Shown here piece after piece: positions 1 to 64,000 of a stretch of 64,000 nt of DNA. The translations under genes were made by a program, and so were the position numbers. The DNA lies in the NCBI GenBank assembly GCA_012845835.1, contig JABAKD010000002.1:14653129-14717128 (forward strand). Reading direction: 5' to 3'. This stretch comes from Undaria pinnatifida. Its lineage: Eukaryota; Sar; Phaeophyceae; Laminariales; Alariaceae. Under the pieces are notes generated by a model that was not told the origin of the DNA, made no database searches, and saw only the letters and a program-made list of their open reading frames with translations. Positions within the stretch are counted from its first letter, which is position 1, and every line of letters starts with the position of its first letter.

Positions 1-1829
1 CACCGTTGTCGTGTTTCAGTAGCAGTGCTGTTGGCAGTTTTGCCGTCAAGGACCTCCCCACACTTAACCTCGTGCTTCAAGTATTTAGTATTAAGAGACC
101 TTGACGGGTCGAAACTTACTGTAGAACGTCAAACGACGTGTTTGCTCGCCGTGGTAACCCTGCCTGCGGTATAAGTCGGCAGTGTTTGTCGACGGGGTGG
201 CAGTGTTCCCTTCGACCGGCGAGAGCGAGAGGGGGGGGGGGGGACGAGAGCGAGAACAGCTGACTAAAAGGGGTGGTATATTTAGAGTGGGATGATTTGC
301 TGCGCGCCGTAATTGCAGCATCGTCGCCTAATGTGATGTAGGTCGCACCCCGCTACAACGCTAACTCTGCGTACAAAATCTCCAACTGATTGTGATGATC
401 GATTGATTCTGAACTGATTTTCGTGAATCGTTACGCCTTCAACTGTATTTCTCCTCCGGAGATCCAATGCCCTGTGGTTTGCTGTGTGATTCAATGCACT
501 GTGCTGTCATGTGGCGTGATAGGCGGACGAAGTGCTCGGTGATGCTTGGGCTACGATGCCGCCGTGTTAACGAGACCATCGACACGCACGAGGACAGGTG
601 TGTTGACGGTCGACTTAATAAGAAAGCCATTAGCGCTAAGATCGCAGCCGTGTAAAACATTGTATCGACTGTTTCGTGCTCTGGTCTGTTTAGTCGCCAA
701 GACGTTGCGAGACCACTCGAGGAAGCATTCGTTTGAGGGGGTTTCTCTGTAGCTCGTTTTACGTCTCTTATTCAGCGGATGTTCTCGAGTCGAAACGAAG
801 CACTGATAGTGTGCGTTCCACACAACAACCAGAACATCCTTGCAGCGTCGACCCCTGCCCCCCACCCCACATGGTGAGGGTGAGGTACCGGCATTCACCC
901 CCATTGCACTTATACTATTTGATGGAATCAAACCGTTGATACAGAAGATATAATCCAACTTCTTCATTATTTTGCACAACTCATCCCATTTTGTTAGCGG
1001 TTCAAGGGAATGAAACCGTTTTTACATCATCTTAACCTCATGTTTTATTCACAATACATTTTATTTTGTTGCCGTTTACCTGGTACGTATTACTCCACGC
1101 CCGGCAATAGGGTAGACGTGTATCGAATGTCTGACCAACCGGCGAGATCGTATGCTTTCTTTCTTTTGGACGTTTTGACTTTTTATCCTTTGATTGTGAC
1201 TAGGTTGTATGAATATCAGCGGTGGACGCGATTAGCTGGATGGAGCACAGCGGGGAAACCCCGCGTAGGAAAATGTGAGCATATGAACGGGGTGTCATTC
1301 GATGCTTCTGTTTTTGTCCGCGTCGTCGATCCCGAGCTGAGCTGATCGAGCGTCTCATTCATCACCAAGACTGCTGAAAACACACGGTGGCGTATCAGCA
1401 TACCAGAACCCGCGTCTGTGGCATTATTATGCTAGAAGATATTTTGCTATTAATAGAAGGTGGCGTGAACCTCTTTGAGCCCTCCCTCACTGGCGTGCAC
1501 GAAGTGCGATGCATAATACGAATACTGCTGCAGAGGTGTAGAGGTGTAGGGTGCTGAGCAGTCGGCCAGAAGAGCATACGATCATAACGTCGCTCTTCCT
1601 TGCCGCCAGTATTGTCACGTCAACTCGTGACGCCTGCTTATTGTGGGAATATAACAGGGTAAGCTTACGCCGCCGGCTTGTTGTAGCGTAAGCACGGGGT
1701 AGATTGGTTTCGAAGCTTCCATGTGGGCAGCTACATTTACACCCCTTCTGCATTGTGAAATCCGCTCACAGCTCACACACACCCTGTCGCCAAAGTCTGA
1801 GGAGGTGCAAAAATAACCGCGCATCTTAT

Positions 1830-1980
1830 CAACGGTTGCAGCCATGCCGTCAGATGTCGCGTCTAATAAACAGTTGCAGCAATGTCACGACTTGTCGCGT
1901 CTGATCAACAGTTGCAACAATGTCGCGACTTGTCTCATCTGATTTACAGTTGCAGCAATGTCGCGACTCGCCGTACCCGA
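1830..1980 (+). repeat. 38-bp tandem repeat, about four copies
   Basis: CAGTTGCAGCAATGTC recurs at 1871, 1909 and 1947 (period 38) with a degenerate copy at 1832. The rest of the unit is CGACTTGTCGCGTCTGAT. Confidence 0.85.
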
Positions 1981-2989
1981 GCGACAGGCGCACCTGCTTG
2001 TAATTGGTAACGCCTGTAGTTGCCGCGTTAAATGTTGCGATGCTTGAATGTGTGCAGGGAGCACAGTGGATGGAACCGTTTTCAGTGACGACTTCGCGGA
2101 GGTAGCGCCCCCGGCACGCGAGGACTCAGAGGTAAACCTATTGCCAGGGAAGCTGCCGTCTATTTTCATGCTTTCGCTGTTTTTCCATCCCATCCATCTG
2201 TTATCTTTGAGTTTGTTGTCAGACTCCTACCCTTCTTCGTAACTCAGATCCGGCGTCACATAGTAGGCACTCCTCCCCCCTCCCCACGACGGTGCATGCC
2301 TGCATTTTTATCGCGAGAACAGCTCAACTTTTTCTTGCCTTGTCGACTCGCGTCGAATTTTTCATACACATGTTATGTACACCTGATACCTCGTAGCATG
2401 GTATGTATCTAGTGTTGTGCTGATGACAACAAGGCTGTCCGTTCGTATACTCGTTCGTATAGAGGATGCGCTCTTGCGGAGGCACACTCCAGGCACCCTT
2501 GGAGTATGTATCCTATAACACATCCTTGCCAAATAGACGATAGGTCTTGAGTTGTTCTGTTATGATATTCTGTCATATACCGGGAATATCACGTACTCCG
2601 TATATGTTTTCTCGTTGGATGTGATCCAGGTGGTGCTACCATGGTGCCCTTTCGGTGGGTGGGAGTACTCTCGAGAAGACGAGACAACGCCTCCAGCGAT
2701 TGCTCGCAACACTCCGAACCGAGACGAAGTCCGTCCGAGCAAGGGCCCTGAAGATTGGGAAAACTTCACCGTTGGCCGAAAGGGCGCGGTGTGGATGGAA
2801 GGACATGTCAGTGGATACGATAGTGTTCGGCGTAGACTTTGGCGTCGAGTATATCTTGACCGCGGGTCGTCCTCGGTTGGTTTGTCAGCCATGACGACGT
2901 AGAGCCATGATACAGTAGGGGGGACATTTGTTGCTTGCCTCAGTCATTGGACCATTGGCCACGCCCCCTTTTCGAGCAGCTGTACGCTT

Positions 2990-3110
2990 GTACTGTAAGT
3001 AAGAACCACTTGTGAGGCGAAGTTGGGCACCTTGTGCGTACTTTATTGCATATCGGATGACAGCTTCAGCTTGTTTTTTTTCTGGTGTGGCCACTTGCGG
3101 AGATAGCAAT
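2990..3110 (-). repeat. Diverged fragment of the dispersed ~430-bp element
   Basis: On the minus strand it shows GTGGCCACACCAGAAAAAAAA, GCTGTCATCC and GCACAAGGTGCCC in the same order as the 38290 and 60075 copies. Confidence 0.5.
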
Positions 3111-6100
3111 CGGGGTACTGTGTATCTGCCTCGTGGGTGCCTTGCCTTATTCGCACCACCTGGTACGTGATATCATCCCCCTCAACACAATATGATGTAA
3201 CGATACCACCTCCTCGGTGGCCGGCGAAACATGAAAACGAGAAAAAAAAACGGCAGCCTAGTGGTCTAGCTCACGTACTAAGAGGCGCGCTTATAGCGTC
3301 GTTGCCAATCGGCGCCAACCCCAGCAGGGGGAATATTTACAGTGGGGAGGGGACTTTTGGGCAACAATAATGTGACTGATGACGGTCCTCAACTGAGGGA
3401 ATACCCAAGATTTTTGCAATCGTAGTTGTGTGTTTACGATTTATTCGTGTTTTTCTACGCCTAGCCCGTGGGGTTTTGTTTTTCCCGGGTTGCAGGCGCG
3501 TTTTCCCTCCAAGTCGGGTGTTTGGTCAGGCATGGAGTATCGTTCATGTTTGAAACCTGATAGAAATAGGCATGCACAAAGTCCCTCTATAGCGTCGGTT
3601 GAGTAGTGCCGGTTGCCCGGTATAGTGCCTGGCAGCTATGAGATCGCTTGCCACAGATGGGAATCAACAAATGGTAGGAGTAGTGCCGGCTGCAGCTATA
3701 GTATCGTAATTTCCGGCTGTCGCATACCGGCACTATAGACTATGGAAGGACCACTACTGTACCCCCTCTTCCGTGACACGTGGCCTTCCCCTCTTCCGTG
3801 ACACGTGGCCTTCCCCCGGTTGGTCTCAGTGGAGGTTGCTGCAATTGCACGGAGCCGTAGTATTTTAGACGCACTTTTTGAAGCCGGAGTTTGTGCTGTT
3901 CAGCGATGCGTCATACGCAGGTACGGTACCGGTGTTGGCACACGCCGCAATAACACCAGTAACTTCATGTAACCTTGATAATCACATTATCACATTTTTG
4001 AGCTTTGAAAAAACCTGACACCCCAGTCAGGGGGGCGGGGAGATGTGTTGTGTTTCTGTTTTGCGATTACTTGACTAGTCCGTGGGAGACGTAGACCAGA
4101 TGTATGTATGGATGTGGCCATGCATCTCTTGGTGCCAAGTGTGAAGTTGGTTCGTGTCACCGGTTGATGTCGCTTGTGAAATTAGCTCGTGTTTGAGGTG
4201 TGACAGTCTGTCTATATAAACTAATAATGTATACAGAAAACGAAATACACACTGTCCCTTGACTCGGTATCAACTTGTGGTAGATCAATCGAGCGGCAAC
4301 GGTTGTGGTGAAGTCGTGAATTCTAATGGGATATTTCGTGTTATATAATCGACGAATACTCTTGTACCGTGTATAGTGTACCATGTTGTAGCTTCGTGGC
4401 TCGTTATGACGGTCGGCGTATGGTAGGGCGTGGTGCAGTAGCATGATGACTCGGGCTATGAATACGATGGCGGTGGCACGCGTCATCAGGGGAGGAGGTG
4501 AAAATGGCGAATATGACCACATCTTACACCGCTATCGTGCGAGAAAAGGGTCCAGTCAGTCGATTCCTAGCCTACGGATTTGGGATGTGTTTTTTGCTTC
4601 TCGCCCCGGATGACAGATGCCACGATGGAGGTACTATTAATAGCACTCGTGGGCCACTTTGCTTCTCGCCTTTGCAACTGATATACTAGTGATAACTTGA
4701 TAGCGAATATCTTACGGAGTACGAGCTAATATCGTATGGTAATATGGTATGGTAATATAGTATTGGGTATTTTGTGCCTAGGCCGTGGGATTGTCAGTCG
4801 GTTTGCACTCCCACTTGTTCCCAAAGTCGATATAAAGCTCCTTAAGGAGGAATCTCACAAAAAATGGTGTGCACTACTAGTTTAATACCACAGCATGCCT
4901 TTTGCCTTCAACTATTAATAGTTCGTCTTTAAGGGTCTTCAAGTAATCGCAGGCGCTTCATCGTGATGAGACACGACCACAGTACAGTACAGTACAGTCG
5001 TTAAGAAACAGGAAAGCTGGCTCAGGCTGGAATTGTTATCTGAGAAAGGTTGTGTTCAACATTGACCTCAGGGTAACGGCTCCCGAACTGAAGTTGTTGT
5101 TTTCCTGTAAATCTCAGCCTGCTTGTGTTATTACCCTGCTTCGTATTAGGTGTGCTGTACTACTGTAATTGTTTACCGTTTAGGAAATGCAGATTGAGCG
5201 ACCAAACACAGTGAAACACAATGGAATCGCGGCCTTAGCAGCCGTGTTTAGCAACCGTGTTGTGTGTTGTGTCATTGTGTTACTACCAAGCAGGATAAGG
5301 CATATCGTGCTGCGCCCCGTGTATCGTACAAATCCATGCATTGTACTTCGACACTTGTTGCTCAATCTCCTTACCCAGCGGCCCCTGTCCATCGGTGCCG
5401 CCGATGCTGAACTCATAATATATACCAGGTACCTGGTATGTGATGTTTTGCGCCTGAAGTCCCTGGAGAGTTCAGTCGTGTCCTAGAGGGTACACTCGCG
5501 TCCTATGCTTGCACGTGGCATAGCGAGCAAGCTGCTCGCAACTCGTTTCGAGACTCCATGGCACGAAACACTTTCAGCTTACTTGGCCTTCGTTGCTTGT
5601 GCAGCAATCTTTCAGTGTCGACCCGAAGGCGAAGGACGATTCCGATAACATGTAACGTTGAGTAGCACGTCTCGTGGCCCCATTGTAGCCAGCCATTTTC
5701 AGAGAGCCTCTACGCCGCCTGCACGCTGTGGTAGCGCGCACACCGAGGATTACGACCGTGAAAAGCTAAAACAAAAATAAAAAGCACAGGGTGTCTAATA
5801 GTATACCCTTTTTGTACAGGAAAACGGCTCATCGGTTGGCCTGCAACTTTAAACTGGTCTTGTAGCATACACCATAAATACCATGCCAACCAAGGCAGTC
5901 TCGTTAAGCCCGCTACCCCGTGGGCTGCACGCGTCGTCGCCACCCCCACCACTACCGCCAATCATGCCCGAAAAACACCCATCGCCACCAACGCGGGAAG
6001 GTCCAGATCCACTACCTTCGCGATCGGGGCCAGTACCCACGCAACCTTCGGCATCCTTTCGACGGCATTTGGAGGTACTCCTAGCAGTAGTCCTAGCCCC

Positions 6101-6515
6101 AACGCAGTCAGATGGCATTGACGACGACCTTTCTGCGGGAAAAAACGAAGCCAGCGGTGACGCTGGCGATGACGGTAAATGTCGGAGATCATCTTCTCCG
6201 GCTACGCCAGCGTCGTGGATTGGGGAGAGCGGTGTGCCGTCCAAGGCTGAGGCCTGCAGTCGCCATAAAACGGAGATTAGGATGGTGATGAGCGTCGTGC
6301 CGTAATTATCATTGTAGGCAAACACGATAATGATGCATCAGTCGGACTGCAGATGAGGTGCGTGAGCGTAAGACCTGAGCTGAATGTATTATTTGCGCGG
6401 ACGGACAGGGAACTACCAGAATAAGACCTGCTCCAATATATGGGAGTAGCAGTTGTTATTTTCACATCAACTAATCTCCAAATTAATGATAAGCATAAAA
6501 CAAGCTGCAATGGTT

Positions 6516-6593
6516 CTACAGTAAGAGTAGCAATACGTCGATAGCATGGATAGCATGGATAGCATCCGGGCAAATACAGAGGTTTGGGGGACC
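6516..6593 (-). CDS. Tentative last exon of the fusion gene
   Basis: An AG acceptor just upstream of 6593 is in phase 0 with the donor after 7166 and opens a frame of 25 residues ending in a TAG at 6518-6516. A neighbouring frame of the same DNA reads QTSVFARM, closer to the usual FkbM ending, but it is not in phase with the upstream donor. The stretch overlaps a short GCATGGATA repeat. Either choice is weak and the true terminal exon may lie elsewhere. Confidence 0.2.
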   Translation of the reverse strand, partial: GPPNLCICPDAIHAIHAIDVLLLLL

Positions 6594-7165
6594 CTGCCGC
6601 TGCCTGCTTCAGTCGCACATGGTTGCCACGTGTTCCGCCGATAACACATATACCAGCGCCAAACGGGTACACGTTTCAACAGATCGAAGGTCAAACCTAC
6701 AACACATTTTTTGAGGTGACACTTCATTTTCAACGCCGTTGGATCTGTTCTTGTGCACGGAGACCCTTGTTTTGCATTATTGGTCATGGATGCGTGCTTA
6801 CAATAAGTGCGTGTATTACATCGACTACGTACGCTCTTTAGGCGCACACCCCAAGAAACGGGCGTTGTTCAGAGTGTGCAGTATTAAGGTATTTACTATA
6901 GTAAACTAGGCGAGACGTGCAATTAGGGCTGTGACTTGGCTGTATTGGCGAAGTAAAAGCCTTCTGACTGACTTAAGTACTTTTTAATACTAAACATGTT
7001 GCGTGCAACTAACGCATAGGTTAGATACAAGCGTGTCAAACCTCTCTAATCACAGCAAGGGACTGCAATACGCTGCTTTCGTTCTGTTTTGTTTCAAAAA
7101 GTGACGTCCTAAGTAGTATAGTCAGGCCAACTCACAGCCTTACATGCAATGTTTTATATTATTAC

Positions 7166-10100
7166 CCGTGTGGCGACGTTAAATCCGCAATCTTGAAGCA
7201 GCCCGCACACCCTCACGAGCCGGTCACCTACGGGGTGCACTTCAGCCACGACCTGCCTTATCTTGGGCCAGTCTTGGTCCTCCACCCCAAGCAGCACGTC
7301 CTGTTCGACAAAATCACCGTTCAACATCAGAGAAGGCTCCCATCAACCTTCCCATCAACCCTGAAGGTAGCCGCAAAGGTAGCCCCCAAACGCGGTGGCT
7401 CTAATTGTTTCACTCATTTTCGGCCTATTTTATAAAAATATTTATAAAACGAATTGTTATCGCGGCTAGCTAGTCTCTAGTCACTATTAATAATCTGTAT
7501 GAATAATCTCTTCGTTGTGTGGTGGTACCGAGGCGCCAGGGTATGCGTGTCGAACGTCGAAAGGTCCTTTTACAACTGCGAAAATGATCCTATACTAATT
7601 CCAACTAATGGTTCCCAAAAACATGGGCGCAGTTCTAAAGGGGTTAACGGCACGCCAGAACGACGGCACCATCCAAGATTTTGGGTGGGCACCCCCGGGC
7701 AAGGCGACAAATTGAATGCAGCATTTAATTCAATAGCAAAAAAAGGGGCTGGGGCGAATCCGCACCCACTTCTCCAATATAATGCAGTAGGCTATTTCTT
7801 ACTTCACTGCCATCAGAAAAAACGAAAACAGGCCTACGTTGATCTGGGTGCAAAGCGAAACAATATCGCACCCGCCAGTCCAATGCCTATCATTCCAACC
7901 CCGGGATGTACTGTATCGAATGGGCTTCGAGCCCTCTTCGCATGTCCGAGAGATCTTGCGGCTAGCTTTGACTTCGATTCCTCCCATGCCAGCACTAGCG
8001 TTCAGCAATAGAGATCTACGTTCGCGAGACAGTACCAGACCAAAATACCATAAAATCTATCATTCGCCTGGTAGTGAAACCTTGCAGCGTCAAGTAGGCG
8101 CGGCCAAGGACTCCCCAAATTCCGAATCATCCAAAAACTCCCCCAAAACTACTTACCAGCTCCGTTCCTTCCACATCGATTTTGAGCAGGTCGATCGTAT
8201 CCACTCGGAGGTTGGCCATCGCCCATGACACCGTCCTAACGTCGCACAACACCTGGAGATCAAAACGGTGAGGAGCGGCGCGAATCATGCATACGGTACA
8301 CGTTTGGCTATGCAGTGTCGGCAGTCTGCCCCCAAGCCCCTGCAACGGGTTTGACATCTGCTGGGGCTTGACGTTTAACCGTGAAATACATCAGCAATTC
8401 CTGCGCTTGATAACAACCACGGCGACTGCGAAGTCAACGGCGGACAGTTCTTGCCGCCGAAAGCCACTCAGGATCATCTGGTACCTGAAAACCCAACTTC
8501 CCATTAGCAGCACCGCACACAAACCTGAAGTTCAGTTAAGGGGGTGTGCTGCCACAGAGGGTGATGTTTGGGGAGCTTGTTGGGGGTAAGGGCTGCTCAG
8601 GGGGCAAGAGAAGGACTGGATGGGTCATCTGAAGGAGGATATGTCGGTCTTTGGAATGAAATTCGAAGGGTGGCGAAAGGCTGCTCAGAAGGCTAACAGA
8701 TGGTTTCGACGAGTAGAGGAGGGAGCCGAGTTGTTCATGCGGAATTGGCATGAAACAGAGAGACGCAAAGCTGCAGAGCGACGCACAAAGGCTGCGGCAG
8801 CGCCATCTACCGTCGGCATCTCTAAGCGGCCGGAAGGAGGGGGGAGGGGGGGAGGGGGAGGGGGGGAGGGGGAGGGGGGAAGGGGGGAGGGGGGAAGGGG
8901 GGAAGGGGGGTGGGGGGGGGAGGGGGGAAGGGGGGAGGGGGGAAGGGGGGAAGGGGGGTGGGGGGGGGGAGGGGGGGCGTCATGCCGAAGAGACTGAAGT
9001 CTGGGTCTGGCCATCATCGTCTTGAAATTGGCGGGCCTCCAATGGCCGTCACAAGATAGCGCAAGACCGCCCTGACTTCTTCGCCATGTTGCGTTCTCTC
9101 CCCAGTGTCATTGGTGATGCACTTGATACCCTCTATGAGCACAATGCCGTCTTTAGTCAGTTCCGAGGGTCTGCTAGTATGACATTTTTTTCTCTTTTCC
9201 TTCCCTGCTTTCTCTTCTTGTCTCGTCCTTTCTTGCTTTTCTTGTCTTGTCTTTTCTTTCCTTTCCTTTTCGTATTTTAGCTTTCCTGTCTTTTCTTTCC
9301 TTTCCTTCATCTTCTGTTCTTTTCTTTGTTTCTTTTTTCCAATTGACTTGCGTCTGTCGTGCGTATGCGTAGTGATAGGTACTATGTGCAATATATACGT
9401 GTTAGTCTTTCTTGGGTGGCAAGCGGTATAGTCTGTTTTTCCAGGCGCGAGTAGTGAGACGTATGCACCAGTATGGATCTGGCACATCTTAGGCTGACTC
9501 CCGATTTCACTTTCATATGTTTCTGGTGGAGGCATGAATTACGTCAGCTGTGATATATGCGTGTACCATCTTTGGTTTGTTTGTGTTTTTCCCTGGGGTG
9601 TTCCTCAGCTCCAGAGTGACTGGAGCCTGTCCTGTGACCACGGCCTTGGTTATGCGAGTTAATGTGAGAACAACAACAATAACAACAACTGTGCACAAAC
9701 CTGACGTGCAGCTCTTACGGGGGTGTTATCAAAATCCCGCTGGCCAGCTATATAGCTGCCTGCCTAAGCAAAAGCATTGCAATATATCGGAGAGCAGACG
9801 CCTTCCTATGGACCCTTTTCCAACTGCAAATAGCATCCCACACTATTTCCAGGTAGATTGTCCCCAACATCGTCGCTGCACATGTAAAGGGATTGTTGCG
9901 AGGATGCAGCTACTCAAGTCTAACACGGATTAAATGGCGGGAAGACAAGAAACACTCCATCAGTAGCTTGCGAAGAGACAGTCAGCATCACCTGTTCCGC
10001 GCCCTCGAAGAAACCACCCTTTGGGTGCTCTGCCTCGCTCCCGTCGAAAGTTGACCCCTCTTGAGTAGTGCGTCCCATTCCGCCCTGCAGTCGTTCCTGC

Positions 10101-12700
10101 CCGGAATAGGAAGTTTGCGCGTGCACATCAGTCATTCTGCAGCAGTGATATTCGCCCTGCTACTGCATGCAGTACATTGACATCAAAACTATCACCATGT
10201 ACAGTAGCATCAAGAAGACCACGTCGTGCAGTACAGTAGCGTCAACACCACAAAGACGGAAGCCTGGATTGACACGATAACCAGTTACTCTAACTCGTCC
10301 ACTGCAGGTCTCCCTTCATCGTGGCGCGACGCATGTGGGCATCTCGATCAAGACAGAAACGAACCCGCCATCTCGCTTAGGAAACACCAAACCTTTTCAA
10401 CGGATACAGCGTACCAAATGAAGGATAGGTTTTCAAGAATAAAGAAAGCGTTTGACAACAGAGCAGTGAACCCTACCACATCCAGATCTACCGACGCAGC
10501 ACCTTGCCATGCTCTTGTCGTGAAAACCGATACAATGCACTTGGGACATTGCACAATTTCTAGAGATTGCACAATTTTTAGAGCTAAGGAAAAATCACCG
10601 AAGGATAGAGGCTCCGAGTGCGAGACACTAACCACGAAAGCATGCCAAACCACTCAAACGGGTTTGACCCCTTCCACAAACTTGTGCCCGTGGTACCGCC
10701 TTGTCGCCCGTTCGCCTTCCAAAGATCGAACACCGGAAACAATACGCCAGTGCTAACGCCGAGGTGCTCAGGCTCACGCCTTTCGAACTGCACCCGTTTC
10801 TGGCGACTAGTTGGGATCGTGTAGACGTTTTTGGACAGCAGACAATGAGTTGAGTCCACCGGCTGGGACTGTGCAGGTTGTTTTTTGCAGCAGAAAATGG
10901 GTCAAGTCCACAGCAGCGGCTTCGAAGATGATACTCGTACCTTCTCGCGGGGCTTGAAGGTGCTGTTGCCCGGCATGCGGGGGTAGAATGTTGCGTGAGC
11001 GCCGTTTTCGTTCTTTGCGCCTAGAGCATACCCCAGGACCACGGAACCGGGACAGTGCCTTTGAGAGACACGCAAGAGCAAAGTGCCGCGGAAATGTGCT
11101 GTGTCAACAGTAGAGTTACCGTCCGAGTAAGCTTCGCGAGCGACCGGTGGGGAGGGTGCATGGCTCTACAGTTTCATTCCGTGTGAGGGAGAATGTCTTT
11201 TCGATAGAGGTGCTCCCGATACTGGCCTATAGTGGCCTATAGTGGCCTACAGTGGCCTACAGTGGCCTATAGTGGCCTATAGTGGCCTATAGTGGCCATC
11301 TTGCCGCGCGCCACAATAGGGGTAGCAGTTTTAGCCGAAAACAATTATGGCTGACGAGGCTCGAAACCTATAGTAAGACACTATCCAATATCGTCGGAAT
11401 ACACCCCATCCCATCCCATTTCATTTTTACAGTGTACAATGTGATTAGTCGCATAGGGTTTGTTCATCGGGCAAAGCGTACATCTTTTGCAGACCGTAGG
11501 CTATGGCTATGGGTGAGGTATTGAATAGTTAGCCAGGCGAGGAGCCTCATAAAATGTACGTGCTGTTGTACCGTAGCGTTTGTATTATTAGTAGCATTAA
11601 TATGTTGCGAGAAAACAACACGCCTGGTGAGGCGCAACGAATCCCACGCACTCTCAACATTGCTTTATCGCACACGACACGCCAAATCCAAACTGGCATC
11701 GATACACACGGCACGCCAACCCCGACCTGGGGACTGGAACCGGAGCACGGTCCGGTCCGCCTTTGAAACGGGCACACGACAACTGCAACCCGAACGGGTC
11801 ACCTCTCGGCATGCGTTCAACTAATCGGCTACGTCTGCCTGCATGCACTCACTCGGCGATATTTCGCTTGAGCGCGGCATTGTTGAGCGGTAGGGGTTCG
11901 AAGGCGTAGACGTTGAGAGAGTCGGGTGTGTCCGTCTCCAGCTCAAAGAAAATACTCGCCAGACCAACGTTGGCGCCTGCAGCAACACGCCCAGGAGACG
12001 TGTGGGTGGGTGGGTCGTTGGGTGGATGGGGGCAGCGACATACCGGCCACACCGTGTACTTTTGTGGTTTGGTTCTTATAGTGTGGCGTTTGTGGACTGA
12101 CCTGGCGGTGCATGCCACAGGGCATACTACTACTGTAGTAAAATATAAAACTGGCATTGCATGCCCAGTCTCCCCCCCCCCTCTGCCCCCTGCGCACGTT
12201 ACTACCGCAGCAATTTTCGCCTAAAGACGCGCCGGCTCCATTGTATGCCCATGAGTGGGAGGGGATACCTCGATCGCCACTAAATACACCGTCGCGAAGA
12301 CGACAAGGATATCGCCGAATCAAAGAAACCGCAGCTGCACTAGTAATAGCAGAGCCTCGAAACATTTGGTTGACGACCACACGATGCCATCACGAACAAG
12401 GCGAAGCGGACACGAACAGGTCTTCGACCCTCATCTACACGCGTGGCACTTATCCCGTGTGGTGCGTTGGTGCACTACTAAAACTCTCACCGACATCCCA
12501 GACCGTGTCGCCGTCGCGTACGTGTAGGCCCATTCTCCCGTATGTCTTATCCTCGAAAATCTCCCTATAAATGAAAAACGCCTCTTCTTCTGCTTTCCTG
12601 GCACACCACACGTTTAACCTGTTCGGCATCTCCCGCAGCACGAGCTTCGCTTCAACATCATCCTCGCTTAACGTTGGACGACCGCCACGATCATCCCCTC
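7166..12700 (-). CDS. FkbM-family S-adenosylmethionine methyltransferase half of the fusion
   Basis: Exon 13532-12491 ends with [16 protein letters not shown] and GDTVWDVG. Exon 11976-11853 completes the SAM-binding motif as [11 protein letters not shown] and continues to [19 protein letters not shown]. Exon 11058-10941 carries [16 protein letters not shown], typical of FkbM enzymes. Exon 10096-9992 is [10 protein letters not shown] to FFEGAEQ. Exon 8252-8157 has the diagnostic [16 protein letters not shown]. Exon 7300-7166 has [20 protein letters not shown] then [13 protein letters not shown]. This is the FkbM group often found on polyketide or peptide assembly lines (IDLLKIDVE then DW-xIRQVV-EVH), which O-methylates hydroxyls or sugars. 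The tail after GFNVATR (usually ending near YARR) was not placed confidently. Confidence 0.88.
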
Positions 12701-15700
12701 CACCTTGTCCACAACAAGCACCGCCGCGCCGAGCATCCTTCGACATCATATTCTGGCCTTCCTCAGCGATCCCAGCCCCCTCGCAGTCCCGCATGCCCTT
12801 CTTGAAGTGCTCCTCTGCCCCGTTTTCCTCTAGCATGTTCGTCGGTTGTCGCGCAGTAGCTATACTTGCAGTTGTGTCGGTAGTCGTGTCAGTAGTGGAT
12901 CCTGTAGTCGTGTCGGTAGTGGTGCAAACAGCGCGACGCCGAGCATCCTCCGACAACGCACCGTCCAACGCCCCGCGCTCCCCGGCAAGGTCAACCCCCC
13001 CGGGGTCCCGCGCGCCTCTCTCGACTTCCTCCTCTGCCCAGCTAGCAGCTACTATTTTCGTCTGTTGTCGCGCAGAAAGTTTGGGCGGAGCGCTGGTGGT
13101 GTTGGTAGTAGTAGTGGTAGTAGTAGTTGTAGTGGTAGTAGTGGTAGTAGTAGTAGTGGTAATGGTGGTGGTAATGGCGGTGGTGGTGGTAATGATGATG
13201 GTGGTGGTAGTAGTAGTGGTAGTAGTGGTAGTAGTGGTAGTGGTAGTGGTGTTGGTAGTTTTGTTGTTGGCGGTGTTGGTAGTTTTGTTGTTGGCGGTGT
13301 TGGTAGTGGTGTTGGTAGTGGTGTTGGTAGTGGTGTTGTTGGCGGTGTTGGTAGTGGTGTTGGTAGTGGTGCCGGTAGAGATGCCGGTAGTGGTGGTGGA
13401 TGGGCGGTAAGGTGGTGCCGGTGACGACGGAACCTGGTGGCGATGCATGAAGGTGGACAGCGAGTCGAGAGCGTTGTCCAGCCCGTTTTCCGCGCGCACT
13501 TTGACTCCGAAGCACGCAGCTCGCAGCTTGACCTTTCTTGCAGCATGCAGGGGATACCGTACACAGTGCAGAAGGAAGCAAGAAGATGGCATGAGAGCAC
13601 GAAGACAGTGTAAAGAGCTACAAGACAGTGTGAAGGCAAAAACACAATGGTCCACGCATAGCAAAACGGGAGGTGTGGCCCTAGGCAGTCGGAGGTGTGA
13701 TACTAGTAATGCCCGTAAGAACAGCACGCTTGTTCACTGCTGGTTCGCTGTCGTTCACATGCATCGAATTAATAGTGCAATCGCTTCGAATTCGCATGCT
13801 TCGATCGTAGACGGGAATGTCATACTCTGGATCACTTTCGACAAAACGCGACCAACCCTTAGCGCCCTATCGTGTGTTCTATAGCATGCTATCTCTGTAT
13901 TGTGGACGATTCATAGTCCTATATGTGCTGGAATTTGCACAGTGCTGTGTGCTTCATGTTACCAATACGGCGAGCGCAAAGTAAGGGGCAAGAACAGCCC
14001 TCAATGTGTGCGCACACAGTGACTTTCACACGAAGTTGCTACTGCCCGCACATTTTCTCATCGTCATAATCTAGTCCGTGATCCCAAGACAGGCTCCTCT
14101 AACTCTGGACGGGAAGAATACTGCAGGACAAACGAAATGTACCGTTCGTTACCAACAGCAATAACTGATCACATTTACTCTGTGATCGACAAACACGAAA
14201 AACAACGGGACCAACCTGTGGAGTGAGGGCCGAAAGAATGCACGCCGCCGCCTTGCCAACCAAGGCATCACGGGACACACTGGATGACAATTCAGGTCCC
14301 ACGAAGAGCGACCTCTCCATCACACTCCCCACCGCCAAGAAGCGTATTCGCTCGGCCCAGAACAACTGGTCCAGCTGTTGCGGGCAGATAACTTCGTCAT
14401 GTCAGCCGAAGCCGCGCGTGTGTCGGTCAAAGCGAGATGGCAGCATGAATATTGGGATAAGTTGGGAGCTTTAGGAACGAAACGCCCGTCGCGTCGATCC
14501 CCGAGAGCGTGCATAATCGATTCATCGTTATACGCGTTTGGCTATGATCCTGCTATGTATTGCAGGCTCGGGGCTCGGGCATATCGCTTTTAGCCTACGG
14601 GCCACGTCTTCATACACAATAGCGGGTGGAGGCACAAGTAGCCGCCAAACAAACTAAGGTGTGCATTTTCGTTGATCAACTGCTCTTCGGCGAAATGTGT
14701 TCTGTTCTACGTCTGCCCCGCTGTCGGGCCCGTCGACACGCAAGATAGTGGGTTAATTGACATCTGGAGCATTCCACGGTTACAACGCCTAAAGCAATCA
14801 GGGGTTTTCACATAACTAGGTGTTCGAAATATCTGTCTCGGTGTGTCATCGATCTTTAGGACGCACGAGTGGATTGTGCATCCAAGCCATCAGTGCCAAC
14901 GCCGACCTTTAAAACTCAAGTTCCTAAAATATACGGTAGCTACGTGCCCGTGCCCTGTACGTAGGCAGCGGATACGATCAGGCTGTTCGACCTCCAGAAT
15001 ACCGCTTTTGCCAAAACATTACACTCACCGTGTGGAATCCCCGCCCTCAAAACAGCGGCCGTAGTGCCGCTTCCTCCGTGATGAATCGCCAGTGAGCATC
15101 GCGGAAGAAGTATTTCATGGGCAACAGAGCCAACATGCACCTGGCAGGAGCAGCAGCAGTAGCAGCAGCAGGAAGAGGAGGAGCAGCAGCAACAACAGCC
15201 GCAATAACAGCAGCAGGAGCAGAAGCAGCAGGAGCAGGAGCAGCAGCAGGAGCAGCAATTTCAACAATGCAAAAATGCGCTCAGTTCCACCAGTCCCGTC
15301 AAAACGGTGTCGACAAAAAACGCAGCACCCGGTGGGGTCGCGTTTATGCGACGAACTCGAAAGGGCGTCCCGACAGCATGCTCCTCTACCGGATGGATAG
15401 TCGCTTCCCGTTATATTATACTATGCCGCCCACTTTTTCTTTTACAAGCATACAAGCACACAAGCATATAAGCATACAGCCATTGCCGTGCACTGCTCAC
15501 TCTGGTTCCCGAGCAACCCCTCGTCCACTTAGTCCACTTCAGCCACTCCGGTGGGACACCCTCTCTATGCCCACCGGTGCTGTTTGTTAATAACCCGAAA
15601 ATTCCCAAATACACTTACCTGAGAAAGCAATTGAATGTACCAGGTATTCGTTACTGTAGCCATCCCTGTAGATTCACACCCCTAGGTTGCTCACCAGCAC

Positions 15701-18700
15701 ATCAGCATCGTCCGTTGACGCCGTAAACTCTTTCAGCACGAACTCCGTGGCGGAGTCTAGCTCCTTGAGGTGACTGCCCCTTTTTGCATCCACACCACCG
15801 AAGAAACCTTCCCCAGCACTCGCAGTTTCGCGAGCCGGCAGAACAACCAGACACCTAGTGCCTGCCTGTCGCGCTCCGAGTAGAACCACTTGAAGGGCAG
15901 ACGCGAGCCTGTATCCCGGGGGACACATGGCCCACATCGAGCCGAAACCGACATAGAGCGGGCGGTCCTCCCGCGCAGACAAGAACGCCTCCACACCCGA
16001 CGGAAGACACGGCGCTATGTCCGGCGTTTTGACCTTAACGCCAACAGGCAGGCCGTCTCCCGCCATCCCACTTTCTACACACAGGTTTTGGTGAGGCAGG
16101 TCGGTGGACCTTATCGGCGCTTCTTTCCCGCTTTTGGAGGTTCTTGCTTCGTCTGTTTGCCTCCTCCTTGGCATCATCCTGGCTGAGGAAGGATACAAAT
16201 ACCCGCAAACGCGAGCGTTCTCCGGCCAGAAGGGAGACGTGTCCACCACCAACGACGAAAAAAGGTACAACACCAGCGGCAGGTTCATGGGATCCACGGC
16301 GCACGATGAGAAAGGGGGGCTTGTGCCGGCTAACGTCGCCTCCCCCCCGTCATGTCCCGCGAGGACCGCACTGTCTTCGGCGAGAGGGCACGGGTTAAGC
16401 CCCAAGCGTTCTCGAAAATCTCCCCACCTGTCGGTGAACAGTGGCCACATCCAGTGTTCCACGTGAGTCCATGCCGTTTGCCCGTGAACCCGCCCGGCAC
16501 ATACGGCCTTGTTGTCAGTGCAGCTATCACCATTGTCACCAGCGGAGCGTCGGTGCCTAGTGTTGGGTAATGACCCGGCCAATGGAGCCGGATCAGATGT
16601 TGATTCCGCGAGGCGCGCAACTGGGGAGTTACGCGTAGGCGTGCCTGGAAGATGATTAAGACGGCGAAAGAGGCGGGGGTAGCTTCTTCGCATCCTTCCC
16701 GCAAAAGAGCTGGGAATGGGGGCCGCAGTGAGGTAAGGGTGACAAACCACGCTGGGGACCTGGCGAGGGGCAGCAGTGGGCGGTGTATGCGGAACAGAGA
16801 ACGCACGACAGTTATCGGGCGGGAAGGCTCTTCAGCATGGAGCGAAATGTGCCCGTTGCAATGAAACTTCACCCTTCCAAGAAGACACTGCTGTCTATAA
16901 ACCAGTACCAACACGAATACCCAACGTCAATAGGCGTGAAATCTCGTACGAAACACGATAATCGCTCAGGCGGGCAATGCGGGTGATGGCGCGAGCTGGG
17001 TGGGCCCATGGGACCATTTGGGCCAATGTTATATATGGTACCAGGCATGCACTTTCAAGATGGTGCTGCGGGCCTAGGGCGGTGCTTGGCGGGACGGCAA
17101 TCTACACACTGGTGGCACTACTACTAATAGTAGCAAATACCGGCCACAACATACTAGTAGTTGCATCAAAAGGGTTGCCCGCATACCCGCATCTTCTCTG
17201 CCAGATGGTATCCTTCCAGAGCGAACATGTTGAATATAATGAGGCCCGCCCCTTGACACGCCTTGATGCAGGCATCCTCCTGTCGCCGGTTTGCCTTCGC
17301 TTCGGCGTCATCTAGCCCCGCGGTACCTGTCGTATAGGTGCCCAAAGGGAAAGCGTGCGCGGGCGAAGCGACCAAGACCAGACGCTCAGGCACCCCATGG
17401 CAAGGTTCACCTGTTTATGAGTGTTATGTGTGTACATACATATCACACCATTTGTCAACAGACACAGCAACATTACGTATGTATACATACATATCACACC
17501 ATTTATCAACGGGTGCAGCAACAGTACGTCGCAGCAGTGGACGCGTATTCTAACTCCTAAACTGCCGCTACCTAGTACTGTGGAGAGAAAGACTTTTCTG
17601 ATACTTAGCATAAAGATTGCAACGACACTGCAAGAGGTTGGCTAGAAGCGACTTATTTTATAGGAACTTTTCAGGGTTGCATAATCCCCAGATATGTAAG
17701 ACAGCCCTCTCGAGTGGTCTGCTGTAAATGTTGAGCCTCGGATCTCGAGCAGTCTGCTGTAATCGCTCTTCGTTGTCGAGTGGTCTGCTGTAAATTTTGC
17801 GCACCTCGCGTCGACATCAGTTCAATGCCACAATCTCTTGGCAAATTACATCCCGGGAACATACACACCTCCAAGCTCTGTAATTTGGCAGTCCCTGTAC
17901 AACAGCTTTTCCCTTTCTTACAGCCACGGACGATGCTTCTGTAGAGAAAGACATTATGTGTGTATCATGTGTGTACGCTTCTTTTGTGATGTATGAGTGG
18001 AGTGTGAGCTGCCATAAGGACACAAAACGACAAAGAAGAGCGGTGTTTCTTTCGTTTCAAAAGCAGTCGCTCAAGGCTGCCTCTTAGCCGCGCAGCCACA
18101 AAATCAGTATGCAGCAACAATACAGTACGACAGCGATACAACGGCAGCCGCACTTCAAGCTCATGCCTTTGTGCCAGTAGTCACGGTGTATGTGTGGGTG
18201 GTTGGTCCCCAGCAGGAGATTGAACCATGACAATATACAACATACACCATAAAACATACCAGGTACAACATTTTCATTTTCAATGCAACAACCCAACACA
18301 CGCCGTCGGTTCACATACCAGGTATACGAAACATACATCAGCAACTCATACATATATATATTAAGACTCTTTTTGGGGGGATTCGGTCAGGAGTTTTTTT
18401 CGTCTCAGCCTCGGTATGGGATGCTCGGAACTGGCATTTCTCGGTCAAATCGCTTCGTTCGAGCACCGCCGTCTTCGGGGGGCGGCTCCAACGCCCCTCG
18501 CCCTGCCTTATCCGTTCCGCACCTCGACGTGAACGCGGATGGATGCTGCGCGAGACGAGCGAGAAGCGCGCAAAAAAATTTGCATGTTGAACGGTACTCT
18601 CCAGTTATTCTGCGGATCTTCATGTACGAAGAAGTTAATAAAATAAAACTTGGAAAGACATCATTTCCAAATTGGCGTCATAATTTGTCCCAAAACATAT

Positions 18701-21700
18701 AATATTTACTGTAATAAATATCCCCATGGTTCCGCGGTAGGTATCATAGTATTAATAGTGCATTTATTTACTGAATTTCGGTAGGTACACGTACGTGCAT
18801 GGATGTAGACGTGTGGCAAAAGCGCACGCATGACTAAAACGAAGAGGTAGTGATTACGATTTCTGCGCCAGAAAAAGCCACACAGCAGAATTACGAGTGG
18901 CTGCGTCCCCGGCCTCGAGGGTGGTAGCTCGGGCACATCGACATAGTTTGTACTCGTGCAAGTAATATAGATACGAGCAACAGCGCTCACATTGACTGAT
19001 GCTTTACTTCACACACGCTTTTTGTCTGACTTATAGCATGGATGGGGAGGGTGTACCAAAAAACAGGGAATACCATTTCGACATGAAAAACAGGGGAAAA
19101 ATCGTACCTGTTGTTAAACTGCGCCACGCGAAGGTTGCAGTAGTAGTATGGACGGTATCCACGTAAGAAACCAGTGGCATGCATTCGTCCCGGTATCGCA
19201 TCGGCCGGTGGTTCTTTTCCCCTAGAAAGCTCTTTGGAGAAGTATAGTCGGCGTGGAAGGCGTGCTTTGTTGTTGCTGTGGTGCAAGTCTATGTTGCTGT
19301 TTTGGTAGTTTGCCGCGGTCAACTAGAAAGGCGGTCGTGTTCGTACGTAACTGGCAAAAAAAAATGTGTTGCTTTCTCCTTGACGTGCTCCTTGCTGCTG
19401 ATTGCGGATTGATCATATCTAGTGAGTTATATAGAGCCGGTCGCCCCGGTGGTCTATCGGGTGGTCTATCTAGTGCTTACCTTCGAATACTACTAGCATT
19501 GGTCCTTGAATTCAGTTACCATCATTCGTTGTGAGATTTTTTACTTTATTTGCAGAAATGCGAAAATAGAACCAACTAACTGCTGAGAACCCCTAGCAGC
19601 GTGGGTAGGTACAATCGGACGCGAATCGACGAGGGAAGAAAACGCTGAATTCCTCTCGCGATAAAAATTGAGGTATGTACCGTAGTGGGGAGGAGGCAGG
19701 AGGGCCTGCTGAGTGACCCCTGATCTAAGTTACACTACTACTGGGAGGGAGGGGGGGCGAGAATAGTGCAAGGATAATAAATGGGATGGAAAAAAAAAAC
19801 TGATACAAAATCGAGAACAGCTTTTTGAGACAAGCTACACCAACAAGCACTTAATTACAGCAGTACAGGGGGGGTATTCCGATTCAAGATCATCACCCTG
19901 TGACAAGCCGAAGCAGGCGCTCAAAATCACACCCTGGACAATAGGTTCCAGGCCAATAGGCAATCGATAGGATCCTATTCCAATACGAGACCTATTGTTG
20001 CGCGCGATAGGTATCGATGGGTATTTTTCGTAGCCTATTGGGGCCGATAATGGGTATCGATTGGCAAATTCAATGATCTACAGTTGGCCAATAGCCTATT
20101 GTACCCTTTTATCCGAAAATATTTATAAAACAAGTAGGTATCGATAGACATTTTCAGGACGGTGCTGTTTGAGCGATAGGATATTGGCGCTGAGAGACGG
20201 AACCTATGGGTTTGTCCGATAGGTATCGATATACCTTTCACCAAACCTATTGTTTCGGAAAATAGGTATCGATAGACCCTTCACAATTCTATTGTTTCGG
20301 ACAATACGTATTGACAGACCTTTCACCATTCTATTGTTTCGGATGATGGGTATCGATACGCAGACATTTCGCCATTTTATTGTTTCAGTGTTGGAGAGAA
20401 AAGGCGCTCGACAGCCCGTCTAGGTACAATCAACCCTAGTTCGCCGTTCATCATCCACGCCGCACGCCCCTCCAGGACAGCGGACAATCCCCGTGAATGG
20501 CGCTGTCTGTGTTTGTTGTGTCCTAAGAAGCTCGATCGAGGTGGATTGTCTCAACAAGGTGGTGATTATCACGTATGTGTGTTCGATGCGAAGCTCAACC
20601 CTGCCGTGTTTTAGAGCGACCTGTTTGTGTGCCGTCCAGTTCCTTCTTATACCCTGGATAATACCCTATTGAATAGGGTATTGGGCCAACAATAGGTCGG
20701 CAACTATGAGGATCGATACCTATCGCGTGGCACAATAGCCCGGCTTCGGGGTCTATCGATAGGTATTGTAAGCAACAATAGGGTTAAGGCAGTGGCCACA
20801 ATAGCCTATTGTGCGACCGATATGCTTGCGAAGGTGTACATCGATAGGTATCTTGGGCACGAACATATTTTGAAATTTACTCCCAACAGGCTATCGTTCG
20901 AACAATACCTTTTTATCGCCATCAATTAATACGTATTGGTTAAAGCGATAGGTGTGCGATGGTATCGACCGATACCTATTGATCACCGTAATTGATTTGC
21001 AAGGGTATCGATCGATGCCTATTGCCCAATTTAATAGGTTCTCAAGGGTATCGATCGATACCTACTGACAATTTAATATATATATATATATATATATTGC
21101 AAGGGTTTCGATCGATACCTGCTGCTTGTAAATTTACACTCTCGTACTGCTTAAAGAACATGCCTATACGCACCGTATACCCCAGGCTACCTTTTGAATG
21201 AATACCTTGGATGATATATAGATGACATATAGCAATATGTACCTTGACCTACTTCTTGCCTTTTGTTTCAAAACAGCAGATTTACGATAATACCTGGTAT
21301 TAAAATAAGTTTTAATCGATATAGGCTTGTGAGGATTTCGATCGATAGCAGCTGCTGTGCTGCTGTTGAACGACTCAGAAACACCTCTCACTACTTTTTT
21401 TCGAGGGCATCATACCAATTCCTCTGGACCTATTGGGCAAATAAATAGGTACAACTATCTATCGACAAATTCACCCTCCTAGTACAAGTTACAATACGTA
21501 TTGATATTCCATTCATCCATATTCGATACACCAAATTGTGGACAGACCAACAGGCGTACTCAATACATGGTAGACTACAGCCGGTCGCCCCGGTGGCGTA
21601 TCAGGTTATCCTCGAGCCTGGTATAGGTCAGTTTCAATAGTTCGAGCCCCCCCGAGTGCATACTCGTATGAATTCGTGGGGGCTTTTTCTTGTGCACAAA

Positions 21701-24080
21701 TTGTCTTGCGGAAAGCGCGAGAGCGTGAGTTAGCAACACTCGACGAAAAATCGACGAGCAGTGGGAGTGCTGAACCCTATGCGCGATAAAATTTGAAGGC
21801 AAGAACCGGGGGGAAGAAGGGAGGACACCTGTGACCACGACTTGTCCAGAAGCTGGAAAGTAGAAGTGAGCAAAAAAAAAAAAGACTACTGTGCAGGGCT
21901 TTATACCTACTGGTCATAGCAATAGATATCGATCGACAATTTCACATACCTATTGGTCAATCAATAGGTATCGATCGACATTTTCACGTACCTATTGGCC
22001 ATAGTTATAGGTATCGATCGACAGATTGACATAACTATTGTCAGAACAATAGCCTATTGTGCCAATATATCAGAACCTATCGGTCGAAGAAATAGGTCTC
22101 GACAGACATATTTACACACCAATCTTAAGAGAATAGCCTATCGTACCAATTTCTGTGGACCTATTGGTCCAAGCAATGGATATCGATCGACAAATTCGCA
22201 TACTTATCGAAGGTGTCAATAGGTATCGATATGCAATGCCCCAACTTATTGATATTCAATAGGCATATGCAATAGGCTATTGTCCGGGGTGTGGCGCTCA
22301 TTGCTGTTATCTGTTGAGGGCAATATATGGTTGTTAGTAAGCCGGGACATGGCGATTTGACTGCTCCTATGTTCCGAATGGCTGTATCTTTGACGCTCTG
22401 GGTACCAACTGTATAGATTCATCCTGAGGCCGAGCGTTTCGTACGAATTGCGGCGCTGGCGAATTTTGCCCTACTCGAGTACCAGGTAGCAAGCATGCAA
22501 GAAAACCCGCGAAAATATTAGCGTGCTTATGTTTTTACCCAATAAGCGAATGAAAACGGGATTATCAGCAATTTGTTTCGGTGTCGCATACCAGGTAAGC
22601 GACAAAGAGGTGATTATAGTATTCCATGATTACTCGACCATCACGCGAGTCAAATGCGCACTGACTTGACTTCATTTCAGTCATTTTTCTACGGTTATTA
22701 TGCTCGAGTTGTGCTACTGCTGTAGACTAGTCTTTTAGTTCCATTTATAGTACATTATTAGTCGTTTTGCTTGAACACCTCATTTTTGTTTGCCATCGTG
22801 CTTATAAGCGGGGGCCCCTGAATCCTGGATACATATCGCTCTAATTTATCCGATAGAAACATGACGAAGCTCGGAATCGGATTCACGCAAGAAACGGCAG
22901 AATAAGCAGTCCACTGCTAGTCTATTAATAGTCTAGGTGTATGGATATCTTGGCATTACTTTACGTTCTACACGCGTAGACTATGTGTTGTATGGTAACG
23001 GTTTTTACTCTATCAAATATTAAATCGAACAAGTCGAAGTGCTGCCCTGCCCTACCCGGAGCATGGGTACCGGCATGCGGAGCCCTTGTACTTGTATATC
23101 ATTGGGACGCCTGTGTTCCCCCTTTTCGACTTGCGACGCACCCGGGAAATCAAGTATATGAAGTCAACCTCATCCCGAAGGGGAACCTTGTAGAAAATGT
23201 ATGACATGACATGTACGACCACTACAAGCAGTACCTGGTACATGGGTATGAAAAGCAACAGCATCATCAACCTGCAAGTTACGAGGTGGTCGAGTCGACC
23301 AGCCGAGTTTTAAATTCGCTCATAATAGAGCACCTCGTAGCCTTGTCTGTTCACTTGAAGCATACGTGTCGGTACGAAATCAAATTCAGTAGCAGATGCA
23401 CAGCCAACGGCGATTCTTCATTCTTCACGTTCCGATGGAGCGCCGACAAGGACGCTACTATTAACATTAACATTAATAATGAGTCGCCGACCTATCCTTG
23501 GCTAGTGAGGACACACAACCCGTAATACGCGCGATCGGAGTATCACACACAGCTTGCAAAGATGAGTTTCGACGAATTCGATATCACAGCTGGAGTGTAA
23601 TTTAATTTTTTATAATAATAATACTACTACCAGGTACTGTCTTCAGTCTTGTACTGCTATGTTCAGCTCAGTACTACCTGGTACCTTGGTATTGCATTGG
23701 TGTTGGAGGCACCGACTGACCGTTCCAGATAACTGCCGTCATTTCACTATGCAATGTATGTAGAGGGTGGCAACTACCGACCTTTCGAGATGACTATCGT
23801 CACGTTACTATGTAGAGTATGTAGAGGATGGTACTCACTGACCTTTCCAGATGACTGCAGGGGAATCCACGGATGCAAAGGTAGCCAAGCTGCCATCAGT
23901 AGATCCATCTGTCGAAGTACCGCCTATGCCGAGCAGAGACTTCGCCAAGTCACCGTGCTGATGGTGTGATACCAGCACCACCTCGCTGCACCAAGGGGAC
24001 CTTGACGCGATCCCGCCAGTTAGAACGATAAGTGGCTGCACGTCACCTCGCGTTCCGAATGCAATGACCACCACCTTCAT
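7166..24080 (-). CDS. Fused UGT80-like glycosyltransferase / FkbM-type methyltransferase, multi-exon
   Basis: Supported exons, in coding order on the minus strand: 24080-23843, 17311-17187, 16759-15695, 15140-15029, 14391-14216, 13532-12491, 11976-11853, 11058-10941, 10096-9992 (or from 10084), 8252-8157, 7300-7166. All junctions are GT-AG and all phases agree, giving about 1112 codons before the last, unresolved exon. Residues 1-605 are a GT-B glycosyltransferase of the sterol/UDP-glucosyltransferase type. About 617-718 is a Thr/Asn-rich linker, about 720-853 two diverged copies of an acidic module separated by a second Thr-rich spacer, and about 870-1112 an FkbM methyltransferase. The fusion rests on exon 13532-12491, a single open frame holding both the UGT tail and the start of the FkbM domain. 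Start chosen at the ATG directly before the [14 protein letters not shown] motif. Expected role: transfer of a sugar to a lipid, sterol or polyketide acceptor, then O-methylation. Two separate genes sharing an exon region remain possible but less likely. Confidence 0.72.
8833..8980 (+). repeat. G-rich tract (GGGAGGGGGG-type)
   Basis: About 150 bp of G runs broken by single A, AA or T. In an intron of the fusion gene, where the transcript carries the C-rich strand. Opens long Gly/Arg and Pro/Ser frames that are not genes. Confidence 0.9.
9183..9345 (+). repeat. Polypyrimidine tract
   Basis: About 160 bp of T and C with few G (CTTTTCTT, TTCCTTTCC units). Same intron as the G-rich tract, purine-rich on the transcribed sense strand. 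Confidence 0.85.
11221..11297 (+). repeat. 10-bp tandem repeat AGTGGCCTAT
   Basis: Eight nearly perfect units, with two carrying TAC instead of TAT. Intronic in the fusion gene. Confidence 0.9.
12690..13095 (-). other. Duplicated acidic module between glycosyltransferase and methyltransferase
   Basis: Two blocks of about 50 residues in the coding frame align end to end. Block 1 runs from [15 protein letters not shown] to [10 protein letters not shown], block 2 from [15 protein letters not shown] to [10 protein letters not shown]. Shared positions include the RQ-T start, AEE, a central G-RD-xG, and the S-DARR-xAC end. Each block is preceded by a Thr-rich spacer, so the duplicated unit is module plus ACN repeat. 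I do not recognise the module. It could be a docking or regulatory segment, or a low-constraint linker that grew by tandem duplication. Confidence 0.6.
12935..13410 (-). repeat. Coding trinucleotide repeat: Thr/Asn-rich linker in the fusion gene
   Basis: The plus strand is a run of GTN trinucleotides (mostly GTA, GTG, GTT) from about 13085 to 13400. On the coding minus strand these are ACN and AAC codons, so the linker is almost pure Thr with interspersed Asn, Ile and Ala, about 100 residues. It lies in exon 13532-12491 with no stop in the coding frame. A shorter Thr/Asp repeat near 12890-12935 separates two homologous modules. Such length-variable Thr tracts are typical flexible, potentially O-glycosylated linkers. 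The repeat also opens long frames on the other strand (Val-rich and Gly/Ser-rich), which are treated as shadows. Confidence 0.8.
13434..24080 (-). CDS. Glycosyltransferase half (GT1/UGT80-like) of the fusion
   Basis: Exon 1 opens with [17 protein letters not shown], the N-terminal nucleotide-sugar glycosyltransferase signature, and ends at [10 protein letters not shown]. Exon 2 (17311-17187) gives [20 protein letters not shown], the conserved strand that leads into AEK. Exon 3 holds [13 protein letters not shown], then [15 protein letters not shown] near residue 222, then a sugar-donor-domain start with YVGFGSMW. Exon 4 gives the diphosphate-binding [18 protein letters not shown] near residue 496. 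Exon 5 gives [15 protein letters not shown]. Exon 6 starts with the C-terminal helix ([14 protein letters not shown]). Motif order matches sterol 3-beta-glucosyltransferases and bacterial macrolide-type glycosyltransferases, so donor is probably UDP-glucose or similar and the acceptor is unknown. Exon 1 joins exon 2 in phase across a 6.5-kb intron; an extra phase-neutral exon inside it cannot be excluded. Exon 3 stays open for 355 codons, but the stretch between about 16630 and 16520 matches no family motif and may hide a small intron. Confidence 0.85.
15141..15262 (+). repeat. CAG/AGC trinucleotide repeat at an intron 3' end
   Basis: Imperfect GCAGCAGCA repeats. On the sense (minus) strand they are CTG/CTC-rich and form the pyrimidine-rich tract directly before the acceptor of exon 15140-15029. 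Confidence 0.85.
17430..17535 (+). repeat. 52-bp direct duplication
   Basis: TACATACATATCACACCATTT at 17432 recurs at 17484, followed in both by TCAAC and GCAGCAAC or CACAGCAAC. Confidence 0.85.
17705..17800 (+). repeat. ~35-bp repeat, three copies
   Basis: TCGAG-GGTCTGCTGTAA (with small changes) occurs near 17710, 17745 and 17778. Confidence 0.7.
19435..19799 (+). mobile_element. Second copy of the same SINE-like family
   Basis: Begins GCCGGTCGCCCCGGTGGTC, shares the internal GCGATAAAAATTGA and ATCGACGAG blocks with the 21579 copy and ends in an A run at 19790-19799. No clear target duplication was seen. A third, 5'-only match (GCCGGCCGCCCCGGTGGTG) lies at 34375. Confidence 0.55.
19935..22290. 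repeat. TATCGAT/CTATTG palindromic minisatellite, block A (first intron of the fusion gene)
   Basis: Degenerate units of about 42 bp, with CAATAGGTATCGAT, a short AT-rich core and ACCTATTGG. Dense at 19935-20400, 20640-21130 and 21900-22290, interrupted by unique DNA and a SINE. Unit ends are inverted (CAATAG versus CTATTG), so each unit can fold on itself. An (AT)n run lies at about 21077-21096. Confidence 0.75.
21579..21883 (+). mobile_element. SINE-like retroposon with target-site duplication
   Basis: Starts with GCCGGTCGCCCCGGTGGCG, then an A-box-like TGGCGTATCAGG and a B-box-like AGTTCGAGCCC, and ends in a poly-A run at 21872-21883. The 7-bp sequence AGACTAC occurs directly before (21572-21578) and directly after the poly-A (21883-21889). 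Length about 300 bp, tRNA-like head, A tail and TSD are what a SINE insertion should show. It sits inside the first intron of the glycosyltransferase fusion and interrupts the TATCGATA minisatellite. Confidence 0.7.
23099..23210 (+). repeat. Dispersed ~105-bp repeat (second copy at 55793-55895)
   Basis: Shares GGGA-GCCTGTGTTCC, CTTTTCG-CTTGCGACGC, ATCAAGT and CGAAGGGGAA with 55793-55895 in the same orientation. Open in one frame in both (DACVP-FRLAT), but there is no recognisable family. Confidence 0.6.
23482..23600 (+). repeat. Left copy of a ~120-bp inverted repeat around the divergent promoter
   Basis: Shares with the minus strand of 26735-26600 the blocks GAGTCGCCGA, GAGGACACACA, GCGCGATCGGAGTATC and AGCTTGCAAA followed by ATGAGTTTC. 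After the ATG this copy reads [12 protein letters not shown] and a stop. Confidence 0.65.
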
Positions 24081-24359
24081 GCTCGCAACACAGGGCTCTC
24101 GGTGCAAGCTACAGCTATCTGCTGTCTGCCTGGCTGGCTTGCACGGCTCGGGCTCACGGCCGAGGTTACGCCGCATTCCTGCATTCCCTCCCCTTTTGAA
24201 CTACTTTTTTGGTGTTGAAACCTTTTTAAATCTCAAGCCGCGCAACGCCCAACGCGCAACAGCTATCTTTTCTGTAGAAGGTGTACGCCCAGAAGCGGGG
24301 CGCGCGAGTCATCGAGTACTGTGCACACTCAACATTAAGTTGTGCAAGAGAGTTGTGGC
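24081..24359. promoter_or_regulatory. Divergent (bidirectional) promoter region
   Basis: Only 279 bp separate the start codon of the minus-strand glycosyltransferase fusion (24080) from that of plus-strand GCP4 (24360), so both 5' untranslated regions and core promoters must fit here. The region is GC-rich at both ends with a pyrimidine-rich AT stretch near 24180-24235 (CCCTCCCCTTTTGAAC, then CTTTTTTGG and TTTTTAAAT). I cannot assign a TATA box or initiator with confidence. Confidence 0.55.
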
Positions 24360-24788
24360 ATGTTGCATGAGGTGCTCCTCTCTCTTCTCGGCCACCCCGG
24401 ATCAATTATCCAGGAGGAAGAACCTACGGGTTCTGCAACAAGCGATGGTTTGAAATCAGGGAGTACTTTTCGTGTGCCAGACACCATAACCTTCCTCACG
24501 GCCACAGAGCGAGCAGCCATCAACAGAGTTGTAGGTATAGGGAGCATCTACCGCGACCTTCGCAAGTTCGTCACGCCAAGAGCACTTCTCTGGGAGGAGG
24601 GAGGCTGTTCTGCATCTGGCGTAGACGCGAGCTCTGGACGAGAAGGAGATGGCCTATACTTACGCGCGTTGAAGCTTGGAGTGGTGGAGGTTCTGGATGA
24701 GTATGCTGAGCGCGTGGCAGAGGTCGAGAGGGATGTCATGACCGATCCTACGCTGACGCTGGCCCGCGTGTACGCTGGGGTAAGGGAG
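24360..24788 (+). CDS. TUBGCP4: GCP4 exon 1 (N-terminal GRIP1 start)
   Basis: Encodes residues 1-143. The ATG at 24360 was chosen because MLHEVLLSLLGHPGSII aligns with the canonical GCP4 N-terminus; an upstream in-frame extension exists but adds non-family sequence. The donor GAG|GTGAGA was preferred over the nearby GTAAGG because it gives the same spacing as other GCP4 proteins before the LPAVAEACV segment of exon 2. Confidence 0.85.
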
Positions 24789-27700
24789 GTGAGACGACGG
24801 TTGCCTTTTGCTGGGGTACAACAGTAGGGGTGGAAGATTTTCTTTACATGTCCATGGTGCCCATACATAGGCTATTGCTGCTAGGTGCTGATTAGAGGTT
24901 GGCCACGCTACAATCGATACTGGGTGCTGATGTGCTGATTGCAGCGTACCTGGTGCACCGGATTCTGGTACACGTATGAAATTCCACACGGCTACGTACT
25001 CGCCTGCTGTACCGCATACCGTAGCGTAAAGGGGGGTGCGACGATTATTGCCTGTTGCTGAGGAAGTCTACTGTATTAAAACTGATGGGGCGTTCTCTTC
25101 GCGTCTCCTTTCTCCATGCTGCCCATACATGGTGCCCGTACACATGTTGCTGCGTAGTGTTTGTGGTATATTATTTCATACATTTTTTTTTTTTTTTCAT
25201 CCTCCAGCGGATTGGGAAAATTAAAGCTTTACGTAGCTCACCACACTTCCACGTACAATATTTTCATACGCGTCGTGTGTCGATTTAACTCAGTTGCTTT
25301 CGCAGCCCAACGCTAGCTGGCGCACCCTTCGGGTCCCATTGTAGGTATAGCGTAAGCTGTCCCTGTCAGTGGTCTTCGTTACAACCCCGGCAGCGCAAGC
25401 TAGCTATTATTTCATGCAGCTTTAGGGTTAGACTAGAATGGAAGGCCAAAAGTTTGAAATTCCCGAAGATCCTAGCCAAACTTCGCCTGAACGGTCGCCT
25501 ATGGACCCAATTTGGTAGAATTATTTTTGGAAACTTTCCAGAAATCCGGAAAAAAACGATTCCTCGCGGCGATCTTGGCCAACATCGGCCTGAGAATTTC
25601 TCAAGCAGATCTTGGATTAGACGCGGCGCAATTTCGTGCTCTCCACACCCTTCTGTTAACTGCGTTCGATGAAATCAACGACAGCGTTGTGAACTCTGAA
25701 CGTGGCAAGCTCGTTAGGGGCTCCGACCCCCCCCTTGGTGTGCAGCGCTCACTCTACGGCCTGTGATTTGTGGCGGGCGCCGATCAGGCTTCTGTTAAAA
25801 TCACATTTGGCGGCTGGTGTGTAGAAAACTGAGACAAAAACTCTATCGTCTCCCAACGGGCAAATAACAACACTTCCCAGTATAGTGGAATAAAAATAGG
25901 ACATCTCCCAATAAAAAACCACCCATATAGTATATTACGAGTACCAACAACGCAGCTTGCAAAGATGAGTATTGACCTGAAATTCGTCGAACTCACGGCT
26001 GACATCCTTGAAAATTTGTTACTCCGGAGTATAAAATATTCAGCATTTTGAGAGGATGTGACGGAAGACCACAAGACAACACAAGCAACCTCTCACGCCC
26101 TAGGGCATGGATCGAGATGAACTCTTCAGCGCTGTCACCTATACTCATGTGGCCTTGTCCGGAACACAGAGGAGTGACCATGGGTTGTCTCTATCTCGAG
26201 ATCGAAGGTCAATCGCGTTTGGTGGGCAGTGTTGATCAAGGCTTGATGAAAAATATACAAATTGACCTGTTTGACCGCATGACCCAACAAAGAGCCAGAC
26301 AAAAACGTTTTAGTCATATTTTCCCCATAGCGACGTTACCCGGAATCTTTTACCAAATAACCCTCAAAAAAAGGGTGCAAACTTTTAGGCCAAACAATCG
26401 GCTTTCCATTGTCATAGGTCTAAGTAGAATCGACTCTCTGATAAGAAACCGCATTGAATATTGGTTTCACGCCAGATTTCCTATTTTACGATAAAAGGGT
26501 GCGTCCCACGCTAACCTCAATATGACCGTTGTTGAAAGTCTTATTTCAGCGTGATTTTTGGGCTTGATTTCTTGTGAGGCTTTTATGAGAGGGCCAGCAA
26601 TATTATAGAAATAAAAATACACTCCACCTGTGAGATCGAAGATTTTGTTGAAACTCATGTTTGCAAGCTGTGAGATACTCCGATCGCGCCTATTACTGGG
26701 TGTGTGTCCTCATCAAGGATATAGTTCGGCGACTCCCCTTGGAACTACAGTGTAGCTTGTACCAGGGTCAACAGGGTTATGTTAGTCAGTCTGTGCGCGG
26801 AAACGATAAAACCCGTTTTTGAGGGGGACAAAATCTGACAGATGTGGAAGGAAATGCATCAGTTTATCAAGAGTATGCTGTCAGTCGTATAACCGGTGAG
26901 GGGAGGGTGGAGTTTTTAAGGGCGTGGGGGGCTGGGTTTGAACAAGAGGGAGCGCGGGGGGGGGGGGGGGGGGGAGGAACGGACGGGGCAACTCAATCTG
27001 TGCGCGGAAACTATAAATCCTTTAAGGGGACAAATCTAACACTTATGGAAGGAATGCATCAGTTTATCATGTATATCCTGTAAGTCGTACAACCAGTGAG
27101 GAGAGGGTGGAGTATTCGAAGGGGTGGGGGGGTTGGGGGGGGGGTGAATTGGAGCTACGGCATGGATGGCTAGAAATACAATGAGGTGATATCAGCTGCC
27201 TGCTAGTGTTTATTACTCTGGCAGATCTTGATTTTAGGTGGGGCGTTTGAACAAGAGGGATCGGGGGGGGGGGGGGGGGGGGGACGGGCGGGACAACTCA
27301 ATATGTGCGCGGACACTATAAATCCTTCAAGGGGACAAATCTGACGGTTGTAGAAGGAATGCATCAGTTTATATCACCTGCCTGGTATTGGTTATTATTC
27401 TAGCAGATTTGATGTTATTAATAGCTGTGCTGTGGTATATAATGTGTTATAGCTTCCTGGTGTGTTAATGTTCATGGATCGCAAGATAGAACATTTCAAT
27501 CGACAGGTGGAACCATGCAGTTACCATGATTTTATCGTGCCGATGTCGGACTCTGAGGTCGCGAATTATTGTACAGAGATACATATTGCAAAATTCAACA
27601 AGCGAGGTGATGTGGTCATGCAATGTGACCACCATTGAGCACGAGGGGGAGAAGTGCAAATCGTCAGCGTTTTGAAATAAACGCTTGATGCACCCGCGCT

Positions 27701-30700
27701 CAATTACGTTATTTCGTTAGGCGTACATCGTTTGACAGAGGTTGGGAGGCGATAATGCAGACTGTATGTACGAATATATACCAGGTAACACTGGTATGAA
27801 ATACGACGGGTACTGCACATGATCTATCATAAGAAACAGAAATACTGACCCAGCCCGGTTTTTTTATTTGAGAGGGTACGTTCTACGCTGACTTTAACGG
27901 CTAAATTACGTACGAGTACTTGTATTACACTCCTGTAAGTTGTAAAGCCTTCCTTTCATTACCCTGTTTTCTTATTATCTGTAGGTGTCCTGTGCTGTGC
28001 TCGAATGTTGTACTGGTACCATATTTATGTGATGCCTGGTACGGTGGGGTACTCGGTTAAGAACCCCTCAGAACAGGCTATTGTATTACCGCTCTTATAT
28101 CCGTACCGCTTTTTGCTCAGATTGGGTATCACATAGGTTTTACTATAGGCGTCACAATCACACACATCTTGATGGAGACGTCAGAAGCCGTGACAAGCCG
28201 ATTTGACCGCTCTTAATTAAGTCTGTTTATCTTATTATGGACGCCCTTAAATCGGGTTCCCCACTATCTGTAGCAGAATATCACACCCTGTACTACTGCG
28301 ACAATAGCCCCTGCAATAGCAATGGAATATGATTCAACGGACGGATCTATTGTCGTCGGTAAAGGCTATCGATTAGCAAATTCCTCGATCTATTGCCGTC
28401 GGTAATGTCTATCGATAGGTTGACTCCCCAACGTTTTGGCTAGGCACGAGTGTGCTGAAGTACCTCGGTTGGGAGCTATTGTCACCGACAATGGCTATCG
28501 ATGGATAGCTTGCACAATCTATTGCGACCGGCAATGGTTTTCGATAGATACATTTCTTAAACAATTGTGTCTGGAAATGGCTATCGATGGTCACCGTTTA
28601 CAATATGTTGTGGTGGGCAATGTCTATCGGTGGATGCAGTTCCAAATCTACTGTGACCAGCAACGTCTACCGATATATAGCTTGCACAATATATTGTGTT
28701 CGGCAACGGCTATCGATAGATGCGTTTCTTAATCTGTTGGAACAGCAAAGGACTGTCGATGGTCACCGTTTACAATCTATTGTGGTGGGCGATGTCTATC
28801 GATGGACACCATCACCGACTTATTTCTACGTGTTTTTCTTCACCTCCTACGATGTGCTGATGTACTGCTGTGAATACCAGGTTCCGATACCCTTCAGGAA
28901 GCCGAGAGCTTCCACAAAGGGTTGTCATATAAATACGTCTTTACGTATACCCGTTAACCTCTTCATGATGGGGGTGCGTCGTCGGAACATCCGATAGCCG
29001 GCCAAAGCCCTCACACGCCCACAAAGCTGAGAGCTTCCACAAAGACCGGTAATACGCCTATTCACGCCCATTTGCGGCGCCAGCCGGCTGTGAGTAGATA
29101 GCACACCCTGGACAATAGTCACATCAATGGTCTATAGCGTCGACAATAGACTAGCAGCGCTGCCAATCGATGTGCATTGTCCGCAGCAATGCATTTTGGT
29201 GCTTGGGACAATGGGCGGTTGCCATCAAGGGATGTATTTTGTATTGCGTGCTTATTCCCTGTACAATACAAAGGGAAGAGAGCATTGCCGCTATGATAGC
29301 TATGATACACAGTAGCCCCGGAAAAGTGCGTATCGATGGACATCTGCTATCATTGTTATCATTGTTATCATTGTTATCATTGGTAACCGCAATAGTCTGG
29401 CAATGCTGTCCATCGATAGACATTGTCAGGGTACCATATATGTTCGGGAATGGACACAACACGCCTTTGCTGTAACATTGGAGTGGCATGGTTGTCCATA
29501 AATGGCTATTGTCCTGAACGATAGATATCGGGGAGGCAACCGCGATAGACGTTGTTTGCCACAATGGAGTCACATGGTTGTCAAAAAATGGTTATCGTCC
29601 TGAACGATAGACGACGGGAAAGCAAGCGCGATAGATATTGTTTGTCACAATGGAGTGCACTGGTTGTCAATAGATGGCCATTGTCCTGCACAATAGATAT
29701 CGGGGAAGCAACCGCGATAGACATTGTTTGAACGATGGACCAAACAAGGTTGTCTACTGATAGTATTTCGCGCCTACAATAGACATGAAGGTGTGTCCAT
29801 CAATAGCCATCGACACCCACGATAGACTATTGGGCGTATTTCCACAATATACTATTGTCTAAACCTATTGCGTATCGTGGAGTGGTGTGTATCAATGGCC
29901 ATTGTCGCCGATCGCCGATGTTTGCTAATGCCGCCAACAACAGAGATACCCAATGGTGTCTATCAATATCCATTGCCACCCACAACGTATTATTTGACCA
30001 CCCGGAGTAGACTGTTGGGGGTGTTTCCACAAGAGACTGTTGCCTTAACCTGTTGTATATCGTGGCAGTGGCATATCGATGGTCATTGTTGACGACCGCG
30101 GTTAGTTGTATTTTGCATGACATCATGTACGCTTGACGCTGAGAGGCAGTGTTTCGAATTGCCGGTGTATACATAATGATTCTACTATGGACGGTATTGT
30201 TACGGTAGCGTTGGTAATGTTTCTCGGTTGAAAGCCATCGACGCTAGGCAGCAGCCCATACTTGATTCAAAAACGAATGTCTTGGAAGCGGTACTTCAGA
30301 AGCACTCTCCCAGTCGGAAGAGCTCTGCCCTTCTGCATTGTTGTTGTTCATCTCCCAACAGTACACCGCCGTCTATACCTGAAACTATCGTTTCAACAAA
30401 GCACTATCGTTGCTTTTCCCCAAAAGCACGAAGTCCACCACCGCAAACAGCAGTGAATGGCTGTCAATGGACAGCTTGAACAATCAATTGCGGCCGACAA
30501 TGGCCATCGATAGACATGTCGCACACTCTATTGAGATCGACAATGGCCATCGATGGACATACCGCACATTCTATTGCGGACGGCAATGGTCATTGATGGA
30601 CACGGTTGACATATAATGTCGCCGACAACGTCTATCGATGGGCACCCTCCAAAGTCAACAATATATATCGATAGGCACGTCCATAATCTATTGTCGACAA

Positions 30701-33700
30701 CAATGTCTGTCGATAAACACCTCCGACAACCTATTGTCGACGACAATATCTATCGATAGGCACCTCTAACAATCTATTGTCGACGATAATAACTATCGAT
30801 AGACACCTTCCACACTCTATTATCGACGGCAGTGTCTATCGACAGACACCTCCGACAATCTATTGTCGACAATATCTATCTATAAATATCTTCCACAATA
30901 TGTTGTGGACGACAATGTCTATCGATAGACACCTTCCACGATCTATTGTTGCCAACAATGTCTATCGGTAGACACCTTCCGTAATCCATTGTCGCTGACA
31001 ATGGCTATCGATAGATTGCCCCCCTCGTGTTTTGTCGACGCAATAGATCATTGTCGAGTCTTTTGTCCAGGATGTGGAAATATTTGGACTCTTGTCCAGG
31101 ATGTAACGCCATTTGCAGATCTCTTGATGCGCTCATCTCCGTGCTCATGAGAAGCAATCTAAGAAAAATAATCTTTCAAATACTTGGTAGGCCGCCACAG
31201 CAGCGCAGCGCTCTTGATATCTGGCATGCAGCCTTCGCGACCCGCCCCCATTCCTTGGCCCGTGATGCGTCAACCACATATGAGCGCTGTCGAGTCGGCC
31301 TACTCTCTCCTTTGTTTTCACATGAAGACCATTTTTCTTTTTTTTGGCGTATCAGGCGTACGATCGCATGGGAGGTATTCTTCAAACGGTCGGTTTACAC
31401 CGCCCTCGGGGATTGATCGTACACTGAAGTATTCATATTCCACACAGCGCAACGCAGCAGCGCTGATTGTAGACCACAGGGCAGAGCAAGCAGCACTCTT
31501 CATATATGACATGCCGCCATAGCGACTCACCCCCATTCCTTGGTCGGTGCGACGTCAGCCAAATAAGAGCGCTCTCGGTTCGACCATGAGGCCAATACTC
31601 TCTCCTTTGTTATTTTACCTGGTACCAGTATGTATCATGCCAGTATGTTTTTGCTAGGCGTATCAAGCGTACGAGCGCCGGGGAGAGGCCTTCTCAAACG
31701 GTCGGTTTCCACCGCCCTCATGGATTAGTGCAGTTGTTTACTTATACCACACTGCGCATGGTAGTAACACCGATAATAAACCGCAGAACAGAGCGAGCAG
31801 TACTCTTAATGTCTTACGCGCTGCCTTCGCCACACGCCCCCATGCCCTGGGCGGTGCGGCATCACCCAAATATATGAGCGCGCTTGAGTCGGCCATGTGA
31901 CTATTCTGTCCTTTGTTTCATTCCAGGTACCTGGTATGCTTTGTCGTCGAGTTATCGAGCGTACGAGCTTAGGGGGGGTAATATATGCGAGTCGGTTTCC
32001 ACGTTGCAACCGCCCTCCCTGCGAGACGACGCTATCCGAGTAAGCATCACTTTCGGCACACCCTTCGGTTGTCCAATGGTCTTGAGATCGCAACCTTTGA
32101 GCGGTGCGCGTGAGCGCAGAAACCTCGTAAATGCTACGTACCAGGTATAATATTTAGAGCCTGGTATACCGACCACCTACTGTAACTTGATGTATCGCCC
32201 TGGAGAGGGGGGGGCGTGGCGGTAGGCGGGCGCACTCCGAAGCGGTGGACGAGCGTAGCCGGTCGTCGCAACGAGGTCAGGCGAAGGAGGTGGTTCTCTG
32301 CACGAGATACATTCATTGCAAGACTGCACGACTCGCGTCCGAGCAGGGAGCATTTCCGTTCCCAGCAACCATCTATGCGACAATAATTCCAACAACAGGG
32401 CTACCATCAGCAGCTGGCGCAGCACCCGCAACGCGCGCATCAGAGGCAGAGACAGCACCGTCTTTTGCTTTCGCGAGACATTTCGTGTTGTCATGGAGGA
32501 GGAGATCGAGGATTCGCACCACGCGTGGACGGCAGAGACCGAGAGAAACGGCAGAGATGAGAGATCGACCGAGCCGCCATTCAGCAGGGAGGTGCACCCG
32601 GGAAATAGGGAGTGGGAACGACGGGATCGAAACACGCCGAGTTACTCCAAGCATGACAGCAATGGGGGATAGCTGAGGAATCCGGGGCGCAGAGGGCACG
32701 AAGGAGAGCCAGATTATCAACGTGGAGAATACAACTTTCCGAGGGGGGGGCTCGGAGGAAGAAAGGGTCCGCAAACATACCCAATGCCCGGAGGGGTAGA
32801 GTGGGTGTGGCGACCGGACGCCGGGACAGGCAGGGGAAGGGGAGAAGAGAACGCAAAGAAAGGGGGTGGCGGAGGGTGATTCGGTATTGGGAGGTCGACG
32901 CAGGAGAAGGATGGAGATGCAGCAGCACGAGGAGCTGAGGAGGGGATCGATACTTACGCGGGCAGGAGGTGGGCGGGATGTGGATCGGGGACCGGACCGA
33001 GGGCTGGAGTAGAAGTGGGCAACGGTGAGTGGGGGGTAGTGTGGGGTACCAGCTCAAGATACGGGAGGGGGCAACATGAAATGGAGAGGGACGGAATCGA
33101 AGTGGAAAGACCGAGCACCACACCACAGCATGGGCCTCCATCAGGGCGTGGGGGGGTAGTATGGGGTACCAGCTCAAGATACGGGAGGGGGCAACATGAA
33201 ATGGAGAGGGACGGAATCGAAGTGGAAAAAGACCGAGCACCACACCACAGCATGGGCCTCCATCAGGGCTGACAACAACATACCGCCGTATACAAACGTG
33301 AACTCGATCACGACTATGTGTGGAAGGGACTTCAAGACGGAAGGAAACGGCATGGGGCACCTGTGATCAATTGTGATCATTTGCAGGGCTTGGCATTCTA
33401 GACTACGTGAGGGTGGAGCAGTCAGGTGGGGGGGGGGGGGTCGTGCCAACACTGGACAGAGTGGAGGCGATGTTGCAGGTAGTGATGTTTCTGGCAATCT
33501 ATATCGTGAACCAGTCGGCAGAGATCGGCAGAGGAGCGTATGCGCGGTCGAGGAGGTTGGAGAAATATCTGCAGGTGCTAGGGAGAGAGATAGGAGGGTT
33601 TCATGCAATACATAGACGGATCGCGGTAACACCAGGACTTCAGAGATTTTTCGTCCAGCAGTTTGACGTGGACTAGAGAAAGCGACAGAAGGGCGTGCTA

Positions 33701-36700
33701 GAGATGGCATTCACGATGAAGCGAGGCGCAAGTACGTACGCGGGAAATCAAACTCTAGCACCCCCTTCTCCCACTTTGTCAGGTCCACAGTAGGCTGCTG
33801 AACGAACGAGTTCTAATGTCCTGGCGCTACCGCGATCCACTGCATGTATTGCGTCGAATTATCTTATTCCTTCCCTGCTGGCTGTAAATAGCTCCCCATC
33901 CTCCTTGACCGTGCGCTCACCCCGCTACCATTTATGTCGACTCGTCCTAGATGTTGCGAGGAACACCACTACCTGCAACATCGCCACCACCTGTCCAGTA
34001 TTGACACGCCCCGCCCCCGCAACCTGACTGCTCCGCTCTCACGTAGTGTGCTCCTCACCTAGCGAGTCTGCTCCTTGGTTGGGCCAGCCGCAGCCCGCGT
34101 GCCTCCTGGCAGAACAATCTGAAGCACCCAGGCCGACGGGGTGGTCCCATGCTGCATGCCCCGCTTTAGGTAGGCCGCCATCACAGGTGAGTATAAAAAC
34201 GAAAGCATGAAACTACGGCAATAGCTATCGTATAGGGCTACGACTGCTACCTGCTATTGGCCCAACGGGCGGAACGAAATTTGTATGTTTGGGTGCTGGT
34301 AAAACACGATTTTTGGTTGCAATTTCCCTGTGAAACCTCCCGACTTGTATCTTATTATTGGGCATAAGTACTCGCCGGCCGCCCCGGTGGTGTGTTGAAT
34401 CCTCAGTACCCTCCACACGCTCAATACCCTCAATTTCCTCAATACGCACAACACCCTCAAGTACCCTCATTTATCTCAATACCCTCAACACCCTCAAGCG
34501 CCGTCATTTATCTCAATACCCTCAACGTGCTCAATACTCACAATGCCCTCTATACCCTCAGTACTCTCAATGCTCTGGATTCCCTTTATACCCTCAACTC
34601 CCTCGACACCCTCAATGGTCTTAACACTAGAGGTGTTACCCGACGAGTACCCGTCTCAAACGGATACCCGCTATTTTCAGGGGGGAAATACCGGGGCACT
34701 CGCGAGTATTTACCTCTATTTTGGGCGGGGACAAGGGCACCCGATTACATCCGGGTACCCGGCTAATGCACGGGTAGCCGTCTAACAGTCGGGTACCCGG
34801 GTACCCAGGACACTTTGTCTCATCACGTGCGATCGATAAAGTTTGCTCCGAAATAGCTACTACGAATACACCGCTTAAGAGAGTTGTTGTAACGCGAAGG
34901 GTGCAGGACCCGGCATAACAGCGCTGCCACCAGTGATGATTTCCATACACGGGTAAAACAGAATACGCAATAGAAAAGTATTGCAGATAATATGTATGTG
35001 TGGGTTCAAAGGACAGGCGGGTTAGGCGACAGGCATGAGACATGAGACGGCATTTTCCATTTTCATTTTGAAAAGAGTTTGCTGGAGAAAATTGTACAGA
35101 AGAGTACCCAGGAGACGTGATTTAGGGAATGATAAGTTGCCATGCTGCCATGCTTGGGACCGGTACCCGGGTACTCGCTTAAAACCGGGTACCCGGATAC
35201 CCGGGGCCCAAATATTCGGCGAATATAAAGTGCTACTCGTATAGGTCACGGCGAGGCGTAAGGCATGAGACAGCATTTTCATTTTGAAAAGGGTTTCCAG
35301 GAGAATACCATACGAAATAGTACCCAGGGGACGCGATTTAGGGGATGATATGTTGCCATGCCCGGGATTTCGAACGTAATCTAACGAGTACCCGGGTACC
35401 CGAGTACCCTTTTAAACCGAGTACCCGGGTGCCCGGGTACCCGAGGCCCAAATACTCGGCGAGTATAAAGTTCTACTCGTGCCCGTGACGGGCATTAACA
35501 AGCCGGGTAATACTCGCGAGTACCCGGGTAATTGGTAAAAGGAACACCTCTTCTCAACACCCTCAATACATGATGAATATGAAGTGCCTTTAAGGGGACC
35601 GTAGTGCGCCCGCGCCGAGACGTCCCTTTTATCTCGACGTCCCGTATTAATTGTGGCACGCCTGGCACTTTGGGAGCACCCAAACTCGTTTTCTGGCAAT
35701 CTGTGCGGCATTTTGCAAGCGGGAGACAATGTATTGGCCCATTTTAAGCGACCTGGGATCCCTTATTGAGTGTTGCGTCCACTACAAGGAACGAAGTTTC
35801 TTACAGTGCGCGCCGTCCCCTATATATATTTTCCCGTTTTTCGCGGGACCCCTTGAAAGGGGCTTGCTACTGGACTCTCACTACCCGCAATACCCTCAAT
35901 ATCGTCAACACGCCTCAATACCCCTCAATACCCCCAAATATCTTGCACGTGGAGGCCCTTGGTTCGCATCCCGGTTTTTTATCGTACGTTTGTCCGTGAC
36001 TACACTACAGTAGGTTATTTGCTGTGCACAATATCCCTGCGTCGAGCGAAAAATGCGCTAACTACCTTATCACCAGCTATTACCATTAATATACTATGAT
36101 ACACATTACACCTGGTTGTTACATCTCAAACTTGAGTTTATGCAACTTTCAACATGAGCCGACAAGGGCAGGACGTGGTGAACATTTACAGTATACATCA
36201 TAGCGCCATAAAACATAAAGCCAACTGCAATACGTAAAGCCAATCGCAATACGAACGTGTACCATAGCGGGGATGGGGAGGCGGGGCCTGCCTTTCGCCG
36301 CGGATTTGAGGTACATGAAATAATGGCAAGGAATACTGCCGAGGAACTTAGCACGCGATTCACAACAATTGGAACCTCAAGCTTAGGTTGTGGCTCGTGC
36401 GCTATTATATTCTTACGGCACTAGTCCGGCACGAGCATCCCGCGTAGCCGAAGCTTGTGACGGCATCTTTTCGCCGCAGCCAAGGAATACGGAGTTACTT
36501 GAAACTTTCACAGCTTGCAAAAATGCGTTTCGACGGTATCATATCCTCGATCTCACGCCTGAGTTTTTTTTTTTCTACGTATGTTTTTTGTCGTAATTGC
36601 GGACGGCTCGTGTCATGCTGCCCTCCCTCCTCTCCCCCTATCCTCATGCATGACTTTCAACGCCGCCAATTCTACTGCTGTGACATTCAAACACAATCAC

Positions 36701-39700
36701 ATACTCATAGTACACCTTCATTGCGGAGCTCCAGGTGTCAAGTGTTTTAGAGGAAGCACTCATCGCTGTCCGCACCATGTTTTTGCCACGTGTTTGATTA
36801 GAAAAAGCACTCATGGTTTTGCCACGCGTTTGATTAGAAGAAGCACTCGGCGCTGTCCGCGCAATGCTTTTCGGTTCCCCAGTACACATCAGTCTTGCCG
36901 GCGGTAGCGGAGGCGTGCGTGGCGGTGACTGGAGACCAAGGACGGGGCCGATTGAAAGGGCCGCAGCTGCTAGAGATTCTGCACGAAAGAAGTCATTTCG
37001 GAGCACCAGATGTGAGTAACGTGCGCCAGGTAAAGATGATTCCCAACCGCAGTGGTCGTTTTTCTCGCAGTGGTTCGTTGACGTCGCCCACGTCGTGATA
37101 CGAGCGCTTGATGACTATATGGACCCCCTTGGCTGCTGCTGTACCCCCTGAAAACTGGTGACGTCCAAGCCCGGGTACGATGGTGACATTTTTTCTTTTG
37201 TAGATATTGTATCCTTGCCCACTCGCGCGACGCGTTGAAGTGGCTGGCTGGATGGTGCTCGGTTGTTCTAGTGCGCTTTTAGCCGATTTGGTGTTGAAGC
37301 CCTACTGTACTACGATCAAGAATGTTTCTTGGGCTTCTTTCAATCGTTTAGGTTTAATATGCTGGCGGGAATCGAAGATCGCGGGTGCTCCCGCCTCCGT
37401 TCCAACGACGCTCGCGTCATTTTGTACCGTGTGAGCTACAGTTGTGCAGGTACCTGGTAGAGCAGGCTCTCTTTTCCTCCAAACCCCGCCGTCGCTGATG
37501 GACGATAAAGGACCCTTTTCGGCAGGCGCGCAATCCTTCCCTCTCATATTCAACCCTATGATATGCTACCCTCTAATGCTACGAACTATACCCTTCGATA
37601 ATACCCCCTCTGATTTTTTACGGATGTGGTGGTTGGGTCTTGGTTAGGTGAGGCAACGACTGCGCCGCCTCGTGTGGTACTGCAGCCAGGTACTCATGAA
37701 CCAGTGCGTTTCGTGGCTCCTCCACGGACTGGTGGTCGATCCGTGCAACGAGTTTTTCGTGCAGAAGAACGCCCAACCCAACGGTGAGAGTGAGAGAGAA
37801 ATATTGGCTGACCAACCATTGACTATGTCTGCAAAACTTTGTCAGTAAGAACCCCCGAATCGCTTGCGTTCGGCGTGAGTTTGCTCGCCTACACGTGACA
37901 CCTTCCCCACGAAGAATCGGTTCCTCATTTCTGTAGCCTTCCACTCTGAATCAGATCCCGGCGTAGACATGCCTAATTATCTATTATACCGCAAATCGCT
38001 TTTAGCCAGTTACTGCGTTTGCGAAGGCCGCAATCACGTCTACGGACAGACCTACCGACCTGCTAGTGTAACGACTAGTGTAGCTACTGCGCTTGTGCAC
38101 CCAAACCGATGGCGATGTTGACCTGCGCGAGACCTAGCACTGCTTTGTTGTTCTCCCCCCCCAATAAAATTCATAATAGTTGGGCCTCGGTTGGCACCGA
38201 CGCTGTAAAACATTGCATGTATATTGGGGTTGGCGTTGGTTGGCAACGACGCTGTAAGACATGCCAATCACTGCGTGAGCTAGACAACCAGGGTACTCTT
38301 TTTTTGCCGGTGACCATGATGGCCATCGAGTTAGATCATATTGTGCGGGGTGGATAACCCTCTCTCCGCACAAGGCGGATGATTGCATCACGTAGTGTAA
38401 ATATGGAAGGGCACCCACGAGGCAGTTACATAGTAATACCCATTGCTGTCTCTGGAATGGCCACACCAGAAAACAACGTAACTCATTGGCGCTGTCATCC
38501 ATAAGCAAGAAAGTAGGCACAAGGTGCCGAAGTCCGTCTTACGAGCGGTTCTTGGAAGGATGCAGTTAACCCTTCATTTCACTCGCCGAACACCTCACGG
38601 CGCTTCGCGCTTGGTGCAAGCAGTGTCTACCTGGTTGGTGAAAACCCGTCGTGCTTCGTCCCGGCATAGTAGGGATGCGAGGGTCTACGGTCATACGACT
38701 ACGGCCATGCACAAACTGAGTGCACCCCCCCCCGTAGCCTACTGTGGCACAAAAACGGTCGAGCACTTCTGTATTGTAATTCTCAAATGCCCTAGGTGCA
38801 GATGCTGGACGCTGCCTAATGCACAGAAAGACGCCAACAGGCCTGGGGAAAACGTTTGCCGAACAGAATTGTTGGAACCGCGTGGGGTTGTGCCCAGGGT
38901 CCCCTTTCTTTGGCTGTTGGTGTCTTTGAACATTGGTGGAGGATTGGTCTTGACTGCCGGAAAAATTGAAGCGTTCATCCACGATCTCCTGTACGGCGAG
39001 AAGAAGTGCCTTCTGCATGTATGTGTTGGCCTGGCTCCTCGCGCTCCCTCTGCATTCACATATTGGCCCCTTGGGCCTTTCCGTGCATGTGTTTTTGGCC
39101 GACATCATCGAACGCTCATGGGTTTTGTGGGCTCTAGCAAACAGCGGACGCGCAAAACTTTATACTTGACTCGAATTGTCTATGTTCTGCTACAAGCTGG
39201 GCCAGCCAAATATCTGTAGGGGCACTTGATTGGCCATGCTGCGCTCCTTTTTACCCATTTGAACGTGAACTGTGAACACGGTCTTATTTATGCACCAAGC
39301 AGCACATTGAATGCAGCTCTTTTTGTTATGAGTTTTTTGTGGTATGCACCTCTTGTGTATGTAGCGCTCGGACGAACTACCGGGCAGAACGCGACCCCGA
39401 CCGGCACACCTACTGAAGGCCTCCTTCCTCCACTCCGCCGCTGAACGTTCCCCAAACATGACCCAATTGTGATCGATTATCAACAGGCGGCTCGGTTAGA
39501 CCGGCTCTGTCTGCGGGGTTTGACGGTTTAGGAAATGAGCGGCACGCTGCGTTCGAAGAGGGTGACGAGGCGGCCTCCAGACGTGTGGACGACTGGGGCG
39601 GCGAAGAGGAGTGGAACTCGACTTACACCGTTCGGTTAGCATTAGTGCCGACTACCTTCGTGCCCCACAGGTAGGACTACTACTGCTGCTACTCCTACTA

Positions 39701-42700
39701 CTGCTACGATTACTAGTGCTGCTGCTAATTCCACTGTCCCTACGACTTGTACTACTGCTGCTACTGCTACTACTATACTACTACTTCTACTATTGCTACT
39801 ACTCCACCTCCTCCGACCACTACTACTACTCCTGCTACCATCACTACTACCATCACTACTACCTTTACTATTCGTACTGTCTGCAGTATAATTTCCAAGG
39901 AAACGACTTGCCATGTTACACGGCCGCGTAAAACACGGGGCCTCTTTTTAGCTAGATGGAGCCGAAGATCCGTACTGTCCAACCGGAAATCTCCGGAGGG
40001 GGTTCTATACCTTCCACCAGCCACCATCACGCACAGTTGAGGATTAATAACATCCGTGAGGTCGAGTTCGTAGCGAGAGCTACGTACCCTTTTTTATGTT
40101 GTGCCCGTCTACGCTATGTCAGACGCCTTCGCGGAGCGCAATCCACTGCCTCTGGCTTCGCGTGCTTCTGCAAGCCTGCCCTCCATTTGTACGGCGTTTC
40201 CTCGGCCGCTGTCTGTGTTGCCTCGAGGTTGAGTCCACCTGCTTTGTATAAGGCAGTATTAGTTTCGCTACGCAGCTCACGTGTAGTGGACCACATCTCG
40301 TATCTCGCACGCGGAGCGACAAACGTCACCGGCGCTTGACCGGCGTCTACTCCCACAAGAACCGTCGCCATGAATACATGAGTCGTGAGCCACCGGCGTT
40401 CTCTGAGGCAGTACTGGCTTCGTTGCGCAGCTCACGTGTAGTAGACCATATTTCGTACTCGTTTCACGCACGCCCAGCGAAGCACGTCACCGGCACTTGA
40501 CTTGACGGGCATCTACTCCCATCAGTACGTAAGGCGAAGCGACCGGCAAGAGCAAGGGCAATTATGTTCATGTGCACGACACGTTACATTGTCACCCAAA
40601 CACATGTTGAGCTATTCATGGCGCCTCCATTCCTGTCATTACGGCTGTTCTTGTCTTTGGTACTTGGCACGCAGGCTTGCACAGAAGATGCTTTTCGTTG
40701 GGAAGGTGGTGCGCGTTTTGCGCCAGGCGAGTCCTCAGGATATTTCCGCACAACAAACGGCTCCGTTCGCTGGATGGCCAAGCGAGCCGGGAATGAAGGT
40801 GAGCAGCCCAAAAGCCGCCCTCAAGCGTTCGTCTTCGGACCTGGATCAGCATCAACATGATCAGCATCAAAATCGACATTAATATCAACCCATCATCCAT
40901 CCATCTATCGTGTCGTATCATCGCGTGTATACATCAGGCGTTTGTGTTTGTTTTTCTTGGGTGCGTTGTAATTGTTTTTGCTTCCCCGACGTTGACTTCC
41001 CGAGCCTTGCCGTTCCTGGGCAGGTGCCTCTAGCCTGTCTTTTTTACCCAAACCGACTATCCGGAGGGCCCAATCTGGTTCTTCACTTTGCATTCGCCGG
41101 ACTCTGGTTACCGCTTGGATTTGAACGCCGTGTTTGAATTTCCGATTTCCGTCCTCCGCTATTCTTGTAGCGCGTTCAGCGTAGCAACCGCGAAAATAAC
41201 TTCTGCCGTGAACTGCGGGAACAGCCCTGAGAACCGTACGGGGTGTATGTCGATAGCAATACCTATAGTACCTATCCTTATACCAGGTACCAGGTACTGC
41301 ACAACAACGGCGCCTTGGTAGCATTGAGGTAGCATTGAGGTAGCATTGAGGTAGTATTGAAGTAGCATTGAGTAGAATCCCCCAAACCGCTCATTCGAAA
41401 CTACCAATCCAATATCTCTGGCGTTCACACACGGCTAAGACAGGAAAGGAAAAAAAAAGAGTCACTGAACGAACAAAACCAAGGGAACCTAACCAGGAAA
41501 GTCAAAACGTTTTTGGGAAGACGAAAATATTGTAGTTGGTGACATGGAAAGATAAATACGACCTGTTGTTTCAAGGGTGGCGATATATGTTGAGACGTTT
41601 GCATGTATGTCCCTCCAACCTGTTGCTGTGCGTACGGCCCCTTCCGTTGGTTGTCGGCCATTGTGCAATATATGGCGGGCTGAATGACGCCACTCTTATT
41701 AATAGGAAGGTGGCTTGTCGGCAGTTCTGTCGTCAAACATTTCAGGTGATGGTGCTGGTGGCGGTGGGAGTGGCGGGATGGGCGTCAGCGAAGCGGAAGT
41801 GCTGGAGCTGACGCAACGGTGGTCCGACTTGTGCGACAGGGAGTCCTTTAACCTCTTGGCAGTGGAGAGGGCGGTGCACGAGGTGACAAACGGTTGGCGG
41901 TGTGTCGGTACGTGTAGCGCCAATCGCTTGTGTATAGCTTGTGTAGTTCAGGAGGAGACAAACGGTCGCTGATGTGTCGGTATGTGTAGATTCAATCGAT
42001 TGCATGTTTCAATCGCTGTTGTTGTCGCATTATCTTACTGTGATAATTTAGTTGGTGGCCACAGAACATGCCCCAATGTCTCTGGAGGGGACGAACACCT
42101 CTCGAATATAAACAGAATTTCACACAAAACTAAAGAAAATCGTCCGCCTCAGAGAACGTTGGGCTGTGAAAAGGGACGCCCTATGATATGCTCGTGTTTG
42201 TGGCATAGCTTTTTTTTTTTTGCTTTGTTCGCAGCGAACACAGAACCCGCAGATGTGCGCTGGCTGCGGAAAATATCAGTGCGGCTGGGAAGCAAGCACG
42301 ACGCGTGCATGACTATTGGGCGTGAGGTTGATCGGCCTACTCGCCGCGCTGTCTTCAAACCCTCCTCTCCTTGCCAGGGACCAATCATCACCAAACAATA
42401 TCAATAGTATGGTGCTTCATATCAGTGCTGAAACCAACTCGCCAATATCGCCTTGCCAAATGCTGCAGCCCCGTACCACTACAGTCGCGGTCCCGTGTTA
42501 GTGCGGTATTCTCAAGTGCAACAGCCCTATTTAGTGCGGTGAAAACCGCTTGTCCCGACCCCGTCCTACTGAGTGCCGCACTATCCCGGGGAGGTATAAT
42601 TCGGAGTCCCAGTTTAGTGCGGGTGTTGTCGTCTGGCAAGGCATCGCACTAACGACTAAATAGGACCACGAGTGTACTATAGAACTTCTCCCTTGAACGT

Positions 42701-45700
42701 TGAATTTAGTTTCATGTCTCCAATTTGTTTTCCAAAGAGTTTACCAGGGTATTTCCTATTTGGTTCTTCATCGCCAGTATAAAAAACAGTTGCGAAAAAA
42801 CAATATACCTTTCTTCGAGCCGCTTTTCCATTTTTCTTCTCCCTCGCAGGTGAAAGCTAATTAATTTATAAAAAAATATAAAAAAATGAAAATAATGTCG
42901 TTGATTCGTATCCGGCAATTAGTTATCTCACCCCCACACCAGTACATACCAGGTATAGACTTACATACATAAATACTTCAGCGTATACCAGGTATATACT
43001 GATATTTATTCTTGCTAGCACCTGGTATTATCAGGTATTATCACATGACCTTACACTACCCCCGCCATGAAAATTGGTCATCATGCTGCAGGCGCACGCT
43101 CTGGTAGACCGGCGACTGTACCGCCTGCTGGTGAACGTGTCGGGGTTCGAAAAGCATGTGGCCATCCTCAAGGGACTGTTTCTCATGGGACACGGCGCGC
43201 TGTTCCATTCTTTCTTCGACAAGGCCAGGATGGCTATGCGTACTCCTGCGGGAGATCGGTGCGAGCAGGATTGCGACTTGCTGACTTTGTGGCCTGATTA
43301 TGACCTGATTATGACCTGATTACGACCTGATTATGACCTAATCATGGCCTAGTTTCTGATTATGACCTAACTGTGGCGGCCTAATTTCTGATTATGACCT
43401 GATCATGACCTAATTATGGCCTAATTTCTGATTATGGCCTGATTATGGTGCGATTATGGTGTGATTGTGTATGGTGTAATTATGTATGTTGTGATAGGAG
43501 GAGGGGTAGCACGTTTTGGTAAAAAAAAATTTACTGACAGACTGACTGACAGGCTGAGTGAGTGAGTGATTGAGTGAGTGAGTGAGCGAGAGTGAGTGAG
43601 CGAGTGAGTGAGTGAGTGAGTGAGTGAGTGAGTGGGCTCCTCAACTGAGGATGTCTGAAATGTCACACAGTTGTCACACAATATCGCTACAGCTTCATGG
43701 ACTGCAGTATGTACACTAGGCGTAGAGTATCTGAAGTATTTGTATTACAATTATTCGACAACACTATCAGCATTAGGGATTGTTCAGCGGGCTGCGCTTC
43801 CATTTATATATACTGTACTGTATTGTACTGTACTGTACTGTACTGTACTGTACTGTACTGTACTGTACTGTACTGTACTGTACTGGAAATCTCTTTTTGG
43901 GTAAGATATAGAAAGGTTCAGAGTTTATCAAGTCAGGAGCTCAGAAAGAATAACAAGAATAACAACGGTTGCTGCAAAAGGTGCACCCTTGCCGTAGCGT
44001 GGTTTTCAATACACAACACAATACACAATACACAACACAATACACAACACAATACACAACACGATACACAACACAATACACAACACGATACACAACACAA
44101 TACACAACACGATACACAACACAATACACACACTTACCCTTCGCTCCTTGCACACAACTTAACGCATAATATGTCTGGATCAATCGCCTACCATGCACTT
44201 TGGTCCCTCCCCCTTAGCTAATCCCTTAGTTAACCCCTTTAGGACTGCACTAACGAAAAGCCTCAAATCTTAACATTTAAACCTTACACTTGAAGCTTAA
44301 AGCTTAAACCTTAACGAGACAACGTACTTGCAAATTAAATACATATTTTTCTAGCAGAAATGAGGGTAATAACGCCATGCTATGTACGGAATGGGGGGCT
44401 CGCAATATTGCCTTATGGCTACTGATAGTGCCACCGCTCTCTATAGTGCCGGTGAAATCCCTTTCCACGTCTGGAACTCTATGGTATATATCTATAGCAC
44501 CCCTGTTCCCGATAGTGCCGGTGACCTGCATAGTGCCGCTACATTAGGGTGGCAAATACCGGCACTGTTGAGAGCCCCGTTCTGCGTTGACCAGTCGCCT
44601 GCCGTATGCTTCGCAGGGCGGTGCTGGACCTCAACATGTGGCTGGCAGCGGCTGCCGAGGACAACGAGGGCGGGCACGCTTCCCTGCCCTCCTCAGAGAA
44701 TGCCCTCAGCAGAGCCATCATCGCTCTCGACCCGTCCGGCTTCACCTGCAAGACGTTTCACGACCTCGCGGTACGACCGGCTTCCTGTAATTTGTAGCGC
44801 ACGTGCCCCCCTTTCTCCAGTTTTTTTTGTTCGCGTTTGTTTTTTCCCAGAGAGAAATGTGTACACTGGTTGCCGCTCCCTGTTAGCGCATGCCCCCCCC
44901 CCTCCAGTATGTTGTCTCTTTTGCTTGCCCGTATTTTTTTTTTGTCGCAGAGAGGTTTGCGGGGACTGTTAGGATTCGCCGCGAGTTCGTAAGTCGCATA
45001 GTAGCAAAGCTTGCGGATATCGGTACGAGGATAGTTGTTTTCCGCTGATGACGCTGCCAACACCTCTAAGGCGCCAGAGCCCCGTGACTAAATTAAGCGC
45101 GAACCGGTGGCACACCAACGATGGTACACTAACGTTGGCATACCAACGGTCGCACTTCAACGATAGCACACCGACGGTGGCACACCAACCAGTGGCGCAC
45201 CGACGATAGACAGCAACAGTGGCACACTAGGGCCCCGTGACTAAATTAACCGCAAACCGGTGGCACACCAACAATGGTACACTAGCGTTGGCACACCAAC
45301 GGTGGCACATCGACGGTAGCACACCGACGAAAGCACACCAACAGTGGCACACCGACGATAGCACAGCAACAGCGGCACACTAACGGTGGCAAACCACGGT
45401 GGCACACCAACGGTGGCACTCCAACTTTTTTTTTTTCACCGTTTGTGACGCGTTCCGCACCCTGTCCTGACACTCAATGCGTTAACCGTGCAGAAGCAAG
45501 GCTTTTGTGTGACCGGGAGGGCAAGGCCTATTCCCAAGAAGTCTGGCGTGTGCCTCTGTCCTGGTGGCCCCGATACCCGACCCCCCCCCAAAGAACCGCC
45601 TTCCTCCGCACCGCCCGGGCCAGAGCCTAGGATAGGGCCGGGCGGTGGCTCCTTGTGGTATACATCTGACCGAGAGCTACCCCGGGGTTTCATGAGCTCG

Positions 45701-48700
45701 GTGGCTTTCCGATGCGATCGTACCCAACACAACGCCAAGGAGAGTTCAGGAGAGGAAAAGGGGGCAGGCCCCGTGGGGGGATGGGGGAGCGTAAGCTTAG
45801 TGATACACAACCATCGCCCTTCTTTGGCAGCGGGGGGCGAGAGAGGGGGTGAGGATGGGAGGGGGGGAGAAGCAGCAGCGGTGCCGAACAGCTTGTCTGT
45901 ACGACTGGAGCCTGATGGCGACGGTGGTGGTCAGGTCGAGCTAAGGTGTAACGCAGGACTGGAACGTATTCATAGTTTTAGGTGATAAGTGATAAGTGAT
46001 AGGTGATATGCGACAAGTGCTACGATAGAGGTGCCCAACTTTTTTTCTAATACTACTCCTCATTTTGGGAGGTTAAGTGAGACATCTCCTTCTTAACCCA
46101 AAAACTGCTTTGACAAAAATAAGGTGAAGCTGCTGTCATATCATACCATATCATACCGGATGAAATATCCCATGGCTTGAGTACACGACGAAAAGCAATC
46201 ATGCAAAGGAGTGGCCTATTATTTATTTTTTTCCCGAAGATTTTGGGTTAAGGGGCCCCGTGATTCAGGAGACACCATCCATTTCACACGAAAACTGCCA
46301 CCTACCTCTATCGTAGCACGCGTCATGTTCAAATGGTTGGTGTTCAAATGTTCGAATTGCATATTGGTGTTGTTCATGTTGGTGGTGTTGCTGACGGTGG
46401 TGGTGGTGGTGGTTGTGGTGATGGCGTTGTAGTTGCTGCTGGGGTGCTCTTGTTGCTTCACAATGTTGTTGTCACATTCACTCATCGCCGTAATATGCCA
46501 ACCGCCTCCACCTGCCCGCCGTTGCCTTGCCAAAGGTGGAATCCCCACCTGCCCCCGTCGTTTCCACCTTCAGCGACGGGCGCGTCATCCGACTTCAGAG
46601 TGATCTCACTCGACGACCCCAGTGCAGGCCGAGGTTCACAGTTGCGTACGCTTGGGCACGCTACCTTGCCTCGCTCTTGTGGCCTCTCTCTCGGGCACGT
46701 GAATTACCTCGCGGTAGACTATGCCCTTGGAGAGGTGAGGCCAACGAGAAAGCCTCGAGGGGACGAGGAAGAGGCGGCGTCGGGGAAGGAGGCAAGACCA
46801 AGCGCTAGACTGAGGGTGTTCGTGAATGATCCTGGTCGATTGGGGTCTGCTGTGCTGTCCGTCGCTGTGGACTTGTGGGCTCTCATCGAGATGGGCGGGT
46901 GAGCGCCATTGCTGTATGCATTGCGTTACTGTTTCTACTGTTCGGTTGTTATTGTTACTGCTGTCACTGGTGTTGAGGTTGCTACTGCTGTCGCTACCGT
47001 TGTCACTGTTACTACTGTTACTATTGTTGCGACTGTCGCTACTGTTGTTGTTATCGCTGCTGTTAGTATTGTTACTGCTGCTACAGCTGCTACGTGGATT
47101 GCACTCACTGCGAAGCCGTGCAGGGGCGTCGCTTGGTGTCCGAAAGTTCTGCGGGTGACTTGGCCCTCTGTCCGCAATGAGCAAGCGGGTGCGGGTGTGT
47201 AGGATGCACATGCCGTTCAGGCAACTTCATGAAAGTGTTCCCGCGGCTTTGCTTTGACTTGAGGGTGCTAACGAAGTAATACTATCAATACTATCAATAC
47301 TATCAATAGGATGATACTGTCAATACTATCAATACTATCAATACTATCAATACTATCAATACTATCAATACTATCAATACTATCAATACTATCAATACTA
47401 TCAATACTATCAATACTAATAGTAGGATGCTGTGCTACAATTCCAGGGTGTTTGTGGTATTAATAGAAGAAATTCGCAGAAACTTACCCGGAGACGATAC
47501 CGCCTGTGTTTGTCGAGCTTCACACTTACACTCCCCCATTTTAATCTACGACCCGCTCCCTGAGACGCTGCCGCTTCCGTTGAACTCCACGTTCGCCCCC
47601 CCACACATACTTTTTAGCTTATGACGCGCTCCCTGAGACACTGCCTTCCGTGTTTATCTAACTCCTTCGCTTACGCACCCCCCCTCTTTAATTTGACCCC
47701 GTTCGGGGTGCTGTATGTGCTCTACATACCCGGCCAGAGGGCGTGCGTTCGTGGGGGTGTCTGCAGAAGGCCCATGGAAAACCACGTTACGACAGGTGAC
47801 TCTCCTGCCAAACGGCGATTGTTTTTTTGGCGGCGCCATGGCCACTCTAGCCTGCTAGTTGTCATACCATGCGCTGTCATCCCAACCCTATGTTCCGTGC
47901 CGTTTTGGTATGGTTCTTGTATCCGGTAGTCTGTTATGCTCTGCAACGTGTTTGACGCGGCCATGGAGAGGGTTGGAGAGGGTTGATAACTATCCATGGT
48001 AATTCCCCATTGTCGACGTTCGAGTGTTGGGGAGATGCATCATAAAAAATGCCATTGTAGTTCCTCGTGGTTTGTTTGTTTTTCCATGTAGGCACAGACA
48101 GGCATTGCTCGTGATGGATGCAACGCTACTTTAAGGGCGGGCGTCGTACGAAGAATCGTTGAATACGAGCTTAGCGTAGAGAACAATTGTGTTCCCCTAC
48201 AGTTTGAGTAGTTCCTAACAAACGATATGGACTTGCCAGATGATGACGCACAGCCCCGTGTCGTGTACTCCACATGAGCCTCATCTCAGCGGCGCACGTA
48301 TCCCGCAAAACGCTGCAACCTCTTCCGCTGTTTTTGTCCAGTGGGAATTCCGTCTGGGCAGTGCCGCAGCCGCCGGTAAGACATCGGGGCCGTTAGGAGG
48401 AATTGGGTCTGGCCCAAAGGTGGAAAAGATGGTGGAAGCTATGGACTCGTGGAACGGGCTGTGTCTAGACTACAGGTGATGGATGGGATAGATGGGATGG
48501 ATTTGATGGATGTGATGATGGGATGGATGGGATGGATGGGATGGATGGGATGAATGGGATGGATGGGATGATTTTTTTATGGATGTGATTACGGGATGGA
48601 TGTGATGGATGGGTGCTACGGTAGGGGGGATTCATAATGTTTTCGGGCTCCTCGCATGACATGATGACATGATGACATGATGATGACATGACGTCAGCTA

Positions 48701-51700
48701 TACCTCTCCCAAAGACTTGCTTTTGAGCAAACTGGTTAAAAATCTTGTTTCTTAGGTACTCCGACAAACGATCGACTATGCCAGGGCCAAGGCTTCGTAT
48801 TTGCGTCGTGGGCTTGAATGAGCACCATAGTAGTGCCATGTTGACATTGGCTTGTGTTTCTGAATCCACCCTGAGCAGCCTGGGTGTCTCGAAACCTCGT
48901 GTTTGCGAGGTTTACGAAGGTTTATGAAGCCTTCAACTGCGTGTTTAGTAGCATATTTACTGTGGAGTACCCGGGCACCAACCCGAGGTACACCTGTGAC
49001 GTGAACGTCTACATAAAATGGTATATACCCTACAGCAGTACCCGGGTACCCGAGTACCCTCGGAGTGTATACCCTACTTACCACACCCTTGGAAGAAGCT
49101 TATGGGCATGTTACTCATTTTTTGTTGGTGGGTATGCCCTCCAGGACACACGGTCGTATACTGTACCAGGTATAGGACAACTACTAAGACGCAGAAACAC
49201 TGACCCGGGCTGGGTTTCTTATTTGGGAGAGGCTGCATTCTACGCTAACTTCGTTATAACGGCTCCGGGATTTACTCTTTTCGTTTCTTATTAATTATCT
49301 GGTATCCTGTTCTGTACCTGATAGTATACTTCGAAGCATGTAGTTTCGTTTGTTGCGGCTTTTTTTTAGCGCTGGCGTGCTCAAGACATGCACGGTGGAT
49401 ATGCGACATGCCTACTCGTAGCGATTATATGCGGACATGCTCCTAACCTACCGCTTTTGTGTGTCATATGTCATGTGTCATATGTGATACGTGGACTTGT
49501 GCGATGTGCAGACTGGAGTGGCCGCTACACCTCATTCTGACGCGAGAGACAATGCACATTTACAATCGTCTCTTTCGTCTTCTGGCCTCGGTCAAAAGGG
49601 CTAGCCTTGAGCTGGAGAGGGTATGGCCCACATTAATGCAGCGCCGGTATCGGTGAGTCGCTATTACACTACTAGCAAGGGTGGCGCCAAGGTGTTCCCC
49701 TCTATGCAGCAATTGTGCGCTTGCATCGCCTCTTGTTCATGCTTTCTGCAAGACAGACGTTTTACCAATGTGTATCGTGCATAACTTTGTTTTTCTTTGC
49801 GGCATATCATTTGCGGCGTAACAATGGAGATCGTGTGTGCATCGTACGACTCCCGCGTGTAATGCTTACCCATTATTTCGCACCTCGACCCAGAGCAGAT
49901 CCCAACCATGATCTTACGTCTCACAGAGCAGATAGGCCCCTGGTCTATATGAACTGTACCGTGTATATGACGTTGCCAGGAGGGAGCCGTTGCATGACCT
50001 ATAGCACAGTTTTATAGGTTTGATCTGTACTACACAGATCCTGTATAACATATCATAACATCATACCGACAGATACAGGACCCAGATGATCTAGATCGTG
50101 ATCTGTTCTCGGTGTGCATTATTTGTAATCTAAAGCAGGTGTTGACACAAGGTGTAGGGTACGTTCGCGTTCATAGATCGATAGCTGACAAGGGCCACCT
50201 GCCGTTAAACACAAGAGGAACACCAAAGCCCAGCATAACGCTCTGGACATAATTGTAATGTAACGACCGTTTGGTCATATCCATATCCCAACGGTCCTGA
50301 CATTTCTGTCCAGACTGGTACTTGAATCCGTCCCGTAGACTAGATTTGACCAGTTGAAGCGTGTCGTTTTTCACTTGGTGGTCTCTGAGTTGTCGTCTTT
50401 GGCTTGGTCATCTCTAACTTGGCTGGCTGCGTCTGTAGCGGGCAGACCAACAACGAGAAGGCGTGGCTTGGCCCTCTCTGGATGCTGCGGGCGCGCATGG
50501 CGTTTTTCGTCACAAACCTGGCGTTCTACTTGCAGGTAAGCGTTTGCTGTATAATACCTGGTAGCACAGAACTCTCGCCGCACCGGTCATTTTTGGAAGG
50601 GCGCACAGCCAATTTTGTGATTCTGTATTATAATTATTTTCTGACTGTACTGCAGCCGTTTATCTTTCTTGTCTTAAAGCACCCGTGAAATCCTGGACAT
50701 GTTTTTGAAGGAAATATAGGATTTGGGCGGCCCACTCCACAGCGGATGGGTGTCTCGTAATTTTCAGCGTATGATGTTTTGCGGTTTTTCACGGTCGAAA
50801 GTTCTTCGTCCTCTGCAAAGTGCTGCCGGGAATGCGTCGTGGATGTGGCATTCTCGGTGCAGATGATAGGCTGATCATAGGCTGACAATGTTGTCTGATA
50901 GCACAACACAGACGACTTGCGTAGATTCCGCTTGTCGTATCTAGTACGTTTGGCGTGCATCACCAAACCTCCTTTCGGTACTCGCGATGTTCATCTGTCT
51001 TGTAGGTTGTGGCCACATTCTATTAATAATAACTTGGATCTCTCCAGGATGAAGAATTAGCACGGACACACGGACACTACCAAGTACATGTAAAGGATAT
51101 CGATGGGTAGAAATAACGGTTTAGTGTGCAGAACACACACGCAGCGTGTTTCACTGTACTCGCTTGCTGATCGTGCCCCCAACGTATGCTGGTACGCTAT
51201 ATGACGTCTGGTTTATTGTCTGTGTAGGTGGATGTGGTGGAGGCCGCACACACAGTGCTCAAGGCCAAGCTGGAGACGGTTCGTGATTTCGTCAGCCTCC
51301 AACGCGCTCATCAGGACATGTTGTCGACATTGAGGGCGAAGTTTTACTTGGACAACCTAGAGATATCTCAGGTGCAGACCCTGTTGTGGCGAACGGAAAC
51401 AATTTCTTCCTTAACCCCTTTGATACCTAGATTATAGCGACAAAGCAAACGAAAAGTGTGGTCCTCTGTGATATATGTGCGCCATACCAATAGTGTCATG
51501 CAGGGAAATGGTCGTTCAACTCCATGCGTTGAAGTTCATACGCTCCATTCATGACAGCCTTGTCGCGCCATACGAATAGTATCATGCCGCGAAATGGTCG
51601 TTCAACTCCTTGCGTTGAAGTATACGCTCTATTCATGACAGCCTTGCCTCAGCACTAAACAACCCCGGCCGGTTCGTGTGGCCAATGCCTGTCAGCAAAA

Positions 51701-53502
51701 TATCGTTTCTTGCAACATCCCACCATTTGGGCATGTTTCCCCAGTAAAGTCCCACAGGGGTTACGTAAAGGACGTGACCACACCACACCGCCTTACGCTT
51801 GTGTTGTGCATTTTACTCTTGGCGTGTGACTCTAAGGTATGCTTCTGGTGGCACGACTGTTGAGCGGTACCAGTGTTTCCCCGCAACAACCTCCCATACG
51901 CCGCCGTCTTATCCTTTTTTTCTGTTGTGTTTCTGCGATTATCCGTCGGTTTTTGCTCGCGTGAGAGGAATGCATGTATCAAAATGCTGCCTATCCGTCG
52001 GTTGAGTTCACGTGAAGAAGACGTGTCCCTCAACCTACCTTTCCGTCGGTTGGTCTTGACGTGAAGACGAAGACATGTCCCCAAAAACTGTTTTTCCGAT
52101 GGCGTGTGGGGGAAAACGTGTCCCAAAAGGCTACTTTCTCGTCGGTTGTGTTCACGTAAAGAAGGCCTATCCGTCGGTTTGTGTCAATGTGAAGAGGAAG
52201 GCGGGTCCCAAAAGCCTGCTTGTCCACCTGTTGTATTCACATGAAGAGGAGGCGTGTCCCCAAATTTTGCTGTCAAAAGGCTACTTAACGATTTTCCCCC
52301 GCAACGTTTGCCGCGGTTGCCTTTCCCTTTATGTATAGGCATGAAAGAACGCCATGAGGAAATCCTCAACACCCAAACACACAAGGCAGCACCAGCGCTT
52401 AACCTCGCCCACCAAAGGAAAACCGGCAAACCCGAGAATGGTTTAGGAATTTTATTTCCCATCGCGGGGAAAATGGCAACTGTTCTGACGTTTGCTGAAT
52501 TGTCGACGCAATGCGTTGAATTTGATCGTTTTCTCGTGCATAGGGATTAGGCCGAGCCTTGCGGCATGTGCTGCGCTTCTGCTGCCTGTTTGCGTTGCAC
52601 GGGGACGTCAAGGACATCAGCTCCTCAGAGGTTACTGCACTCCATCAAGCTTTCCAAGATGAGATGAAGATCCTCATACCGGTTAGTAAAGAGTTTCTTC
52701 TCAGTCATCATGGATGTTAGCAAGGTTTGATCATTGAACGAAGACTTCTTGGACCGGAGCGTGCTTTAGTTCCGGCTGTAGCGAATCAGGGAGGTCATGA
52801 CCGCCTGGGAGGGATTATTGATTTTGAATATTGGTGTTCCGCACACAGAGTTCACGGAGTACTACCGCGCAACGCAGAAGAAAGACCAAAGTAGGGGCGT
52901 TATGCACGATGCGGCGCCGTGCGACTATGGCTTGACCCTGTTGAGACTCGTGTATATGCGATAGAGTAGACGCGATTACAAATGCAACAAGTGCGGTGTT
53001 ACCATAGTGTGAGCTTGCGGCATAGAGAAATACGTGGTATGATTGTGCATAATTGTGCAATACAACTCCTTATTGGAGTCCAACATGAAAAGCACCACCC
53101 CCTAACCTAGCAGCGCCAGATGCTTCGTGTGGCCAATGCTTTCGATTACTCGTCAAATTTAAGTCAAAGATCTTTGTAGGGCTGTAAGCTGCATGGCCCG
53201 GTTACGAGCCAATGCCACTTAGCCTGGATACTCCCTATCCACGCCGCATTTAGGTGTGGGAAATATAAGAAATACAGAGCATTTTTTTCAGATCGCAAAA
53301 GCCTGTCCTCCGAAACATCGATTGCGTCAACTTAGTCGTGGCATCATTTGCGGTATATTTCGCCTTTTTCGGCGCCGCCCCCATGTGGGCTCAAACTCCA
53401 ATCGTTGTTTCGTGACTCCCGCCTCAGGTGCTGGAGAGGCTTGCCAAGGAACTGGCCATGAGGCTGGATTTCAATGGACACTTCTCAGTGGAGGTTTTGT
53501 AG
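24360..53502 (+). CDS. TUBGCP4: Gamma-tubulin complex component 4 (GCP4) with an inserted lectin-like domain, 16 exons
   Basis: Exons: 24360-24788, 36883-37011, 37648-37783, 39532-39670, 40675-40798, 41706-41882, 43092-43258, 44617-44770, 45494-45981, 46536-46898, 48290-48475, 49512-49652, 50439-50535, 51228-51371, 52544-52681, 53428-53502. All introns are GT-AG, all phases match, and the total is 1029 codons including TAG. GCP4 usually has about 670 residues; the excess is an insertion in exons 9-11. Family landmarks: MLHEVLLSLLGHPGSII at the start, GLYLRALKLGVVEVLDEY, LVWYCSQV with WLLHGLVVDP, LAQKMLFVGKVV, LFLMGHGALFHSFFDKA, DYRLEWPLHLIL, MAFFVTNLAFYLQVDVVEA, AMRLDFNGHF at the end. The protein is a core structural subunit of the gamma-tubulin ring complex that nucleates microtubules. 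Intron 1 is 12.1 kb; the other introns are 0.55-1.75 kb. Confidence 0.9.
26467..26735 (-). repeat. Right copy of the inverted repeat, with a short open frame
   Basis: Minus-strand partner of the 23482 repeat. After the shared block the frame reads MSFNKIFDLTGGVYFYFYNI and continues to 63 residues. I do not know the protein. Related starts (AGCTTGCAAA[AG]ATG) also occur on the plus strand at 25953 and 36510, so this is a dispersed family. Confidence 0.55.
26780..27400 (+). repeat. Repeat with poly-G tracts, three copies
   Basis: TGTGCGCGGA, AATCCTT-AAGGGGACAAA and GGAATGCATCAGTTTAT recur near 26790, 26998 and 27303. Runs of 15 or more G precede the second and third copies (26957-26973 and 27266-27283). 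Strong G-quadruplex potential on the plus strand. Confidence 0.7.
28330..31060. repeat. Related minisatellite, block B (first intron of GCP4)
   Basis: Units of about 44 bp with consensus parts GACAATGTCTATCGATAGACA, then CCTTCCACAAT, then CTATTGTCG. Most regular at 30480-31020, looser at 28330-28830 and 29120-30110. The same TATCGATAG and CTATTG/CAATAG palindromes as block A, with a different spacer, mark a common origin. Confidence 0.75.
31190..32110 (+). repeat. ~300-bp tandem repeat, three copies
   Basis: Copies start near 31220, 31522 and 31829 and share CCCCCATTCCTTGG, GAGCGC..TCGAGTCGGCC, CTCTCCTTTGTT, AGGCGTATCA and GGTCGGTTT-CACCGCCCTC. Divergence of roughly 15-25 percent by eye. Non-coding, inside GCP4 intron 1. 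Confidence 0.7.
32316..33710 (+). pseudogene. Degenerate Arg/Gly-rich reading frame of unknown origin
   Basis: One plus-strand frame runs from about 32316 to 33272 with only two stops (near 32670 and 32878). It is rich in Arg, Gly and Glu and includes a perfect-frame 120-bp tandem duplication (33031 and 33151) whose second copy has two extra bases and so shifts frame. A further frame at 33407-33676 reads LDRVEAMLQVVMFLAIYIVN and LEKYLQVLGREIGGFHAI before a stop. It lies inside GCP4 intron 1. A retroelement or captured gene relic is possible; no family is recognised. Confidence 0.3.
33031..33269 (+). repeat. 120-bp tandem duplication
   Basis: Two nearly identical copies beginning GGGGGGTAGT at 33031 and 33151, each containing GGGGTACCAGCTCAAGATA and ending with CATGGGCCTCCATCAGGG. 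The second copy has two extra A residues (GAAAAAGACC versus GAAAGACC). The near identity indicates a recent event. Confidence 0.9.
34385..34625 (+). repeat. CCCTCAATA-type minisatellite
   Basis: Imperfect 9-11 bp units around ATACCCTCAA and CTCAATACC. A small related patch is at 35878-35940. Starts directly after a SINE-head-like sequence at 34375. Confidence 0.7.
34640..35530 (+). repeat. GGGTACCC palindrome clusters with a ~230-bp duplication
   Basis: Many overlapping GGGTACCCGGGTACCC-type palindromes. Two diverged copies of about 230 bp (about 35015-35245 and 35245-35480) share GGCATGAGACA, CATTTTGAAAAG, GTACCCAGG, GATTTAGGG and a terminal GGCCCAAATA-TCGGCGA-TATAAAG. Similar palindromes recur at 49040 and 62380. 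Lies in GCP4 intron 1. Confidence 0.7.
38290..38740 (+). repeat. Dispersed ~430-bp element, copy 1
   Basis: High similarity to 60075-60520 throughout, sharing GTGCGGGGTGGA, CACAAGG, ACATAGTAATACCCAT, GGCCACACCAGAAAA, CGGTTCTTGGAAGGATGCAG and ACGGCCATGCACAAACTGAG. Begins after a poly-T run and ends at a C-rich run in both copies. Lies in GCP4 intron 3. Both copies keep an open frame ending MHKLS, but many differences are amino-acid changing, so it is probably non-coding. Confidence 0.8.
39671..39895 (+). repeat. TAC/CTG/ACT trinucleotide-rich tract
   Basis: Starts directly at the donor of GCP4 intron 4 and alternates CTACTA, CTGCTG and CACTAC units. Frames through it are Leu-, Tyr- or Ser-rich and not considered coding. 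Confidence 0.85.
41318..41372 (+). repeat. 11-bp repeat GTAGCATTGAG
   Basis: Five units (one with GTAGTATTGAA) in GCP4 intron 5, just after two overlapping TACCAGGTA words at 41281 and 41288. Confidence 0.9.
43290..44130 (+). repeat. Four different simple repeats in one GCP4 intron
   Basis: Intron 7 (43259-44616) contains, in order: GATTATGACCT units (43298-43440), a GAGT tetranucleotide array (43555-43634), a TACTG pentanucleotide array (43812-43886) and an ACACAATACACAAC array (44010-44130). Each is nearly pure, so all are young or actively maintained. Confidence 0.9.
44617..44770 (+). CDS. TUBGCP4: GCP4 exon 8, last exon before the inserted domain
   Basis: Residues 434-485. Begins by completing an Arg codon split with exon 7, then AVLDLNMWLAAAAED, and ends with ALSRAIIALDPSGFTCKTF, which matches the segment just before the variable loop in plant and animal GCP4. 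The donor leaves phase 0, matching exon 9. This fixes the insertion point of the extra domain. Confidence 0.85.
45095..45425 (+). repeat. ACACCAACGGTGGC minisatellite
   Basis: Units of 14-17 bp with CACACCAAC and GGTGGCA. An embedded longer repeat, CCCCGTGACTAAATTAA, occurs at 45080 and 45233. In GCP4 intron 8, just before the exon that opens the lectin-like domain. Confidence 0.8.
45494..48475 (+). CDS. Lectin-like (ConA/L-type jelly-roll) domain inserted in GCP4, exons 9-11
   Basis: Exon 9 (45494-45981) encodes a proline/glycine-rich lead, then SLWYTSDRELPRGFMSSVAF (near residue 540), SVSLVIHNHRP, and VPNSLSVRLEPDGDGGG. Exon 10 (46536-46898) has LGHVNYLAVDYALGE and, later, ARLRVFVNDPGRLGS and LSVAVDLWALIEMG. 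Exon 11 (48290-48475) has ARIPQNAATSSAVFVQWEF, then returns to GCP4 with DSWNGLCLDY. This order (WYT..GF..F.F; V.HN; NSL.V.L; Y..VDY; L.V...; VDL; closing W.F) follows the strand order of L-type lectins. The metal- and sugar-binding Asp/Asn residues of true lectins are not obvious, so the fold may be kept without carbohydrate binding. Low-complexity Gly/Glu insertions interrupt the loops. Domain assignment is by motif recall only. Confidence 0.65.
46905..47090 (+). repeat. GTTACTGCT-type trinucleotide tract
   Basis: Degenerate GTTACTGTT/GTCGCTACT repeats right after the donor of GCP4 intron 10. Frames through it are Thr/Val- or Leu-rich and not coding. Confidence 0.8.
47277..47420 (+). repeat. 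9-bp repeat CAATACTAT
   Basis: About 15 units, nearly perfect except a short AGGATGATACTGT break near 47310. GCP4 intron 10. Confidence 0.95.
48478..48625 (+). repeat. GATGGATGG minisatellite
   Basis: Imperfect GGGATGGATG units starting immediately at the donor of GCP4 intron 11, followed by a smaller GATGACAT repeat at 48655-48690. Confidence 0.9.
49512..53502 (+). CDS. TUBGCP4: GCP4 exons 12-16 (C-terminal GRIP2 domain)
   Basis: These five exons rebuild the gamma-tubulin-binding C-terminal domain. Exon 12 reads RLEWPLHLILTRETMHIYNR and LLASVKRASLELERVW. Exon 13 reads WMLRARMAFFVTNLAFYLQ. Exon 14 starts VDVVEAAHTVLKAKLE and has RAHQDMLSTLRAKFYLDN. Exon 15 (52544-52681) reads ALRHVLRFCCLFALHGDVK and ends at ILIP. 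Exon 16 gives LAKELAMRLDFNGHFSV and the TAG at 53500-53502. The exon 15 acceptor (CATAG at 52541-52543) was chosen because it alone keeps phase 0; a more obvious AG seven bases downstream would break the frame. Confidence 0.88.
51480..51650 (+). repeat. ~86-bp direct duplication
   Basis: Two copies share GCGCCATAC-AATAGT-TCATGC, GAAATGGTCGTTCAACTCC and ATTCATGACAGCCTTG. GCP4 intron 14. Confidence 0.85.
51975..52265 (+). repeat. ~55-bp tandem repeat, about six copies
   Basis: CCGTCGGTT, TTCACGTGAAGA and GTGTCCC-AAA recur in order with spacing of 50-60 bp. Lies upstream of exon 15 in GCP4 intron 14. Confidence 0.75.
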
Positions 53503-54621
53503 TTCATGGTGGACGCCGGTGTAGGTCATGGTAGACGCTGGAGTCGCAAACGCAACAGACCGATAACGGCGACCTGCATCTCCACCTCCCACCTCCACCT
53601 TCGCTCTTCTAGTGTTCAGCTTTGCAGTTTGCCCTACAAGGTTACTTGGACGTTGACGTTGCAATAGACCGATCGCTGTGTAGGTACCTCGGTTGCCAGT
53701 TTGATCAGTAGCGGTGCTAAGCACATCGAGAGGCTTGTGAGAAGATTGGTCGAAACCAGGCACAGCATTGTCTACACCCGTTCCTGGTAAACTATACCAG
53801 TACCTGGTAATGCGTACGACCTGGTGCCGATGTGACAAAATTGTTGTCGAATTTTACCGATTTTTGCCCTTTGGCTGTGGTACTAGTGTTCGAGACACGG
53901 AAGAGATTCCGACAAACGGTGCATTTTTTCCTGCTTCTAGAACCGTATGGCGCAAGGCATCCCGTGTACCCGCTCCAAGAGATTCGTTGGATGCGGGTGT
54001 CGATAAGTGGAGTTATGTTTCCCGGATGATTGCTGAGTGTACGTATAAAGTTCGCTCAAGTTAAGCTGGCAAGTAAACAGCGACATTCGAAAGAAAACGC
54101 GGGAACGTTTGCATGATAGAAGCACAACAATATCACTGTTCCAAGACAAGATTGCCTACCGAGCTTTGTGAATGAGAAACCGTCTGCTCCGCTTCTACAG
54201 TCGGCGGCGGATGGAAGCAGTTGCGGCCTCCACCGCCAACCCCATGGTTGTATAGTTGTTGTACAGTGGTGACGTTAACCCTATAATTTAATACCCTTAT
54301 TACTTTTCAGCAACTATCCAAACACTGCGTTGGGGGTTGGCATGCCAGCCTACCTGCATTAGAGTGTTGTAGGCCAGGCTAAGGAGACATCCGTTACCTA
54401 GACTTGTTGTTCTTATTGTTGTTGTTGTTCTTGCTGTTGTTGTGTTCGAGTGAGGGTGACGGGTGAAGAGTGACACCAAGCGTCCGACGCGGGCCGTTTC
54501 GCCCTGTACAAAACCCGCTCCTATGGTGTTGATGGCTCACGCTCTATGGCGGTTAGACATAATCGAGGTGCTACTACTGTAGTTCCACAACGCCCTTCGC
54601 GACTGCTGTTCTCACATTAAC

Positions 54622-54675
54622 TCGCCATCGCCATCGCCATCACCATCGCCATCATCACCACCATCACCATATTCA
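54622..54675 (+). repeat. CCATCG/CCATCA hexanucleotide repeat
   Basis: CGCCATCGCCATCACCATC units. Adjacent sequence (54676-54720, minus strand) matches 9610-9690 (CCAGAGTGACTGGAGCC, then GTTAATGTGAGAACA), a further dispersed repeat pair. Confidence 0.75.
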
Positions 54676-55792
54676 ATCCCGTGGTTACTGCACGGGCTCC
54701 AGTCACTCTCGAGTCGAAGGATACCTCATGGAAAACATAAACGTCACAGCCGGCCAAGCCATGCTCGGCGCTATCTCTGACTCCGCGCCCCCGCTCTCTT
54801 GCCACGGACGCTGATCTCACAGCGACACGATTTATTGTCCAAGTCGGTGACCACCGAAACGTCGCCAAAGTGAAGCCCTAGTGAGTATGCAGATGCTTTA
54901 CAGCCTAAAGCAGTAGTGTTGATAGTAGGTTTCCCTCTGGGCGGCGTAAAAGTCTGTAAAAATGTGCACTTTTTATTTTGGCATGATGTTCTCCGGCGGC
55001 CGAGGGTTTTTTCCCGCGCTTTTCGCTGCGGGGCAAGCAAGAGGGGCGTATGTATATTACGATACATGTCTGGGTCCCGGCCGAGCTCCGTGGCGGTTCT
55101 CTGAGCATTCAACGTCGTTGAGCTGGCTCGTTTTGTCAAGGGGTTGTGTTGTGTTCCGTCTCGCTGAGGCGACCAGGTGCCTGGAAAACCCCACATTGTT
55201 TTTGTTCTTTGGCTCGCTCTAATTATATTCTCACATTTTGTAATCGCCCGCCAAGCAGTCCAATTGTTCCCCTCAACAGCACAGCAGCAGCTACAGCAGC
55301 AACCGCAGCAGCAGTACACATCGATCATCTGCCGAACGTCATAGTCTATATGTATAGCTGTTGCATCTAACCCTTTGGTGTACGCCTCGCACCGAGCACT
55401 TCACAGACTTCGCCCGACAAAATTGCTGCCTCCGTCCGTCTTTTTGGAGACTGCTACGTTGTTTCTCACGTTACTATCCACCCACCTGAGTGAGTGGCAT
55501 TCGCACCGGGCACAACCCACTCAGCGTGCCTCCGACTGACTCCCTGGGCGGTCTCGTAGTCGTCGCAACTTTCATATTGCGTACCGGTAATAATATCAAT
55601 CCCCTGACACGAAAGACGGATAGCGTGAAATTGTAGATGAACAAGTTTCTAGGAAGAATGTTGACCATAAGAAACGCGGCGGCACTACAAAACAGGCGCT
55701 CAGCACTACATACAGCATTGCTCAATCGAACACACATCGTCGGACAACATACCAGGTATAAGCAGCCTACGGCAGCAGAAACTCACACATAT

Positions 55793-55895
55793 TATTGGGA
55801 TGCCTGTGTTCCGTCTTTTCGGCTTGCGACGCTCCCAGGGTATCAAGTCAATGTTGACAACCATATCTCGAAGGGGAAGGAACCTTGTATGCGAT
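55793..55895 (+). repeat. Second copy of the ~105-bp dispersed repeat
   Basis: See the copy at 23099. This one lies in the gene-free region downstream of GCP4. Confidence 0.6.
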
Positions 55896-56585
55896 GCGAT
55901 GTTAAGCGCACATCGATTGTGCGTCGTACGTACGTGTTGTGTATAAAAAATGTTTCCTTCGTACGCATTTAATTTATTGTTCCATTTTTTACTTCCTTTC
56001 TTTGTTTTTCCTTCCACACTCAAGATGCATTGGAGGCTAGTGACAATGCACTACAAACTATTATAGTCTATAAACCTACTAACCTACTGGGCCCCGCTCG
56101 ATCGGTAAGCTGGCCGTACTTTTTGGCTGAACAGTAGTTTCAGGACTACGGGGATCCCCAACCTACCCACAATCAGCGGGATTTCGATATTATTTTTGCA
56201 ATAGTTTTCGTTGAATACCTAGGCCATGGATTTGTTCACCGTGTACGTACAAGTGGCGCCTTTTTGTTATCCAATAAACCATTTTTTGGGGGGTATAAGA
56301 TGGGTTAGGATGGGTTAACAGTAGGAGATGAGTAAATTAGGTACAGCTAGTTATACTCAAGCGAAGAGACTCAGACGAAAAGGTGCATCATGATGTGATG
56401 ATGCCATCTCTATCGTAGCGTGCGTCGCATCTATTATTCTATTGGTATTATTCTAGTAGAACCAGTCTGACAAAAAATATAGGGGCAATTTTTACGTTTT
56501 GCGGCGTATCTTGTGTTGTTTAATGTTTTTTTAGACCCCGTTTTTTAATACGTATTCGTGGATATCACTGGAACTCCCAAATCCG

Positions 56586-57012
56586 CATGTGGTGGAAAAA
56601 CGAGTTTAGAAGGGAATAACTCGAGTAGCCTTTGTTGTTCAACATTTTTAGTCTACTTCCTCACAATGGCGTCGCAGACAGGATGTGAGATTATGAACAG
56701 TTAGGTCGCTGGTTCGATTCTCACCGTCTTTCCCAGGCAAAGAAAAAAGAAAAGGGATTTTCTCACGTTCAAGAACCTGTAAAAACTCAACCACTTGAAA
56801 AACAACGATGAGAGCAATGTATAGGATCATTGCAAGTCACTCCAATCCCGAAAAAGTCGCATTGGATACTGGGTACCTCATCGGAGTTCCTGACATAATC
56901 TGGGAAATATGTCAGGTTTAGTGGGTAGAATGTGGTGGAATAACGAGTTTAGAAGGAAATAACTCGAGTAGCATTTATTTGTTGTTCAACATTTTTAGTC
57001 TACTTCTTCACA
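56586..57012 (+). repeat. Pair of ~80-bp direct repeats next to the transposase relic
   Basis: 56586-56665 and 56931-57012 share most bases, including AACGAGTTTAGAAGG, AATAACTCGAGTAGC and TTGTTGTTCAACATTTTTAG. Between them lies about 265 bp with a tRNA-like stretch (56660-56740). The second copy abuts the transposase fragment, so the repeat may be the element's terminal region or a separate insertion unit. Confidence 0.6.
56655..56760 (+). repeat. tRNA-like (SINE-head-like) sequence
   Basis: Contains CGCTGGTTCGATTCTCACC, which resembles a tRNA T-arm/B box, followed by an A-rich stretch (AAAGAAAAAAGAAAAGGG). Arms do not pair well enough for a functional tRNA. Probably a SINE head or tRNA relic. 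Confidence 0.35.
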
Positions 57013-57128
57013 CGCAGTTTTTTCCAAAAGGCCAACATCACACCCACCCTCGAGCCGCCACACCAACCAGCAAACGGAGCTCGCGCGCGGCAATCGCCGG
57101 TTGACACCCTTCTCATCTTGTGCTCGAG

Positions 57129-57640
57129 ATGCCAGTTTCTGGAGGTGTTCGCGAGATCGTGCCACGAAACAATCTGAGCGAAAAAATTCGGCACCGCTTG
57201 ATTGAGCACTTACTTGCTTTCGGGCAGCAAACAAGGCCAACTGGGCGAGGGCGACCTCACTCGAGCTGCACAAAAGTTTGCATGCTCCCGCAAGCAGGTC
57301 TATGCAGTGTGGTCGCGCTACTCGCAGCAGAGGAATGACGGTGTCGTCGACATCAACCTGCGCAATGGCCGTGGTGGAAGGTCTGGCAGAAAACGCATCG
57401 ATACCGACAAAAATGCAAAGAGGCCCTGAAAGAGGTACCACCACTCACTGCAAAACCGGACCACCCAGAGAGCTGCTGCAAGGCAGCTCGGCATATCACA
57501 GCAGACACTCCACAACAACCTCAAGCACCTTGGGATACGTGCGGCGTCTCGGTTCCTCAAGCCGATCTCGCGTGCCTTGCCGTGCAGCGAGGAGGCGTGG
57601 GTCAAGGCTCAGGAAGCCGCGGGTGGGGCGGGAGGAGAGT
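57129..57640 (+). pseudogene. Tc1/mariner-type transposase fragment, frameshifted
   Basis: Three frames in succession match one ancestral DNA-binding region. The first starts MPVSGGVREIVPRNNLSEKI. The second, after a shift near 57225, reads GQLGEGDLTRAAQKFACSRK and GVVDINLRNGRGG with SGRKRID. The third, after a shift at an AAAA run near 57461, reads NRTTQRAAARQLGISQ and later GIRAASRFLKPISRAL. These are the helix-turn-helix and linker parts typical of stramenopile mariner-like transposases. The DDE/DDD catalytic part is missing downstream, where the sequence turns into a GGAGAGTGAGGGGG repeat. Clearly inactive. Confidence 0.7.
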
Positions 57641-58289
57641 GAGGGGGGATGCGTGGCGGAGGAGAGTGAGGGGGGGTGCGCGGCGAGTACTCGTACGATG
57701 ACGGAGGTGCCTGCCAGTGGTTTTAACCACTGCTGTAGCTGGTAGATGGTGAAAGTACTGCCGTAACCTGTGCTGGTGTGTCCCCGTCGCGGTGCACGCC
57801 GTTAACGGGTTGTGTGGTGGCGCGTGTCACCGTTTGCGGGTGACGCGCTGAGTTGATGAAAAAAAAACAGAAAACATTTTTTTGGGAAAAGTGAAAGAAA
57901 CGGGGATGGTACCCAGGCATCCCCTGGCCACCCCGGGTATTTTTTTCAACCTCCCCCCCCCGAGAATGCATAATAATGCATCATGATGCTTTTTAAACGC
58001 TAGTATCGTGTGTTACGGCTGTATGCGCAATTCCCCTTATTTTTTTTGTCTTAAAATTGATTGCCCTTATATTTTGTCAGACTGGTATAGACTTACTTAC
58101 GAATACCTTTGTGCTGAAAGCGCTTGGTTGGTGCTTCCCTGACATCTCCGAGGTCGGACGGTCCAGCTTATTCCTTGCGGAACGGTTCAGCTTTTCTTTC
58201 ATTTCTTTCTCCACCTTATTAAGTTATTATATTTTTTTGTTACAAATATATACCATGGTATCGATTTTGGGGGGGGGATCACTTTTTAT

Positions 58290-58790
58290 TTTCCGATGAC
58301 ACCCACCCAGATTCGAACCACCGAAGAAAAAGCTTCGTATAAGCGGACAGTCTATCTACAAGACCACAACGTCACATTGATATCTATTTTATTTTTGCAA
58401 ATCAAGTTTATAAATAAATACCAGGCATCGATTGTTCATGAGGATCATTTTTTTTTTCCGATGACACCCGGATTCGAACCAGCGAAGGCCAGTATTGTAG
58501 ACGGAGAGTCTATCTACTAGAAGACCACATTATTAGTATCACAGCAGCAAGCAGTGGTATCTACCAGTATTATTTTTTTACAAATATATACTCCGGGGTA
58601 TCAATTTTTTCATGAGCATTTTTTTTCCATATGACCCCTGGATCCAACCAACGAATACCAGGGTTTTTATAAGCGGACAGTCTATCTACTAGAACACCAC
58701 AAAGTCACATTGATATCTATTAATTTTTTCATGAGGATCATTTTTTTTCCCCGATGACACCGGGGTTGGAACAAACGAGAAACCCTTGAG
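58290..58790 (-). repeat. Array of four tRNA-like repeats with poly-T spacers
   Basis: Four similar blocks start near 58300, 58458, 58627 and 58752. Read on the minus strand each has GGTGTCATC at the 3' end, a B-box-like GGTTCGAATC (two clear copies) and an anticodon-arm-like TAGATAGACT-CTCCG stem-loop resembling Asp/Glu tRNAs. Spacers hold TTTTTTTTT and ATATACC. Divergence between copies and weak acceptor pairing argue for tRNA-derived SINE or pseudo-tRNA amplification rather than functional tRNA genes. Confidence 0.5.
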
Positions 58791-58810
58791 GCTTATAGTA
58801 CATTGTTAAG

Positions 58811-59185
58811 GTATTAGTGGGGTACTAGTCTGTTCGACCACTTGCAAAAGGTTGACCAACAATAGCTTACCCAAACTATTAATAAGCTTTATCACACTCT
58901 TCCCCCCTGAAACGGCGGGATAGCAGGTCGGCCGGACATACGGGCGGACCTGTCAATATCCAAGCGATTTCATTTCCTGGGTATACCGGGGAGAGTATTT
59001 TTTAAGTTCGACATGGGGAAAGTCTGAAAATGTTTGTCATGTGGATGGTGGGATTTGAACCCACTACCCAAAAAAAACATGGTCTGTCGACGACGCCATT
59101 TATCAAGGTATTAGTGGGGTATTAGTCTGTTTGACGAATTGCAAAAGGTTAACCTATAACTTTTCCAAACTAAGCCTTATAACAA
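58811..59185 (+). repeat. ~80-bp direct repeat, two copies
   Basis: 58811-58890 and 59104-59185 share GTATTAGTGGGGTA, TAGTCTGTT and TTGCAAAAGGTT. They flank the tRNA-like relic at 59040, suggesting duplication of one insertion unit. Confidence 0.55.
59030..59110 (-). repeat. tRNA-like relic
   Basis: On the minus strand GTGGGTTCAAATCCCAC forms a perfect 5-bp T-arm, and flanking bases resemble acceptor-stem ends. A poly-T run sits where the variable region should be and no anticodon arm is convincing. Confidence 0.35.
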
Positions 59186-59924
59186 CATACCGGTACTACT
59201 ATACTACACCAGGTTTGTACATACCATCAGGTACTACGCTGTTGGATCACAATGCACGCCCAGCTCAGATCTGTCCGGCTATATATAGCCCAGCAGCGCA
59301 GCGTAGCGCCGTGCGGAGCCGTGCGGTGCGGTGCCGTGCCCTTGACTGCGGTGCTGTGTCGTGCTGCGCTGTGTGCCTTCTTTCGAACATAGAGCAGTAC
59401 CGGGTATAATAATACGTGTTGTTGTGTACTTTTCTTCTTTTTTCTTTTTCTACATGTATTTGATCTTTCACAGCCCCCTGTTTTTTCCCCCACGCAAATT
59501 ACCCCCGTACTGCCGATCAGAACGTAACACCGGTAACAAAAGCACACAGCACAGCTGAGCACAACAGGGCAATTTGGTCTGCACAAGCAGCTCTTGGCAT
59601 TATCAAATCGCTGTTCGCACCAAATCATAGGCCTCTTCTTTCTGCCCCCTTCACATGTTTTTAGTTGCATTCTTCCTTGCCTTGCGCGAGCGTAGCGGGC
59701 GTTGTCAGCCGCCCGCGGAGTGGAGCCCTTGTAGTATTATATTGTTAATAGACCAGCAAAAGCGCCGACTCGGTTATCTCTGGAGCACCAGGTTCCGCAC
59801 GTTTTCTAACTGTTAACAACGAAGCGCTGGAGAGCTTCGACAGTATCGAATAGTACAACTCTTGAGTGCAACGATGACTCGTACCCCCCCCCCCCCCCAT
59901 CGCAAATATCACAACTCACGGCGC

Positions 59925-60520
59925 TTCGTGCTTGGTACAAGCAATGTCTCGTCTGGTTGATGAAAACCCGACGTGCTTCGTCCCGGCATTGTATAGGTGC
60001 GAGGGCCTATCTATGGTCCGACAGACTACAAAAGGCATGGCAATGGGTAGTCTAACCCACCCCCCCAAGTTATCTTTTTTTTGGCGGTCACGATGATGGT
60101 TATCGGAGTAAGATCATGTTGTGCGGGGTGGAGAACCCTAACTCCGCACAAGGGGAATGATCGCATCACGCAGTGTGAATATGGTAAGGCACTCACGAGG
60201 AGTTACATAGTAATACCCATGAATGCTGTCCCCGGAGTGGCCACACCAGAAAAAAAGTACTGGTATCAACCATTGGCCCTGCCATCCGTAAGCAAGAAAG
60301 TAGGCACAACGTGTCGGAGTCCGTCTTACAAGCGGTTCTTGGAAGGATGCAGTTCACCCTTCATGCGACTCGCCGAACACCTCACGGCGCTTCGCGCTCG
60401 GTGCAAGCAATATATGCCTGGTTGGTGCAAACCCGACGTGCTCCGTCCCGGCATAGTAGGGGTGCTAGGGTCAATGGCCATACAACTACGGCCATGCACA
60501 AACTGAGTACACCCCCCCCT
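59925..60520 (+). repeat. Same element: truncated copy followed by full copy
   Basis: 59925-60070 matches only the end of the element (from CTCACGGCGCTTCG on), and 60075-60520 is a full copy. The junction is a C-rich tract followed by a poly-T run. A further diverged fragment in reverse orientation lies at about 2990-3110 (GTGGCCACACCAG then AAAAAAAAC on the minus strand). Confidence 0.75.
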
Positions 60521-61017
60521 CCTACCACACACTCCCACGCTAGGGGTGCATCATCATCATATTCAAACGAGTTTCCGAGCTCCAAACATGAGTGGAGCTA
60601 GCTCAATATCTCACCCGAACATGACTTCCAACACAACACAACACAGCACAACACAACACAACACACATACGTTCGCGCAACCGCAACCCGACCAACCTTT
60701 CCATGCGCTAGTATGTGCTAGTCTTAAAAGCAAATATTAAAACCGATTGTTCCACTTGTCAGGCAGGGAGAAAGTAACAAGGTAACGAGGTATCAAGGTT
60801 TGAAACATCATATGGCCATTAGTTAACCCAAAAACAACAACCCATACCTCACTATAGAGGGATAAGAGCTATTAACGGACGACTCCCCTCAACAAAAATT
60901 GGAGCAACCAGCATGCGGTCCCAAGGGACACATTCTTTATCCCTCTCGCAATCACCGCTGCCTTCGATGGAGCGCCACTGCAACGGTCGCAGCTGTCTCA
61001 CTTCACCCGACAAAAAC

Positions 61018-61167
61018 CTAATCTACGCCATCCCCTCCATCCGGTGGGTCCCTTCGTTTTTTATCCCCTACACCGTCGAAGTGGGGGTAGTCGAGGTAGG
61101 TCACCGCCAATTCCGTCGTGTCCAATATCTCACCACCGATACCGTGGTTTGTGGTTGACCGTATCCC
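61018..61167 (-). CDS. Orphan coding-like exon downstream of the esterase-like gene
   Basis: Preceded by an AAG acceptor at 61168, this stretch reads IGGEILDTTELAVTYLDYPH, then FDGVGDKKRRDPPDGGDGVD and a TAG at 61020-61018. The composition looks coding, but it is not phase-compatible with the upstream candidate exon ending in WYSYL. It could be a separate terminal exon, an alternative 3' end, or chance. Confidence 0.25.
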   Translation of the reverse strand, partial: GIRSTTNHGIGGEILDTTELAVTYLDYPHFDGVGDKKRRDPPDGGDGVD

Positions 61168-61764
61168 CTTGATAACGGTCATTCGTTCCCATCGATACTG
61201 TCATAAAACTGTCATAATACAGCGACGGCGGTCGTATCATCGCTAGCAACGCCAATATATACACGACGATAAGTGTCGCATTACCGCGATTAACGGTATA
61301 ACACCGATAATGGTATTGCCGGGTTGCCTCGTTACCGAGCAGGTTCAAAAACACAATACCACCACCTGCCATTACCGTCCCGACCAAGGTGTCTAGGTAC
61401 GAGCTACTGTAATAGCTATCGAGCAACTTTAATAAAAAAAAACGGCATCTGTCACTTCCATCCCGATCCCTGTCATTCCCATCCCGATCGTCGCCGGGGT
61501 GTCGCTGTACCAAACAAATACACCAAGTATACAAACATGTAGACCAAACAAAAGGACCAAACAAATAGACCAAACGAATATACCACGTACCAGGTAGAGT
61601 CGAAACAAATTGCCGCCGTCTTTCAGTGCCGACCGTCCAAATATACGTACCGAGTGATCTCGAGTAGAAGGGACACAGAAGTCTGTACTGTGCAAAGCTA
61701 ATAGTGGAACCATTTCGCCAACCACCTGGGTAATCGCGAGTATTACCCTGTCCGCCAGCACCCA

Positions 61765-63108
61765 TCACAGATAGGAGTACCACTCCATGCCCGTCAGGTA
61801 CTTGGGATGGCAGCTATCGTCCCCTAAATCGCGTACCCTGGGCAGTACTTCCTTCAAGATCTCCAAGGAGCCCTTATCAAATTGAACTATCACAATTTCG
61901 CGACGTGACACGATACCGGCAGGTTTAAGGCGCTATTGAGTCCCGGGTAGGGGGTTGGTTACCCGATGCCGTCACCTTTCAAACCCCGGGGAAGGCGACA
62001 TATAACAACATACCTAGACATTCCATAATCACGCTCCCTGGGCAGTACTACGTACAAAGTCTCCAAGAAATCGTGTTCAAAACAACACGCACGTCACACC
62101 ACACCATGACTACAAGTAGCTTCGAGGGACGCAGTGAGTGCCGGGCCAGCAGCCCAATCGTTGGATCTCTTTGCACGCATAATACGGAGCATGAAAGTCA
62201 CCGTGGCAAAGATCTTGTCGTATGTTGCACCTGTTGCGTTCATCGCCATTTGTTAGTTTTCCAACCTATAATTGCAACCCTATGAACCAATAACTAGCCA
62301 ATAACTAGCCAAGAACTAGCCAAGAACTAGCGAATAAATAGCGAATAACTAACGTCCTGGGCCTATGGGCAGGATACACGGGTACCCGACTGATAGACGG
62401 ATGTCGGCGTAACTGCCCACAAAAGGCGTATCTATCTGCGAGTACCCTGGGTATTTTCCCCAAAAACAATAACGGGTACCCGTTGGCCACGGGCAGTTCC
62501 TGGGTTACACCATATTTATGTCGATAAAAGGAAGCCTATGCCACCACCACAGCCATCACTGTGGCTCACAGCGCTGTGCTCAACTGCGCAAAAACTATCA
62601 TCATATACCTGGTACAAAATACAACAACAGCTAGACTGAAGGCATTCTCTCAGTCAGGGCCCATACCAACTGAAGAATCAGCAGTCCAACCTCGTCTGGA
62701 GGACCAGGCAGACAGAAGTGATCATCATCAGATCCTAGTTCTGCCCCCATCGTGAAATTACTCATGGTCTCCATCATATTGTTGACCGGTATATGGTTCC
62801 CTTTAGCGGCCAAAAATGCCTCTCTATCACCGAACTCCCAGTCATTAATGTTGCCTACTCCATCGTATGTCGCGAGCCATATAAAAGGGACGCCTACTTG
62901 GTGGAAATGCTGTGCAGAAGCGACCGTGCGTTTCGTGTCCATGACCGGCTTGTTGCCAGAATTGGCGACAACGACGTCGTAATCGGACATAGAGGTGCCA
63001 AACTCCTGAAAAGAGTGCTCGATCGACTTGTTGCCCTCATGGTGTGCAAACCAGTAGTGAACCGTGACGTTATTGTCAAGCTCATAGACTGCTTGGTCGT
63101 CGCAGCAC
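61765..63108 (-). CDS. SGNH/PC-esterase-like protein, 3' part (partial gene)
   Basis: Main exon 63108-62667 (acceptor TTTTAG) reads CCDDQAVYELDNNVTVHYW, later SDYDVVVANSGNKPVMDT and GVPFIWLATYDGVG, and the hallmark DDDHFCLPGPPDE. The last motif contains the Asp-x-x-His of the PC-esterase/TBL group of SGNH acyl-esterases. A donor after LILQL is in phase 0 with exon 61872-61765, which adds LEILKEVLPRVRDLGDD, KYLTGMEWYSYL and a stop. If that donor is not used, the frame stops at 62631 after 11 more residues. The N-terminal part with the GDS block was not found between 63109 and the window end. Likely an acyl-esterase or acyltransferase acting on secreted polysaccharide, but substrate is unknown. 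Confidence 0.6.
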
Positions 63109-64000
63109 CTAAAACAGCAGATATATTATGGTTGGTGGCGTGTTCGAAACGTAAGGGGGGGCGGAAGAACAAGGGGTTACAAACAACAAATCAGGGCAGA
63201 CCATATTTAATCGGACCAAGACAAACCAAATAATCCTATGTATGCCTATCAAAAGTATTTATCCGATAAAGCGAGCGTCTGAACGAACTGGCTCCACCTA
63301 TTAATAGGCCCATGCGAGTCCTCCTTCTTAAAAATGCACCCTGGGTTCCGGTAGCAAATGGGCACACTCACTAAACAGCGGGCGACGCAAGGGTATAACA
63401 TCACCAACAAAAGATTTCGTTAGCCAGCCCCGACGTGGTGCATGATTCAAATTATCGCTAACACAACATGCAGGACCGCGCCTCGGGGGGACTGCTATTT
63501 TAATGTGTTCATCTGGTACATGTATGCCGTAGCTTTGCTTGCACGTCCGTCGGTGGAGGCTTGCACGCCCGTTGGCGGAGACCTTCTACGAAAGTATAGG
63601 AATAACAGCTATTGTGCCCTCAGATGCGTGACCACCATATTTCATTGAACACCAAACCTAGTTTGCGTGCTACACGAACCACGAAACAGTAAGCGTACCT
63701 TAAGGCTGAAGGGAATTCCTCTTTATGCACACATCCGGCCGCACTCAGCTTCTCCTCATACCGTGGCATGCAGCCTCGACATTGTTTGTCAACATCCACC
63801 GTCGCCATTGTCAGGTCGGCGTTATCTCTTCCCAGCATCAACGCCGCTTCTCTACTTACGATCCTCTCCGCGTACCGACACATAATTCCTTCGAACACCT
63901 GTGTCAAGATTATGACGGTTTAGGTAATGCCTTAGCAACCCCTGGCAGTTTTTCTTGAGGAAACGTGCGAAGCACGAAGCAAGTTGTTAAATGAATCATA

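Follow-up and report, generated by a model that had tools for sequence, protein, structure and literature searches.

A predicted ConA-like domain inserted between the GRIP1 and GRIP2 halves of GCP4 in the kelp Undaria pinnatifida

The window, by which we mean the whole stretch of 64,000 nucleotides analysed here, carries a gene for gamma-tubulin complex component 4 (GCP4) at 24360-53502 on the + strand. In our final model the gene has 17 exons, all on this strand, with consistent phases and no in-frame stops, and it encodes a protein of 1033 residues. Exon 1 (24360..24788) contains the start codon, opens with MLHEVLLSLLGHPG and encodes residues 1-143; a donor at 24815 was discarded in favour of the one at 24788, which matches P0002, the annotated model of this same gene, as well as P0005 and P0007. 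It is followed by exons 2 (36883..37011), 3 (37648..37783), 4 (39487..39670), 5 (40675..40798), 6 (41706..41882), 7 (43092..43258) and 8 (44617..44770), and, downstream of the region described below, the gene is completed by exons 13 (49512..49652), 14 (50439..50535), 15 (51228..51371), 16 (52544..52681) and 17 (53428..53502), the last of which includes the stop codon. Our model departs from P0002 at the junction of exons 5 and 6 and in containing exon 13, which P0002 lacks.

The protein is assigned to GCP4 with good support from sequence comparison: both Pfam halves, the GRIP2 segment and the top matches among solved structures agree. The spliced protein, searched against Pfam in its 16-exon form at E up to 10, returned only the two GCP families, each far above its cut-off: GCP_N_terminal (E 1.9e-42, 146.3 bits against 29.4) and GCP_C_terminal (E 1.1e-42, 147.1 bits against 25.8). 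Among solved structures, all chains named GCP4 were among the best matches (E 3.0e-56 to 3.3e-56), together with two chains whose label says no more than gamma-tubulin complex component (E 1.9e-56 and 7.3e-54), while the best GCP2 chain reached E 4.9e-15; the protein is thus nearer to GCP4 than to GCP2, 3, 5 or 6. The gene is single copy: a search of the 511-Mb genome at E up to 1 matched nothing but three exons of this same GCP4 gene.

The two halves of the protein are separated by an insert of 326 residues (501-826), placed between LDPSGFTCKTFHDLA, which closes the GRIP1-side sequence in exon 8 at residue 500, and SWNGLCLDYRLEWPLHL. This architecture is well supported, and both the gene and the location and size of its insert had been recognised correctly in a first-pass annotation of the sequence, to which the Pfam halves and the spliced frame now add. 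The insert begins in exon 9 (45494..45945) with a long, low-complexity and poorly conserved linker, followed by GSLWYTS..GF..F, SVSLVIH and PNSLSV, strands being assigned by homology to a structure model of P0003. It continues through exon 10 (46536..46898; HATLP, VNYLAVDY, ARLRVFV and VLSVAVDLW) and exon 11 (47738..47795; RAFVGVSAEGPWKTTLRQ), and exon 12 (48342..48475) supplies the closing segment WEFRLG, a further linker and the start of the GRIP2 side (SWNGLCLDYR, from 48447). The predicted ConA-like core, its fold again taken from P0003 by homology, spans residues 552-797, or 45647..48359 with introns included. Across exons 11 and 12, the sequence shared by P0002 and the six other proteins is AFVGVSA(E/Q)G(P/A)W(K/R)(T/A)TLRQW(E/D)F, encoded by a 58-nt microexon (47738-47795) and the exon that opens at the acceptor at 48342; the residues added by an acceptor at 48290 occur in none of the seven relatives. 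The 16 exons first proposed, with three insert exons of matching phase, were accordingly wrong at the third of these exons, where the microexon had been missed and the acceptor at 48290 used.

The insert is present in all seven of the closest proteins returned (among them P0002, from the window's own gene; five carry brown-algal names, while P0005 and P0007 have no species name), of which the P0007 model lacks the first strand block and P0008 is partial. Four blocks of predicted strands are 65-92% identical to the window and free of gaps except for nine columns in P0008, and a fifth, also gap-free, is 46-62% identical; almost all insertions and deletions fall in the linkers. The strand-like pattern noted earlier is confirmed. 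The corresponding loop had also been said to be short in plants and animals, which holds for the two animal GCP4s returned, neither of which has the insert, in a search whose candidates had to share exact words and which for this reason reached few GCP4s beyond close relatives. Viral and prokaryotic contigs, each scanned with two short peptide patterns, yielded no relative of the insert.

Structure prediction suggests that the insert is probably a beta-sandwich of ConA-like topology, a topology found in the P0003 model, in which overall confidence is low (mean pLDDT 47.6, pTM 0.34; insert strands 41-77). VIA aligned 993 chains and listed 50 entries. Of these, 8 are gamma-TuRC chains that align with the GRIP2 part, and the insert accounts for the other 42, made up of 36 entries of galectin type, in which a few proteins recur in many variants, 3 CBM66 and 3 legume-type lectins. 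The lectin-like matches in Foldseek start at E 5.9e-3 with an rmsd near 8, and two other entries score better, the spike of a coronavirus (2.6e-3) and a chain of VTC (4.4e-3). Sequence searches of Pfam, NCBIfam and PDB, with single sequences and with profiles, assigned no lectin family to the insert; at E up to 10, Pfam and NCBIfam gave no family for any of six aligned inserts, nor did Pfam for the window's insert alone, and the curated profiles for L-type (legume) lectins and for galectins did not recognise it at that threshold. The initial proposal of an L-type lectin or ConA-like strand order survives as a probable ConA-like fold, and a lectin profile is unmatched; the fold prediction called for at the time gives beta-sandwich matches to lectin-type entries, but from a model of low confidence.

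P0011, a protein from an MMETSP transcript, carries an insert of about 300 residues at exactly the same site. By BLASTP, residues 2-543 of P0005 match residues 1-472 of P0011 (E 9e-24) and residues 903-1125 match 774-1007 (E 4e-26), with the stretch between the two matches unaligned. When the conserved blocks were placed in order on the P0011 insert, the score exceeded that of shuffled sequences both with a flanking block (z 5.9, 0 of 2000 shuffles) and without it (z 4.0, 1 of 2000), and less so for blocks B1-B4 alone (z 2.55, reached by 29 of 2000); of the 720 possible block orders, 10, the true one among them, match the score of the true order. The blocks were picked after the sequences had been viewed, and the three middle ones place weakly. 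The similarity to the other inserts is weak, if above the shuffled level. With hhalign, A2, a profile of 6 insert sequences, showed no relation to the P0011 insert (probability 0.4%), and a PDB sequence search with the latter returned nothing beyond a match of low complexity to TCP-1 delta (E 0.84). In a predicted structure of P0011, for which the other alignment rows were two animal GCP4s only, the ten-residue pLDDT means of the insert are 22-42. A further protein, P0012 (350 residues), matches only the GRIP1-side family in Pfam and is uninformative on the insert.

GRIP1 provides lateral contacts between subunits and GRIP2 binds gamma-tubulin. An additional domain, with some 245 residues in its predicted fold and flexible linkers joining it to the two halves, would be displayed at their hinge, where it most likely serves as a protein-binding module, probably of ConA-like fold and devoid of the classic sugar chemistry of L-type lectins. 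Since a ring may contain GCP4 twice, it could display the domain in two copies. Such a domain would anchor the ring to a microtubule-organising centre or regulate ring closure, much like the insertion between grip1 and grip2 of animal GCP6, which is a phosphorylation target of Plk4 and has been implicated in bringing the complex to keratin (PMC5881034); the binding site for CDK5RAP2 on GCP2 likewise lies between GRIP1 and GRIP2 (PMC12094035). We infer that the insert may act in protein binding, anchoring or regulation, and a hinge module with an anchoring or regulatory role in the gamma-tubulin ring is the reading towards which we lean.

A rather unlikely alternative is that the domain acts as a structural brace, packing on neighbouring GCP subunits to stiffen or size the ring with no outside partner. 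The near absence of gaps in the conserved strand blocks suits a packed domain, and there are precedents: ring size is limited and the ring stabilised by GCPs 4-6 (PMC5881034), and an insertion of GCP5 lies packed against GCP6 on its lumenal face (PMC12094035); however, the character of the upstream linker suggests a loose tether, and contacts of the domain with neighbours appear in no structure. Less probable still is an alternative cassette, whose skipping would give a compact GCP4 and make the long form a special isoform: exons 9-11 total 873 nt, a multiple of three with phase-0 borders, but all seven gene models returned include the insert, the transcript-derived P0011 has one of its own, and skipping would strand the closing segment in exon 12. 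That the insert is a working lectin, binding glycans and tethering the ring to a partner that is glycosylated or cortical, along the lines suggested in the first-pass annotation, is highly improbable. The predicted fold does resemble galectins and legume-type lectins, but in all six sequences inspected the L-type metal and sugar motif (VEFDT..N..D..H) reads VPNSLSV.LEPDG.GGGQV..R, the loop before the SLSFV strand lacks an Asp, and the Ca/Mn and sugar-binding residues are not recognisable; sequence searches return no lectin family, and the protein is expected to be cytosolic. The best reading of these sequences is a putative degenerate ConA-like module and not a sugar-binding lectin. Finally, a gene-model artefact, with insert exons that are non-coding or from another gene, can be practically dismissed, since phases are consistent, stops are absent and separate annotations in other species show the same flanks and conserved protein, even though repeats adjoin the insert exons.

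The hinge module would perhaps hold or position the ring from which microtubules start. It is possible, though we propose it tentatively, that GCP4 acquired the ConA-like domain early, no later than the last ancestor that brown algae share with the source of P0011, that the compact animal GCP4 is reduced, and that the domain forms a second, non-helical docking face where kept. A conserved domain within GCP4 would mean that ring shape and docking surfaces vary by lineage, and if the P0011 insert is the same domain, ancestral GCP4 may have exceeded human GCP4 in complexity. Brown algae, in which centrosomes of the animal type occur in vegetative cells (PMC6678760), thereby gain a defined component for experiments.

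In the listed titles and abstract openings on GCP4, the GCP5 and GCP6 insertions, brown algae, stramenopiles, alveolates and ConA-like or beta-sandwich domains, no such domain is reported. With GCP4 (TUBGCP4), the kelp protein shares both Pfam halves, the GRIP2 segment and the closest solved relatives. The accounts consulted describe GCP4 as the minimal ring subunit, and human GCP4 as lacking any addition beyond its grip motifs, whereas the kelp protein is larger by its insert; this is variation, and no ground to deny orthology. Like GCP6 and GCP5, the kelp protein is a ring-specific GCP with an insertion between grip1 and grip2 (PMC5881034); the insertions of those two are described as unique and shared with no other GCP, whereas in the kelp it is GCP4 that carries one, with a predicted ConA-like beta-sandwich fold. 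With L-type lectins, galectins and CBM66 the insert shares no sequence family and, judged by the L-type motif, no recognisable metal or sugar site, and unlike them it is built into a microtubule nucleation protein.

The window lies at C26:14653129-14717128, and its GCP4 gene occupies 24360-53502 on the plus strand, where 17 exons encode 1033 residues without an internal stop, all 16 introns starting with GT and ending with AG, and phases consistent throughout. The first-pass annotation had assigned it to GCP4, and this is borne out: Pfam reports two GCP domains, both far over cut-off, and no other family, and the best PDB matches are chains named GCP4 (E 3.0e-56 to 3.3e-56), along with two named only gamma-tubulin complex component (E 1.9e-56 and 7.3e-54), GCP2 following these at E 4.9e-15. 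In the PDB alignment the N-terminal start of the protein resembles other GCP4s, and the matching segments are interrupted between window residues 466 and 832 (16-exon numbering), while the chain numbering advances from 395 to 447.

The insert occupies residues 501-826 and is coded on the plus strand by three complete exons (9, 10 and 11), which total 873 nt and have a phase-0 border on either side, and by the beginning of exon 12. Its placement within GCP4, as first annotated, stands, but the exon structure needs correcting: a 58-nt microexon (47738-47795, plus strand), found by translating the window, had been missed, and with it the phases fit. The acceptor at 48290 in the 16-exon model is a wrong upstream extension of the next exon, made in place of the microexon; here all seven relatives, P0002 (the annotated model of this same gene) included, read (R/H)AFVGVSA(E/Q)G(P/A)W(K/R)(T/A)TLRQW(E/D)F. 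Two tandem arrays, one of a 153-bp unit with ~14-bp subrepeats directly before exon 9 (45079-45425) and one of (AATACTATC)n between exon 10 and the microexon (47278-47418), may hinder gene prediction there. The window protein is P0002 (EukProt entry jgi/Undpi1/5528, a name that would denote the kelp Undaria pinnatifida), differing only in splice choices: P0002 has a different exon 5/6 junction and omits exon 13 (49512-49652), which is found in all five other proteins reaching that far (P0003-P0007). Exon 13 codes the conserved start of GRIP2, and since leaving it out does not shift the reading frame (phase 2 to 2), P0002 is either misannotated at this exon or reflects an isoform without part of GRIP2.

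Intron 1 (24789-36882, ~12 kb) holds several tandem arrays with 43- and 86-bp periods within 28476-31015 and a duplicated 120-bp unit at 33031-33269. An open stretch at 57208-57420, with weak helix-turn-helix matches to HTH_28 (E 2.7e-5) and DUF7769 (E 2.5e-5) slightly under cut-off, is perhaps a transposase remnant. On the minus strand, two open frames (15677-16831, 385 codons; 62634-63125, 164 codons) are gene-like by eye, but a Pfam search at E 0.01 gave no family for either.

A protein search returned seven proteins, all carrying the insert. The query was residues 510-920 of the uncorrected model (E <=0.01; scoring was confined to the 7993 candidates with the most words in common), and residues 780-1042 of the corrected model (E <=1e-8) retrieved the identical set. 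Five have brown-algal names (Undpi1, two Ectocarpus, Scytosiphon, Hapterophycus), while P0005 and P0007 have EukProt gene ids only; the first strand block is missing from the P0007 model, and P0008 is an incomplete protein. The independent evidence amounts to fewer than seven proteins, since P0002 comes from the window gene itself and Ectocarpus supplies two of the set, P0003 and P0004. With P0002 excluded, identity to the window is 84-92% for block GSLWYTS..RCDR (five sequences having it), 85-88% for VPNSL..RWNPH, 65-85% for the VNYLAVDY block and 74-77% for the closing block ARLRVFV..WEFRLG, these four being ungapped except for 9 columns in P0008, and 46-62% for the short block SVSLVIHNHRPSL. 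The entire insert is 56-60% identical with 55-106 gap columns; linkers therefore drift while most predicted strands are kept, a pattern that is as expected for a constrained folded domain. GRIP2 is 80-82% identical (P0008 covering 10 residues only) and GRIP1 61-67% (P0003 covering 9 residues only). The Hapterophycus model P0008 has nine additional residues within the insert where exons 9 and 10 meet, probably an error of gene prediction.

Searching with an alignment of the seven proteins (E <=1e-5) gave ten: six of the seven, the animal GCP4s P0009 (Sycon) and P0010 (Anabrus), which have no more than a short stretch at the insert site, P0012 (350 aa) and P0011, an MMETSP transcript protein of 1012 aa. 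P0011 carries an insert at exactly the same site: BLASTP pairs P0005 2-543 with P0011 1-472 and P0005 903-1125 with P0011 774-1007, leaving 359 and 301 residues between, flanked by LDPPGFSCKAFQDL against FVPNQFELQSFNDC and LWYTSDREVPRGFRSSVAFR against LWLATRQRVARSFGHSFSFQ. In an ordered-block test, with blocks picked after the alignment was seen and P0007 excluded from them, the P0011 insert outscored every one of 2000 shuffles when the flank block was included (z 5.9), and all but one of the 2000 when it was dropped (z 4.0). The subset B1, B4 and B5 gave z 4.9 (0/2000 shuffles reaching the score), B1-B4 only z 2.55 (29/2000), and controls (windows off the insert in P0011, P0009 and P0010; the reversed insert) at most 21.7 against 85.3. 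Several results count against homology: hhalign saw no relation between this insert and the others, the placement of the middle blocks is poor, the true order's score is attained by 10 of the 720 possible orders (the true one among them), and structure prediction of P0011 was unsuccessful. On balance, the inserts are probably the same domain. The source of P0011 may be a dinoflagellate, a guess based on the very large transcript number.

In the 511-Mb, 68-contig genome only three exons of this GCP4 gene match the insert domain at E <=1, a search distant copies may escape, and scans of viral and prokaryotic contigs, with two short peptide patterns each, gave no relatives. The fold is probably ConA-like. 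No sequence library searched yielded a lectin family match to the insert, and the metal/sugar motif of L-type lectins is replaced by VPNSLSV.LEPDG.GGGQV..R in the six sequences compared. Because of these two results and the GCP4-like protein start, sugar binding by the insert appears unlikely.

The conserved domain architecture is real; as to function, we infer that the insert most likely acts as a module for docking proteins, given its hinge position, conserved core, loose tether and lack of a recognisable sugar site, the main rival being a structural brace of the ring. Such a module, a probable beta-sandwich on a loose tether, would anchor the ring or regulate its closure. Centrosomal anchoring is a natural first test, since vegetative brown-algal cells are described in PMC6678760 as having animal-like centrosomes and no cortical cytoskeleton. 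We found no account of a GCP4 with this domain in the literature searched. PMC12094035 places the CDK5RAP2 binding site of GCP2 between GRIP1 and GRIP2, and NEDD1 pinwheel docking sites on GCP4, 5 and 6. GCP5 and GCP6 have their own insertions at this GRIP1-GRIP2 junction; Plk4 phosphorylates that of GCP6, which is also implicated in recruitment to keratin, whereas GCP4, which may occur twice per ring, is described as being without an insertion (PMC5881034).
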